DNA from: Simmondsia chinensis
Lineage: Eukaryota > Streptophyta > Magnoliopsida > Caryophyllales > Simmondsiaceae
Direction: 5' to 3'
NCBI GenBank assembly: GCA_018398585.1
Contig: JAGTTD010000009.1
Coordinates: forward strand, 16,249,193-16,313,192
DNA: 64,000 nt
The position numbers and the translations under genes are program-made. How positions within the stretch are numbered: position 1 is the first letter of the stretch; the number at the start of each line of letters is the position of its first letter. The notes under the pieces were generated by a model. The model had not been told where the DNA came from and searched no databases. It was given only the letters and a program-made list of their open reading frames with translations. Of this stretch, positions 1 to 64,000 are shown in pieces.

Positions 1-2
1 GC

Positions 3-1070
3 CCATTTGAGCACCTTCACACGTTCCTTGAAATTTGTGAAACTTGCCATTATCAAGGTGTCTCGAATAATGCAGTTAGACTACGTCTTTTTTCATTTTT
101 GTTAAGAGACATTGCTAAGAGGTGGTTTCAATCCTTACCCAAGGGTGAATTAGCACTTGAAATGACCTCCTACAAAGCTTCCTAGTTAAGGTTGTCCCTA
201 AAGCCAAAACAATGGCTATTAGGCACGCTATAAATAATTTTGAACAAAAGGACTAGGAGCAATTCCATGAAAGTTGGAACAGATTCAAGGAACTTCTTAG
301 AAGTTGTCCCCACCATGGTCACCCAAGTGGGCTCTTGTTCAGAACTTTAATGATGGTCTTAGTGCTTTGAGCAAACAAATGGTTAATGCTTCGTTCGAGG
401 GAGCATTTATTGAGCAAGATGAGGATGAGGCTTGGACGCTATTTGAGCACCTCAGAGAACACTCTCTCGACCAAGCCTCTTCTATGAGGGTGGTTAGAGG
501 GGGTACATGTGGTGTCTACGAAGTAGCACACAATGATGGCGTCAACCCTACACTAGATGCCCTTAGTAGGGAGATGGATCAGATTTTAAACGTGCATGTG
601 AATCCTACTAATGTGCGCCTAGTCAATGCAGTTGAGTCATCAAGTGGTACTACTCCGTGTGACATTTGATCGGGTGAGGACCATTCTGTGATTAATTGTT
701 TATATGCGTCACAATTTCCCGAATACATGCAGGAATAGGTTCATGTAGCTCAAGGATATTTGGGAAATAATGACCCGTTCTCCAACACCTATAATCCTGG
801 GTGGCGCAATCATCCAAACTTCTCGTGGAAGCAGAACACCAATCAAAATCAACCCATGAGATAACAAGATCCTGGCTTTGTAGGTAATGCGCACTCTCTC
901 GTCTTTCAGGGAGAGCACGAGCATGATGTTCGAACTCACTCCAATGTTACTCATGATGAGCCTCCTTCCCCTTGAGGATGTACATCATAGTTCGACGAGC
1001 GCATGCTCCACCCTATGGAGGACACCACACAACTGGTTTGATCTCACTCGCAACCTATCACCAAATTAGA
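3..1070 (+). pseudogene. Retrotransposon Gag, fragmentary (Athila-like)
   Basis: The frame starting at base 3 reads as a retrotransposon gag domain, including the motif RLRLFSFLLRDIAKRWFQSL, which corresponds to the conserved capsid region around the A-x-x-W block. It stops at about 186. The match continues in other frames: the 304-669 stretch matches the C-terminal capsid segment (FNDGLSALSKQMVNAS, then an acidic helix). At least two frameshifts and several stops break it. A looser gag tail can be followed to about 1070. Gag would form the virus-like particle that packages element RNA. This copy cannot make a full protein. Confidence 0.75.
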
Positions 1071-1385
1071 GAACCAGATAAGACAGTTGACCCACGCACT
1101 GAATAGGATAGAGGAAGTGAGGTTACCCTCCCAACCACTCATAAATTTCACGGGATCAACTAGTTCTAACCCTAGCTTGCTCATTCGCGAGCAAGCTCAG
1201 GTTGTGTTGGTTTCGGGAGAGGAGAAGCTTAGGGAAGTTGAGGTCGAAACTGAAAAAGATGTGACTCCCCCTCCCACTACTGATAGGGATCACGAGAAAG
1301 TGCTTTTGAACCCGTTGTCCCTTTTCCTCATGCCCTTATAGGACTGAAGAAGAAGGACGACCCAAAGAGGGCTGAGCTCATAGAT

Positions 1386-2040
1386 GTGTTTAAGGACGTG
1401 AAGATCAACTTGCCATTGATAAAAGCCATTAAACACATTCCTATGTATGCAAAGTTTCTCAAGGAACTTTGCACCAAAAAGAAGAGCGCGCAAGCGCATA
1501 TTCCAAAGAAGGTCCGGCTCATCGAGAAGGTGAGCAGCATTTTAGTGTCAGGCGCCCCACCCAAGTTTCGAGACCCTGGGGCTTTTACAGTTCCACGTAT
1601 CTTAGGAGAGCGTTACACTAGCAGAGCCTTGCTAGATCTAGGAGCGAGTGTAAACCTCATCCCTTACTCAGTTTTTTGGGAATTGGGTATAGGAGACCTT
1701 AAGCCAACGAACGTTACACTTCTGTTGGCTGATTTGACCGGGCGGGTACCTCGTGGGTTAGTGGAAGATGTACTTGTCAAGGTTGACAAGTTTGGCTTCC
1801 CTGTTGATTTTCTCGTCTTAGATATAGACCCTACTCCTAGGCAAAAGCACAATGCACCCATTATTTTAGGTTGATTGTCCTTAGGCACGGCCAACGCTGT
1901 GATTCATTGTAGGACGGAAGTGTTGGAGGTTTCTTTTGGAAACCTCAAGGCCAAATTGAAGGTCTCAAACATTTTTCGGCACCCTAAGACTGAGGAAGAG
2001 TTGAAGTGCTATAGGGTTGAAGATATTGACCCTTCGGTAG
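1386..2040 (+). pseudogene. Retropepsin-like aspartic protease (Athila-like)
   Basis: This is an open stretch of 162 codons with a clear retropepsin active site, LLDLGASVNLIPYSVF at about 1630-1677. The Asp is followed by Leu-Gly-Ala where typical enzymes have Asp-Ser/Thr-Gly; the L-G-A form is usual for plant Athila/Tat proteases. A second conserved block (GRVPRGLVEDVLVKV, then DFLVLDID) follows. A TGA at 1872-1874 interrupts the ILG end, and matching sequence continues past it to about 2040. The protease would cut the Gag-Pol polyprotein. Reverse transcriptase should follow but is absent. Identification of the family is firm; activity is not expected. Confidence 0.8.
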
Positions 2041-2229
2041 AGTCAAATAAGCCCGATTCTATTAAAATTGATGATTGTAATAGTGTCCTTGTTTGTGTCG
2101 ATAGTTGCGCTTTATCACCTACACCTGGTAGGATAGAGATTTGTGACCTCAATGCTGGTAATGTTTCCCTACTTGATATTCACGGGTTTAGAAATGTTGT
2201 TGGGTTTTTGGGATCGTCCCTACTGGGTC

Positions 2230-2360
2230 AACCTGAGTTCGATGGCAGACTCTACCTTGGATTTTGGTTGACATTGTGCTCTAAACTGCGTCCGGCTGAA
2301 GATGTTAAACTTAGCGCTTTTGGGGGGCAACCCGGCCTACTTTTAATTTTGTTTTATTTG
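2230..2360 (+). other. Conserved post-pol segment, pol deleted upstream
   Basis: The stretch around GTTAAACTTAGCGCTTTTGG is the signature commonly seen just downstream of pol in Athila/Tat-type elements. Finding it about 200 bp after the protease places a deletion of all of RT, RNase H and integrase near 2040-2250. The family signature is recalled knowledge; the deletion is inferred from the missing domains. Confidence 0.5.
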
Positions 2361-2630
2361 GTTTTTCAACATAAACTCTCTCTCAATTGCAGGTCCTTTT
2401 GTTATCCCTACCATGCCAACTTTGTTTCCCTTTTACTAAACACTTGTAAGACCCTTATTTCTAATACTACTAATAAGTTTATTTACTATTCTGTCTTCTA
2501 TGTCTTCGATTGTAGCTTACTACTTCTGTTTTCCCGTTTTGGATTTGCTCACCACGTATTGCTGAATATGCCACACCTCATGGTGTCTCTTTCCTTTCCT
2601 TGCTTGTATTAATTTTCATCAATTTGCATT

Positions 2631-2664
2631 GAGGACAATGTAAGGTTTGGGTTTGGGGATGACA
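2631..2664 (+). promoter_or_regulatory. Upstream polypurine-like tract
   Basis: GAGGACAATG followed by a G/T-rich run ending TTTGGGGATGA resembles the conserved sequence before the 3' LTR in plant Ty3/gypsy elements. No LTR start follows. A second copy of the same signature (3737-3766) does abut an LTR, so this one is probably a duplicated or relic tract. Confidence 0.45.
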
Positions 2665-3061
2665 TGACGTGTGTGAACTCTTGATTGCCCTTTTAGCATT
2701 GTTTTTGCTTAAATTAGCTAAATTGTTGCATAAATAAGCAGAATTGCTTGTGACTTCTATTGGTGATCAAATTTATGATGTACTATGATGATTAGAATAT
2801 TATGTAATGAAATTATTTCTGGATCTGACTTTTGAATCTGTATTTTTGTCTTTTGACTCATTAGAGAGAGTATTACTTTTCACGCTTAATCTTGTGACAT
2901 ATCCTACGTTTTAGGTTGAAATATCAGTAATAACTTTAGGAATTGGAATCCACCTTTCTACTTCTGGCAATGTTGAAATCGATTTACTATCTCTTTATCT
3001 TGCATATTCTCTCACAAAAAAAAAAAAAAAAACACAAAAAACAAAAAAAAAAATAAAGTAA

Positions 3062-3355
3062 GCCCGTAGGGGTGTCTTAAAACCTGGTACCTTGAGCCAA
3101 CTGGATCGAGAGCTGCCAGTTGAAAGCTCCTTACATGGTCCACAAGGAAAGCTTAAAAAGAATCAACTCTTTAGGTCACTAAAATAAGCACTAATACTTG
3201 ATGAAAAAAAGCAGTATGTGCTAACGAATTTGGTTGTGAATTCCTTAGACTCGAGCCATTATTTCCGTAGGGTCTCTTAAAACCTGGTACCTTCAGCCAA
3301 TGGGATCGGGAGCTGCCGGCTGAAAACTCGTTGCATGGGTCTGAGGGAGACTCGT
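3062..3355 (+). repeat. Direct repeat, period about 201 bp
   Basis: A block of about 85 bp starting near 3065 (CGTAGG, then TCTTAAAACCTGGTACCTT at 3074) recurs from 3266 with few changes. It lies in the 3' untranslated part of the Athila-like element. Confidence 0.8.
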
Positions 3356-3736
3356 CTGACCATGGAAAAAAAAAAAGAAAAAAAGAAAGGAGGGGGAAGG
3401 GGATAAGAAAGACAAGAGAAACTTTTGATTTCACTATTAATTAGTAGTGAATGATTAGGATAGCTCATTTCTTCTAGTATTCCCTCTATTCATCTTAAAT
3501 TTGGAGGATTTGAAATAAGACAAAGGGGAGAGAAGTTCTAAACTCACATATTAGTAAAAAGACTTGAATCATGAGAATCTGAGCCGGGACTAGCAAAATA
3601 ATAACATTACATACACATTCTCTACTATCAGGTACACCTTTAAGTATTTTTGGAAATATTTTTCACAAGTAACTCTTGCCATGACATGCTTGATCAAAAT
3701 TTTCCATCTTTAGCTAATTTGAGTATAATCTTGCAT

Positions 3737-3766
3737 GAGGACAAGCAATGAGTGAGTTTGGGGATG
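3737..3766 (+). promoter_or_regulatory. Polypurine tract before 3' LTR
   Basis: GAGGACAAGCAATGAG, then GAGTTTGGGGATG, ends one base before the LTR start at 3768. It would prime plus-strand DNA synthesis of the Athila-like element. Confidence 0.65.
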
Positions 3767-3767
3767 T

Positions 3768-5407
3768 TGATGTACCTTATATTTACATATTTTATGTCTC
3801 ATTCCTATGACTTATTTGGCTTTTACATGTGTGCTTTCGTATAGTCTAGGTACATTTAGGCTTGGAGTGCAACGGAGCAAACAAAAGTTGAAAAGCGACA
3901 TAGTCATGCGTAATCGAGGCATAGTTGAAGACTATTTTTATAAACCCAACCGTGTGTGTAAAAGAAGTACCCATCGGGTAAAGATTCGGTCAAAAAGAGT
4001 CTTTCCTTAGGCATGTGGATTGATTGACCATGCATTTTGGCAATTGGTTAAGCTTAAAACGAGCAAGAGGTTAAAAGAAGAGGATTTGTGACCTAATAAT
4101 TTAAAAATCCACTAATAAAACCATAAGACCATGTAAATCCCTTCGAGAGCTTCGTTTGGGTATTTTGGCCCGTAACTCCTTAAGGATCAAAAGTTATGCC
4201 CGTTTTAAGTTAACTGCGTAAGCTGTCAGTGGGATGGCTGATCAATTGGCTAACTTGCCTGATCGATCAGGAGTGGCAGGAACATATCTTAAAGGACGCA
4301 CCACCTATGAATAGAGAGGGGAGACCTATTTTCCCATCTTTTACCACGCCACCTATCATCCTCTCCTTCCCGAAGCCGCTACGAGATCCGAGGAGTTCTT
4401 AAATGCCAAAGTGCAGGTGGTCGAAGTATTGGGGAAATCAAAGCAAGGATCAAAGTCAACACCAATTGGGGGAGTCTTCAAATCCTTAGTTTTATCATTA
4501 TTGTTTTCTTTCTTGAATTTCATGACGTTTAGAACTCCCATGGAGGAGTAGACTTTTAGTTTAGGGATGAAGGACGGGTAGCCGTCCATATCCCAAATTT
4601 ATATTTTATTGTAAACAATGGACTTGTTATGTTATATACGCACCCCTGTGGAGAATTTATGATCGTTGTTTGGTTTTCTCTGTGTGATCTTCTAGCCATG
4701 TTAAGATTTCCAAATTATTCGCATTAGTCTACGAGCTTGTAGCCTAGACCATAACATAAGTGGTTTACAAGCGTGGTCAGGGTTGAGGTTGTACCCAACC
4801 CTAAACACAATCTTTTATACAAATTAATATTTGGTTAGGAGTGAAAAAGAATTTGTTAGTGCTATTGAGAAAGTCCATGCTACACCTAGGGTGATATGAT
4901 AGGTTATGCCCTTAGACTAGTTCATTACCCTAAACCCTAACTTAAGTATTAATTCAAGTTTAATATTGAATTAGGAGCAAGAAAGGAATTAAGCAGTGCT
5001 AGTGAGATAACCTATGCCACACGTAGGGTGATATGATAGGTTATACCTTTAGACTAGTTCATTACCCTAAGCCCCAGCTTAAATACTAACCCAGGCTTAG
5101 TGCTTGTAGGTTAAGCCTCCTAAACCATTGTCTAGTTGAATATAATGAGGGAATACGAGTAAAACTACCCTGAATTCATTCCTTAACTAATCTCAGTTGA
5201 ATTTTCACTTTTAATTTATCGTCAGTTTTGCTATTTTAGTTAACAAATCATTTAAACCAACTCAAAACTCGATTTAAACCACTTGTTAAAGACTAAAACT
5301 TACTTAACTTCAATTCCCTATGGATATGACCCGTATACCTGACTAAGTTGCGACGAACTCGTACGCTTGCAATTAGAGGGTTTTAAAACACTCTTTAAAA
5401 CACATCA
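3768..5407 (+). repeat. 3' LTR, 1640 bp
   Basis: It starts TGATGT and ends ACATCA, perfect inverted ends of the canonical TG...CA form, right after a polypurine tract. The following bases (ATTGC at 5408) should be the target-site duplication. The partner copy would lie left of the window. Short open frames inside it have no family signature and I do not call them genes. Confidence 0.8.
4832..5104 (+). repeat. Tandem duplication inside the LTR, period about 137 bp
   Basis: Two imperfect copies share AGGGTGATATGATAGGTTAT (4888 and 5025), the flanking GTGCTA..GAGA context, and the later TTAGACTAGTTCATTACCCT. Confidence 0.8.
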
Positions 5408-5429
5408 ATTGCCGTGCCCCCAATCTGAG

Positions 5430-5740
5430 GATAGAGAGGGCAATAAGGAATTCAAGAAGAAATCGTGACTTCGGACCAAGGAAACCGCCCAAGTTACTCT
5501 TGGAAGTAAAGAAGTCCGAGACGATAAGGATAGGGTCCGAACAAGCTCGAAGTCAAAGGTGAACCAGAAGAAATGGCGTGAGTATCATGACGCGCCCGGA
5601 CATGACACCAAGGACTGCTGAGCGCTCAAGTATCTCATGGGCGAGTTAGAGAAAAAAGGAAACCTTAGGAAATTCATAGACATAAGGATAATCAAGCCGC
5701 CCTGGGGAGCACAAAGCTACGGCAAGCGCCTCGAGGCATG
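5430..5740 (+). pseudogene. Gag C-terminal zinc-knuckle region (Tat-like)
   Basis: The readable segment contains EYHDAPGHDTKDC followed by a stop, then LKYLMGELEKKGNLRKF. This is the Tat-lineage nucleocapsid pattern C-x-x-H/Y-x5-H-D-T-x-x-C and the helix after it. The first cysteine of the knuckle is not visible (REYH), and the residue after the last Cys is a stop codon where Trp or similar is usual. The minus-strand relative near 62.0 kb has the same block. Confidence 0.65.
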
Positions 5741-5774
5741 ATAGTGGAGATAAAACAAAAGCGGAAGAACAAGA

Positions 5775-6290
5775 GTGGCAAAGTGCCGGGAGGAGGCAAA
5801 AACAAAGTTAAAAAAATGTCAGCCCCTAATCTTTACACTGGACGATCTTAAGAATGTCAGGACTCCACACGAAGACTCCATGGTAATCAATATGGAAATC
5901 GACAATTTCTCTATCCAAAGAGTCTTGGTGGGCAGAGGAAGCTCGGTCAACATTCTTTTCCTCCGTTGCTTAGAACAAATGAAGAACTCGCCCGAAAAGC
6001 TGGTCCACATAATCGAAACTCTCGCGGGGTTCTCCGGAGATATTGTTAGTCCATTGGGCACAATAAGCCTCAGTGTCCTCTTGAGAGACGGAGGACAAAA
6101 GCATACGCTTAAGGCCGAATTCCAGGTTGTGGTAGCAAACTCAATGTTCAATGCCATCCTAGGATGTCCAATGTTGAATTCGTTGAAAGTGGCAGTGTCA
6201 ACCTACCACCTACCCATGAAATTCGAAACAGATAAAGGGAGCATTTTGACCATCAAAGGGTGTCAATGGACAGCATGCAGCTATTGTTAT
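5775..6290 (+). pseudogene. Aspartic protease (Tat-like), active-site Asp lost
   Basis: The frame opens with a basic stretch, then FTLDDLKNVRTPHEDSMVI, the family-typical lead-in. The active site reads LVGRGSSVNILFL: Gly-Arg-Gly replaces the expected Asp-x-Gly, so the catalytic aspartate is missing. The blocks LAGFSGDIVSPLGTI and FNAILGCPMLNSLKV follow in the right order and spacing. The relative at 61299-61814 keeps the Asp (VDQRSSANILFL). Open to 6425, but the last 45 residues have lost family character. Confidence 0.75.
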
Positions 6291-6429
6291 GCCCAAGATA
6301 CCCCAAAGTCGAACAGAAGGCGAGAAGGAGAAGAAGAAAAACTCGGAGGAGGCCATAGAGGTCGAGCTCGAACCTGGGAAATCGGTCCAAATTGGAGCAC
6401 AACTATGCCCAACGTCCAGGATTAAATCC

Positions 6430-7200
6430 AACAAGTACTCCGACGATACCTAGAAGTTTTCGCATGCTTGGAAGAAGGACTGCCAAGAATAGACAGTAAA
6501 ATCATTTGCTACCACATAAATGTCCAACACGAAAAAAGGCCGATGAAGAAGAAAAAGTGCAACTTTTGAGTGGAATGAAGTCATGCCACAAGTGAGGAAG
6601 TTCGGAAACTTCTGAAAGTGAACTCTATACGAGAAGTCTTGCACCCTGAGTGGCTGGAAAACGTAGTCCTGGTAAAAAAGCAAAATGGAAACTGGTGAAT
6701 GTGCGTCGACTTCACTGACCTAAACAAAGCTTGTCCCAGGGATTCATTTGCCCTTCCTAAAATAGATCAACTTGTTGATTCCATGACCGAAAACGCATTA
6801 CTCAGCTTCCTAGAAGCATTCTCTGGATGCCATTAGATTGCGATGAACCCGGAGGACAAGGAAAAAACATCCTTTATCACTCACGAAGGCACGTATTGCT
6901 TTCGCGTCATGCCATTCGGATTGAAAAATGCGGGAGCTACATACCAACGGCTAGTAAATCACATGTTTTGGTAGCAGATAAGGAAGTATTTGGAGGTATA
7001 TGTTGAGGCTATGATAATAAAAACTGAGGAAGCCCCGGATCCCATCGGCAACTTGAGGGAAACTATGAAGACGCTCAGAGTACATAGGACACATTTGAAC
7101 CCCAATGAGTGCGTGTTCGCCATTCTAGAAGGAAAATTCCTAGGCTTTGTGTGAGCACAAGAGGGACAGAAGCTTAACCCGCCAAGATAAACGCAATACT
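6430..7200 (+). pseudogene. Reverse transcriptase (Tat-like), degenerate
   Basis: Recognisable blocks in order are a CVDFTDLNKACPRDSFALPK segment, SGCH-stop-[25 protein letters not shown] and YVEAMIIK. The last replaces the catalytic YVDD with Y-V-E-A, so both metal-binding aspartates are gone. Stops fall in several blocks (for example TGA near 6698 and TAG near 6833). RT would copy element RNA into DNA. This copy is certainly inactive. Confidence 0.8.
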
Positions 7201-7640
7201 AAGAATGTAGACCCCAATGACGCCAAAAGATATCTAGAAGCTAACGGGTTGCTTAACCGCCCTCAATAGATTCATCAATAGGTTAGCTAGCCGATCCATT
7301 CCCAAGATCTTTTGCAGAAGAGAGAGCTTCGAATGGGACGACTATTGTAAGCAGGCCTTCTAAGAACCTAATGAGCACATGGAAAAACTCCCAACCATGT
7401 ATAAACCACCCCAGGAGAAGAATTGGTTCTCTACACCTTGACACCTGATGATACGATTAGCGATGTGCTAATATCTGAGAAAGAGAAACTTCAAAAACCA
7501 ATTTACTTCGTAAGTCAAATATTGTGGGTCGTTGAAACACGCTATCCCCACATTGAAAAGCTTGCCTATGCCATCATTGTTGCCGCTTGAAAACATCCAC
7601 CCTACTTCCAAGCACACTACACCCGGGTGCGAACCAACAA
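7201..7640 (+). pseudogene. RT-RNase H connection, heavily frameshifted
   Basis: Short matches to the RT thumb/connection region appear in alternating frames (for example LNRFI, then FTP-like fragments), with many stops. On the + strand the stretch at 7549-7662 resembles the PHIEKLAYAIIVAA segment that precedes RNase H in this lineage. No continuous frame remains. Confidence 0.45.
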
Positions 7641-7659
7641 ACCTCTTTAGAAATTTCGC

Positions 7660-8020
7660 CAACGGTTGGAATGCTCAGGTAGAATCTTGACCTGGGTAGT
7701 TGAACTCATCGATTATGACATCCAGTTCAAATCACAGACTATGATCAAGGCACGGGCGCTGGCCGACTTCCAAGCTAAACGCTCGTTCACCAATAACACT
7801 TCACTAAGTCCAAAGTTGGCGGATGTCTCTGAGAAATCATGGAAGTTATATGTTGACGGATCTTCTAACAGTCGGGGAAGTGGGGCCGGATTCTGCCCAT
7901 TTCGCCCTAAAAACAACATTTCCCATACGCACTTAGGTTTAAGTTCAAGGCCAGCAACAATGAAGCTGAATATGAAGCACTCTTCCATGGGTTGAGAATA
8001 GCACAGAAGGCAGGGTCATG
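7660..8020 (+). pseudogene. RNase H domain, first half (Tat-like)
   Basis: The frame from 7666 reads VELIDYDIQFKSQTMIKARA, then LADFQA, then WKLYVDGSSNSRGSGAGF, the RNase H strand with the first catalytic Asp. Shortly after, another frame gives FKASNNEAEYEALFHGL with the catalytic Glu. A frameshift near 7890 separates them. RNase H degrades the RNA strand after minus-strand DNA synthesis. The second half follows in the duplicated block from 8020. Confidence 0.7.
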
Positions 8021-8735
8021 AACATATTGAGGTATTCAATGACTCTCAACTGGTTGTCAAGCAAGTTTAGGGGATTTATGGGGCGAGAAGAACCGTCATG
8101 ATAGACTACTTGAAGATAGTAATCGAGGAAACAAAACCTTTTTCCCACTTCAGAATTTACCTCAAACCTTGGACCGAAAATGTCCAAGCAGATGAATTAA
8201 GCTGAATTGCTAGCTCAGAACTGGAAGAAAAAGACCTGGAACCAGCCATCCCGATAGAAGAGGCCCAGACTTCATGTCGAGATTCTTCTTTCCAGAAAGG
8301 TGTCATACAAATCCGAACCACCAATGATTGGCGAAGCCCTCTCGTTGAATTCCTACAAAATGGGATCCTTCCCGACGACAAGATAGAAGCGAAACAAATC
8401 CAAAAGCTGGCCCCATGGTTCGTTTTAATTGATGAAGACCTATATAAAAGATCTTTCGTGCACCCTTTGTTAAAATGCGTTGGCAACAAAGAAGGAAAGT
8501 ATGCCCTACTTGAAATTCTTGAAGGCATCTGCCGGCAACATCTCGAAAGCCGAGAATTGACTAACAAGGCATTATGATCCTGATACTATTTGCCCACCAT
8601 GAAGAAGGATGCGCAAGGCCTCGTCCATAAATGCAAAAAATGTCAGAAACATGCCCCTGTGATCCACACGCTTGTGTCCTTGCTTCAACCCATACTTAGA
8701 GCCATATCCCCAAGCACCTGAACAGAGAAAGTACA
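8020..8735 (+). repeat. Duplicated RNase H-integrase block, copy 1
   Basis: This 716-bp block encodes the end of RNase H (EVFNDSQLVVKQV), the linker, and the integrase zinc-binding region (KCKKCQKHAP). It recurs at 10269-10996 in the same orientation with only scattered substitutions; I estimate about 97% identity by eye. Copy 1 breaks off at GAGAAAGTACAT and runs into LINE sequence. Copy 2 continues into the integrase core. In-frame stops are shared (for example after ADELS), so the duplication is younger than the decay. Confidence 0.85.
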
Positions 8736-8739
8736 TGGG

Positions 8740-9040
8740 GGACGGCCTTCGCAGTACTCTGCGATAAAAGATTCCCTTTCAAGTTAAAGGGAAAATAGTC
8801 TAAGATAGTAGTGAGATCAGCTATGTTCTATGATGCGGAGTGTTGGCCAATGAAGCAGCACCATACACAGAAGATGAAGGTGGCAGAGATGAGTATGCTG
8901 TGATGGATGTGTGGACACACGAAGAAGGATAAGATCAAAAACGACGTCATGAGAAACAAAGTGGGCATGGCCCAAATGGAAGATAAATTAAGGAAGCAAC
9001 GTCGGCGATGGTTTGGAATTCGGAGTTCTGTGGAGGGCTA
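8740..9040 (+). pseudogene. RTE-type LINE, RT C-terminal tail
   Basis: The translation contains AMFYDAECWPMK, QKMKVAEMSML, WMCGHTKKDKIKNDVMRNKVG, matching the well-conserved region after the RT fingers and palm of plant RTE-type LINEs (pattern YGAECWP, KM.VAEMRMLRWMCGHTR). A stop interrupts MLxWMCGH. Only the 3' coding tail is present, as expected for a 5'-truncated LINE insertion. It lies directly after the broken end of the retroelement duplication. Confidence 0.75.
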
Positions 9041-9295
9041 GCATTGGGGTAGCCCATGTGCCGGTTTAGTATTGGGAAGCATAGTTTGGATAATACTAGT
9101 GACTTTTGATTAATATCTATGCCCAACTAATTGACATGATAAGGGCGGAGCTATTTTAACGCCTTCTAATGCCTCTTTATGTGTTTTTGCTGTCCATTGC
9201 TGCTCTGTGATGTTGTTTTTGCTTCCTTGCTTTCTTTTTTTCTTTAGCTCTCATGCTTGTATGCTCGTATGCGAGCATGTTTTTATGTAATGCTT
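9041..9295 (+). other. Probable LINE 3' UTR or unknown spacer
   Basis: No coding signal. It continues from the LINE tail and ends at the SINE start; it could be the LINE 3' untranslated region. No poly-A tail is visible. Confidence 0.3.
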
Positions 9296-9460
9296 CTATG
9301 CTTCTTAGGTCGGGGGTCCCCAGAAACGACCTCTCTTGAGGGTAATACCTTGAAGAGGTAAGGCTACGTATATCCAACCCCCCCCCCCCCCCCCCCCCCC
9401 CAAAAAACCCTGCTTAGACGAGAGCCCTTGAGGCTCTGGGTTTATTGTTGTGATTGTTGT
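9296..9460 (+). mobile_element. Au-like SINE with a 24-C tract
   Basis: It has the shared tail of this window's SINE family: GGGGGTCCC, ACCTCTCTTGAGGG, GGTAAGGCTACGTA, GAGCCCTTGAGGC and a TTG-rich end. A homopolymer of 24 C (9378-9401) replaces the usual short C run after the TACATCC-equivalent position. Confidence 0.75.
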
Positions 9461-10041
9461 ATTCTATATTTTTCTAAATTTGTCTGTTTAACTCTCAAAT
9501 TATTGGTTGTACCCAATCATTTACTATGTTTTATGTTTCTATTACCGCTATTCTCCCTTTTTTTATTTTTATAAGTCAGCGAACTTTTAATCGGAGTTTC
9601 ATGTATGAAGTCAAATAGTAATCCTACATATTAGATATCTTTTATTTCCTGTTACTATATTTTACTAACAAGGGTTGATTGTTACACTTTTCTTGGTGAT
9701 TCTAGATTAAGCATGATCTTGGAAGGATGGAGAAGTGGATTTTACGCACTGCCTTCGATGATGATAAGAAACAGTATCATCCTTAGGTTTGTATCTATTG
9801 TTTATGTCAAAGAATCAATTATTCAGAAGCTTAAGCTATTAGAAGGCGACTTGGAAACGGTTTTATGTTCTAACATGCTGATGCTTCCCTCATGTGAATG
9901 CCTATTATGTGTGAAATGTTGAATAGTGTATAAACCTATTTCCAGCCCGTACTAAAATTGTAAAATGGGGTTTGTTCAATTTAAACTCGAACTGTGGACA
10001 TTGAAGTAAGTCTTAGAAATATATATACTCTAACAATTTAG
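9461..10041. other. Unassigned AT-rich spacer
   Basis: No coding family, terminal repeats or tandem structure are recognised here. A 69-codon frame at 9713-9922 has no signature and I do not call it a gene. Confidence 0.4.
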
Positions 10042-10264
10042 GGCTTCTTGGTATCATTTTTTGTTTACAATTTTGGGTTTTTGAAAAACTAAAAAATGGG
10101 CTTAAAAAACTAAGTTTTTTTCGTTTCTGGTTTTCTGTTTTAAATTTTCACTCCAACTAGAAAAACTTAAAACAAAAAGCCGAAAATCAAAAAAATCATT
10201 TCTAAAATACGATTTTTGAAAAAAAAACTCAAAAACTGCAAATAGAAAACACTACCAAATAGAC
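10042..10264. mobile_element. MITE-like element with TTGGTA termini
   Basis: The left end GGGCTTCTTGGTATCATTTT and the right end AAAACACTACCAAATAGAC are imperfect inverted repeats of a common plant MITE type. The centre is A/T-rich and partly self-complementary. I cannot find a clean target-site duplication. Confidence 0.5.
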
Positions 10265-10268
10265 TTGC

Positions 10269-10996
10269 AGGTGCTTGTTTATGAACATATTGAGGTATTC
10301 AATGACTCTCAACTGGTTGTCAAGCAAGTTCAGGGGATTTATGGGGCGAGAAGAACCGTCATGATAGACTACTTGAAGATAGTAAGCGAGGAAACAAAAG
10401 CTTTTTCCCACTTCAGAATTTACCTCAAACCTTGGACCAAAAATGTCCAAGCAGATGAATTAAGCTGAATTGCTAGCTCAGAACTGGAAGAAAAAGACCT
10501 GGAACCAGCCATCCCGATAGAAGAGGTCCTGACTTCATGTCGAGATTCTTCTTTCCAGAAAGGTGTCATACAAATCCGATCCACCAATGATTGGCGAAGC
10601 CCCCTCGTTGAATTCCTAAAAAATGGGATCCTTCCCGATGACAAGATAGAAGTGAAACAAGTCCAAAAGCTGGCCCATGGTTCGTTTTAATTGATGAAGA
10701 CCTATATAAAAGATCTTTCGTGCACCCTTTGTTAAAATGCGTTGGCAACAAAGAAGGAAAGTATGTCCTACTTGAAATTCTTGAAGGCATCTGCCGGTAA
10801 CATCTCGAAAGCCGAGAATTGGCTAACAAGGCATTACGATCCTGATACTATTTGCCCACCATGAAGAAGGATGCGCAAGGCCTCGTCCATAAATGCAAAA
10901 ATGTCAGAAACATGCCCCTGTGATCCACACGCTTGTGTCCTTGCTTCAACCCATACTCAGAGCCATATCCCCAAGCACCTGGGCAGAGAAAGTACA
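10269..10996 (+). repeat. Duplicated RNase H-integrase block, copy 2
   Basis: Direct repeat of 8020-8735. This copy is continuous with the integrase core downstream, so it holds the ancestral right junction, while copy 1 holds the ancestral left junction. The 1.5 kb between them contains LINE, SINE and MITE sequence. Confidence 0.85.
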
Positions 10997-11760
10997 TCAT
11001 CATAGCTATAGACTACTTAAGCAAATGGATAGAGACCGAACATGTGGTCCAGATCATATACCGAGCTACTCAACATTTCCTCTGGAAAGGGATCATAACT
11101 TGCTTCGAGATCCCACGAATCTTGGTCACCGACAATGGCACCCAATTCGGCTTGCAAAGAATTCATGACTAGTGTGGAAACTTGGGGATCAAAATAAACT
11201 ACACCTCGATAGCGCACCCGGAAAGCAATGGCATGGCGGAGTTTGCAAACAAACACATCCTTTCATGATTAAAACATCGGTTAGACCACGCTAAGGGGAA
11301 ATGGGCAGAGGAATTACCCAGCATATTATGGGCCTACAAAACCACAACATGAAACCCCACAAGAGAAACCCAATACAACCTCGTATATGGCGCGGAGGCC
11401 GTGCTGCCAGTAGAAGTTAGAGAACCCAGTCTTCGATTTCGGGACTAGGCATTAAGACAGTCTTTAGATGAGATAGAAGAAACACGCGAAAATGCATTAA
11501 TTAGAATGGTCAATCGAAAGCAGAGAATGACGAAATGCCTTAACTCTAAAGTAAAGAAAAGAAGCTTCCAGGAGGGAGAACTAGTGCTAAGACTAACAGA
11601 GTCCTCAGGACATCACCACGGAACATTATCCACTATTTGGGCAGGACCGTACAGGGTCTCCCGAGTCATCCGAAATGGAGCCTATCATCTGCAACAGCTA
11701 GACGGAAACCCAATCCCAAGAACATGTTATATTCTGAATCTAAGAAAATATTATGCATGA
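10933..11760 (+). pseudogene. Integrase core and C-terminus (Tat-like)
   Basis: Catalytic triad blocks are visible: AIDYLSKWIE (first Asp), LVTDNGTQFG (second Asp) and HPESNGMAEFANK (Glu). The tail (LVLRLTESSGHHHGTLSTIW, then AGPYRV, then GAYHLQQLDG) matches the C-terminal DNA-binding region and ends at a natural stop at 11758-11760. Stops fall after QRIHD, in HILS and in TTT. The WPF.WGID segment that should precede the first Asp is missing. Integrase would insert element DNA; this one is dead although all three catalytic residues survive. Confidence 0.8.
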
Positions 11761-11844
11761 AATCGTGACAAAAATGAAAATGCTTCCTATCTTTCCTTTT
11801 GAAGACTTATCTCTTGCAACTGGATAAGTAGAAACATTTCGAGC

Positions 11845-12200
11845 CATAAGCTCTTAACAGGCAAGCGAAATACTTTCAGTCCATGAGCCCTTCTAAGATG
11901 GGCGAAGTATACCCTAATCTATAAGCCCTCCCGAGGTAGGAAATATTCTAAGGGACAGGCCCCTCGACGGGCTGGCAAAATACATAGAGCCCTAAGCCCT
12001 TCTTAGGCGGGCGAAATACATAGAGACCTAAGCCCTTCTTAGGCAGGAAAAATAAGTCAAAGTTGTAAGCCCCTCACTGGGCAGGTAAAATTTCCTAAGC
12101 CTTAAGCCTTAAATTGGCTAGCGAAATACAAGTAAAATATTTTAAGCTGTAAGCCCTTCAATAGGATGGCGAGATACAGGTAAAATATCCTTAAGCTGTA
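11845..12200 (+). repeat. About nine diverged tandem units, period about 40 bp
   Basis: Units have the form TAAGCCCTTCTTAGGCGGGC followed by GAAATAC; starts lie near 11847, 11883, 11921, 11960, 11992, 12031, 12067, 12103 and 12149. Each unit contains a small GCCC..GGGC inverted repeat. Tandem repeats between pol and 3' LTR are a known trait of Tat-lineage elements. Confidence 0.8.
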
Positions 12201-12897
12201 AAAAGATGACACGTACACATCTCCCCATAGGCATGAATGTCATTCGTAAATGCGGAGTTGTAGGTAATTATCAGAGAAGTAGCTTTCCCCAGAGCTGAGA
12301 CATAAGAGCCAAAGCCCTCCGCGACAATGGAAGGACCCGCCACAGTCACGGTTTTCCCCACCTTAACAATTGGAGAATGAGGCCTACACTGATCTAGGAG
12401 AACATTGAGACCCCCTTCGTAAACAGACATGGATGAAGGGCACCCATCATCGGGAAGATGCACGGGAAGACCCTTAACGAAGGATGGCAGAGGCTCCATT
12501 AAATTCGAACCCGAGAAGCCCAAGGCCTCAGGGGTGCCAAAGTTCCCCTTGTTGGCCCTTGAACAGAGGAGCCCGCCGCAGTAGTAGGAATTCCCACAGG
12601 AATCGCAAACTCAGAAGAAGCTCTACCACTTCTTGCAGTCTTGCGGCGAGAAGATCGATCGCGAGCAACGTCGGGAGAAGATCCGCAAAAATGGATATGG
12701 AGGTGTTTTGTAGCTCTCTTCGTAGATGAGTCGACTAGGGGCTTCGGGGCAGGGACTGCTGCAGATACTCCAGAGTCTAGGACTAAATCTTTTTGTACGC
12801 CGGCCGGAGATGCAATCACGATCGAAATGTTTCGTGAGCCATGGTCCTCTGAAGACTCCGTCAGGGAAGGCAGATTGGCAATATTTACATTTTCCAA
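12191..12897 (-). pseudogene. Antisense ORF of Tat-like element (two frames)
   Basis: Two overlapping minus-strand frames (12897-12499 and 12523-12191) lie downstream of pol, opposite to it. The first has a Ser/Arg-rich middle. The second contains GLPVHLPDDGCPSSMSV and GPSIVAEGFGSYVSALG, which look like ordinary protein with balanced composition. Antisense frames in this position are known in some Tat-lineage elements (Retand/Ogre group). I do not recognise a function. A frameshift near 12510 would be needed to join the two, so the gene is probably broken. Confidence 0.45.
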
Positions 12898-13131
12898 TTC
12901 ATCGGTTGAGAAAAAGAGAAGAGGAAAAAGAGATCAGCTAAACTCGACAAATCAATAAGTAAAATAAACGCCAAACACACAAACGGCCAACAAACCGCAA
13001 CAAAAATGTAGAGCGAGTCAGAGAGAATTTACGGGGTTTGTTTGATACAATGGTGGACGCACGTTATAGGAACCGAGGTGCATGGATCCCACAACTTTAT
13101 TACCTGAGCTTTAAAAATACGTAGCATGGGT

Positions 13132-13678
13132 TAGGGGTGTAAATGAGCCGAGCCAGATCACAAGGGCTCGTGAGCTGGCTTAATATAAAACTCATATAGC
13201 TCGGCTAGTCACTAGCCCTAGCCCAACCGAGCTGCACTATTACGCTAAACAAGCTGAGCTTAAGCCTCACATAAGTTTTTCATTATTTTGAACCCTTCAA
13301 ACGCATAATTTCAAAGCCTTTTCACGCCAGGAATCACTGGTCCATCTAACGAAGCATCAATGAGCTTTGCATACCATATACTGCTTCTTCATTTGAGGTG
13401 TTTCACAGTATTTGCTTTAGTTTTCATCAATAAAATTAAGATTCCACCATTTTCCAAGGAATTTCCTACTAATTTAATCTTGAGCTGACAATAATGACAT
13501 TATGTTTTGTGAGCGTCGAACCAATCTCGGGCCTATAACAAGCCGAGCACGAGCCTATGATGAGCCGAGCTCGAGCCCAGAATTTCTAGGCTTATCGAGC
13601 TTCGAGTTTGCAAAATGATTGCAAGCCGATAATCAAGCTTGACAAGCTCGGGCTTGGCTCGGCTCATTTACACCCCTA
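13132..13678. mobile_element. hAT-type MITE with 8-bp TSD
   Basis: The ends TAGGGGTGTAAATGAGCCGA and GGCTCGGCTCATTTACACC(CCTA) are near-perfect inverted repeats. The element is flanked by a perfect 8-bp duplication, GCATGGGT (13124-13131 and 13679-13686), the hAT target size. The right hairpin arm at about 15655-15670 holds the empty site with a single GTATGGGT-like copy, which confirms insertion. The interior is full of GAGCCGAGC/GAGCTCG motifs and has no transposase. Confidence 0.9.
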
Positions 13679-13867
13679 GCATGGGTACCAAAATTATGGG
13701 ATTTTAATATATAAAGTACCTTGCGACCTTGCAACATAGTGCATTTATTAGCCCTATGGTAAAGCACGTCCGCTCTCTCTTTGAGGTCGTGGATTCGAAC
13801 TTGTGGGAGAGTGTATATTATCTCTATTTTTGCATCTTTAATAGCTATTACTCTTATATATTCTCTA

Positions 13868-13890
13868 TGTGTGTGTGTGTGTGTGTGTGT
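13868..13890. repeat. (TG)n microsatellite
   Basis: About eleven TG units in the left hairpin arm. The right arm has a short (GA)n run at the equivalent place instead. Confidence 0.85.
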
Positions 13891-14349
13891 ATAAGTTAAT
13901 GTTCTTTGATGCTTTGCTACTTGTTTCATCATTGATGATGACGCGTTTTCTATTTTCCTTTGATTTTTCATCAACTTTTGCTAATATTAGGGTTTAATAT
14001 AGTTCGAATTTTATAACATTAGGGTTTCATGTAATCTGTATTCTATTATGCGAAGTTAGGATTTTCATCAAGTTGAAAAGTATGGGGTTTTCAAATCTTA
14101 TTTTATACGCATCAACATATGATCCAAACTTATTTAATACGTATATGTACTATTTGGTTTTGGACAAGAATTAAATGCTGTTGCAAGATTCCTGATCCAA
14201 ACTTGAAAATCCCATTGAGCAAGTGTAGTAGATGCTAATCCACCTACTTATGGTTAATGTTGGTATCTTAGATTTTCCTTCACATCATGTATGCGCATCA
14301 TATTGATTCTTTGGGTTCTCTTTGGCGCAAATATTGCTGAATTCAAGGT

Positions 14350-14490
14350 ACTTTTCTGGTTAGGGTCCTCGAACATAGCTTCCCTTTAGGGTAACACCAT
14401 GAAGGGGTAAGGATACGTACATCCCACCCCTCCCAAACCCTACATATGCGGGAGCTAGTGAGGCACTAAGTTTGTTGTTGTTGTACTGCT
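14350..14490 (+). mobile_element. Au-like SINE tail, left hairpin arm
   Basis: GGTTAGGGTCCTCGAACATA, then GGTAAGGATACGTACATCC, a C-rich run, GCGGGAGCTAGTGAGGCAC and (GTT)n identify the family. Mirrored by the copy at 14950-15092. Confidence 0.7.
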
Positions 14491-14949
14491 AAAATTTTAG
14501 GTATAGTTGTTTCTATTGTCACTCACTTCTCTGTAGCTTCATTGACGTACATCCAGATAGTTCTAATTTAGTATATAGTAGGCGTTCTTGTCTTGATTTG
14601 ATATCAATTGTTTTGTGCTGGGGTTTGTTCAATTGCTTTTTGTAAATTTGTTACGCGTTCAGAGATTTCATTGGATCTTATAAGGTAATGTATGTTTTTT
14701 CTTCTTTTTAGAATGAACAAAATAAGTTTTTGTTTATTAAAAATGTTGAAAACTAGAATTGAACGCGTAACAAATCAGTGAAAGCATAACAAATTCGTAA
14801 AAAATAGTTGAACAAACCCTAGCACAAAACAATTGATTTCAAATTAAGACAAAAATGCCTACTATATACTAAATTAGAACTACCTGGATATAGGTCAATG
14901 AAGATGCAGAGAAGTGAATGACAATGGAAACAACCATAACTAGAATTTT

Positions 14950-15092
14950 AGCAGTACAACAATAACAAACCCAGTGCCTCAAGGGCTCCTGCATATGTAG
15001 GGTCTGGGAGGGGTCAGATGTACGCATCCTTACCCCTTCACAGTACTAACCTTAAGGGAGGCTGTGTCTGAGGACCCCCAACCTTAGAAGTA
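14950..15092 (-). mobile_element. Au-like SINE tail, right hairpin arm
   Basis: Reverse-complement copy: CCCAGTGCCTCAAGGGCTCC near 14971, GATGTACGCATCCTTACCCC near 15018, and the GGGGGTCC-equivalent end near 15075-15082. Confidence 0.75.
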
Positions 15093-15797
15093 CCTAGAAT
15101 TCAGTAGTATTTGTGCCAAAGAGTCCACATGATAATGTGACAAGAGCAATTGAAACAAAGAAATGCACAGTCGATAAGCCAAGCCCTAACATTTTTAAGA
15201 CAAGGATCAAAGCCCTAGCATTTTGCAGCATCATATGTTGATGCGTATAATATAAGATTTGACAATCCCAAATTTTTCAACTTGATGAAAACCCTAACTC
15301 TGCAGAATAGAATACAGATTACATGAAACCCTAATGCTATGAAACTCGAACTATATTAAACCCTAATATTAGCAAAAGTCAATGAAAAATCCAATGAAAC
15401 TAGAAAACTCATCATTATCAATAATGAAACAAGCAGCAAAGCATCAAACAACATTAACTTGCACACATAGAGAGAGAGAGAATGTAATAGTAGCAGCTAT
15501 TAAAGATGCAAAAATAGAGATAACATACACACTTCCACAAGATCGAATCCACAACCTCAAAGAGAGAAGGGACATGCTCTACCACTAGGCTAAAAGAAAC
15601 ATTATACTACAAGGGCACAAGGTACTTTATATATTAAAATCCTATAATTTTGTTACCCATACTACGTGCTTTTAAAGCTCGGGTGATAAAGTTGTGGGGT
15701 CCGTGTACCTCGGTTCCTACAACGTGCGTCCACCACTGTATCAAACAAACGCCCTAAATTCTCTCGCTTTCTCGGCATGTTTGTTGAGGTTTATTGC

Positions 15798-17176
15798 AAA
15801 GCAAGGCCTGTAAATTGTTAATCGAACTTGAATGTCAATCGTGGAAATGGTGTTCATGTAAGGGCTTCCTGTGTTATGTAATGGTGGGGTTTTGACATAT
15901 TGCGCACATAACTTGTTCAATGAATTGTCTATGTGAGTACCCTTTTCTATAGCATTTTTTTTCATATTTTTCTTGATGTTCTTAAACATTGTGAAACGCT
16001 TACGGTGTAGCTAGAATGTATTTTCTTTTGCCAACTATGTATCATTGTCCCTCTAAATGAAACCCTAATATAATGAAATTCAAACTATATGAAACCTAAT
16101 ATGAGCAGAAGTCGATGAAAAATCAAAGGAAATTTGAAATATATCATGAATGGTGAAACAAATAGCAAAGCATAGAAGAAAAATCATCATAGACGTGTTG
16201 ATTTGTTGCAAAAATCAATCTTTGACCTACATGTGGGTAACTCTGGCATTTTGGCTGCGCTTGAAGATAGACAAGGTTGTGGGCGTTAACGTTTGCATTT
16301 ACATGATATAGTTTTGGAATGATGAACTCTCATTTCTTAGGCCCCTATGTAGATGTTACATGTGATATGTGAAATAGGTGCTTAGGCTAAATTGTCATCT
16401 GTTCAACTTGTAAAACACCAAGATTTTATCTAATTAGTTGGGCTGCGTATGTGTTTATGTTTGAACATGAAGCTTTGAATTTTACTCCAACTCTCTCTTT
16501 CTATATAACACTACTTGACATTATTTCTACTTCTCTATTGTACTCTTCTTTAGTGTCGAGAAGGAATCTTGATTTCAGTTTTCAACTTCAGAAGAATGGT
16601 AGGTCACTTTGTTGTGATGCTTCCTTCCATTGGTTTGTAAAGCTCACAATATATTTATCTATCATCTAGTGTAATTGTATTGTTTAATCCATTTCTTGCT
16701 GTTATGTCTTGATTATTAATCATTTGTTGTTAGGGTTTGTTTCAACAATTTCTATGAGTTTGTTGTCCATTAAAAGATAGATGAATGGAAAATTGATGTT
16801 AAATAGTGAAGTTCTCTCGATTTTCTTGTGGTTTTTGATTTCGAGTATTCCTTGTTTGAATCTTGAAATCGTACTTTACCCCAATTTTATAGTTATGGCG
16901 AAAAGATTGGAATAGTTTTTTTTTTTTTTGGACAAAGTAGTGGTATAATTTTGTAGATACCAATGGTTTGATGTTATGGTTTCTTTCATCAATTATCTAG
17001 AGGGAAAAATAGATTTTGGAAAGAGAATTATGAAATGTAATTTTTATTTATATATTTTTCCATGCTTTTGTTTAAATTTGACACTCTTATTTTAGCATAG
17101 ACATGTAAAGATATGTTGCAGAAATCACCCTACACTCTCAAGTAAGCAACTTTGGCATTTTTGCTACGCATTATAG
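15798..17176. other. Non-coding flank with partial third arm copy
   Basis: AT-rich. 16043-16175 repeats the inner part of the right hairpin arm (15313-15440) in the same orientation, sharing AAACCCTAAT, GTCGATGAAAAATC and AGCAAAGCAT. 16450-16670 and 16975-17045 recur in diverged form at 21480-21640 and 21245-21360. No gene is called. A 72-codon frame at 16451-16669 shows no family signature. Confidence 0.5.
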
Positions 17177-17416
17177 GGGTACTGCTATGACGATGAAAAA
17201 CAAGTTGGAGGCTAAATTCCCTGGGATTCATGTCATTCTTGCAAACTAACCCTTCTCCACTGCCGAAACGTATACTGAGCAAATTGGTGCCTGTTATTCA
17301 AACAGGCTCTGTCGATGCTATTCTTGCTGACGATCAAATTTTCTCAAGCTTCGGTATGTCTGCCCCTCCATGATACTAATCATTGCGTGCTCAGGAGCTT
17401 CCTCCAATCCTACAAG
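17177..17416 (+). pseudogene. SELT: SELT-like (selenoprotein T homologue) exon fragment
   Basis: After a TATAG acceptor, the translation reads TAMTMKNKLEAKFPGIHVIL and then, one frame over, PLPKRILSKLVPVIQTGS, ADDQIFSSFGMSAPP and SFLQS. These match plant SelT-like proteins, which are thioredoxin-fold ER-associated oxidoreductases. A stop follows ILAN, a frameshift comes next, the P-P-W-Y block reads P-P-stop-Y, and about 25 residues are missing before SFLQS. The N-terminal CxxU/C redox motif is upstream and not seen. Clearly a pseudogene; family assignment is from recalled conserved blocks. Confidence 0.7.
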
Positions 17417-17435
17417 TATGTTTCTTTTATTCTTT

Positions 17436-17482
17436 ATGTTGGAGGCTCAATTCCCTGGTGTTCATATCATTCTTGCAAATAT
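17436..17482 (+). pseudogene. SELT: Second SELT-like mini-fragment
   Basis: MLEAQFPGVHIILAN repeats the first fragment's LEAKFPGIHVILAN within 250 bp, so the exon was locally duplicated. It is closer to the usual LEAQFPGV wording than the first copy. It ends in AT-rich sequence. Confidence 0.65.
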
Positions 17483-17840
17483 AAATATAAATTGCTTTTC
17501 AATGTTGCTTTTGTATAGTTGTACTTTCATTAATTTTATCTCCTTTCGTAGTTTTAAAAGTATAAATAACTAACATTTATACGCATGTTTTAGCAGATGC
17601 AATATATGTGGATTAGTGTAGGTAGAACACAATATGTATGATCCTCCTCGTTCTTTAAATTCAATATGTCGAAGCGGGACTTTCATCCTTTTTTTAAGTT
17701 GCTTTTCTGTTAACACAACTATATATCCTCCCTTCACGCTATGAATATTTGTAAAACTTATTGTTTTAGCAATTACAGCTGGGTGTATATCTACCAAAGA
17801 AGGCACCAACACGCCGTTACCGGATCCCATTAAAACTTTG

Positions 17841-17891
17841 AAGTTAAGCATGCTTGGGCGAGAGTAGCACCAAGATGGGTGACCTCCTGGG
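17841..17891 (+). promoter_or_regulatory. 5S-type internal pol III promoter (A and C boxes)
   Basis: AAGTTAAGCATGCTTGGGC (17841-17859) and GATGGGTGACCTCCTGGG (17874-17891) match the A-box and C-box of plant 5S rRNA genes at nearly their normal spacing. Such a type 1 internal promoter could drive pol III transcription of the SINE; activity is inferred. Confidence 0.65.
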
Positions 17892-17971
17892 AAGTCCTCA
17901 CCCTTAGGTTGGGGGCACTGGGAAACAACCTCTCTTTAGGTTAACACCTGAAGGGGGAAGGCTGCGTACAT

Positions 17972-17999
17972 CCCCCCCCCCCCCCCCCCCCCCCCCCCC
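17972..17999. repeat. 28-C homopolymer in SINE
   Basis: The run sits directly after TACATCC-type sequence, the same position as the 24-C tract in the SINE at 9296-9460. Confidence 0.9.
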
Positions 18000-18285
18000 A
18001 GACCCTGCGTAGGCGGGAGCCCTTGAGGCACTGGGTATGTTCCTTAAAGCTGGGTGTATATCTGCTTTCGCTATATTAATAATAGCGGGCTCCAATAGAA
18101 TATTGTTTTACCTGTGTGCTGCGTTTGACCTCCACTACTTACAGATGATCTGAATTGTTTGTATAATTTGCAAGATTTCCTCCAAAGTTGGCATTTAAAT
18201 AGAGTTGGGTGTATGTGACCTTGAGGTTGCATATGCCCATTTTGAGCAACAAAAATGGAAGCAATGTCTTTTCTTAGTCTTCTCT

Positions 18286-18358
18286 ATACAATAATAATAA
18301 CAGACCCAGTGCCTTAAGGGCTCCCGTGTAAGCCGGGTCTGGGAGGGGTGGATCTGGT
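18286..18358 (-). mobile_element. Truncated Au-like SINE
   Basis: CAGTGCCTTAAGGGCTCCCG and GGGTCTGGGAGGGGTGGATC are the reverse-complement SINE tail. The element stops before its 5' part. Confidence 0.6.
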
Positions 18359-20510
18359 GCTGTAGTGCATGGTAAATGAACCCCTTTTCTTAGTCTTCTC
18401 TATGTAACATATTTTCATTTATATTTCTAGGTTCTTTTGATCACAGGTATCGATCAATTCCAAAATAGAGACATGTAATAAAATTTATGGATCTTTTCAA
18501 CGCTGCTTTTATATTAAAAAAAAAACCCATATTGATGGTGTTCTCTTGGTTCTCCTTTTGCAGATCATGTCATGCCAGTACTATTTGCATCTGCTTTTTA
18601 CATTATAAAAATTGGATCAATTTTCTAAAAGTCAAGTGTTCCTATTTGCCATCTGGCTTATTCTTATTTTTGCTCATATTTTATTATCTATTGCAAGCTA
18701 TCATGACTTCTTACTGTAACTTTGCCAAAAAAAAATAATTAAAAAAAAAAAATTATGCCTTGTTTGACAATTGGGTCAAGGGGGTAAAGAGGGGTAGAGT
18801 AATGAGGGGTAAATGAGTTGAATTCAGGGCGAATGGGGTTTACTCTACCTTATGATGCTAAAAAGATTAATTTCCTAGTTCAATACCAAAAAACTTTTAT
18901 TAGTACTAATGCAATATCTTTCTTTCTAACTTAGTAAGTATAGTGCCATAAAAGTTTACTTATGTCTAGTTTGGTGCCTTTTTAGTCATTCTTCCAAGAT
19001 AAGAATATGATTTTAATTTTAGAAAAATCAATATTACATAGAAAAAAACAAATAGTAAAAGGCTTAGGGTGCGTTTGATTTAGCTTATTTCAGCTTATTT
19101 GTTTCAATAAGATCTGTCCATTTAAGATCTATATCTTTTCCTAGTGAAGTATTTGGTTGTGTAATGCAGAAACAAAAGTTTACAAAATAAAGTAGTTCAA
19201 TACAAGTTAAAAAGTAACTTATCTACTATAATTACAAAAATAACATAATCATATAAATTATCTAATTATAGTAGGTAAGATAGAATCATGATAATAATTG
19301 ATCATGGTAGTAGAAAGTGGTGAATGTAGCGACCCATGACCATAAAAGGTATGGTGGTCAGTGGGAGTAGTGATAACAAGTAAAAGTAGGTCATGGTGGT
19401 AAATATTTATTGTTAGTTTAATGTTTTTAAAGCATTTCTCTTTAAATAAGTCATGAAAAAAATCCAATTTTGCTTCTTTTTCTGCTTAATTATAAAACAG
19501 CTTTTTCATCTTTCTATTTAAGCCTTGAAAAAGATATACAAAGATCTTTTCTACCAACAAAAGGTAAGCCTGCAGTCAAAATGAGCTTTTTCACAACTTT
19601 AAGCTGCTAAAAAGGTAAACCAAACGCAGCTCTAGTAGTGTGATTGTTTCCAAAAATGTTTTTTGAAATAAAAGTTATTACTTTCCATTTAAAAAAAAAA
19701 AGTAAAAGGCATTTGTTCGATTGAGATAAGTGACTAGAACTCCAATTCACTCATTGAACCATTAAAGCATAATATATCAAAGAGTTTTTTACATTTTAGT
19801 ACTTGATATTTTTGAAAATAGGCCCTTTTGTCGTATTAATAAAAAAGGCCCTTTTTAGTGTGATGAAGTCATTTTTTATCGACAGAACAGGTATGACAAC
19901 TGTTTTTTATTTATGCTACAGTGAAATGACAAAAGTATCCTTCAATACTTTTATTTACGTTATTAGCACAAAATTTGAGATGTTGTAATATGGTTTGACT
20001 ATCTATTTTTGCTTAATTCAGGGCATTTTTGTTATTTTACTGTAATACTAATAAAAAAGCAGATGTCACGTTAGCTCTGTAGACAAAAAATGACTTGTCA
20101 TGCAAGAAAGCAGACCTTTTATTAATACAAAAAAAACTTATGGGCCTTTTTATTAATATTACAAAAACTTAGGCGCCTTTCTATTAATTTAGAAAAATTG
20201 GAATTCTTTTTATTATTTTCAAAAATGTATTAACGGTTCAATGAGTGATATTGGAGTTATATTATCTCAAATAATCTACGTTATATTATAATATCAATTA
20301 ATATGTGAGATTCTTATATGTTATATATGTACTTATATGAGTACAATATGTCATACACGTGATTATTTCTTTAATTACGAGTGATGATATATGATAAAAG
20401 CAAGCTGATAACGTAACCGTTTTTCAAAAGCAACCCTTAACAAATTGGGGGCCTCAAGAAATTCATCTTGTTGCATACATTTTTCAACAATTTTTTTTTT
20501 TATAAATTAA
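18359..20510. other. AT-rich non-coding DNA with one MITE-like element
   Basis: 18480-18600 recurs in diverged form at 46109-46215 (GGTGTTCT, TTGGTT, CCTTTTGCAGATCA). 19065-19640 is bounded by AGGGTGCGTTTGATTTAGC and GTAAACCAAACGCAGCTCT, imperfect inverted ends of a GCGTTTGG-type MITE; no convincing target duplication is seen. 19780-20250 is a low-complexity segment. No coding family is recognised. Confidence 0.45.
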
Positions 20511-20660
20511 CAAGAACAACAACAACAACAAGAAGCCCAGTGCCACCAAGGGCTCCAGCCAAGATCAGGGTCTGGGGAGGGTAGATGTACGCAGCCTTCC
20601 CCCTTCAGGGGGCTATCCTGAAGAGAGGCTGTTTCCTTGAACCCCCGGCCGAAGAATTGG
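20511..20660 (-). mobile_element. Au-like SINE
   Basis: Minus-strand copy with (GTT)n tail at the left, CCCAGTGCCACCAAGGGCTC, GATGTACGCAGCCTTCCCCC, AGAGAGGCTGTTTCC and a GGGGGTTC-equivalent head boundary. No 5S-like head is visible. Confidence 0.75.
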
Positions 20661-23420
20661 TTGAACTACATATATACCTGAGTTGCACTATTCTTTCTCA
20701 ATGATTTTAATCTATTAGCTCCATAATAGCTTTTTATTATCTCCCTATTTTTTAATATCAAATGATTGTTAATGTCTATGATTTAATTATTACAACACTT
20801 CTGATTATTCACTGCAACGGTTAATAATCAAGTTTAATTATTGCATTCTAAGTCATGAAAATTTATAAGCTATGGTCCTTTTGTGCGGTTATGTTTTGTA
20901 TTGTGGCGAATTTGCAGGCAGAGCTGTTTATTGGGCTGCTCTTAAGATCTATGAAGAATTATGTGAATATAAAGTGGGTGGCTTTCTTCTCTACGTGTGT
21001 GCAGTAGGTACCTATGTTTATAATCAAATCATGGTTTGTGGTTATAGTGTTATTAATGTAATAATATCCTAGGTTTTGATGTGAACATAAGTTGCTCTTT
21101 TAGCATTAGTTTTGCTGAAATTTGAGTGAAGACCTTAATAGAAAATTGTATTAAACAGTTGTGTCGTGTAATTATGTCCAAAGACTTGATTTTTCTTTCC
21201 GTATTCTGTTTAATCCCAGCTAGGCTTCTTTGTCTAGATTCGATGTCAATGGTTTGATGTTATAGTTTCTTTCATCAATTTTAATGAATCCTTTGCACAT
21301 ACTAGGATTTGCAGAAGGGAGAAATGGATGCTAGAAAAGAGAATTCGGAATTATAATTTCTAACTTCAATGTCTTCCAATGTCTTTGTTGAAACTTCTAC
21401 TTACATTCATGTTGCATTCTGCATATGTATAAGTTTGAAACTGATGCTTAAGATTACACTCTGACCCGTCTTATCTAACAACAATTGTACATTTTTTCTC
21501 CTTTTCTTTTTTTATCATCTTTAGTGTCAAGAAAGAAGCTTGTTTTTCAATTTACAATTTCCCAAGAAGAGCTGAGCACTTTGTTAGTGTGACACCTTTC
21601 TATTGGTTTGTAAAGCTTCAAATATTTTTCTCTCGTCCGGTTTGATCCCCTTATATAATTGATGATACACTTTAGGTAAATGCATACAAAGTTTCGGTAC
21701 ACCTCCACTGCTAATTGTATTGCATTGCTATGCACACTTGCAGTGAGAGGGTTTTGGTGGAGAAGGAATTAGAACTTTGGTAGTGTTTCATTGTTGGACC
21801 TGTGCTTTATTTGTGCACTTAAGAAAGCATGTTGTCCTTAGTGATGGCTGTTAAGCACCTTGCTTGTCTTTAGAATTATTTTGGTGAATGTTTTGAAACA
21901 ATCTGTTGATTAATTTGAATTGTCGTTATGTGTTGTGTACTACTCTTTGTAATCATAACGTTCTTTTTCTGGGGAATACTTATTCCTTTTTGAAGTGTTA
22001 TATTTGCAAAAGATTGAACAAAATGTTATAAAATTATTAGTTTTCATGTGTTTGATAGTTTTTATTTTTCAACATGTAATATCTATGATTATGTTTTTAA
22101 TAAATATTTAGAGGATCAGTAGTACTATGTTTTCAACTTCCAAGAATATTTGCTTCATATATTAAAATGGATTGCACAATGTGCCTGTGCACAAAGGTAT
22201 AATTTTAAGTCCTACGTGGGTTTTTAAAATTAAATATTAGTCATCGACTATAGTCTATTGCAGTTAATGTCTTTAATTGATCCATTGATGCTTATTGTTA
22301 TCATTCCACAAGGCCAAACAACAATCGGTCATTTGATTATTTTGTAGGAGATCGATGTACAAAGAAACAATTTGATTACTCATCCATCTCGAGCTGCTGG
22401 AAAATTTGAAAAGAATAAACAGAAGTGCTAGCATTTGTTTCATCGCCTTTTTTGTTTCCGTTTCATTTACATAGATATGAGAAGGAGAAAAAAGAGAATT
22501 TTGATTTTGATTTTCATGTTGTTTTTTATTTCTCATGTTAGTCTGTTCTTTTTCCGAAACTTTACATATTTATTTTATCATAGATATGTAATTATATTCT
22601 AAGTCTCTGACTTATGATTAAGGAATCAACCTTGACTTACAGTAAGGGAAGTCGTACTCTGTGTTTGTTTTTCACTTGTAGAACATGTTTGCTTTGGGTA
22701 TTCCTTAAGATTAAGAAACTAACCTTGACATATATTTTTCCTTTCTTGAAAAATGTGTTTATGTTGTATATACATAGATATCAAAAGGGAAAAGTAGAGA
22801 ATCATAATTTCAGTTTCTATGTAATTATTGATTTTTGGTGTTTTGTACTCTATTGCCTTTATGCTTCCATTTGTAGATTGTATGTCCCAATCATACTTGA
22901 AGTTGTCTCTTGGCCTTCTAAAGTTCTCTTTGTCTTTATGCTTTCATTTGCAGTGCACTCTCAACTTTTCTCCCATGTAGCATTTTGTTTCACTTTTTCT
23001 TGTATATCCAACCTTATGCGTTGAAAGAAAATAGGGGAATATATGAGAAGGCGAGTACTCTCGAGACAGAGACGATAATTTTGCAGAAAAAATGGGGAGC
23101 TGGTGTTAGAGGAGCATCATGGTTTATGGCCAAGATGATTTTTAGCAGTGTTGGTATTTGGTGACATTATACACTTGATGTTTGATGGTTGATGTTCACT
23201 TCTAGAGAAGATGATGGTTTTTCCATTCGACTGAAATTGTTCAAGATTTGTTTGTTATTCATATCAACATTCTTATTTATATTTTTTTGGTTCACAAAAT
23301 ACCTCATTTCTCAGAAATTCTTGGAATTCATGTCAGAATATCATATTCTTTGCTTAATAGGCATAATTTGTGTTGGAAGCTAGTTGCTTAGGAGACTAAT
23401 TTCTACGCTGCTTCACATTG
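20661..23420 (+). other. Segmental-duplication block U0 (most diverged copy)
   Basis: 21760-22600 aligns in order with 31050-32450, 39340-40580 and 41990-43400. Shared anchors are GCACTTAAG.AAAGCA, AAGTGTTATATTTGCAAAAG and CAAGGCCAAACAAC. The SINE present in the other three copies is absent here. 22980-23140 matches the region around 33050-33200. The open frames 20872-21072 and 22614-23024 are hydrophobic, with no family signature. Confidence 0.6.
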
Positions 23421-23424
23421 TTAG

Positions 23425-23541
23425 GCTCTTACCTGACCGTAAGCTCAAGACACTTTACTAGTTGCCTTTGAAGAATCTTCCTGAAATAAAAGATGGCTAT
23501 TCTCTTCTGCTTGTGGTATTAGGAAGAATGCTTGATGCTCA
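23425..23541 (+). pseudogene. SWA2: SWA2/NOC1 exon fragment (N-terminal side)
   Basis: After a TTAG acceptor the frame gives LLPDRKLKTLY, a stop, then LPLKNLPEIKDGYSLLL, a block I associate with plant SWA2/NOC1 (Mak21/CBF-domain) proteins just before the exon at 24237. A TAG replaces the expected Gln codon, and a frameshift follows near 23505. NOC1 proteins act in the nucleolus in 60S subunit assembly. The identification rests on the ordered series of exon fragments through 30618. Confidence 0.55.
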
Positions 23542-23789
23542 GGCATCTCTGCCTTTTCCTTTGCAATTATCTATAGATTTAGTATCCATGTTGAGCATAC
23601 ATATGATCTTCTGATTCTTTTCAATAGATCAAGAATATAGAAAAAAAACTTTTTTTCTTTCTGTGTTACAAAAAACACTAGAGGTTTCATAGGCATCAGA
23701 GTTATACTCAGATTTTGAGCTCTCGTGCCCCCCAATTTCAAGCATTGATGGTGGTGATTTGTGGCAAAGGTGTGTATGTAATGTGATCC

Positions 23790-24115
23790 AAGCCTCGAGC
23801 TCATGAGGCTCGAGACTCACGGCTCGGCTCCGCTCAGTTGAGCTCAAACTTACTCGGCAAGCTCCAATTTGAAGTTGCCTTATTTAGGTTTATTTAAGCT
23901 TGAACTAGGCTCACTTTTGCTTGTCTTAGCTCGAGCTTGGCTCGATTAGGCATGTTTATGCTCATAAATTGTTACAAGGCAGGCTTATTTAGGCTTGCGA
24001 GCCTACAAGCTCGAGCTTCATGAGGTTTGGGCTAGCTTTGTTGAGCTAAACAAGCCGACTGGACTTGCTCGAGTTGGAAATGAGTGAGCCTGTTGGGTTC
24101 ATTTATGCCCTTATG
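23790..24115. mobile_element. hAT-like GAGCTCGAG-rich MITE remnant
   Basis: Dense GCTCGAGC/GGCTCG motifs and a right end GGGTTCATTTATGCCCTTA resemble the hAT MITE at 13132-13678 (GGCTCATTTACACCCCTA). The left end is eroded. The next duplication copy (from 35727) starts inside this remnant. Confidence 0.55.
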
Positions 24116-24236
24116 TGGCATGATGTTGTCATGCTAGTTCTGAAATTAATGTTGAAATTAGGCAAGTCTTTGAACTTCCATTTGTAATCATTTAAAATAT
24201 TATTCATATGTTCCGTCCATTGGATGTTCATTTTAG

Positions 24237-24312
24237 GTATGAAGGCATTACTTCTGCACTCGAAGGGGCATCTAAGGATGTGTTAGATGTACTCAAGGAC
24301 AAGGCATTAAAG
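24237..24312 (+). pseudogene. SWA2: SWA2/NOC1 exon, copy U1
   Basis: Exon of 76 bp with intact TTTTAG acceptor and GTGAGC donor. It encodes YEGITSALEGASKDVLDVLK and then DKALK, matching the LEEASRD...LKDKALK stretch of plant NOC1/SWA2. No stop. It is followed by an intron that now holds a chromovirus element. The same exon recurs at 35894-35969. Confidence 0.6.
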
Positions 24313-25565
24313 GTGAGCTTTTGAATTTTGTTGTTCAATAAGTTTTATCTCTTTTATAATGTTTTCATCAATCTCTATCATTTTCATTAATGCTTCTTCA
24401 TAAGATTTCATCAAGAAATAAGGTTGTCAGCGATCGTTTTTATCGTGCATTATATTCAAATTGGCTTTATACTTGAATTTTTGGTCAAAGTTTGTTAGAC
24501 TATGGATACATTAATGTCGAAAATAACTATCTTTTTAAAATACAAACAAATTGGGGGAAAATATAATTCTATCAATTCAAGTTGTTGTAGATAATATTAG
24601 CCATAATTGTGGTAGCTGAAAGCATAATCTACAGTAAAGAAGAGTTATAATAAATAATTTGAGAGTTGAATTGACAAATTAAGCAGCATATAAAATATGG
24701 GTAATTGATTTACATAGAGTATTCATTGTTTACAATTAATTGTCTCTTCTTTAAATAGGGAAAACGTGAATATGTGTTATAAGACGTGTATTGTACCAAT
24801 AACATCGGAAAACGCGCTTTTTACTCTATTATTGGCAATTATATATGTACGTTCTTTTTAAACAGGAAAGTACAAATACGCATTTATATATGTGTTTTTA
24901 AACTAATAGAGTTCCATATATGTATACAGACGATTTATGTACTACTAAGGAGTATAGGTTGCTTTCTGCATTGGTTAACAAAATAATTCTCTCATTCAAC
25001 TTCTTTGTCCTAAGATGAAAAATCATTTGAGTGGCGGTTATTAGAGCTTTCACAAGAATAAATTCTTATTGCTTTCTATGTGCTTCCTTTTGACCATCAC
25101 TTGTCTAACCTTCTCTTTGAGCATTCAAACATGAAGGTTATACTGTTTCACCATAGTTAGGTTCTGTTTTGTTCAATACAATTTTCTTATAAAAAGTTTT
25201 TCTTCACAAACTATTTTCAATCCATAGTATCTTTTTCTAAGAATGTCTTTCGTACTAACGAAAATGATTTCATTCCATAAAATGTATGAGGTTCATAATT
25301 CGGTAAGTTGAGGTTGAAGTGAAACATGTATCGTGAAATTACCATGAAAAACATTTTTCCTTGCATTAGGGGAGATGTTTTCTTCATTTGTTAAGGGGAA
25401 ATCAATTTCCTCCCATTGTAGGAAAGCACTTTCTATATTTGTGGCGGTGGTTGTGAAGTTATACAAAGAAATGCAAGGATGGAGATGAAATACTTTTTCT
25501 GTCAATGATGCCCTTGCGTTTTGAGTTGCTGGGTGGTTCGATTAAATTTTGGCATCGTCATGAAT
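24313..25565. other. Intron-derived non-coding DNA
   Basis: 24313-25060 aligns with 35970-36720 of the next duplication copy. 25060-25565 has no counterpart there, so it is either a further insertion or a deletion in the other copy. No genes are recognised. Confidence 0.5.
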
Positions 25566-26008
25566 TGTTATAAATTGATACATTTTTACTTGTAATACAT
25601 TTTAATATTTCAGTTGTTATACTTGTCTAGTTTTCCTTTATTTAGTAGCTTCATTTAAATTCCAGTTTGTTCAGCTTTTGGTGCCAAAATGGCATTCGGG
25701 CAGTGAGGAGCTGGTTTGTTACAGAATTTGGCGGGAAAAGCAGTTAGGCCAGGGTTCTTAGCTGGTTTGGCGGGAATTAGTGATGACTTGTTTTAGCTTG
25801 ATTTGTCTTAATGCTTTGTACTCAAATATGTATAAATAGGGTCCTTAGCATGTAATTGAGGTATCCAATATATAAAAATCTGAATTCTTTTTGGAAACTC
25901 TTTATTTCTCATCTCCTTTCTCTATTTTCTCATCCCCTTCACTTCTGTTCTCATCTCAAACTCTTCTTCTACAAGGTTAGCCTTTTAATTTCTAATTGGA
26001 AGCTAACA
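25566..26008 (+). repeat. 5' LTR of chromovirus element
   Basis: Starts TGTTATAAATTG and ends GAAGCTAACA. A TATA box (TATAAATAGG at 25831-25840) is present and intact. Confidence 0.9.
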
Positions 26009-26010
26009 AT

Positions 26011-26022
26011 TGGTATCAAAGC
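26011..26022 (+). promoter_or_regulatory. Primer-binding site
   Basis: TGGTATCAAAGC, two bases after the LTR, is the usual complement of the initiator tRNA-Met 3' end found in plant Ty3/gypsy elements. Confidence 0.85.
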
Positions 26023-26041
26023 TGGTTTAACAATCAATTAA

Positions 26042-26330
26042 TTGATTAAGCTAGCAAAATCAGGTAAAATTATGGCCGATGGTGTAAGAACCAGGTTTGG
26101 TGCTAGTGGAGCGAATGCAATTGGTCAGAATCTGGATTTCATTGCTGCAGTTACTGGCAATGCGACAATCGGACCTCAAAATGCTACTAAAGAAGACCTT
26201 CACAATTTACAGAATGGTTTTAATCAAAAGATGGATCGAATTTTGGCATTGTTAATGGACAAAGATGCAAAGGATGCAAAAGTGCAAGACGATTTGAGGA
26301 TGCTGATCAGGGTACTTGCATTGCTGTTGC
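26042..26330 (+). pseudogene. Gag N-terminus, truncated
   Basis: The frame entering at 26071 begins MADGVRTRFGASGAN and continues to a coiled, charged segment (LHNLQNGFNQKMDRILALLM). It matches the N-terminal leader of plant chromovirus Gag. Near 26305 the frame runs into sequence from the RNase H end, which marks a deletion joint of roughly 3 kb, judged from normal element size. Confidence 0.65.
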
Positions 26331-26331
26331 C

Positions 26332-27786
26332 GTGGTGGTACCTTCATGGGTTGAAGAGCTACACAAGTCCTATGACAGTGATCCTTTTGCTCCGGAAAAA
26401 CTTGTCACTGCAGTCCTTAAACCCGAGGCCAATGTCGATGCTGCAGAACCTATCATCACCGTGCAGAAAGGTGCAATCAGAATTGATGGAAGGTTGTATG
26501 TGGGTACTGCTACTGATTTGAGAAAACAGGTCATCCAGGCCTCACACGATGCTGCTTGGGGAGGTTACGCTGGTGTAGAAAGCACCTATCAAAGAATTAA
26601 AGCATACTTTACTTGGCCGAACATGAAAAAAGAGGTGAATGATTATGTTAAGTCTTTTGAAGTTTGCCAAAAAACGAAGTTGGGAGATCATCGATACAAG
26701 GGACTCCTTCAACCTCTTCCCATTCCGGATGGAGCATGGATCCACATTAGCATGGATTTCATTGAGGGATTGCCGAAGTCCGAAGGCAAGGAGGTCATAT
26801 GGGTAGTGGTGGATCGCTTCACCAAATACAGCCATTTCATTGCTCTTGCTCGACTCGTTACTGCTGAAAAGTTGGCAAGGATCTTCCTTGACAACATTTA
26901 CAAATTACATGGGTTGCCGCAATCCATTGTGTCGGATTGGGACAAAATTTTCACAAGCACCTTTTGGAGAGAACTGTTCAAATTAATGGGAACCACATTG
27001 GCACTTAGTTCCTCTTATCATCCTCAAATGGATGGCCAAACCGAGTGAGTCAACCAATGTGTAGAATAACATCTTCGGAGTATGGTCTTCTTAAGGCCCA
27101 AGGACTGGAACCATTGGCTTTCCTTAGCAGAATTTTGGTTTAATACCCACTTCCATACATCCATTGGCACTTCACCATTTCAAGCTTTGTATCGCTATCC
27201 TCCACCCTCTCCTATGATGTTACAGCAACCGAAAGTTACTGATTCTGCGGCAACCGATCTTGTGCAGCAGAGGAGAGACTCTATGCAAGCACTCAAGGAC
27301 AATCTCCAACAAGCCCGGGCTCGAATGAAGTATTATGCAGATCAGAAGAGGGTAGACAAAAACTATGACGTTGGGGACATTGTCTACCTCAAATTACGAC
27401 CGTATAGGCAATCATCCGTGGCTGCCAGACGCAATGTCAAGTTGTGTGCTCGTTTCTTCGGCACGTACAAAGTCTTGGAGAAAATTGGCAATGTCGCATA
27501 TAAGCTTGACTTACCTTCACATTCTTACATTCACCCCGTGTTTCATGTATCCCTACTTAAAAAACAGGTCAAGAGAGGTGCTGATGTTGCTCAAGACCCA
27601 CCTGCTGCTGAAACAAATGGACTACTGTTGCTGCAACCGCAAGTTGTCCGAGCTGGAAGAAAATTACAGATCAACAACAGGGCTGTGCAAGAAGTATTAG
27701 TGTCTTGGAGCAACTTAAACAAGAGCTTTACGACTTGGGAAGATTGCAAGTTTTTGAAGAGTCAATTTTCGAGCTTCACTTCTTGA
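26332..27786 (+). pseudogene. RNase H end, integrase and chromodomain-like tail
   Basis: The first frame (26332-27048) holds the RNase H tail, the zinc-binding region (H..., then KSFEVCQKTKLG) and the integrase core: SMDFIEGLPKSEGK with the first Asp, IVSDWDKIFTS with the second, and HPQMDGQTE with the Glu, cut by a TGA right after it. The second frame (27082-27786) holds the integrase C-terminus (GDIVYLKLRPYRQ, HPVFHVSLLKK) and a chromodomain-like end (EVLVSWSNLNKSFTTWEDCK). Chromodomains direct insertion to chromatin. The TGA, one further stop, and W for the usual R in SDRD suggest it is inactive. Confidence 0.85.
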
Positions 27787-27825
27787 GGACAAGAAGTTTC
27801 TCAAGAGGAAGGGAATATTATAAAT

Positions 27826-28259
27826 TGATATATTTTTATTTGTAATACGTTTTAATATTTCAGTTGTTATACTTGTCTAGTTTTCCTTTATTTAGTAGCT
27901 TCATTTAAATTCCAGTTTGTTCAGCTTTTGGCGCCAAAATGGCATTCGGGTAGTGAGGAGCTGGTTTGTTACAGAATTTGGCGGGAAAAGCAGTTAGGCT
28001 AGGGTTCTTAGCTGGTTTTGGAGGGAATTAGTGATGACTTGTGTTAGCTTGATTTGTCTTAATGCTTTGTACCCAAATATGTATAAATAGGGTCCTTAGC
28101 ATGTAATTGAGGTATCCAATATATAAAAATCTAAATTCCTTTTGGAAACTCGCTATTTCTCATCTCCTTTCTCTATTTTCTCATCCCCTTCATTTCTCTT
28201 CTCATCTCAAACTCTTCTTCTACAAGGTTAGCCATTCAATTTCTAATTGGAAGCTAACA
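27826..28259 (+). repeat. 3' LTR of chromovirus element
   Basis: Starts TATTATAAATTG (first dinucleotide mutated from TG) after the purine run AGAGGAAGGGAA, and ends GAAGCTAACA. It retains the TATAAATAGG box near 28082. Confidence 0.9.
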
Positions 28260-28800
28260 TGAATGTTGTTGTTGGTCGTGTTTGGTTAAGCTGTACAATA
28301 ACTATTTTCTTAGAAGAACCTTTTTGGAGAACCTATAAAAATTGTTGTGAACGGGAATAGTTCTATAAGAATTTTCTTTAGTTTTTGGCTTCTGCTTCTG
28401 CTTCTGCTTATGCTTCAAACCAGAGAAGTAGTTTCTATTATTTAAAAACACTTTCTTGTCAAAGACAAATCCTCCTAAAATCTGAAAGAGGAAAAAGCAC
28501 TTTACAAAAAGGAAGCTTGGCTAAATAGATCCTTGGATACTCTGTCGTTCTCTCTTGGCAGGTGCGTAATGTTAATCAGTTATCGTACGGATAGAATGTT
28601 TATTTGGCAACGATCCAGCAACAATCGTGCAAAGCTACGAAAGCGTTGTATAACCTCCCTTCCCTTTTTGTTTTGTGGTTCATCATGTTATTACTTGTGT
28701 TGCTGAATTTGTCATTTGTTATACCGCATTGCCGGCATGTCTTCTCTATTTGATGGGCCAGTCTATGTGTCTGAGTCACTTCCTACATTTTCAATTTCAG

Positions 28801-28872
28801 GCCATGATGGTTGATGAGGCGGACTCTTTTCTTTTCCGCCCGCACTTGGGTTTACATGCGAAATATCATGTT
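28801..28872 (+). pseudogene. SWA2: SWA2/NOC1 exon, copy U1
   Basis: Acceptor ATTTCAG and probable donor GTGTCT bound a frame AMMVDEADSFLFRPHLGLHA, then KYHV. FRPHLGL.AKYH is a strong block of plant NOC1/SWA2 within the CBF/Mak21 region. No stop. The duplicate at 37138 has lost the acceptor. Confidence 0.65.
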
Positions 28873-29283
28873 GTGTCTCACCCACTATTCAGTATTCTTA
28901 TTTATTTATCTTTGGTATCGTTTTCTGTCAACAACTTTTGGTTACTCTTGGAATTGAATGTCATATTCCAAAAATGATTTTTTGGCTTCTTGGTTCTCTA
29001 TTTTCAGTGTCTCATTATTTTACTAAAAACCAAAAACAGAAAAATAAAAACCAAAAAGTGCAAACAAGTAACAATGCCAGACAAACTCTTGGTTTGTATG
29101 TCTCATAGTTGATGTCCATTGGTCCTGCTATATTATGGTTCCTTGACCAAAAAGTGCAAGTGCATTTTACTTATGAGCTTTTCTGTGATAGAATTTCATA
29201 ATTCATGCATTTATAATGGCTGTAAATAAATTTTGTTTCTTATTGAAGTTAAAAATAAAAAATTTTGCACTTGTGTTTGCAAG

Positions 29284-29375
29284 TTAATTTCTTGAGCCAA
29301 ATTTGCTTGAGTTATTGAGGTGATGGACCCAAAGTAGCAAAAAGATTGATAGATGAATATTTTGCCCGCTTCAAG
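29284..29375 (+). pseudogene. SWA2: SWA2/NOC1 exon with stop, copy U1
   Basis: Acceptor GCAAG and donor GTAACC are present. The frame gives NFLSQICLSY, a TGA stop, then GDGPKVAKRLIDEYFARFK, matching the block that follows AKYH in NOC1. The nonsense codon shows this copy is not functional. Confidence 0.65.
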
Positions 29376-29793
29376 GTAACCTTTCCATGTGCCTGTGTGC
29401 TTCCGAGGTATATTTTAGGGCATACTGGGCCAATTCCCTTTTGGAATTTTTTTTAGGTTTTGACCGAAAAATGAACGTGCTTTTAAATAAAAGAAAGTTA
29501 TTTTTTTCCTTTTAAACATAAGCAGGAAAATAACATTTCTCCTTTAAAGTAAAAACTGTTGCAAAAAAAAAAAAAAAAAATTCAGACCAAAACACCCTTA
29601 TTTAAAGCACTTTTCAAAAAGTGCTTTGGCAAAAATTGCTTCTAGAAAAATATTTTTTTCACAGCTCAATGCACTTGTGGGAAAAGCCTGTTATTATAAA
29701 TGACCTTTTTTTTGGCAGAGGTTCTTTGGTAAAGAAATAGTAGTGTCCTATGGTGTTCTTCTTACCATTCTTACTTATGACATTCGTCTTCAG

Positions 29794-29940
29794 GTACTAA
29801 TATCCATGGCTAGTGTGACTTCGAAATCCAATAAAAGCAACAAAGCCGAGCCTAACAAAGCTTTAAAGAAGAAAATCAAAGAAGAAAATTCTTTAGAACA
29901 TGTGGAATGGATGCGCGACTTCTATCGGCTCCTCAAACCA
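29794..29940 (+). pseudogene. SWA2: SWA2/NOC1 Lys-rich exon, copy U1
   Basis: After the CTTCAG acceptor the frame reads VLISMASVTSKSNKSNKAEP, then a Lys-rich linker and ENSLEHVEWMRDFYRLLKP. The donor position reads ATAAGT instead of GTAAGT. The linker is the variable charged segment between two conserved CBF-domain blocks. Copies occur at 38140, 40712 and 51452. Confidence 0.6.
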
Positions 29941-30533
29941 TAAGTCTATTGATATTTTGGTCATGTACTTGGTACTATCAATCTTTGGAGTGATATTTTT
30001 TTAAATGTCAATGGCACCCCGTAGTGGATCAAGATGGTTCCATTGCTGAATGTAGTATTTTCTGTTTTACTTGGTTTAAGGGGGTGACAGACTCTTAACA
30101 TAGGCCGTGTTTGGTAAAAATAGCAGTAACAATTAGCAGTTAGTAGTTCCAGTAGTTAAGATTTAAGTGTTCCATAGAAAGTAGCAGTAGCAGCTACCTG
30201 TTTGACTGGCTACAGAGGCCTTGTGTTTGAAAGTACAAAACCCGATGTCTCCACTCTTCGTATTATATTTCAATAAAAGGTACAAAGTGTGTATATGCTG
30301 TATTCCCCATTTAAACTCAACAAACATTGCCATTCTGTGTGCCTCGTTAGATTACAAAACAGTTCTTAGGCCTTTTCCTAGCACTACAAGGTTTTGAGAC
30401 ACTTTGTTTCTTCACTGTCGCTGGTGCCATACTTTTACCCATTTTATTTGAACTCTAGAATCTGTCCACGGTATTGTATATGGTCTGGTAAGTTTCTAAG
30501 TTTTGACTTGTGACATATACTCTTTCCATATAG

Positions 30534-30618
30534 AGGCGTTAATAGAGCATTTCCTTTCGTTTTAGGCGATGAGGATGATGAAATCTTTGAAGTTCAAACA
30601 AATATGCTTTTCCAGCCG
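30534..30618 (+). pseudogene. SWA2: SWA2/NOC1 GVNRAFP exon, copy U1
   Basis: Acceptor TATAG and donor GTATGT flank GVNRAFPFVLGDEDDEIFEV, then QTNMLFQP. GVNRAFP followed by an acidic D-E-x-D/E stretch is a hallmark of the Mak21/NOC1 family and fixes the identity of the whole exon series. No stop. Copies are at 38833 and 41440. Confidence 0.7.
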
Positions 30619-31049
30619 GTATGTTGACATGTTCCTATCGAATTTATCACTAGTGGCGTCACAATGACCCAACCTGACCTGGCGTTGGTCGACCTGATAA
30701 TCTTTGTATGATTTTTTTTTTTTTTTTTTTGGAGCTACGATTCCATTTGTTTTTTGATATAGAATTCCTCTGCTTTGACTAGAATTTCCTAATGGAAAAT
30801 ATTTCTTACGGGGAAAATTTTTCATCACCTAGTTATTTTCACTAAAAATATTTGTTTTTTTAATAGCTGAAGAAAATAGTTTTATTTTATAATTATATAT
30901 GAGATTCACCTTAGCCAAGTTGAGGTTTAAGCGAAGCATATAACATCACATTACAACATACAATGTTTCCCCATTTTGTTGAGGGGAAGTCAATTTTTCC
31001 TCAATAGAGGTGAATATTTTTCATATTTTGTGAGGGTTATAAAATAATG

Positions 31050-33340
31050 CAAAGAAACAATAAAATCTGGACCTGGGACTTATTGGTGCACTTAAAAGAA
31101 AGCACGTTACACTTAGTGATGGTTGCTAGGCACATTGCTTAGCCTATTAGTTCATTTCCATGGGGAAATCTTTTGAGTTACTTTGGTAAATGCTTTGACA
31201 CAATCCATTGATCAATTTGAAATTGTTGTTTGCGTGCAATGCACTGCCCTTTGTAGTCACATTGAGCTATTTCTAGGGAATACATTTTTCTTTTTGAAGT
31301 GTTATATTTGCAAAAGATTAAATAAAATACGTGTTATCTACCAATGTTATTATTGCTTTTATGCTTCTCAAATTGGGGGACCTCGGACACAGCCTCCCTT
31401 TAGGGTAGCGCCCTGAAGGGGTAAGGCTGCGTACATCCCACCCACCCTAAACCCTGCATATGCAGGAGCCCTTGAGGCACTGGGTATGTTGTTATTGTTG
31501 TTTTTAATAAAATGTTCTAGAATCATTAGTTTCCATGTCTTTGATAGTTTTTACTTCTTTAACATGTAATATTTATAACTATGTTTCAAGAAATGTTCAT
31601 GTGTACTATTGTATAACGGCCAATTGCGGAATTGGTAGCTAAAAATATGTTTCATAGTAACTGTTATACTATGTAACAACCTCTCTCTGATTCTTATGGG
31701 TTTACAATTGGATTTAATTTCCAAGAATGTTTACTTCATCTACGTATGTTGTTATATTATTCGAGTTCTCCTTGTATAGGCCCACCGACTCAAATTGATA
31801 TCACATTGTTCTTGTGCACGAAGTTGTAGTTTTAAGTCTTAAACGAGATTTTAAAATGAAAGATTAGTCATCAATTCTTGTCCACATCATGCAGGTATGT
31901 CTTTAACTAATCCGTTGATGCTTATTGTAATAATTACCCGAGGCCAAACAACATTTGACCATTTGATTATTTTATTGGAGATTAATGGACAACCATTGCA
32001 AACGTTGCTCCGTCAACTTTGCCTTAATTGGAGTCATGCCTAGTTTGTTTCTTATAACGTCATTTTGGAAACAAAGAAACAATTTCGCTGTTGGTTCATC
32101 TTGTGCTTTTAGAGATTTAGAGGAGAGTAAACAGAAGTGGTGTATGGAAGTTAGATACTGGAACTTTGCCAAGAGCAAACAATTGAAAGCTCACTTCGGA
32201 TCTTCTTTTTTTGATAGATTTCCTTTTTGTCTTTCAAACACATGCTCTTTCTACATAGTTTGTATTCTTAACTAGGATTTTGTGTGTTTATTCGTCGTTA
32301 ACTATTTAGCGCTAGTTTTTGTTTCGATAATTTTAATGCTTCCGTTGCATATATATAGATATCGAAAGGGAAAAAAAAGAGAGAATTATGATTTTGATTT
32401 CATGTAGTTTCCTATTTGACATGTTTGTTTGCTCTTTGTCTAGAACTTGACATTTTTATTTTGGCACAGACATTTAATTGTATTCTTATTATGTTTTATA
32501 AATCCTTCACCTACAGTGAGGAGCGACGGAAATGGAAGTTGTGTCCTCTCTTCGTTTTTCCCCTCGAATTTCTTTTGTTCTGTGAAGTTCTTACTTTTAT
32601 TGTCTTTGTGTTGTATTTAACTTCCAAATAGGTACAATGTATCATGGATGTGGTGTACAAAATGATGTATTTTTTTGGCCTTTATGATTCAATTTGTGGA
32701 TTGTATGTCCAAGCATAACCGGTGAAGAATGAGGAAGGACAAGAATTTCAAAATTTGCAAGTGATATGATGTAGGTATAAATCTATACCTAAAACTAATA
32801 TTTTGGTGCAAACCTTTACAATATAAAGGCCTTCATCAAGTATACAATCGTGATCTTTTCTTGGGTCCTTTCTGCAGTCCATGGCATATGCTGTACAAAG
32901 CATTTTCAATTAATTTGCTAGAAGACTAGAAATTGAACCTATCCTTTTTTCAAATGATCAAAGCTTCATTCTATATAATTTTGTTGATTTGTTAATTTTT
33001 GTCCTCTCTTTCCTCCACTATAGCATTGTGTTTCATCTCTTTATAGATATCCAACCTCCCGGTATTGGAAGGAAATAGGAGAAAATATAAGATGAGTTCT
33101 CTCAGGCCAGGGATAGTAATTTCGGGGACAGAAACCTCAAGTTGCTATTACTCGAGCAACGTTGGTTGTGGTAAAGGATGCTTTGCCGGACGGTTAGAGA
33201 CATTATATGTGGATTTTTTAAGAGAATTAGGTTGTGCTAAGGCAGATAAGTAAGGTCGATGGACAAAGTTTTGCATCCTTGAGCTCAACTATGAAATCTT
33301 TTACCACTTTGCATAAATTTATTAGTGTCTTATATTTTTG
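31050..33340 (+). repeat. Segmental block X, copy U1
   Basis: Non-coding block following the GVNRAFP exon. Aligned copies: 39340-40584, 41990-44240, 50985-51345 and, more diverged, 21760-23140. 33065-33250 is open and copies of it at 44035-44180 can be read as coding-like (VAATGATLVMVKDAL, then a stop), but I recognise no family. Confidence 0.7.
31329..31505 (+). mobile_element. Au-like SINE in block X, copy U1
   Basis: Flanked by AATAAAAT (31321-31328 and 31506-31513). The tail is canonical (GGGTAGCGCCCTGAAGGGG, GGCTGCGTACATCC, GGAGCCCTTGAGGCACTGGG, (GTT)n). The same insertion sits at 39624 and 42260 but not in U0. Confidence 0.85.
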
Positions 33341-33394
33341 TCTTTGTTTTACACCAAAAGACGCTCGAGTTAGTTGACATTTTCAGATGAGTGG

Positions 33395-34370
33395 CTATAG
33401 ATTCAAGTAAATTATGTTTGTGTAGGGAGCCATTAACTGACTTCTTTGACCTTCTTCAGGCATAGCTAAAACCATAGACTCAAATAATATCGGCTTTGCA
33501 TAAGCTTTGGACAATGTAGGAGGGTTGAGTGCCTTAACTAAGTTTTTGATCTTGGGCTTGAGCCCACTGATGAAGCTAGAAACATAGAAGGCCTCCCTTG
33601 CTTCTAGAGTTATGGACATCTGTTATGATCTGAGAATCCGAGGCATGAACTCGAGGTGGCTGTGATGCTGTTCTGCTGCTATGCTGCTACTGTTAGCAAG
33701 TCTGTCCTACATGGGTGGCTGTCTTGCAGTCATGTGACTATCATTTGGTGTAGGAAAGTTGAATTAGTTTGTTGATATTGTATCTAGATTGAGTCTTGAT
33801 GTAATTAGTGGCTTAAGTCTCTTATAAGTCATGTAATAAGTGAGCTTAAGTGTGGACTTGCTTAGGAGGTCAATGGCCGGTCAAGGGTGGCGGCTAATTA
33901 GTTAGTTGGTGGTTAAGTCGGTTAGCTCCTTGGTCCAAATGCAATATATCTCTAGATATTTTTAGTCTAAGCCATCCTAGGAGGAAGTAGTATAAATAGA
34001 TGGCTTTAGCTTGTATCCAACAACTTTGATGAATGTAATTGATATCTTTGATATCTCTTGCTTTACTTCTCACCTCCTTTCCCTTCTTATCTCTTCTTAA
34101 TTCTAAATTCTCTCCTCATCTCATACTCTCTCTATCCCAATCAAGGTTAAGGTTCAAGAGCAATCTTTGAAACCTTAACAACATCATTCTTACTTTTAAA
34201 TTTTCAAATCAGGTCATGTACTCCTTGACACTGCTTATTGAGCTATCTTATTAAAAGTGTCCACTACGTCCCCCGGATCTTCATCTCTATACCTGTCACA
34301 CATTTCATCCACAAACTCTCGCCATGCAAGAGTTGGATTACCAAGGATTAGGCTATGAAACGAAATTTCA
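33395..34370 (-). pseudogene. Ty3/gypsy gag fragment split by a solo LTR
   Basis: Reading leftward on the minus strand, WREFVDEMCDRYRDEDPGDV (near 34320) leads via FNKIAQ and a frameshift to SVKEYMT. After the solo LTR (33621-34180) comes EAREAFYVSSFISGLKPKI and KNLVKALNPPTLSKAYAKP. This is the plant retrotransposon gag capsid pattern. The paralogous segment near 44375 lacks it, so the fragment arrived after duplication. No other parts of the element are present. Confidence 0.75.
33621..34180 (+). repeat. Solo LTR, 560 bp
   Basis: Starts TGTTATGATCTGAG, ends ACCTTAACA, with a perfect 5-bp duplication ACATC on both sides (33616-33620, 34181-34185). TATA box TATAAATAGA at 33991. No internal region remains, as expected after LTR-LTR recombination. 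A related solo LTR lies at 54506-54981. Confidence 0.9.
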
Positions 34371-35726
34371 TACCCTTGGTGTTGGCATTTTGATTCCAAT
34401 AATCTTATGCTTTTTATTTTGAGGCTACTATGTTCTATAGTGATCATTACATAATGGATTTGGGCTAACCATTACTTGATTGGCGAATACGAGGCAATAC
34501 TTTTGAAAACCACAAGATATACACAATGTATGTTACATGCCTGTGAATCCTTTGGCTAATGGTGTGTAGTATTAAGGTTGAGGCCCTATCACAAGAGGTC
34601 GTAAGTTCAATCCCTTTAGCCCCAACCTGCTTAATTACTAGAAAATGTATACATGTTAGAAGCTATAAAGGATGTATTATTTTCAATGACTTTAACTTAC
34701 TCGATAATTATGGCTCTTTATATGATGCCCGTGCCTGGTTTTCTTATATCATGTCCATGACCACAAGCACTAATTTGGTTTTGTTGTCTACTTAGGAATA
34801 GGAAATTGTAATTGGTTTTGGCAATATATTTTTTTTTTTTTTTTTTTTTTTGGGAAACCATCTATCATTTAAAAAAAGATTTTTGTGGATTTTCAGATTC
34901 TAGTTTCCCTTTTCTTTCATATTCACTTCCTTTTATTTGGTTCAATATTCATGTGTATTCCTCATTCTTTCCTTTTTTGTGGTATGTTCAGTCCATGACA
35001 CCACTCATAGTTTCGTTTTTGATTTTGCACCTAAGGATTTGTCATTCTGTTTGTGGGTCATTGTGTTATTTTTGTACATTTGGAGGTTGGCAAGCATAAA
35101 TATTTTGTGGCTTAAAATGCGTTCAAAATTTCCACTTAATTGCCGAATTAAATAGGCCTGAAGCTCTTGTTTTGGCCTCGAGAATCTATTTATAGGATTC
35201 TACTTCTGCCTATTTTGAGGATTTCACTATAACTTGTGTTTTGATTTTTTTGTTCTCCGCGTCAGAATTGTCTAGTGTGCTTGAGTTAAAAATAAAGGAA
35301 ATTATTGTTAGGGTAAAAATTACTATTTTCAAAGGAATGATGTAACTTACAAAAAACAATGAGAGCCACAAAATTGTTTTGAAAACAACAATCTTGCTCT
35401 GGCAATAACAATTTTTTTTTTCTGATTAAAAAGAAAATGAGGGTTCGTTGTTCATTATGCTGGAAGTAATTTGAATTGGAAGCATGGCAGGTGTTTAGGT
35501 AATATCTTTCACGTCTTCTTCTCTCAGTGGTTTACCTTAAAATTTAAAAATGTCAGTTAGCTTATGAAATAACTAAGTAATACAAGTATATTTCCAATGT
35601 TGATTTATGCTTAATTATATGCAAAAACTCTTGAGGCACTGAGTTTATTGTTGTTATATGCAGAAACCCTATTGCTCTAGATCTCTTATTACTATTCCGT
35701 ACATAATTAGATCCAATAATATATGA
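34371..35726. repeat. Segmental block Y, copy U1
   Basis: Aligns with 44380-45840 over its length (anchors CATACCCTTGGTGTTGGCAT, TACTAGAAAATGTATACATG, GGTGTTTAGGTAATATCTTT). 35620-35656 is a 3' SINE scrap (CTCTTGAGGCACTGAGTTTA) absent from the other copy. Otherwise non-coding; 34830-34851 is a poly-T run. Confidence 0.7.
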
Positions 35727-35893
35727 CTCGAGTTGGAAATGAGTGAGCCTGCTGGGCTCATTTACGCCCTTATGTGGCATGATGTTGTCATGCTAGTTCT
35801 GAAAGTAATGTTGAAATTAGGAAATTCTTTGAACTTCCATTTATAATCGTTTAAAATATTATTCATATGTCCATCCATGGATGTTCATGTTAG

Positions 35894-35969
35894 GTATGAA
35901 TGCGTAGCTTCTGCACTCGAAGAGGCATCTAAGGATGTGTTAGATGTACTCAAAGACAAGGCATTAAAG
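35894..35969 (+). pseudogene. SWA2: SWA2/NOC1 exon, copy U2, donor lost
   Basis: Encodes YECVASALEEASKDVLDVLK, then DKALK. LEEASKD is nearer the usual family wording than copy U1. The donor GTGAGC of U1 reads ATGAGC here, so splicing is expected to fail. Confidence 0.6.
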
Positions 35970-37137
35970 ATGAGCTTTTGAATTTTGTTGCTCAATAAGT
36001 TTTATCTCTTTTATAATGTTTTGATCAATCTCTATCAGTTTAGTTAATTCTTCTTGATAAGATTTCATCAAAAAATAAGGTTGCCAATGATCGTTTTTAT
36101 CATCCATATATTCAAATTGGCTTTATACTAGAATTGCTTGGTCAAAGTTTGTTGGACTTTGGATACATTAATTTAAAAAACAACTCATCTATTTAAAATA
36201 CAAACACAATAGGTGGGAATATAATTCTATGAATTCAATTTATTGTAGATAATATTAGCCATAATTGTGGTTGCAAAAAGCATAATCTATAGTAAAGAAG
36301 AGTTACAATCAATAATTTGAGAGTTGAATTGACAAATCAAGTAGCACATAGAATATGGGTAATTGATTGACATTAAGTATTCATTGTTTTCAATTAATCT
36401 TCTTTTAATCGGGAAAATCTGAATATGTGTTATAAGACGTGTATTGTACCAATAACATTAGAAAACGTGCAGTTTACTATATTATTGGCAATTATATATG
36501 GACACCCATTTTCAATGGGAAAATACAAATACGCGTTCTATATATGTGTTTTTGAACTAATAAAGTTCCATATATGTATACAGACGATTTACGTACTACT
36601 AAGAAGTAAACCAGAAAAGGATTGCATTATGCATTGTTTAACAAAATAAGTCTCTGATTCCACTTCTTTGTCCTAAGATCAAAAATCATTTTAGTTGCGG
36701 TTTATGGAGCTCTCACAAAAATAATTTTTGTTTTCGGCTTCTGCTCCAGCTTCAAACTAGAGAAGTAGTTTTTATTATTTAAAAACACTTTCTTGTCAAA
36801 AACAAATCCTCCTAAAATCTGAAAGAGGAAAAAGCACTTTACAAAAAGGAAGCTTGGCTAAATAGATCCTGGAATACTCTGTCATTCTCTCTTGGCAGGT
36901 GCATAATGTTAATTAGTCATCGTACGCATAGAATGTTTATTTGGAAAAGATCAAGCAACAATCGTGCAAAGCTGTGCAAGCTTTGTATAACCTCCCTTCC
37001 CTTTTTGTTTTGTGGTTCATCATGTTATTACTTGTGCTGCTGAATCTGTCATTTTTAATACCACATTGCCGGTATGTCTTCTCCATTTGATGGGCCAGTC
37101 TATGTGTCTGAGTCACTTCCTACATTTTCAATTTCGG

Positions 37138-37209
37138 GCCGTGATGGTTGATGAGGTGGACTCTTTTCTTTTCGGCCCGCGCTTGGGTTTACATGCGAAA
37201 TATCATGTT
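37138..37209 (+). pseudogene. SWA2: SWA2/NOC1 exon, copy U2, acceptor lost
   Basis: Encodes VMVDEVDSFLFGPRLGLHA, then KYHV. The acceptor reads TTTCGG instead of TTTCAG, and FRPHLGL has become FGPRLGL. U2 keeps the more usual VDEVDSF. Confidence 0.6.
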
Positions 37210-37627
37210 GTGTCTCACCCACTATTCAATATTCTTACTTATTTATGGTCTCTTTGGTATCATTTTCTGTCGGCAACTTTTGGTTACTCTAGAAACTGAA
37301 TTTCATATTCCGGAAATGATTTTTTTGCTTCTTGGTTCTCAATTTTCAGTGTTTCATTATTTGACTAAAAACCAAAAACAGAAAGATAAAAACCAGAAAG
37401 TGTAAACAAATAACAATGCCAGACAAACTCTTGGTTTATATGGCTCATAGTTGATGTCCATTAGTCCTGCTATATTATGGTTCCTAGACCAAAAAGTGCT
37501 AGTGCATTTTCCTTATGTACTGGTTTTTGTGATAGGATTTCATAATTCATGCATTTATAAGAGTTACATATAAATTTTGTCTTTTATTGAATTTAAAATA
37601 AAAAAAATTTTACACTTATATTTGCAG

Positions 37628-37720
37628 CTTAATTTCTTGAGCCAAATTTTCTTGAGTTACTACTGTGATGTACCAAAAGTAGCAAAAAGATTGATAGATG
37701 TATATTTTGCCCGCTTTAAG
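37628..37720 (+). pseudogene. SWA2: SWA2/NOC1 exon, copy U2
   Basis: TTGCAG acceptor and GTATTA donor present. The frame NFLSQIFLSYYCDVPKVAKR, then LIDVYFARFK, has no stop, unlike copy U1, but the conserved GDGPK has become CDVPK. Confidence 0.6.
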
Positions 37721-38139
37721 GTATTATTACCTTTCCGTCTGCCTGTGTGCTTCTGAGATATATTTTACGGCATGTTGGGCCAATTCTTTTCTGGAATTTT
37801 TTTAGGTTTTTGACCAAAAAACAAACATGCTTTTAAATAAAAGTAAGTTATTTATTTTCTTTTAAACATAAACAGGAAAATAACGTTTCTCCTTTAAAGC
37901 AAAAGCTGTTGTAAAAATTTTAAAAATTCAAACAAAAATACCCTTATTTAAAGCGCCTTTCAAAAAAGTGCTTTTGCAAAAATTGCTTCTCGAAGAATAG
38001 TTTTTCACCGCTCAATGCATTTGTGGGAAAAGCCTGTTATTCTAAATGAACTCTTTTTTGGCTGAGGTTCTTTGGTAAAGAAAAAGTAGTGTTCTATAGT
38101 GTTCTTCTTAACATTGTTGCTTATGACCTTTGTCTTCCG

Positions 38140-38272
38140 GTATTGATATCCGGGGCTAGTGTGACTCCGAAATCCAATAAAAGCAACAACGCCGAGCCCA
38201 ACAAAGCTTTGAAGAAGAAGATTCATTAGAACATGTGGAATGGATTCGCGACTTCTATCGGCTCTTCTAACT
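38140..38272 (+). pseudogene. SWA2: SWA2/NOC1 Lys-rich exon, copy U2, frameshifted
   Basis: The acceptor CAG reads CCG. A 13-bp deletion near 38213 removes the IKEEN-equivalent part and shifts the frame. The donor GTAAGT is intact. Confidence 0.6.
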
Positions 38273-38832
38273 GTAAGTCTATTGATATTTTGGTCATCTA
38301 TTTGGTGCTATCAATCTTTGGAGTGACATTTTCTTAAATGTGACTGGCACCCTGCAATGGATTAAGATGATTTCATAACTGGATGTAGTATTTTTTCTTT
38401 TTTACGTTGTTTAAGGGGGTGACAGACTCTTGACATAGGTTAAATTTTTTAAAAATAGTAGTAACAATTAGCAGTTAGTAGTTTCAGTAGTTAAGTTTTG
38501 AGTGTTCCATAGAAAGAAGCAGTAGCAGCTACCTATTTTACTTGCTACAGAGGCCTTGAGCTTGAAAGTTTGAAACCCGGTTTCTCCACCCTTTGTATTA
38601 TATTTCAATACAAGGTACAAAGTGTGTATATGCTATATTCCTCAATTAAAATCAACAGACATAGCCATTCTAGCTGCCGTATTTGATTACAAAACGGTTC
38701 TTAGGCCTTTTCCTTCCACTGCAAGGTTTTAAGACACTTTGTTTCTTCACTGTCACTGGTGCCACGGTATTGTATATGGTTTGGTAAGTTTCTAGGTTTT
38801 GACCTGTGACATATACTCTTTCAGTATGCAAG

Positions 38833-38915
38833 GCGTTAATAGAGCATTTCCTTTCGTATCAGGCGATGAGGCTGATGAAATCATTGAAGTTCAGACAACT
38901 ATTCTTTTCCAGCTG
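38833..38915 (+). pseudogene. SWA2: SWA2/NOC1 GVNRAFP exon, copy U2
   Basis: GVNRAFPFVSGDEADEIIEV, then QTTILFQL. The D-E-A-D-E-I-I-E-V-Q-T wording is the usual one. The acceptor reads GCA where U1 has TAG; the donor GTATGT is intact. Confidence 0.65.
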
Positions 38916-39623
38916 GTATGTTGACATGATCCTATCGAATGTATCACTAGTGGGGTCACAATGACCCAACCCGACCTGGCCTGGGTCAACCCGGTAATCT
39001 TTATATGATTCCTTTTTTTTTGGAGCTACGATTCCTTTTCCTTTTTTTTTATATTGAATTCCTCTGCTTCGACTAGAATTTCTCAATGGAAAGGGTTTCT
39101 TACGGGGAAAGTTTTTCACAACCAAGTTATTTTCACTGAAAATATTTGTTTCTCAAAAACTTATTTTTGTAACTAAAGAAAATAGTTTCATTTTATAATT
39201 ATATATGAGATTTAGCTTAGCCAAGGTGAGGCTTAAATGAAGCATATGGCATTATGTATCAATGGAAAATGTTTCCCCATTTTTTTATTTTCCCTTAACA
39301 GAGGAGAATAATTTTAATATTTTGTAAGGATTATGAAATAATGCAAAGAAACAATAAAATTTGGACTTGGGACTTATTGGTGCACTTAAAAGAAAGCATG
39401 TTACACTTAGTGATGGTGGCTAGGCACGTTGCTTGGCCTATGAGTTCATTCCCCTTGGGAAATCATTTAAATTACATTGGTAAATGCTTTGAAACAATCC
39501 ATTGATCAATTTGAAATTGTTGTTTACGTGTTATGTGATGTCCTTTGTAGTCAGATTGAGCTATTTCTAGGGAACACAAATTTCTATTTTGAAGTTTTAT
39601 ATTTGCAAAAGATTAAATAAAAT

Positions 39624-39800
39624 ACGTGGTATCTACCGATGTTATTGTTGCTTTTATGCTTCTCAAATTGGGGGACCGCAGGAACAACCTCCCTTTATGG
39701 TAGCACCTTGAAGGAGTAAGGCTGCATATATCCCACCCGCCCCAAACCCAACATATGCAGGAGCCCTTGAGGCACTGGGTCTGTTATTGTTGTTGTTGTT
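39624..39800 (+). mobile_element. Au-like SINE in block X, copy U2
   Basis: Same insertion site and AATAAAAT duplication as 31329-31505 (39616-39623 and 39801-39808), hence copied with the segment. Confidence 0.85.
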
Positions 39801-40711
39801 AATAAAATGTTATAGAATCATTAGTTTCCACATCTTTGATAGCTTTTACTTCTTCAACATGTAATATTTATAATTATGTATCAAGAAATGTTCATTTGTA
39901 CTATTGTATAACAGCCAATTGCGGGATTGGTGGCCCAAAATATGTTTCATAGTAGCTGTTATACTATGTAACAACCTTTCTCTAATTCATGTGGGTTTAC
40001 CATTGGATTTAATTTCCAAGATTATTCGAGTTCTCCTTGTATAGGCCCATCTGCTCAAATGGATATCACATTGTGCTTGTGCACAAAGCTGTAGTTTTAA
40101 GTCCAAAATGAGATTTTAAAATGAAAGATTAGTCATTTATTCTTGTTTGCATCATGTAGGTAATGTCTTTAACTAATCCATTGATGCTGACTGTAATGAT
40201 TCCACAAGGCCAAACAACATTTGACCATTTGATTATTTTATTGGAGATTGATGGACAACCATTACAGACAACATTCCCTCAACTTGGCTTAATTGGAGTC
40301 ATGCCAAATTTGTTCCTTATAACGTCATTTAGAAACTTACTGGTCCATCTTATGGTTTTGGGTATTTTGAGAAGAGCAAACAGAAGTGGTGTATGGAAGT
40401 TAGACATTGGAACTTTGCCAGGAGCAAAAAATTCAAAGCTCACTTTGCATGCTCTTATTTTCATAGATTTCCTTTTTGTCTTTAAAATACATGTTGTCTC
40501 TACATGGTGTGCATTCTTACATAGGGTTTTGTATGTTGATTCATTATCAACTGTTCAGTGCTAGTTTTTGTTTCAAAAATTTTTATGCACTTGTGGGAAA
40601 AGGCTGTTACTCTAAACAAACTTTTTTTTTTGGCAAAGGTTCTTTGGTAAAGAAACAGTAGTGTCCTATGGTGTTCTTCTTAACATTCTTGCTTATGACA
40701 TTTGTCTTCAG

Positions 40712-40857
40712 GTATTGATATCCGAGGCTAGTGTGACTCCAAAATCCAATAAAAGCAACAAAGCTGAGCCTAACAAAGCTTTGAAGAAGAAAATCAAAGA
40801 AGAAAATTCATTAGAACATGTGGAATGGATTCGTGACTTCTATCGGCTCTTCTAACC
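40712..40857 (+). pseudogene. SWA2: SWA2/NOC1 Lys-rich exon, copy U3
   Basis: TCTTCAG acceptor and GTAAGT donor are both intact. VLISEASVTPKSNKSNKAEP keeps the expected LISEA wording. The frame ends RDFYRLF with TAA two codons before the donor, so it is still broken. Confidence 0.6.
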
Positions 40858-41439
40858 GTAAGTCTATTGACATTTTGGTCATCTATTTGCTACTATTGAT
40901 CTTTGGAGTGACATTTTTTTAAACGTGACTGGCATCCTACATTGGGTCAAGATGATTTTATAGTAGAATGTGGTATTTTCTGTTTTACTTTGTTTAAGGG
41001 GGGTGACAGACTCTTAACATAGGCCGTATTTGGTAAAAATTGCAGTAACAATTAGTAGTTAGTAGTTTTAGTTGTTAAGAATTGAGTGTTCCATAGAAAG
41101 AAGCAATAGCAGCCACCTGTTTGACTGGCTACAAAGCCTTGACCTGACTTCTCCACTCTTTGTATTATACTTCAATACAAGGTATAAAGTGTGTATATGC
41201 CCTATTCCCTATTTAAACTCAACAGACATTGCCATTCTGGGCGCATTGTTAGAGTATAAAAACGGCTCTTAGGCCTTCTCCTAATACTGCAGGGTTTTAA
41301 GACACTTTGTTTCTTCACTATTGCTGGTGCCATATTTTTCACCCATTCTATTTGAAATCTATAATCTTTGTAGGGTATTGCGCATGGTTTGGTAAATTTC
41401 TAAGTTTTGACATGTGACATATACTCTTTCGGTGTACAG

Positions 41440-41521
41440 GGCATTAATAGAGCATTTTCTTTCGTTTCAAGCGATGAGGCTGATGAAATCATTGAAGTTC
41501 AAACACATGCTTTTCCAGCTG
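41440..41521 (+). pseudogene. SWA2: SWA2/NOC1 GVNRAFP exon, copy U3, donor lost
   Basis: TACAG acceptor intact. GINRAFSFVSSDEADEIIEV, then QTHAFPA after a small deletion. The donor reads GCTACG where U1 has GGTATG. Confidence 0.6.
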
Positions 41522-42259
41522 CTACGTGGACATGTTCCTATCGAATTTATCACAAGTGGCGGCCAATCAGTTGGGTCATAATGACACAATCCAACCCGGC
41601 CTTGGTCGACCTAGTAATCTTTACATGATTCCATCTTTTTTGGAGCTATGATTCCATTTTTTTTTTTTTTTTTTTTGATGTAGAATTCTTCTACTTGGAC
41701 TAGAATTTCTTAATGGAAAACATTTCTTTCAGGAAAAATTTTCATCACAAGTTATTTTCACTAAAAATTTTTGTTTCTCAAAAACTTGTTTTTATAGCTA
41801 AAGAAAATAGTTTTATTTTATAATTATATATGAGATTCACCTTAGCCAAGTTAAGGCTTAAGTGAAGCATATAACATTGCATTACAATGGAAAATGTTTT
41901 TCCGTTTTGTTGAGGGGAAGTCAATTTTCCCTCAAGGGAGCAGAACATTTTTCTTATTTTGTAAGGGTTATGAAATTATGCAAAGAAATAATAAAATTTG
42001 GACCAGGGACGTATTGGTGCACTTAAAAGAAAGCATGTTACACTTAGTGACGTTTGTTGGGCACGTTGCTTGGCCTATTAGTTCATTTCCATGGGGAAAT
42101 CTTTTGAATTACTGTGGTAAATGCTTTGAAACAATCCATTGATCAATTTGAAGCTTTGTTTATGTCTTTTGTACTGCCCTTTGTAGTCACATTGAGCTAT
42201 TTCTAGGGAATAAAAATTTCTTTTTTGAAGTGTTATATATGCAAAAGATTAAATAAAAT

Positions 42260-42430
42260 AAGTGTTATGTACCATTCTAATTGTTGCTTTTATGCTTCTC
42301 AGATTGCGGGACCTCGGACGTAGCCTCTCATTAGAGTAGCATCCTGAAGGGGTAAGGTTGCGTACATCCCACCCGCCTTAGACCCTGCAAATGCAGGAGC
42401 CCTTGAGGCACTGGGTATGTGGTTGTTGTT
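42260..42430 (+). mobile_element. Au-like SINE in block X, copy U3
   Basis: Same site as in U1 and U2, AATAAAAT at 42252-42259 and 42431-42438. Confidence 0.85.
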
Positions 42431-45400
42431 AATAAAATGTTATAGAATCGCTAGTTTTCACGTCTTTGATAGTTTTTAGTTTTTTAACATGTAATATTTA
42501 TAACCGTTTAAAGAAATGTCCATTTGTACTATTTTATAATGCCCAATTGCGGAATTGGTAGCTCAAAATATGTTTCATAGTAGCTGTTATACTATGTAAC
42601 AACCTTTCTCTGATTCTTATGGGTTTACAATAGGATTTAATTTCCAAGAATGTTTACTTCATCTGCTTATGTTGTTAAATTATTCGAGTTCTCCTTGTGT
42701 AGGCCCACCGGCTCAAATGGATATCACATTGTGCTTGTGCAAGAAGTTGTAGTTTTAAGTCCTATACGAAATTTTGAAATGAAAGATTAGTCATCTATTC
42801 TTGTCTGCATCCTGCAGGTAATGTCTTTAACTAATCCGTTGGTGCTTACTGTAATAATTCCACAAGGACAAACAACATTTGACAAGTTGATTATTTTATT
42901 GGAGATTAATGGAAAACCATTACAGACGTTGCTCCCTCAACTTGTCCTTAATTGGAGCCATGCCTAATTTGTTTCTTATAACGTCATTTAGAAATAAAGA
43001 AATAATTTGGCTCCTGGCCCATCTTGTGGTTTTGGAGATTTCAAGAAGAGTAAACAGAAGTGGTGTACGGAAGTTAGAAAATGGAACTTTGCCAGGAGCA
43101 AACAATTGAAAGCTCACTTCGGATGTCCTTTTTTTGATGGGTTTCCTTTTTGTCTTTCAAATATGTGCCGTCTCTACATGGTATGCATTTCTTAACTAGG
43201 TTTTTGTATGTTTATTCATTATCAACTGTTCAGCTCTAGTTTTTGTTTCAATAACTTTTATGCTTCCGTTGCGCATATATATAGATATCAAAAGGAATAA
43301 AAAGAGAATTATTATTTTGATTTTCATATAGTTTCTGATTTAACATGTCCGGTTGCTCTTTGTCTGGAACTTGACATTTTTATTTTAGCATAAACGTATA
43401 ATTATACTCTTAGTTTCTGTTGTTATGTTTCATAAAACCTTCGCCTACAGTGAGGAGCGATGGAAATGGTAGTTGTGTGCTCTCTTTGTTTTTGCCCTTG
43501 AATTTCTTTTGTTCTCTAAAGTTCTTACTATTATTGCCTTTGCGTTGTGTTCTGCTTTCAAATAGGTACAATGTACCATGGATATGATGTACTAAATGAT
43601 GCATCTTTTTGGCAATAAAGAGGGAAAAAATATCAAAATTTCTTAGTGAGATGGTGTAGGTATAAATGTATGCATAAAACTAATATTTTGGTGCTACTTT
43701 ACAATTTAAAAGTCTTCATCAATTATGAAATCGTGATCTTTTCTTTGGTCCTTTCTGCAGTCCACGACATATGCTGTACGGAACATTTTCAATTAATTTG
43801 TGGAAGACTAGATATTAAACCTATCCGAATCAAAGCTTCATTCTATACAAAAATGTCATTTGGGTATTGCCTATGAAATCGATTTCAATCCAAGAACAAG
43901 TAATATAACCCCGTCTTTATAATTTTGTTGATTTGTTAATTTTTGTCCTCTCTTTCTCCATTATGGTATTTTTTATCACATCTTTATGGATACCCGACCT
44001 CCCAGTATTAAAAGGGAACATGAGAAAATATAAGGTGAGTTCTCTCTGGTCAGCGACAGTAATTTCATGGACAAACCTGGAGTTGCTGCTACGGGAGCAA
44101 CATTGGTTATGGTCAAGGATGCTTTGCTGTGATGGTTTGAGATATTATGTGCTGATTTTTTTAGACAATTAGGTTTTCCTAAGGTAGATAAGTTAGGTTG
44201 ATGCACAAAGTTTTGCATCCTTGAGCTCTGCTATGAAATCTTTTACCACTTTGCATACATTTGTTATTGTTTCATTTGTTTGTCTTTGTTTTACACCAAA
44301 AAACTTCTGAGTTAATTGATTTTTTCAAATGAGTGACAACAGGTTCAAGTACGTTATGCTTGCCTGCAAGACTTGTCATAATCATACCCTTGGTGTTGGC
44401 ATTTTGATTCCCATAATCTTGTCTTATGCTCTTTATTTTGAGGCTATTATGTACTGTAGGGATCATTACGTAATGTAATTGGGCTAAATATAACTTGATT
44501 GGTGAATATGCAGCAATACCTTTGAAAACCACAAGATATACAATGCATTTTACATGCCAATGAAGCCTTTGGTTAATGGTGTCGTAAGTTCAATCCCTTT
44601 AGCCCAACCTGCTTAATTACTAGAAAATGTATACATGTTAAAAGTTATTGAAGGATGTATTATTTCCAATAGCTGTAACTCGAAAATTGTGACTTGTATG
44701 TGATGCCCGTGATACCCTTTTTTTTTATATCATGTCCCTGAGCATAAGCACTGATTTGGTTTCCTGATTTCAAAAGCCGCCTAACCGTATTGCTGTCTGC
44801 TTAGGAATAGGAAATTGTAATTGGTCTTGGCTATATTTTTTTGTGGGAAACCATCTATCATATAAAACTTGCTTTTGTGGATTTCGAATTCATCTTCTAA
44901 TTTCCCTTTTTGTTTCTCTTTAGTTCCTTTTATTTGGTTCAATATTCATGTACATTGCTCATTCTTTCCTTTTTTTGTGGTATGTTCAATCGATGACATC
45001 ACTCATAGTTCTGTTTTTGATTTTGCACCTAAGATTTGTCGTTCCATTGGTGCATCATGGTGTTATTTTTATGGATTTGGAGGTTGGCAGGCATAAATAT
45101 TTTATAGCTCAAAATGTGTTCAAAATTGCCACTGAATTGCTGAATTGAGTAGCTTGAAGCTCTTGTTTTGGCCCAAGATTGTGTAATAGTGATTCTAGTT
45201 ATGCCTATTTTGAGAATTTCATTATAACTTTGTGTTTTGATTTTTTTTGTTCTCCATATCAGGATTGTTTAGTGTGATTGAGTTAAAAATATAGGAAGTT
45301 ATTGGCATGACAAAAATTATTATTTTCAAAGCAATGATGTGACTTACAAAAAATAATAAGAGCCATAAAATTGTCTTGAAAACAATGATCTTGATTTGGC

Positions 45401-45840
45401 AATAACAATTTTTCCCTATCAATAACATTACCTAATATAAAATATAGGTTTGGGAAGGATGAAATGATTTGAACTTGTCAATGCAAGAATTCGCTAATTT
45501 ATTTAGCACAGCGGTCATTAGGTTGTCCTTCTCCTTTCTTTCTTAACTATCATAAAAGCAGAGTAGTTAAAATCCATGAGGGATCATTTCTCATTAGGCT
45601 AAAAGTCTATTTTGAATTGGATGCATGGTAGGTGTTTAGGTAATATCTTTCATATCTTCTTCTGTAAGTGGTTTACCTTAAAATTTAAACATGTTAGTTA
45701 GCTAATGAAACAACTATGTAAATAATAGAAGTATATTTATAATGTTGATTTATGCTTAATTATATGGAGAAACCCTATTACTCTAGACTCTTATTAGTGT
45801 TCAGTGCTTAATTAGATCCAATAATATATGACTTTTCGAT

Positions 45841-46237
45841 ATTTAGTTATGATACTTATGGCATGGAATCAAATTGTGGTTTTGTAGGCTATTTGGTGGC
45901 GCGTGTAGTGTTATGGATGTTTTGTAATGGTTTTTATTGGAATTGGATTTAGTGCTAGCGAATGGTTGCTTCATTTGCACTTACTGTGAAATTGCCCGTG
46001 CTTTCTTCTATTCCCTAAACCCTTATGTGGATTTTGTGTTGATGTAATTAAAGATGTCATAGTAATTGATGAAATCCTTGGAATCAAATCACAGTTTGAG
46101 TAATGTAATAAGATTTATGTGAATCTTTTTGATAGTTCTTTTATATTTAAAAAAAAACCCCCACGTATTCATGGTGTTCTTTTGGTTATCCTTTTGCAGA
46201 TCAATGCCGTGCCAGTTATGATTATCGCTAAAAGAGT
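45841..46237. other. Unique flank of copy U3, interrupted by CACTA
   Basis: 46109-46215 is a diverged copy of 18480-18600. No gene recognised. The CACTA terminus starts right after it. Confidence 0.5.
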
Positions 46238-46250
46238 CACTATAAGAAAA

Positions 46251-46600
46251 ATGACCTTTGGCAACAACAATAATCATTGCGAAAGATACATTGTCATTGC
46301 GAGGCCCTTGCACATGATCTTGTTGTGAAAGCTCTTCGGCAACGACTATAGTCATTGTCAAATATAATGCTTTTTGGCGATGTCAATTTTTGTTGTTAAA
46401 GATAAGTCATCTTTTGGCAACGACAATTGTCGTTGTGAAAGATGATATGTTTTGGCAACAACAATTTTCGTTGCCAAAAAAAGCTTATCTTTCGCAACGG
46501 CAATTGTCATCGTCAAAGAGCATTTATGTTTTGCAACGACAATTGTCATTGCCAAAGAGTATTATTTTTTTCAGCAATAGTTGTCATTACCATAAATGCT
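46251..46600. repeat. CACTA subterminal repeats
   Basis: At least seven diverged units of the type TTTGGCAACGACAATTGTCG, each near-palindromic (GCAACGACAATTGTCGTTGC), spaced by about 50 bp. Such arrays are TNPA-type binding sites in CACTA elements; here function is inferred. Confidence 0.8.
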
Positions 46601-46899
46601 GGATATTTCCTAGTATTATTTCTATTACACTATTAAAAGCTATCAAATGTAATTTATATTAATACTAAAGAAAATTCATTTATATTGAGATATTTGAATA
46701 CAACCAATATTGTACATAGCTCTACTATCACCAGTCCATACAAATATGAATACAAACATACGAGGCATCCAAATTTATAATACCACAAGGTAAATACAAA
46801 GCGATTTAAGTACAATCAACGTATTGTAATCCTGAAAATTACATCGTGATTCCACAAACATCACATTACAATTCACAAAAGTTTTTGTTTTCTTCAAAA

Positions 46900-47416
46900 T
46901 CTAGGTGACCACCTAGAGCTTCCAACTTGCAACTCTAAATTTCCTACAACAATAAATATAAAACAAATTAATTATAAGACAAAGTAACCTAAAACAAAAA
47001 AAATAAAATAAAATAAAGTATTAGCACACATCATATGTATCAACAATAAACTAGCTACCTTCAGAATAACCTCCTAGAGTTAGGGAACATTAGGCATCAT
47101 GTTAGCTTGTAGAAATTCTATCAACAAACTCTGTCTTCCTTTTGCTTGCTCTATAATGTTAGCTTTTATAACATTCTTGATTGAATAGATGAAAGAAGTA
47201 ATAAGAGATTACTTGTGATTATCTCTTTGGATTGATATATGCATAGAGTGTCTCTAAGACTCATCATTTAAAGATGGTCTTGCATCAAACTCATCATTCA
47301 CAACATGGGGAATGTCATTATGAGTAGAATGAGAGGGTCTAATTTCCCTTTCCTCTTCACCTCTTCCACCCTTATTTATGGGGCGGGTAGTTTTACCCTT
47401 CCCTCGACCAACCATT
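46900..47416 (-). pseudogene. Possible second CACTA ORF (TNPA-like position)
   Basis: A minus-strand frame starts MVGRGKGKTTRPINKGGRGE and continues with charged sequence, then stops. It lies between the TNP2 fragments and the subterminal repeats, where CACTA elements often carry a second gene. No domain is recognised with certainty. Confidence 0.35.
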
Positions 47417-47762
47417 CCCATAAATTTAAATCAAATTATAGCTTACACATCATAAAACAACAATACCATACAAACTCAACAACGATTAAGTATACATAAA
47501 ATTTAAGTATAGCCTTACTAGTTAGTAAATCAATTCCAAAGGAAGACGATGCAAGTTGAATGCAACGTCAAATGAGGCTACAACTATGCTTTCAATCTAC
47601 AAGTAAATAACAATAAGCTCACATGTCGTCACTAAAATTAGGGCTAAATTGAATGATATCATAAATAAAAGAAAGGAGAGAAAGGAGGCATTAACCAAGA
47701 ATAAATAATTCATCATGTCACAATGATTTAAAGCAAGACTAATGTTAGAAATAATTAAGTAA

Positions 47763-48119
47763 TCATCTGTCATTGCTCGAAGAACAAACATTATCATCTT
47801 TATGACTGTCCCCGACTTCTTTATCCTTTTCTTTGATTTTCTTAAGAGTCTCTTTAACTAGTTTAACATTATTAGCTCTTCTTTCAATTGAAAACCCATT
47901 TCCAACCAAAAAACCGATCTCATCATCGTTATCAAGTGGCCTAGATATGTTGCATAATGTATCAATATCAACCTCATCTTGTTGACAAGAATCATCTTCA
48001 ACTTGCTCGTTGAAGCCATCAATTTCTTCTGTTGTCAAGTTATAATGATCTCGAGGTCGTGTCTTTCTTTCTTTGTGAACACTTATTATGCCGTATACAT
48101 CAAACTGCTCTTTTATCAT
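47763..48119 (-). pseudogene. CACTA transposase C-terminal part
   Basis: Open frame with FDVYGIISVHKERKTRPRDH followed by an acidic stretch and a Lys-rich end. R-P-R-D-x-Y followed by acidic sequence resembles the C-terminus of TNP2-like proteins (KPRDLYD type). It directly follows N-terminal TNP2 blocks, so the catalytic middle is deleted. Confidence 0.5.
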
Positions 48120-48149
48120 CAGAACTCAAGGTGTAGCACACTGTGGGAC

Positions 48150-48880
48150 TTTTTCTCCTTCTAGAATGGGATGAAGTTCCTTCCTTATCTTCATCGCAAC
48201 AAGTTCAAGTCAAGTTTTAATGATGTCTTTAGACCTACCCATTGTGTTCATCAAAGGAAAAAGAATATTTTCAGAAATATTTTCCTCTGTGTGCATGACA
48301 TCAATATTATGACGCAACTTCAACTTTCTCTAATAAGGTAACTAAAGGAAAATGGTTTTGTTTTGCCATCCATATAAATTAAAATCGGGATCATCGTGTT
48401 TTCTCTTCTTACTCTTAGCAAACGGAGCTTGTTTCAATAATGTTTTAACACACAAGGTTGAGGAGGCAACCTTATTTCCTCCGTGTCATCAAATGATTTC
48501 GAAGCAAGAGAATTAGTAGGATTTCTCATTATCCCGACACCTATCCGATCCTCTTTATGCGGTTGTATAAACTTAGCAGTCTTACTTGACATATAAAATC
48601 TTCAGAGTCTAGGAGTAATTGTAAAATTCCAATGTGTCGTTTTGAAATCGGAGCAAAGTGAATGTGCTATCGCTCCAATTGTTAAGGCATTTCAACTTAA
48701 GCAACTTGACCAAATAAGTTAACTTTGACATCTTTTTACCCTCAAAGACTAATGGGTCATGGTGTTCTTTTAATAGACAATAAAACTTTGCCATCTCACT
48801 ATTTGGTACTTGTTGACCCGCATTAGGCCCAATATCATTAGGTTCACCAACTATATTACCTATTTGTAAACCCATTCAAG
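48150..48880 (-). pseudogene. TNP2-type transposase, N-terminal blocks
   Basis: Minus-strand frames give PNSEMAKFYCLLKEHHDPLV and KLTYLVKLLKLKCLNNWSDS (N-terminal TNP2 signature, F-Y-x-L-L...K-C-L-x-x-W-S). Further on come RIGVGIMRNPTNSLA, VMHTEENISENILFPLMN and LELVAMKIRKELHPI, the M-H-x-E-x-N...N-I-L block. Stops and frameshifts are frequent. The protein would cut and join CACTA ends. Confidence 0.75.
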
Positions 48881-49165
48881 CCACACTACAGGCAGCTTGT
48901 AACATATTGGGCATATAATCATGAACAATTGTATCAGCACTAGCATATTCATCCTAATAATTTGAGCTCTCAATATTATCAAACTTTTCATCATGTAAAT
49001 TCCATATAGGGTATTGTTGAAAAACTCCATACCTCAAAAATCATATCGAATTACAGTTTTCTTTCACAGAAACATTTCGGCATCTATCACAAGGGCATCT
49101 AATCTTGTCATTATCACATAAGTTTATGGCTTTGTATGCAAAGTCAAGAAAACTATAAACACCGT
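48880..49165 (-). pseudogene. Transposase-associated Cys-rich domain
   Basis: The minus-strand frame reads FLDFAYKAINLCDNDKIRCP, then CDRCRN, the C-P-C-x-x-C-x-N motif of the domain that precedes TNP2. Stops follow NCNSI and SSNY. Confidence 0.75.
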
Positions 49166-50300
49166 GTAAATACTCACATATTCTTCAATATTTCATTTTC
49201 ATCCACTTCTTGTCTATCATCATGTTCTAAAATCATTATAATAACGCAATTCAACATATATTTAAGTACTAAGACAATAACTACCAATAAAGTAGCCACA
49301 TAACAAAACTATATCATACACAATTAATCATAAAGTGGGCCTAAACCAAGAAAACATAGAGATATACCAACATTATTACACATAGAACCTACCACAAGAT
49401 AATCCCATGCTAAATACTAACCCAAATCAACAATTCCAAACACTTTATTTTGAAAATACACTAACAAGTTCTTGAGCTAAAAATCAAAATTAGAAGTTGT
49501 ATTGATAAGTCTTCACTCATCAGTTTAAGCTGTTGACATAGTTCGTTTCTCAATTTTTTTAACAAATTCTTACTAATAAAAGATGAACAAGGACAAAAAG
49601 CAACAATAAACCAAGTATCTCAGGCAGCTACATCTCATCCTTAGCATCAACCATAGCATCATTAACCCACTCCAAATTCCTTTTCTCAACTTTCATCCTA
49701 GTTTTAAAAATACCAAAACAAATCCAACCAAAACATACACCTAGTTTTATTCTCATGTTTGACCTAATACTAGTTTATTCAAAAAAGATACTAAAATGAA
49801 AGAATTTCATAAAAAAACTAAACTATTGTCACACAAGAAATAAATATATATACTATACTAGTTTACATAATGCTAAAATTCTCAAATCATTCCATTTTCT
49901 TCAAAATTTCATATTTTGAAACAAAATACCTTAGACCAGCTTAAGGGAAGAGCTGTGGTGGAGAAGCAGCGGGAACCGGCGGAGGAAAGAGGTGAGTGCA
50001 GCCAAACAACAACGATGTTCTTGGGGTTTGACTTTGAAAGTGAAAATGAAAGTGTCGCGGATGAACGAAACCCTAATTCCCATTTCCCTCAATCTTCTAC
50101 TCAAAAATTGTAGCTAGATGAACTAAGGATTTGGGTGGGGGAGCCAAAATGCAATGGTGTGGAGGGCCAAAATGAGACCTACGAAGAAGAGTGGCCACCA
50201 AGATGGAGTGAGGAGGGAGAAAAGTGAAAAAGTGGGAGTTAAAATGAAAAAGATAAAAGATTGAAAAGTAGAATTGGGATGGGAAAGTGGAATTTTGGAG
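49166..50300 (-). other. CACTA 5' region, non-coding
   Basis: AT-rich to 49910, then a GC-richer patch (49930-50220) resembling a promoter/leader region. The plus-strand 65-codon frame at 49916-50113 has no family signature. Confidence 0.4.
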
Positions 50301-50409
50301 GTAATGAAATTTGGGTCAAAAATATTATTATTTCAGTTTAAATATTTGAAAATATCATATTAAGATAAATTTGTAAATTTATTACTTAGTTATTCTAAAG
50401 TTTATAAAT

Positions 50410-50781
50410 GGATTATTTATGTCAAAAGTCTCTGTATTTCTATTATTGTGTCTATTTAGTGTTTATACTTAGTCATTGTACAATTTAAATAGTGTTAATA
50501 TGATCCTTAGAGTAAAGTTTATGTTAAATTTTAAAAGAAATTTTTTAATAGTTTAGCCGCGGGTTGGGTTAAATTGAGTCAATGGGTGGATTTGTAGTAA
50601 GTTACTTGCATCTAACATGATTATGCCGTTAAAAATTACCTCATTAACTTAACTTTAATTTGATCAAAGGATTAAATTGGCACAATTTTAATAGTAGAGA
50701 GACTAAATTGATACAATTAAAAGTATAAAAACTAAATTAACACAAAGTCAAAGGTACATGGACCTTTGGCGTAAATAATCC
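50410..50781. mobile_element. Mutator-type MITE, 372 bp
   Basis: Terminal inverted repeats GGATTATTTATGTCAAAAGTC and GACCTTTGGCGTAAATAATCC are flanked by a perfect 9-bp duplication TTTATAAAT (50401-50409, 50782-50790), the Mutator target size. No coding. A related copy lies at about 55650-55976. Confidence 0.85.
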
Positions 50782-50834
50782 TTTATAAATTTATAACTCT
50801 AGTAGCAGGCCACTTCAATATATAAATAAGATAA

Positions 50835-50976
50835 CCTGGGTCTTTGGAAACAACCTCTCTTCAGGGTAGCCCCCTGAAGGGGGAAGGCTGCGTACATCTA
50901 CCCTCCCAGATTCTACTTATGCAGGAGCCCTTGGAGGCACTAGGTTTTTTGTTGTTGTTGTTGTTGTTTGTATTAT
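50835..50976 (+). mobile_element. Au-like SINE at the left edge of copy U4
   Basis: GGAAACAACCTCTCTTCAGG, GGCTGCGTACATC and GGAGCCCTTGGAGGCACTAG with (GTT)n. The tail joins directly to block X sequence, so it marks or caused the duplication breakpoint. Confidence 0.75.
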
Positions 50977-52530
50977 TTTATAGGAGATTGATGGACAACC
51001 ATTGCAGACGTTGTTCCCTCAACTTGCCTTAATTGGAGCCATGCCTAATTTGTTTCTTACAATGTCATTTAGAATCAAAGAAACAATTTGGCTACTAGTC
51101 CATCTTGTGCTTTTGGAGATTTTGAGAATAGTAAACAGAAGTGGTGTATGAAAGTTAGACATTGGAACTTTTCCAGGAGCAAACAATTGAAAGCTCACTT
51201 CGGATGTTCTTTTTTTGATAGATTTCCTTTTTGTCTATCAAATACATGATGTCTCTACATTTTGTGCTTTCTTAACTAGGGTTTTGTATGTTGATTCATT
51301 ATCAACTGTTTAGTGCCAGTTTTTGTTTCAATAACTTTTATGCATTTGTGGTAAAAGCCTGTTACTCTAAATGAACTTTTTCTTCGCTGAGGTTCTTTGT
51401 TAAAGAAACAGTAGTGTCCTATAGTGTTCTTCTTATCATTCTTGTCTTCAGGTACTGATATCTGGGGCTAGTGTGACTCTGAAATCCAATAAAGTAACAA
51501 AGCCGAGCCCAACAAAGCTACAAAGCAGAAAATAAAGAAGAAGATTCATTAGAACATGTGGAATGGATTCGCGACTTCTATCGGCTCTTCCAACCGTAAG
51601 TTTATTGATATTTTGGTCATCTATTGGGTACTATTGATCTTTGGAGTGACATTTTTTTAAACGTGACTGGAACCCTGCATTGGATCAAGATGATTCCATA
51701 ACTGAATGTAGTATTTCTGTTTTACTTTGTTTAAGGGGTTGACAGACTCTTAACATAGGCTGTATTTGGTAAAAATGGTATTAGCAGTTAGTAGTTTCAG
51801 TAGTTAAGATTTGAGTGTTCCATAGAAAGAAGCAGTAGCAGCTACTTGTTTGACTATCTACAGAGGCCTTAAGTTTGAAAGTTTGAAACCTGACTTCTCC
51901 ACTCTTTGTATTATACTTCAATACAAGGTACGAAGTGTGTATATGCTCTATTCCCCATTTAAAATCAACAGACATTGCCATTTTGGGTGTCTTGTTGGAG
52001 TACAAAACGGTTCTTAGGCCTTCTCCTAACACTGCAAAGTCTTGAAACACTTTGTTTCTTCATTGTCGCTGGTGCCATGTTTTTCACCTTTCTATTTGAA
52101 CTCTATAATCTCTCCATGGTATTGTATATGGTTTGGTATGTTTCTAAATTTTGACCTGTGACACATATGCTTTTCCAGCTAGTACGTTGACATGTTCCTA
52201 TCGAATTTATCACTAGTGGCGACCAATCAGTTGGGTCATAATGACCCAACCCAAGCCGGCCTTGGTCGACCCAATAATCTTTATAAGATTCCATTTTTTT
52301 AAAAAAAATTTGGAGCCACAATTTCATTTGTTTTTTGGTATAGAATTCCTTTTCTTCGACTAGAATTTCTTAATGGAGAACATTTCTTTCGGGAAAAATT
52401 TTCATCACAAGTTATTTTCAATAAAAATATTTGATTTTCTCAAGAACTTGTTTTTACAGCTGAAGAAAATAGTTTTATTTTACAATTATATATGAGATTC
52501 ACCTTAGCCAAGTTGAGGCTTAACTTAATA
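50977..52530 (+). repeat. Segmental duplication copy U4
   Basis: Begins in block X (compare 40240), passes the same unusual X-to-exon junction near 51345 as found at 40584, and continues through the Lys-rich exon to the intron after the GVNRAFP exon (compare 41870). Confidence 0.8.
51452..51595 (+). pseudogene. SWA2: SWA2/NOC1 Lys-rich exon, copy U4
   Basis: TCTTCAG acceptor and GTAAGT donor intact. Small deletions (around 51490-51530) shift the frame. The next exon is nearly deleted: only its last about 16 bp (CATATGCTTTTCCAGCT, 52165-52181) remain. Confidence 0.55.
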
Positions 52531-52544
52531 GGTGCCCCTACATA

Positions 52545-52820
52545 GAGGTGGCAATAGGGTAATTTGGGTCTAGTTCGGGTGAACCTATTCGGGTTTATAA
52601 TAAACTCGGGTTGGGTCGGGCTGGGGTCGAACCATTCAGGCCCGAGTCACTTTCAGGATTTACCTGTATGAGGGTCAGGTTTGGCTCAGATCAAGTTATT
52701 TCGAGTTCGGGTCACTTTAATTTTGAATGGTCTTGGGTTTGGGTCAATCTTGGGTTACGTCATATGGGTTTCTGGTCTTCATAATCATACTATTTAATGC
52801 CTTCGTGGTATGAACCGGTT
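52545..52820. mobile_element. hAT-like GGGTCGGGT-rich remnant
   Basis: Starts AGAGGTGGCAATAGGGTAAT and is rich in CGGGT/GGGTC motifs, as in a common plant nonautonomous hAT group. The right end and target duplication are not recognised. Confidence 0.4.
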
Positions 52821-53708
52821 ATTAAAGTTTAAATTATATCAAATAATTTATATTTTTACCAATATATTTATTATATTATAAATATAGGTGCTCAATAATA
52901 TGTTGCGAAGTCTAATTGTATTTCCGACAACTAATAATTCTCATTGAATTTATAAATAGGATGGTTTTTTAAGGGATCTTTTATTCTTTTTTTTTTTTTT
53001 TGGTGAATTAGAGAAATTCCTCTTGACATTTGACTCAAAAATATAGAATAACCCTTACAATAATTTTTATGACTATTTTGCCTTTTAAATGTAAGGGTTT
53101 AAGTACTCGATTTTATTTTTAGAAGAGAGTTTTATATTTTTAGACAAAAGTTAGAAGTTATTATATTTTTAGAAAAAAATATATTTTATAGACTTAAAAA
53201 ATAATTATTATTGCACTTGACTATAGTAATGACATTATACGTTTAGAATATGAAAATATAATTTTGAAAATTTCATAAAAAAATGTTATATTATTAAATA
53301 TAACAGTTTTTGGTCAAATAAGATTTTTAAAATTTATTTTTTAAAAAATTTATTGTACATTATCTTATAGTATTTTTTATGAAAATTTAAAATATTTTAT
53401 CATCTTTTACATTTATAAAATTATTAATATATTTAATTATTTTAATTTGTTTTTATTTTGTATATTTAATTAAAATAATTATTTTTAATTAAAATATAAA
53501 AAATTTTAACTTTACCTGAAAAATATAAACCCCTTTCTTAAAATAAAGTTAAACACTAAACCCTCCACTTTTGAAGCATCAAAATAGTCATAAGAAATTG
53601 ATTGCAAGTAAAGTGATGGATTTTTTAAAGTTAGGGGGTTAAATATTTGATTTTAAAATAAAGAGTTTTATTATTTTTGAGACAAATTTTGCCAAATTTT
53701 TCTTTAAT
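52821..53708. other. Very AT-rich DNA, possible third relative of the 646-bp MITE
   Basis: 53003-53708 shares interior wording (TTTTATATTTTTAGA, AAATTTTCATAAAA) and loosely complementary ends with the MITEs at 54005 and 56767. No clean ends. No genes. Confidence 0.35.
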
Positions 53709-54072
53709 TTACTCTTTTTTGTCCAAAATTATTCCTATTTTAAGTTTTGGCTTTATCTTTCCATATATTATTTTATTCTAACTCTTATACTAATAATAAT
53801 ATTTTATTGACCTTTTAACAATGGATAAATTATAGAAAATCTTTCTGTCTTTTGTTTCAAAAACAGAAGAAAAGAACTCACAAAACCCCCTTACTCTTTT
53901 TTGTCCAAAATTATTCCTATTTTAAGTTTTGGCTTTATCTTTCCATATATTATTTTATTCTAACTCTTATACTAATAATAATATTTTATTGACCTTTTAA
54001 TAATGGATAAATTATAGAAAATCCTTCTGTCTTTTGTTTCAAAAACAGAAGAAAAGAACTCACAAAACCCCC
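53709..54072. repeat. 182-bp tandem duplication
   Basis: TTTACTCTTTTTTGTCCAAA starts at 53708 and again at 53890. The two copies are almost identical through ACTCACAAAACCCCC, so the duplication is recent. It covers the left flank and left end of the MITE at 54005. Confidence 0.9.
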
Positions 54073-55106
54073 TTACTTTTAAAAATTTATCACTTAACCG
54101 CTATAGAACTTATTTTTGACTATTTTGTTTCTAATGTTTAATTTTGTTTTTAAAAGGGTGTTTTTATATTATTAGATAAAAATAAAAATTTTATATTTTT
54201 AGCAAAAGAATTAAGGGGTTTTTCAATGTTTATAAAAATATAGTTATTTTAATTAATTATAATTATATTATTATAAGTTCAGAAGATAAAAAATATATTT
54301 AAAATTTTTATAAAAATTATTGTAAGGTAAAATATAATAATTTTTTTATTAATATTATAATGTCACTACAATAATTAATTAAAATAAAAATTTTTATAAG
54401 TATTCAAAACCTCCTTTTTTTAAAAATATAAAAAAATTTCTTATTTTTCTTCTAAATTAAAATACTTAACCATTTTATTTTGAGAAGCAAAATGATCAAA
54501 AAACGTGTTACGTTCGTGATTGAATTACAAACGTAAGCTAAGTAAAACAGGGATAGATTGAGAGTATGAGATGAGAAAGAAGGGAGTTGAGATGAGAATT
54601 TAGAGAATTAGGGATGAGAAATAGAGAGAGTTAGATGAGAGAGAGAAGGGTTGATCTGAATAATGAGATAGTACTTTGATATTGATTGAATGCCTGCTGA
54701 ACAATACATCATCAGCTACTTAAAGGCAGTTAAGCAAGTAAAACATTGAATCAAGACACATTATCAATCATTTTATTAGAAGAAGTATCTAGAAAACTCT
54801 AGAAACTAACTAACACACACTTAAACTCCTTATTTGGCTCCAAAGACTGCAACTAACAGCAACCGACAGCCCAGCAGCAGCACACGGACATCAACAGATC
54901 AGCAAAACAGACCCCAACAGCAGCCCAACAGAACCAACCGCAGCTCAGCCACCTCATGCCCCGGATTCTCGGATCATAACAAAACGGTTGTTTGGGAGCA
55001 AAGTGAAAATTTTTCAAAAGCGAGGGAGTTTGGATAGTAGTTTTATTTGTGAGGGAGGTTTTTTGTTATTGAAGCGAAAGTCCAGGCCGTTTTCTATAAT
55101 TTACCA
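54005..55106. mobile_element. Mutator-type MITE split by a solo LTR
   Basis: The left end GGATAAATTATAGAAAATCC and the right end TTTTCTATAATTTACCA are inverted repeats. The flanks TTTAATAAT and TTTCATAAT form an 8/9 match. Without the LTR it is about 620 bp and aligns with 56767-57412. Confidence 0.7.
54506..54981 (-). repeat. Solo LTR, 476 bp
   Basis: Ends TGTTACG and GATCATAACA, perfect 5-bp duplication AAACG (54501-54505, 54982-54986). The paralogous MITE near 57320 shows the empty site (AAAAAAGTTGTTTGGGGGC). The right end shares CTCGGATCATAACA and CCACCTCATGCC with the reverse complement of the LTR at 33621-34180, so both belong to one family. Confidence 0.85.
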
Positions 55107-55177
55107 TTTCATAATTTGCAACTCTATTTTGATTTGGGTGAGATTTCTTTTGCTATATTGGTATAATTATTTTTTAA

Positions 55178-55645
<468 letters not shown>

Positions 55646-55649
55646 GTTA

Positions 55650-55976
55650 CATCAACAGTCCATAAACTTTATTTATTATGTCAATTTAGTTCTTACATAA
55701 TTTGAAAGTGTCAACTTAGTGCTTTAGTAAAGTTTAAGTTAAGAAACTGACATAATTTTTGACGGTATAATCATGTTAAATGCAAGTAATATAATACAAA
55801 TCCTTGTGTTGACCCAAACATTAAACATTTCATCGTTTACTTAACTTAGGTTTTTACTTTAAGGATTTAATTGATACGGTATAACTTGTAAAGGAAAAAA
55901 TTAATATAATTAAAAATATAAAAATTAAATTGACCCAGTAATCCAAAAAAATAAAAACTTTTAGTGTAAATAATCC
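55650..55976. mobile_element. Mutator-type MITE, second copy, left end eroded
   Basis: The right end TTTTAGTGTAAATAATCC and the body (TGTCAATTTAGTTCTTA, ATCATGTTAAATGCAAGTA) align with 50410-50781. The left terminal repeat is cut by the adjoining SINE. Confidence 0.65.
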
Positions 55977-56766
55977 TAAATTATACTTACCTATATGTTC
56001 AATCTATATGACATTATTTTAATTTTAATTTTTTTGCTTATTTGAAAACATCATTATGTATTTTTTTAAAGATACTCTCCTCTCTTTATTAAAAAAATAT
56101 TATGACTTCTTAATTTTTCAAAAAACTACTTTCAAAACACAAATTTTTTCTATCAACTATCTTAAATCAAGTTGTTAACTATCTTTTAAATATTACGTGA
56201 TTTTCAAGTGAGTTTTAGCTTACCTTTTTTCCATTTTTTAAATAAATTAAAATTCGTCAAGTTGGCAATGCACTAACTACTCCCTTCCCACCTAGATTCA
56301 ATCCCGATCACAGGGTTTTGATAGAATCGAGACCCGAATCTTGTTTAGGGTGGGGGTGGAGTGGAAAATGTATTATTGGCTTAGATAGTTTAAGTCATGT
56401 TGAATGACACTTTAAAGTTTATTTAAAAGTCACTAGCAGATAAACAATAATTAACAATTTAATTTGATTGAAACTTTTCACATTTTTGGATTGGAGATGG
56501 TTTTCTAAGAAATTAAAAAAATAGACGGTTAAGAAAAAATTGATAACTTTAATTTAAGGTATTTTTTATTTAAAGAAACCTATTTATAAAATATAACTTG
56601 AGGTAAATTTCATAATCTAATAATTTATTACATTAGATATTATAATTAAATATATTTTTTTATATTTAGCAATTTCCCAAATGAAACCACACAAAAATCG
56701 AAGAGACATGTATGGTGCTTGGTGCATTCAATTTTGTACTAGATTTTTTTTTTTTCATAAAAAATA
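55977..56766. other. AT-rich spacer, nothing recognised
   Basis: No open frames with family signatures, no terminal repeats or tandem structure were seen. Confidence 0.4.
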
Positions 56767-57412
56767 GGATAAATTACAGAAATTTTTTTAATTTTTTGCT
56801 TTAAAAATAGAAAATCTCCCTTATAATTAAAAGCACTCACAAAATCCTCTCACTTTTAAAAATTTATCACTTAACCTCATGCAACTTTTTTTAAACTATT
56901 TTGCCCCTCAAAAGTAAGGGGATTAAATGTTTAATTGTATTTTTAGAAGGGAATTTTATATTATTGGACAAAAATTAGAAAAATTTTATATTTTTAGTAA
57001 TAGAATAAAGAGAATTTTATAAATTTATAAAAAAATATTATTATTTTAATTAATTATAGTAATGATATTATAAGTTTAGAAGATAAAAAATATTTTTTAA
57101 AATTTTCATAAAAGGTACTATAAGATAGAATATAATATTTTTGTTAATATTATAATATCACTACTATATAATTAATTAAAATAATTACTTTTATAAATAT
57201 AGAAAACCCATTTTTTTATACATATAAAAAAATTTCTTATTTTTCCTCAAAACATAAAATTCTACCAAAAATAAAATTAAATATTTAACTATTTTATTTT
57301 AAAGGAAAAATGATTAAAAAAAGTTGTTTGGGGGCAAAGTGATATTTTTTTTAAAGTTAGGAGGTTTAATGAGTTGTTTTACTTGTGGGAGGGGTGTTTC
57401 TATAATTTACCC
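56767..57412. mobile_element. Mutator-type MITE, 646 bp
   Basis: Terminal repeats GGATAAATTACAG and CTATAATTTACCC with a perfect 9-bp duplication TAAAAAATA (56758-56766, 57413-57421). The interior is over 75% A/T by eye and has no coding. Confidence 0.85.
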
Positions 57413-57421
57413 TAAAAAATA

Positions 57422-57926
57422 TTTTTATTATTTTTATTTTTGAAATTTGTTTATTTTTGGGATACAATGAGCTAACTAGGTGGGATAAAATGAAATAATA
57501 AATTATGATTAATGTTTCCATTAAAGTAAAATCAGTATTTTTAAAACAATTTTATGGCTCTTTTTTTTTTGTAAGTCACGTTATTGCTCTGGCAATAACG
57601 ACTCCCTCAATTAAAAAATAAATAAATAATTATCTTTTATGATTTATTGAATTTTAAGGTTAAATTCTTGATCTTGTTGATCAAAGAGTTCCATTTCCAT
57701 GGACACGATGTTGGTGCATTCATCCAACATTAGTTGAAATCTTAATGCAATTTTACTTGAACTTATATGAGAATCTCACGGAGTAATTTTGCTAATAAAA
57801 TTTGAGAAAATACACTACCCAATGGAAAGGGAAAGTGGGTGATGGTTAGGCTATTCACCTTCCCAGTATAAAGTCTTTGATTCGAACTTTGTTTGTTTGT
57901 TTTTTTTTTTGGGGGGTGGAAGTCAG
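57422..57926. other. AT-rich spacer
   Basis: No gene. A G-rich/T-rich run at 57900-57918 adjoins the LINE 3' end. Confidence 0.4.
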
Positions 57927-58600
57927 CGAGTTTTTTTGTTGCCAAAAGAGAAAGATACAAGTAGCCAAGGGCATACCTCAAGACACAGTTGCAGCCTAAA
58001 AAGCAGCCAAAGCTAAAAGACTAAAAACCAACTAGGCAAATGCCAAGCAACTAGAAACAAAGACAACACAACAAAAATGTCAATTCTCCACTCCTGAAAA
58101 CAATACATATAATAAAGAAAATAATGTAGAAACAAAGCAATAGGAGAGACCGCATAAGAGACATCATAACAGTATGGAACATGCATCGTCCAAAGCTGAT
58201 TGAGCCTTTGAAGGATGGTTTTTGGCAGCGATCCTGGGTCGTCTGTGGTCCACAGGAGGTGGCCGACTGGCTTGACTCTGAACCTTAGCAGCAGTTGTGG
58301 GCATTCTGCACTCCACAAGGCGCGGGCATTGAGGACAAGCAACAGCATCGAAAGAGGTAGATGCCGCACCATCCTAGTCTGAAAGGCACGCGAATCGGTT
58401 TGGCACAGCAATAGTCGACACACTAGCCTCCTGGTTTACAACCTGGTACGAGATCTTGAAGCAAGACGCTCGCTTCCCATGGCCGAACCCCGAGGAGTTG
58501 CAGTAACCTCCGCCCAAGATGTGGAAGAAGGTCCACAACCATAGCTCTAACCCTAAACAGCCGATTCCAATCACCAACAAACCCAACATATGAATTTTTC
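57927..58600 (-). pseudogene. LINE (L1-like) remnant with 3' end
   Basis: On the minus strand the segment ends with TACTTGTATCTTTCTCTTTT, GGCAACAAAAAAA, a typical plant L1 3' UTR end with a short A tail. Upstream are short frames (NRFACLSD, then a Cys-Pro and Pro-rich stretch) reminiscent of the end of an ORF1 product. No endonuclease or RT is present, so the element is internally deleted or is only a 3' fragment. Assignment is tentative. Confidence 0.45.
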
Positions 58601-58911
58601 ATTCTCAAGTCAATTTTAAAAGAAAAATGAGTTTCTTTCAATTCCATTCAAGTTTTCCGCATAATTTTCTTTACTTCATATTTTTCTTGCAATCTAACAA
58701 CAGAAAAACGCTTTCCCTCTTTTTTTTTCCTCTACTTCAAAATTTCTTTATTTCAAACAAGACCTAATGAAAATCCACATCAACGTGTTCATTCGCATTT
58801 ATCTTGAACTATAAATATAACATAACACTACAAGATTAGCTAGTAAATTGACATTACAAAAAAGAACACAAAATTTGAGTCAAAAATTCAGTGAATAATC
58901 ATTAGGAAGCA

Positions 58912-59642
58912 GCTCTATTTTTCTTCTTCTTCTTCAACTTTGGTTTTCTCTTTTTACTCGATTTTCTACCCGAGTTAACATCCTCATCCGATCAATAATC
59001 CTTCCTCTTATTCTTCAACTTGGGTTTTTTTTTTATTTTTTCTTAATTTTCCCTTGTCAGGATCGTTGTCTTCATTCAACAGATGCTCGTAATCTTCAAC
59101 GCTTGCGAAAGGTGATACTGACATCTTTTTTACGATTTCCTTTTCTTTTTCTTCCCTTTACAGTCATCATCATTATCACGATGTCATCTTCACCATCATC
59201 AGCATCGCCAAAATCGATATCAACATCACTTTCATCATCATCATCAGCAAAATCAGCCACCCCATCAACAGCCACGTCATCAACATCAACATCAACATCG
59301 TTATAACTCACATTCCCAACCAATTCTTCATCATCATCATCGACGACCTTATCGAGATCATCATAATCATTCTCCATCATCGCCATCCAATGATGGCTCA
59401 GTAGCGTCAAGCATGTCCTCGATCTCTTCCTTATCACTCTCGTCCCCACCGTATATTTCTTCGGCATCTGCCACCTTCTTCTTCTTCTTCTTCTTCTTCT
59501 TCTTCGTTTTCTTCGATTTCTTCAACAAGGTCGTCTTGTTCATGTAAAATTTGTGGAAAACGAGGTCTTTGGGAGGCTCATCATCCCCTGCTAACGAAAG
59601 GATTTCTTCCCCTATCAGATGGTGGTTCATTTCCATCTTCAT
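58912..59642 (-). pseudogene. SWA2: SWA2/NOC1 C-terminal region, frameshifted
   Basis: Minus-strand reading gives DEPPKDLVFHKFYMNKTTLL, a poly-Lys run, then acidic sequence (DESDKEEIEDMLDATEPSLD). After a frameshift near 59370 it continues with YDDLDKVVDDDDEELVGNVS, and after another with SPFASVEDYEHLLNED and a basic tail. This order (FHK(F/Y)YMNK, Lys-run, acidic tail, F-A-S-x-E-D-Y-E-H-L-L) is the NOC1/SWA2 C-terminus. It faces the opposite way to the exon fragments at 23-52 kb. The polar plus-strand frame at 59103-59306 is only its shadow. Confidence 0.65.
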
Positions 59643-60009
59643 GAAAAGAACACCATACGATTAAATAAAAATTTTACTCATTTATTAAATATGTCGGGAA
59701 CTCTCAATTCTTACCTAAATTATTTAATAAATGGGTAACTCATAGATTACCTGTTTTATTAAACAAGTGACCCTTTTATATATATATATATGTTAGTTTG
59801 TCAATTTACAAATATGCTAATAATATGCACTAAAAGTTCACACTAACCCTTAATCTCTGTTGTGTTCATTCTGTGTCTAATTATCCTAATAGCTGATATC
59901 GCTTTCCTAAAATGCAGTTAAAACACAATACCAAATGCAAACAATAATCATTTAGCACATAATTATAGCTCTATTTGCTTTGATAAAACATTTTCATCTC
60001 ATTCTATTG
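59643..60009. other. AT-rich spacer
   Basis: No gene. A short (TA)n stretch lies at 59776-59792. It joins the truncated 3' edge of the minus-strand retroelement. Confidence 0.4.
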
Positions 60010-60340
60010 TTTATTTGCATAACTTCATAGTAATAACGACAAGTAGTAGATCAGCAGCTGGAGGCTTTCCCTTTCGGATATTAGCACCGCGCTTACCGTG
60101 TCTTCTAATGCCGAGACATGGAGGATTAAATCCTCTCCTGAATAGGTTTTGACATGACTGGGAGCTTAGCCAAGTGTTCCTTGAGTTCTCGGAGGGCTTG
60201 TTCACAAGTTTTTTTCCTAATTGAAGACCTATCTTCTCCACAGTATCTTAAAGAAAGGGAGGGATCGATCCGCTAACCGGCTGATGAATCTGTTTAGGGT
60301 GGCCGAGAAGCCAGTTAGCTTCTGGATGTCCCTTGGTGTT
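60010..60340 (-). pseudogene. RT-RNase H connection, truncated
   Basis: Weak matches such as GFSATLNRFISRLADRSLPF and LHVSALEDTVSAVL-like wording follow RT on the minus strand. The sequence leaves the family near 60030. Confidence 0.45.
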
Positions 60341-60369
60341 TTTAGGGTCTCCATCATGAGTACGGTGTC

Positions 60370-61125
60370 TATCTTGGTGGGGTTGGCCTCTATCCCTCTT
60401 GCGCTCATGATGAAGCCTTAGAATTTTCCTTTTGAAACCGTGAACGTGCATTTGTCCAGATTAAGACGCATTCCATGAGCCTTAAGCATTTCCAAAGTCT
60501 CTTTCAAATCGCCCACGTGATCGGAGACCTCCTTGCTTTTTATGATCATAACGTCGACGTACACCTCCAAGTTCTTTCCTTCCTGCTGCAGAAAGACATG
60601 GTTGACCAAGCGCTAGTACGTGGCTCTAGCATTTTTTAGTCCAAGCAGCATGACTTAGAAGTAGTATGTGCCCTCATGGGTGATGAAAGACATTTTCTCC
60701 TAGTCTTCCGGGTCCATTGCGATTTGATGATATCCGAAGAAAGCATCCAGGAAACTGCACAGCGCATTTCCCGCCGTAGGGTCGACCAGCTGGTCTATTT
60801 TAGGAAGGGGGAACAAGTCCTTCGGGCAAGCTTTATTTAGGTAGATGAAGTCCACACACATTCGCTAGCTTCCGTTCGGCTTCTTCGCCAGGACCAAGTT
60901 CGCTAACCAATCTGTGTACATCATTTCCCGTATGAAGCCAGCCTTAAGATGTTTTTGTACTTCTTCACTTATAACCTTGTTCCATTCAGCACAAAAGTTG
61001 CGCTTTTTTTGTTCCACTGGCTTCTTTTGGGGTGAAACGTTCAGGCGATGGCTGATGATTTGACTATCTATTCTCGGCATCTCATCCGCGGAATACGCGA
61101 AGACCTCCTGGTACTGTCTGAGCAC
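60370..61125 (-). pseudogene. Reverse transcriptase (Tat-like)
   Basis: The frame from 61125 has DEMPRIDSQIISHRLNVSPQ and the block TDWLANLVLAKKPNGS. CVDFIYLNKACPKD and FPLPKIDQLVD follow. The catalytic box reads EVYVDVMIIKS: Y-V-D-V keeps the first Asp and loses the second. Stops interrupt the F.VMP.GLKNA block. The end (MRLNLDKCTFTVSKGKF) is well preserved. Inactive. Confidence 0.8.
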
Positions 61126-61298
61126 TTACTAGATCTGGTCTCTTATGTCTGCGCCTAGCTGTGTCCCAACCTGGACCGACTTCCCCAGTCCTATTTCAAC
61201 TTTGACCATTTCTTCCGGTCCTCGGCCCATCTTCTCTTCACGGTCCTCGGGTACGTCTTGGGCATAGCAACAACTGTGAGCTGTTTGCTAACAACCTC

Positions 61299-61814
61299 TC
61301 ACAGTAATGACGCCACTTTGTCAGTTTCAAATTTCATGGTGAGGTGGTAAGTTGACACCATGATGGCAATTGAATTCAGCACCAGGCATCCTAGGATGGC
61401 GTTGAACGCCGAGCGGGCCACCATGACATTAAGTTCAGCATTGAGCGTATGCCCTTGTTCTCTGTCTCTTAGGAGGATATCGAGCATTATGGTGCCTAGT
61501 GGATCAACCACCTCACCAGAGAATCCCACGAGGGTCCCTGCCATGGGGAGTAATTTCTCAAGTGGTATTCCCATTTGTTTAATGCAATGGAGGAAAAGGA
61601 TGTTGGCTGAACTTCTTTGATCTACCAAGAACCTTTGAAGCGAGTAGTTATGGACGTCCATGGTGATGACCATGGGATCTTCGTGTGAGGTTTTAATGTT
61701 TTCAATATCATCTTGTGTGAAAGTCAAGGGCGGACACTTCCTAACTTTGCCTCCTCCTCTCCCCATTGGATCGAGACTCGTAGCCTTTCGCTTTTGTTTT
61801 ATGGCTGCAATCAC
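61299..61814 (-). pseudogene. Aspartic protease (Tat-like)
   Basis: Open for 171 codons: FTQDDIENIKTSHEDPMVI, active site FLVDQRSSANILFL with Asp kept but Gly replaced by Arg (D-Q-R-S), AGTLVGFSGEVVDPLGTI, FNAILGCLVLNS and VSTYHLTMKFETD. It parallels 5775-6290 block for block. The missing active-site Gly suggests loss of activity; I cannot exclude that the frame is otherwise intact. Confidence 0.75.
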
Positions 61815-61859
61815 ATGCCGTGGCGCGCGAGCCGGTAATCCATTCCCTCACTGGCGGGC

Positions 61860-62964
61860 CTAAAAATTTCGGGCTTGAGCTTTTTTACATCCACGAATTT
61901 CTAAGATCGCCTTTTTTGTCCAATTCGTCCACCCAGTGTTGGAGCACTCGACAGTCTTTGGTGTCAAACCGTGACGTTTCGTTGTACTCGCATCACGCGT
62001 TCAGGTTTGGTCTGGCTGCAGGGCTTGCGGGAGCCTGGTCCCTTCTCATTTCCAGTTTCTTAACCTCCAAGAGTAGCCAGAGGGGGGTCTCCTAGGGTAA
62101 GTATTGCGAACCCTCCTCACGTCCTTCGTCGTTCTTTCAATCTTCGGGTTAGAGCCCAGAGCATGCGTCTCATGTTTTTGGTACTCGTGCCTAGGTGGTT
62201 CTGTTTTGTGCATCACATGTTTTGCGATGATGTATTTGTCGGCTTTGGTCCATAGTGCGTTCACAATCATGGGGAGAGCCTTGGCAAGGGAAAATTTGAA
62301 GTCATTGTTCCGAAGTCCGTTGATGAAGGTGGTAATGGCCGTTTGATCAGCTAAGTCTGGGATGCTGATAATTGCTTTTGCGAATCATCACACCAACGCC
62401 CTCAAGGACTCACCATCGGCTTGTTGGAGCTGGATCAACTGGGCAGCGGTCTTCTTTCTTCTTTTGTTGCTAAGAAAGTGACGCGTAAATTTCTCGGACA
62501 GCTCCTTAAAGCTTCATATGGACCTGTTGGGTAGAAAGGCAAACCAGGCCTGAGCCATGCCTTTTTTGGGTGGCTGGGAAACACTTGCACAGCATGCCCT
62601 TGGATGCGTCTTGTCTGTACATCGGTACCGCAAATCCCGAGATGTGGTCGACCGGGTCTTGCGTCCCGTCGAACAACTCCAAACTTGCCATTTTTGCTTT
62701 CCCCATAGGGGTGGCGAGTATCCGAGGAGTGAAGGGCAAATGGGTGATGGGAATTCTTCCCATAAGCCCGCATGCCGCTCCCTCCAAGATGGTGTCGGAG
62801 TCCGCCTCGAGTGAGGGACGAGTCCTTGTTGGTATGTTCATCAACTTGTGGGGGTGGCAAAGTGTCTTGTCTTCCTCCTCTTGCTGGCTTCGCTTGCTTC
62901 CGCGCTCCGTGGAAGCAAGGGATTCGAAGACCGGCTGTGAGTGGCCACAATCGGTGAGTTGCAT
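61860..62964 (-). pseudogene. Gag (Tat-like), frameshifted
   Basis: Starts near 62964 with a polar leader. MASLELFDGTQDPVDHISGF is the conserved start of the capsid domain, followed by CKCFPATQK. A frameshift near 62500 continues in LIQLQQADGESLRAL, then NALWTKADKYIIAKH. The nucleocapsid-like block FDTKDCRVLQHWVDELDKKG lies near 61900-61960. Several stops are present. Confidence 0.75.
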
Positions 62965-63073
62965 GATTAGTGTGCGAAGCTTGTGGAGCTAGCTGTGAGT
63001 GACATACTGATCTCTTGACCGCCTTGGGAAGGGGGAGATCCCGTGGAGTTATTTTGGGGAAAAATTTCCATTT

Positions 63074-63089
63074 CCCACAGACGATGCCA
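63074..63089 (-). promoter_or_regulatory. Primer-binding site
   Basis: Minus-strand TGGCATCGTCTGTGGG resembles the TGGCGCCGTCTGTGGG signature just inside the 5' LTR of many Tat-type elements. Confidence 0.65.
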
Positions 63090-63091
63090 AC

Positions 63092-64000
63092 TAGTTTCGT
63101 ACATGTTCTTTTAATGGAAGGTCAAACGTAGATCTTAAACTTTTTTTAGATTTTTATTAATTAACAATTTTAGTGCAAGGATTTTTGATGGGATAAAAGT
63201 GACGAAAAGAGAAAAATGGGGGGTATCTCTGCTGTGGGGGTCCTCCAAATAATTGCGAAGGGAGAGCAGTGAACTTAGTTTTCCCTAGGGTCCTACGCAC
63301 TATTTATAGAGTTTTTTCCTCAAGGATTTGTCGAAGAGCTATACATTATCGGGGGGGGGGGGGGGGGTTTATTTCACTTGGTATATAGTAGCGGTCGAGA
63401 TATCCCTGGTTCTCGGACCCACGGCTTTGGGCTATCGTTGATTCGAATCACGGTATTGAGAAGTGGTCCCTGTCGAATCCTCGGGAGAGCGGGCATCTCG
63501 GGCCTAGATGCCTCCTCGGAGTCAAGGCGAGTGCTTTGTTAAGGTGTTATTGCGAGACTGTTCCGGGGCTGGTATGTTCCCGGTTGGCTTGACTCGTCCA
63601 TCTCTCCTCGGCTGTAGTTAGAGTTCTGAAATCGTCCTCCGAAGGTGCATCTCGGTCCGACATGCACCTACGTCCTAGTGGCCACGTGTCACTTGTTCAA
63701 ATGCTATTTTTTTTAGGGTTATCAATACGTTACACTTGAAAATCCATTTTCCCCCTTCTTGAATGCTATGGGCATTCCGATTGTGTTCCGCTGGGTAATG
63801 TTCTCTAGTTTTTATATTGAATTATTAATATTTTTTGTAGACGTAGAAGCTAATTATACATCTGCATTTTTCATACTGTTATCAACCCCCACCACACGCA
63901 CTGCTGGCGATGGCACCACGTAGACCGCCTCACCGACAAAGAGGTGGTGCCTCCCCCGAGGTTGCGCACACCTTGCATTGAAGTTCGGCGGTGACAGGGA
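63092..64000 (-). repeat. 5' LTR of minus-strand Tat-like element (partial or unresolved)
   Basis: Lies upstream of the primer-binding site. It holds a minus-strand TATA box CTCTATAAATAG (63300-63311), GACACGTGGCCACTAGGACG (near 63680), and a 17-G run (63351-63367). I cannot fix either terminus: no clear TG/CA pair is found, and the outer end may be near 63735 or beyond the window. 63908-63980 reads MAPRRPPHRQRGGASPEV on the plus strand, of unknown origin. Confidence 0.5.

Follow-up and report, generated by a model that had tools for sequence, protein, structure and literature searches.

The locus described here raises the question of whether a plant SINE can be headed by 5S rRNA sequence and, if so, whether the element belongs to a family or arose in a single event. 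The window, by which we mean the whole 64,000-nucleotide stretch of Simmondsia chinensis DNA analysed, contains one element in which a 5S-like head is joined to a tail that shares homology with the 3' end of a LINE, a non-LTR retrotransposon. The explanation that best accounts for the evidence, to which we assign a probability of roughly 0.93, is that this element is one member of an abundant, fairly young SINE family with a 5S-derived type 1 Pol III promoter at its 5' end and a tail taken over from a LINE that ends in (TTG)n and probably belongs to the RTE clade.

Anatomy of the window copy

The SINE is 255 bp long, lies on the plus strand at window positions 17793-18047 and is flanked by perfect 16-bp target duplications. 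Within the window, the 16-mer AGCTGGGTGTATATCT is confined to two sites, 17777-17792 on the left and 18048-18063 on the right, so that the boundaries assigned to the SINE and its duplications by an earlier, sequence-only reading of this DNA were correct. With one mismatch allowed, the duplication lengthens to 20 bp, a score reached in none of 200 shuffles, and the whole window has just four direct repeats that match exactly over 14 bp or more with a spacing of 200-399, the pair around the SINE included. Stop codons are present in every frame of the element, which is thus non-coding.

From the 5' end, the element consists of a 5S-like head in the Rfam sense (118 nt, 17793-17910), a tail homologous to LINE 3' ends (17903-18041) and an element-specific 3' terminus (18042-18047), which in many copies reads TTCC followed by T-rich sequence. 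The head itself divides into a 25-nt leader (17793-17817) and a 5S-derived promoter region corresponding to 5S positions 26-107 (17818-17899). Within the tail, a run of 28 C residues (17972-17999) stands where the family consensus has approximately eight; this is an expansion, and of the other 39 copies compared, two (L090 and L091) have similar runs of 23 and 26 C.

A genome-wide family

The junction of head and tail, sought as a 30-mer with at most two mismatches, was found at 7,701 places (3,839 forward and 3,862 reverse) in the 831-Mb genome, which comprises 35 contigs, and the reversed sequence, used as a control, was found at none. A search with the element yielded 41 listed matches at the 40 places scored out of 7,129 candidates, which were the best-scoring ones and are hence biased to full length; 40 of the 41 join head and tail, and the remaining one covers bases 61-253. 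Thirty-nine of the 40 other best places were fetched (the partial match falls within one of these stretches) and, together with the window copy, gave 40 copies for comparison, mostly 230-260 bp in length. Across the first 225 bases of their consensus, the copies are identical to it at 94.6-99.6%, with the window copy the most diverged. All of the fetched best matches but one align from base 1 (38 of 39), and the exception aligns from base 5.

A second sample comprised 30 exact-junction places in positional order on contig 1, one of which (L183) is also in the first sample. With full length defined as a start within 9 bases and an alignment reaching base 225, 20 of these 30 copies are full length, and 21 align from within the first 5 bases. 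Their identity to the consensus averages 94.8% (range 85.4-98.4%).

For a target duplication to be called clear, it had to beat 99% of mismatched flank pairs (1,560 pairs for the first set and 870 for the second). Clear duplications surround 21 of the 40 best-scoring copies, with 19 below the threshold, and 13 of the 30 positional-order copies, with 17 below it. In 16 of the 21, the duplication directly adjoins the first base of the 5S alignment. At least three passes are doubtful, as the repeat falls in the T-rich SINE end (L127) or consists of AT repeats 14 and 24 nt from the start (L166 and L182). The duplicated sequence differs between loci, except for one common to L121 and L122, which look like copies of one locus. 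Comparison of the flanks with the window and the fetched loci revealed no empty site. Among the differences from the consensus in the 40 copies, 223 of 278 are C>T or G>A, as expected for the deamination of methylated cytosines in silenced repeats.

The sequence-only reading had proposed that a family would be established by numerous full-length copies, each containing head and tail between target duplications of its own, and that a type 1 promoter head on an Au-like tail could define a distinct SINE group. The recurrence of the junction and the duplications found in both samples bear out the family, and a distinct SINE group is supported as well. The members are short, non-coding and present in high copy number on both strands, individual copies carry target-site duplications, and the 3' end is shared with a LINE, all of which are defining features of SINEs.

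The 5S-derived head

Over 17793-17910, the head matches the Rfam 5S model RF00001 at model positions 1-120 with 50.1 bits (gathering score 38; E 1.9e-07), and 5S is the only Rfam family that it matches above gathering score. The Rfam fold gives the head a length of 118 bp, and a count that stops where the sequence is last clearly 5S gives 107 bp. Compared with an Arabidopsis-type 5S reference, a sequence typed from recall, the window head is identical at 72 of 81 bases (positions 27-107) and the family consensus at 79 of 82 (positions 26-107). The internal control region is included in this homology, as in a 5S-derived SINE. We take its limits on the head to be 17842-17856 for the A box (5S positions 50-64), 17859-17864 for the intermediate element (67-72) and 17872-17889 for the C box (80-97). 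In the family consensus, all three are the same as in Arabidopsis-type 5S; in the window copy, the intermediate element is unchanged and the A-box and C-box regions have one G>A each. Because of these two changes, the promoter of the window copy may be weakened.

Host 5S genes were examined among the best 40 of 1,756 candidates scored. They reside mainly on contig 8, where a tandem array accounts for most of the 39 matches, and the fortieth match is on contig 29; one array unit and the contig 29 copy were then read. In the best rows, identity between the host genes and Arabidopsis-type 5S is 94%. Against the one array unit, over 5S positions 26-107, the SINE consensus is identical at 78 of 82 bases and the window copy at 73 of 82. 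The consensus and the host array have T39 and A49 in common, which is consistent with the head having originated in the host lineage. In a separate observation, the host 5S unit L194 on contig 8 has AAGATGGGTGACCTCTTG in the C-box region where the SINE consensus has AGGATGGGTGACCTCCTG, as in Arabidopsis-type 5S; an earlier form of the host 5S promoter may survive in the SINE.

The leader is of a different character. Consensus positions 1-25 match the host 5S unit at 9 of 25 bases (2 of 12 over positions 1-12 and 7 of 8 over positions 13-20). The proposal of a 5S-like head was thus upheld by the Rfam match and by positions 26-107, and does not extend to the first 25 or so nucleotides, which are not recognisably 5S except at positions 13-20. 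A search for the 25-nt leader in five LINE stretches and the host 5S unit gave nothing beyond short matches due to chance and the two SINE copies that lie inside one of the LINE loci (L161). The 5S spacing is retained without gaps through the leader, and the clear duplications mostly adjoin 5S position 1. Since the boxes of a type 1 promoter would direct initiation to a point a constant distance upstream of them, the kept spacing and a start at 5S position 1 are what would be expected of a captured 5S fragment with a type 1 promoter.

These features also bear on the alternative that the head derives from the LTR of Cassandra, a TRIM element with a 5S promoter, instead of from a 5S gene. Cassandra carries a 5S core of approximately 70 bp in plants (PMC10853983, in the part that treats this core), and a leader unlike 5S is as expected for the flank of a captured core. 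Against such a source, the head stands at the extreme 5' end of the element, starting at the 5S +1 spacing, and its identity to the host 5S unit (78 of 82) includes the shared T39 and A49, in a comparison confined to the host 5S genes. We therefore consider descent from Cassandra improbable. The element is itself no Cassandra TRIM: its target duplications sit directly at 5S +1 and after the tail, and it has no LTRs.

The tail and its probable partner LINE

The sequence-only reading had regarded the tail as shared by all other SINEs in the window. An nhmmer search located 11 further tail-like stretches there, including a weak match (E 1.4e-4) and an incomplete one, and in none of the 11 was the junction present even at six mismatches. 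These other copies look like 5'-truncated LINE ends, not SINEs, because their genomic counterparts end in TTG repeats and are preceded by long sequence that is truncated to varying extents. With the tail-only copy at 31340-31500 as query, 40 matches were scored out of 5,302 candidates. Thirty loci were cut out, of which 16 lie in the repeat cluster around the window on contig 4, and the other 14 were studied. All 14 have TTG-rich repeat ends, and the upstream sequence that they have in common varies in length from almost none (L155 and L158) to 1.4 kb (L157), a pattern that is that of 5'-truncated LINEs. Consensus bases 111-233 of the SINE match these LINE ends at 80-86% outside the cluster and 75-82% within it, taking the best row per locus; single extra rows fall to 73%.

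A reverse transcriptase domain (RVT_1, E 2.4e-16) is encoded on the tail's strand in LINE copy L160. Among the five LINE protein pieces analysed, this is the one above the Pfam cut-off; two, in L159 and L161, fell below it (29.3 and 16.1 against 29.6 bits), and two match nothing. Against an RTE assignment, the nearest solved structures to the LINE protein are R2 proteins. We take the motifs of the LINE protein to resemble those of RTE-clade reverse transcriptases, and because of this resemblance and the TTG-repeat end, rather than of a tree, the partner LINE is probably a member of the RTE clade.

The 3' terminus of the SINE, TTCC(T)n, differs from the (TTG)n of the LINE, and recognition of the SINE by this LINE is therefore not proven. 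In two diverged copies, L167 and L192, the tail is closer to that of the LINE and finishes in TGTTGTT rather than in TTCC(T)n. These copies suggest that the terminus of the family may have been LINE-like at first and changed later.

Several other repeats were observed around these sequences. At L161 (contig 22, 13863600-13868600), two 5S-SINE copies, 98% and 93% identical to the consensus, lie beside the LINE copy on the opposite strand. Window positions 28396-45833 and 50967-52523 contain repeated segments approximately 75-89% alike, three of which (at 31, 39 and 42 kb) carry the same LINE end, and further copies of this LINE-end repeat piece are spread between 15.9 and 17.8 Mb of the contig. 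Separately, a frame with Integrase_H2C2 and rve (just below the cut-off) at 26224-27048 is flanked by two 442-bp direct repeats that are 95.9% identical (25568-26008 and 27818-28259), and the stretch 25568-28259 looks like a short LTR retrotransposon.

Origin of the head-tail junction

Each copy could in principle be a one-off chimera, formed when the LINE enzyme switched template from the LINE's own 3' end to 5S rRNA. Chimeric retrocopies from template switching are known in mammals, and a neighbouring insert in the window, at 18288-18383, joins part of the tail to a different 5' piece within its own 20-bp duplication. One-off events of this kind would not, however, reproduce an identical junction at 7,701 places, a common non-5S leader and 40 copies that stay within 94.6-99.6% of one consensus, and the recurring identical junction refutes this origin for the family as a whole. 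We regard it as very unlikely; a one-off template switch may have founded the family and cannot explain its copies.

The neighbouring insert is an observation in its own right. It is 96 bp long, lies on the minus strand and is enclosed by a perfect 20-bp duplication, ATAGAGAAGACTAAGAAAAG (18268-18403 with the duplication). The 3' half of the LINE tail is joined in it to a 5' piece of approximately 30 nt, and an Rfam search with the insert gave nothing at gathering score. The insert is possibly a template-switch chimera.

Independent insertion of a 5S pseudogene and, next to it, of a tail fragment has next to no probability and is refuted, as one duplication pair encloses both modules in the window and at many other copies, the identical junction recurs at 7,701 places, and nothing was found in their favour. 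The same enclosing pair supports the single retroposition of a fused RNA that had been deduced from the window copy.

Other sources were also considered and rejected. A tRNA-derived plant SINE does not account for the head, which is 5S by Rfam; ARAGORN found no tRNA genes in the window, a search that a decayed head would escape. Among viral sequences, no real relative was present in the 37 stretches that fitted a gapped pattern of the junction or in the 43 that contained a 15-mer of the tail, and the one hit, a weak 36-bp match in L024, was due to the search pattern itself. Prokaryotic collections scanned for 5S-tail joins returned one contig, a chance pattern match.

Proposed mechanism and predicted RNA fold

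The observed anatomy, common start, target duplications, copy number, tail-LINE homology and reverse transcriptase domain in one LINE copy can be arranged into a mechanism for the family, of which we infer the transcription, the factor binding and the source of the enzyme, like the RTE assignment, from sequence. TFIIIA/TFIIIC and Pol III would bind the A box, intermediate element and C box, and Pol III would start at a fixed upstream distance, such that element base 1 equals 5S base 1. Transcription would end in the 3' T run. The common 3' end of approximately 120 nt would then be recognised by the LINE reverse transcriptase, and the SINE RNA would be inserted by target-primed reverse transcription, leaving duplications of approximately 12-21 bp.

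The head alone is predicted to adopt a 5S-like three-armed fold of -40.3 kcal/mol (z -1.60), compared with -41.9 kcal/mol (z -1.61) for 5S. In this predicted fold, the leader pairs with bases 109-117, and the sequence from base 111 on is LINE tail. As many closing pairs were obtained with 6 of 2,000 shuffled leaders (positions 1-25), or 50 of 2,000 when positions 1-12 alone were shuffled, and an equally stable fold with 43 and 14 of 2,000, respectively. No compensatory changes confirming the leader-tail pairs were found within the family. In the predicted fold of the whole element, two 5S arms are kept and the leader pairs with the 3' end instead (z -1.00).

Alu is thought to meet its LINE enzyme during translation through SRP proteins. 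By a more tentative proposal, against which we would place the odds, the present elements would be the first plant 5S-headed SINE family, independent of the animal ones, in which leader-tail pairing keeps a closed 5S-like three-armed RNA fold, and the RNA, possibly drawn into the 5S RNP/ribosome pathway, would there encounter the LINE enzyme as the latter is translated. One genome contains the parent 5S array, the 7,701 junctions, the tail-sharing LINE and the diverged copies whose tail is closer to the LINE, so that both promoter capture by a SINE and a role of RNA fold in retroposition are directly testable here.

Comparison with known systems

The tail of the window SINE may resemble the body of the Au SINE. 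Au and the Angio-domain superfamily have tRNA-type heads. In the portion of the wheat Au SINE paper PMC5787218 considered, "5S rRNA" is not mentioned, and a general 5S RNA superfamily of SINEs is named. The part of PMC3747384 (2013) that tabulates SINE/LINE pairs (Table 1) gives tRNA heads in all three land-plant rows. The plant RTE families counted in that source end in (TTG)n or (TTGATG)n, and the 3' 100 nt or so of the tobacco TS SINE are described there as matching an RTE LINE almost exactly, with TTG repeats in both elements; compared by description, TS differs from the window SINE in its tRNA-derived head.

Among plant retroelements, Cassandra has a 5S promoter, like the window SINE. It is an LTR element whose 5S region is never at the LTR termini, according to the relevant part of PMC10853983 (2024), whereas the window SINE has a terminal 5S region and no LTRs. 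The same part of that source calls the gain of promoters such as 5S well known "e.g. for SINEs in animals". No plant 5S-headed SINE is reported in the portions of PMC3747384, PMC10853983 and PMC5787218 considered, a statement about these sources that makes no claim of absence from print.

The closest parallels are in animals, and they are drawn by description. BovB belongs to the RTE clade. Table 1 of PMC3747384 includes springhare Ped-1, which has a mammalian host, likewise joins a 5S-derived Pol III head to a LINE (BovB) 3' end, and is likened to the window SINE by description, not by sequence. The SINE3/DeuSINEs (zebrafish SINE3, AmnSINE1 and OS-SINE1), as described in the same part of PMC3747384, have a 5S-derived head too, with CR1 or RSg-1 tails and vertebrate hosts. 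The T39 and A49 in common with the host 5S would fit an origin of the present family independent of these animal 5S SINEs and are no proof of it. The present family would show that SINEs outside animals, too, have captured a type 1 (5S) Pol III promoter, and that there were two or more origins of a 5S head on an apparently RTE-type tail, in the springhare and in this genome. The element is of a known kind, the 5S-headed SINE, best known from animals, and occurs here in a plant host with a tail shared with a TTG-ending LINE.
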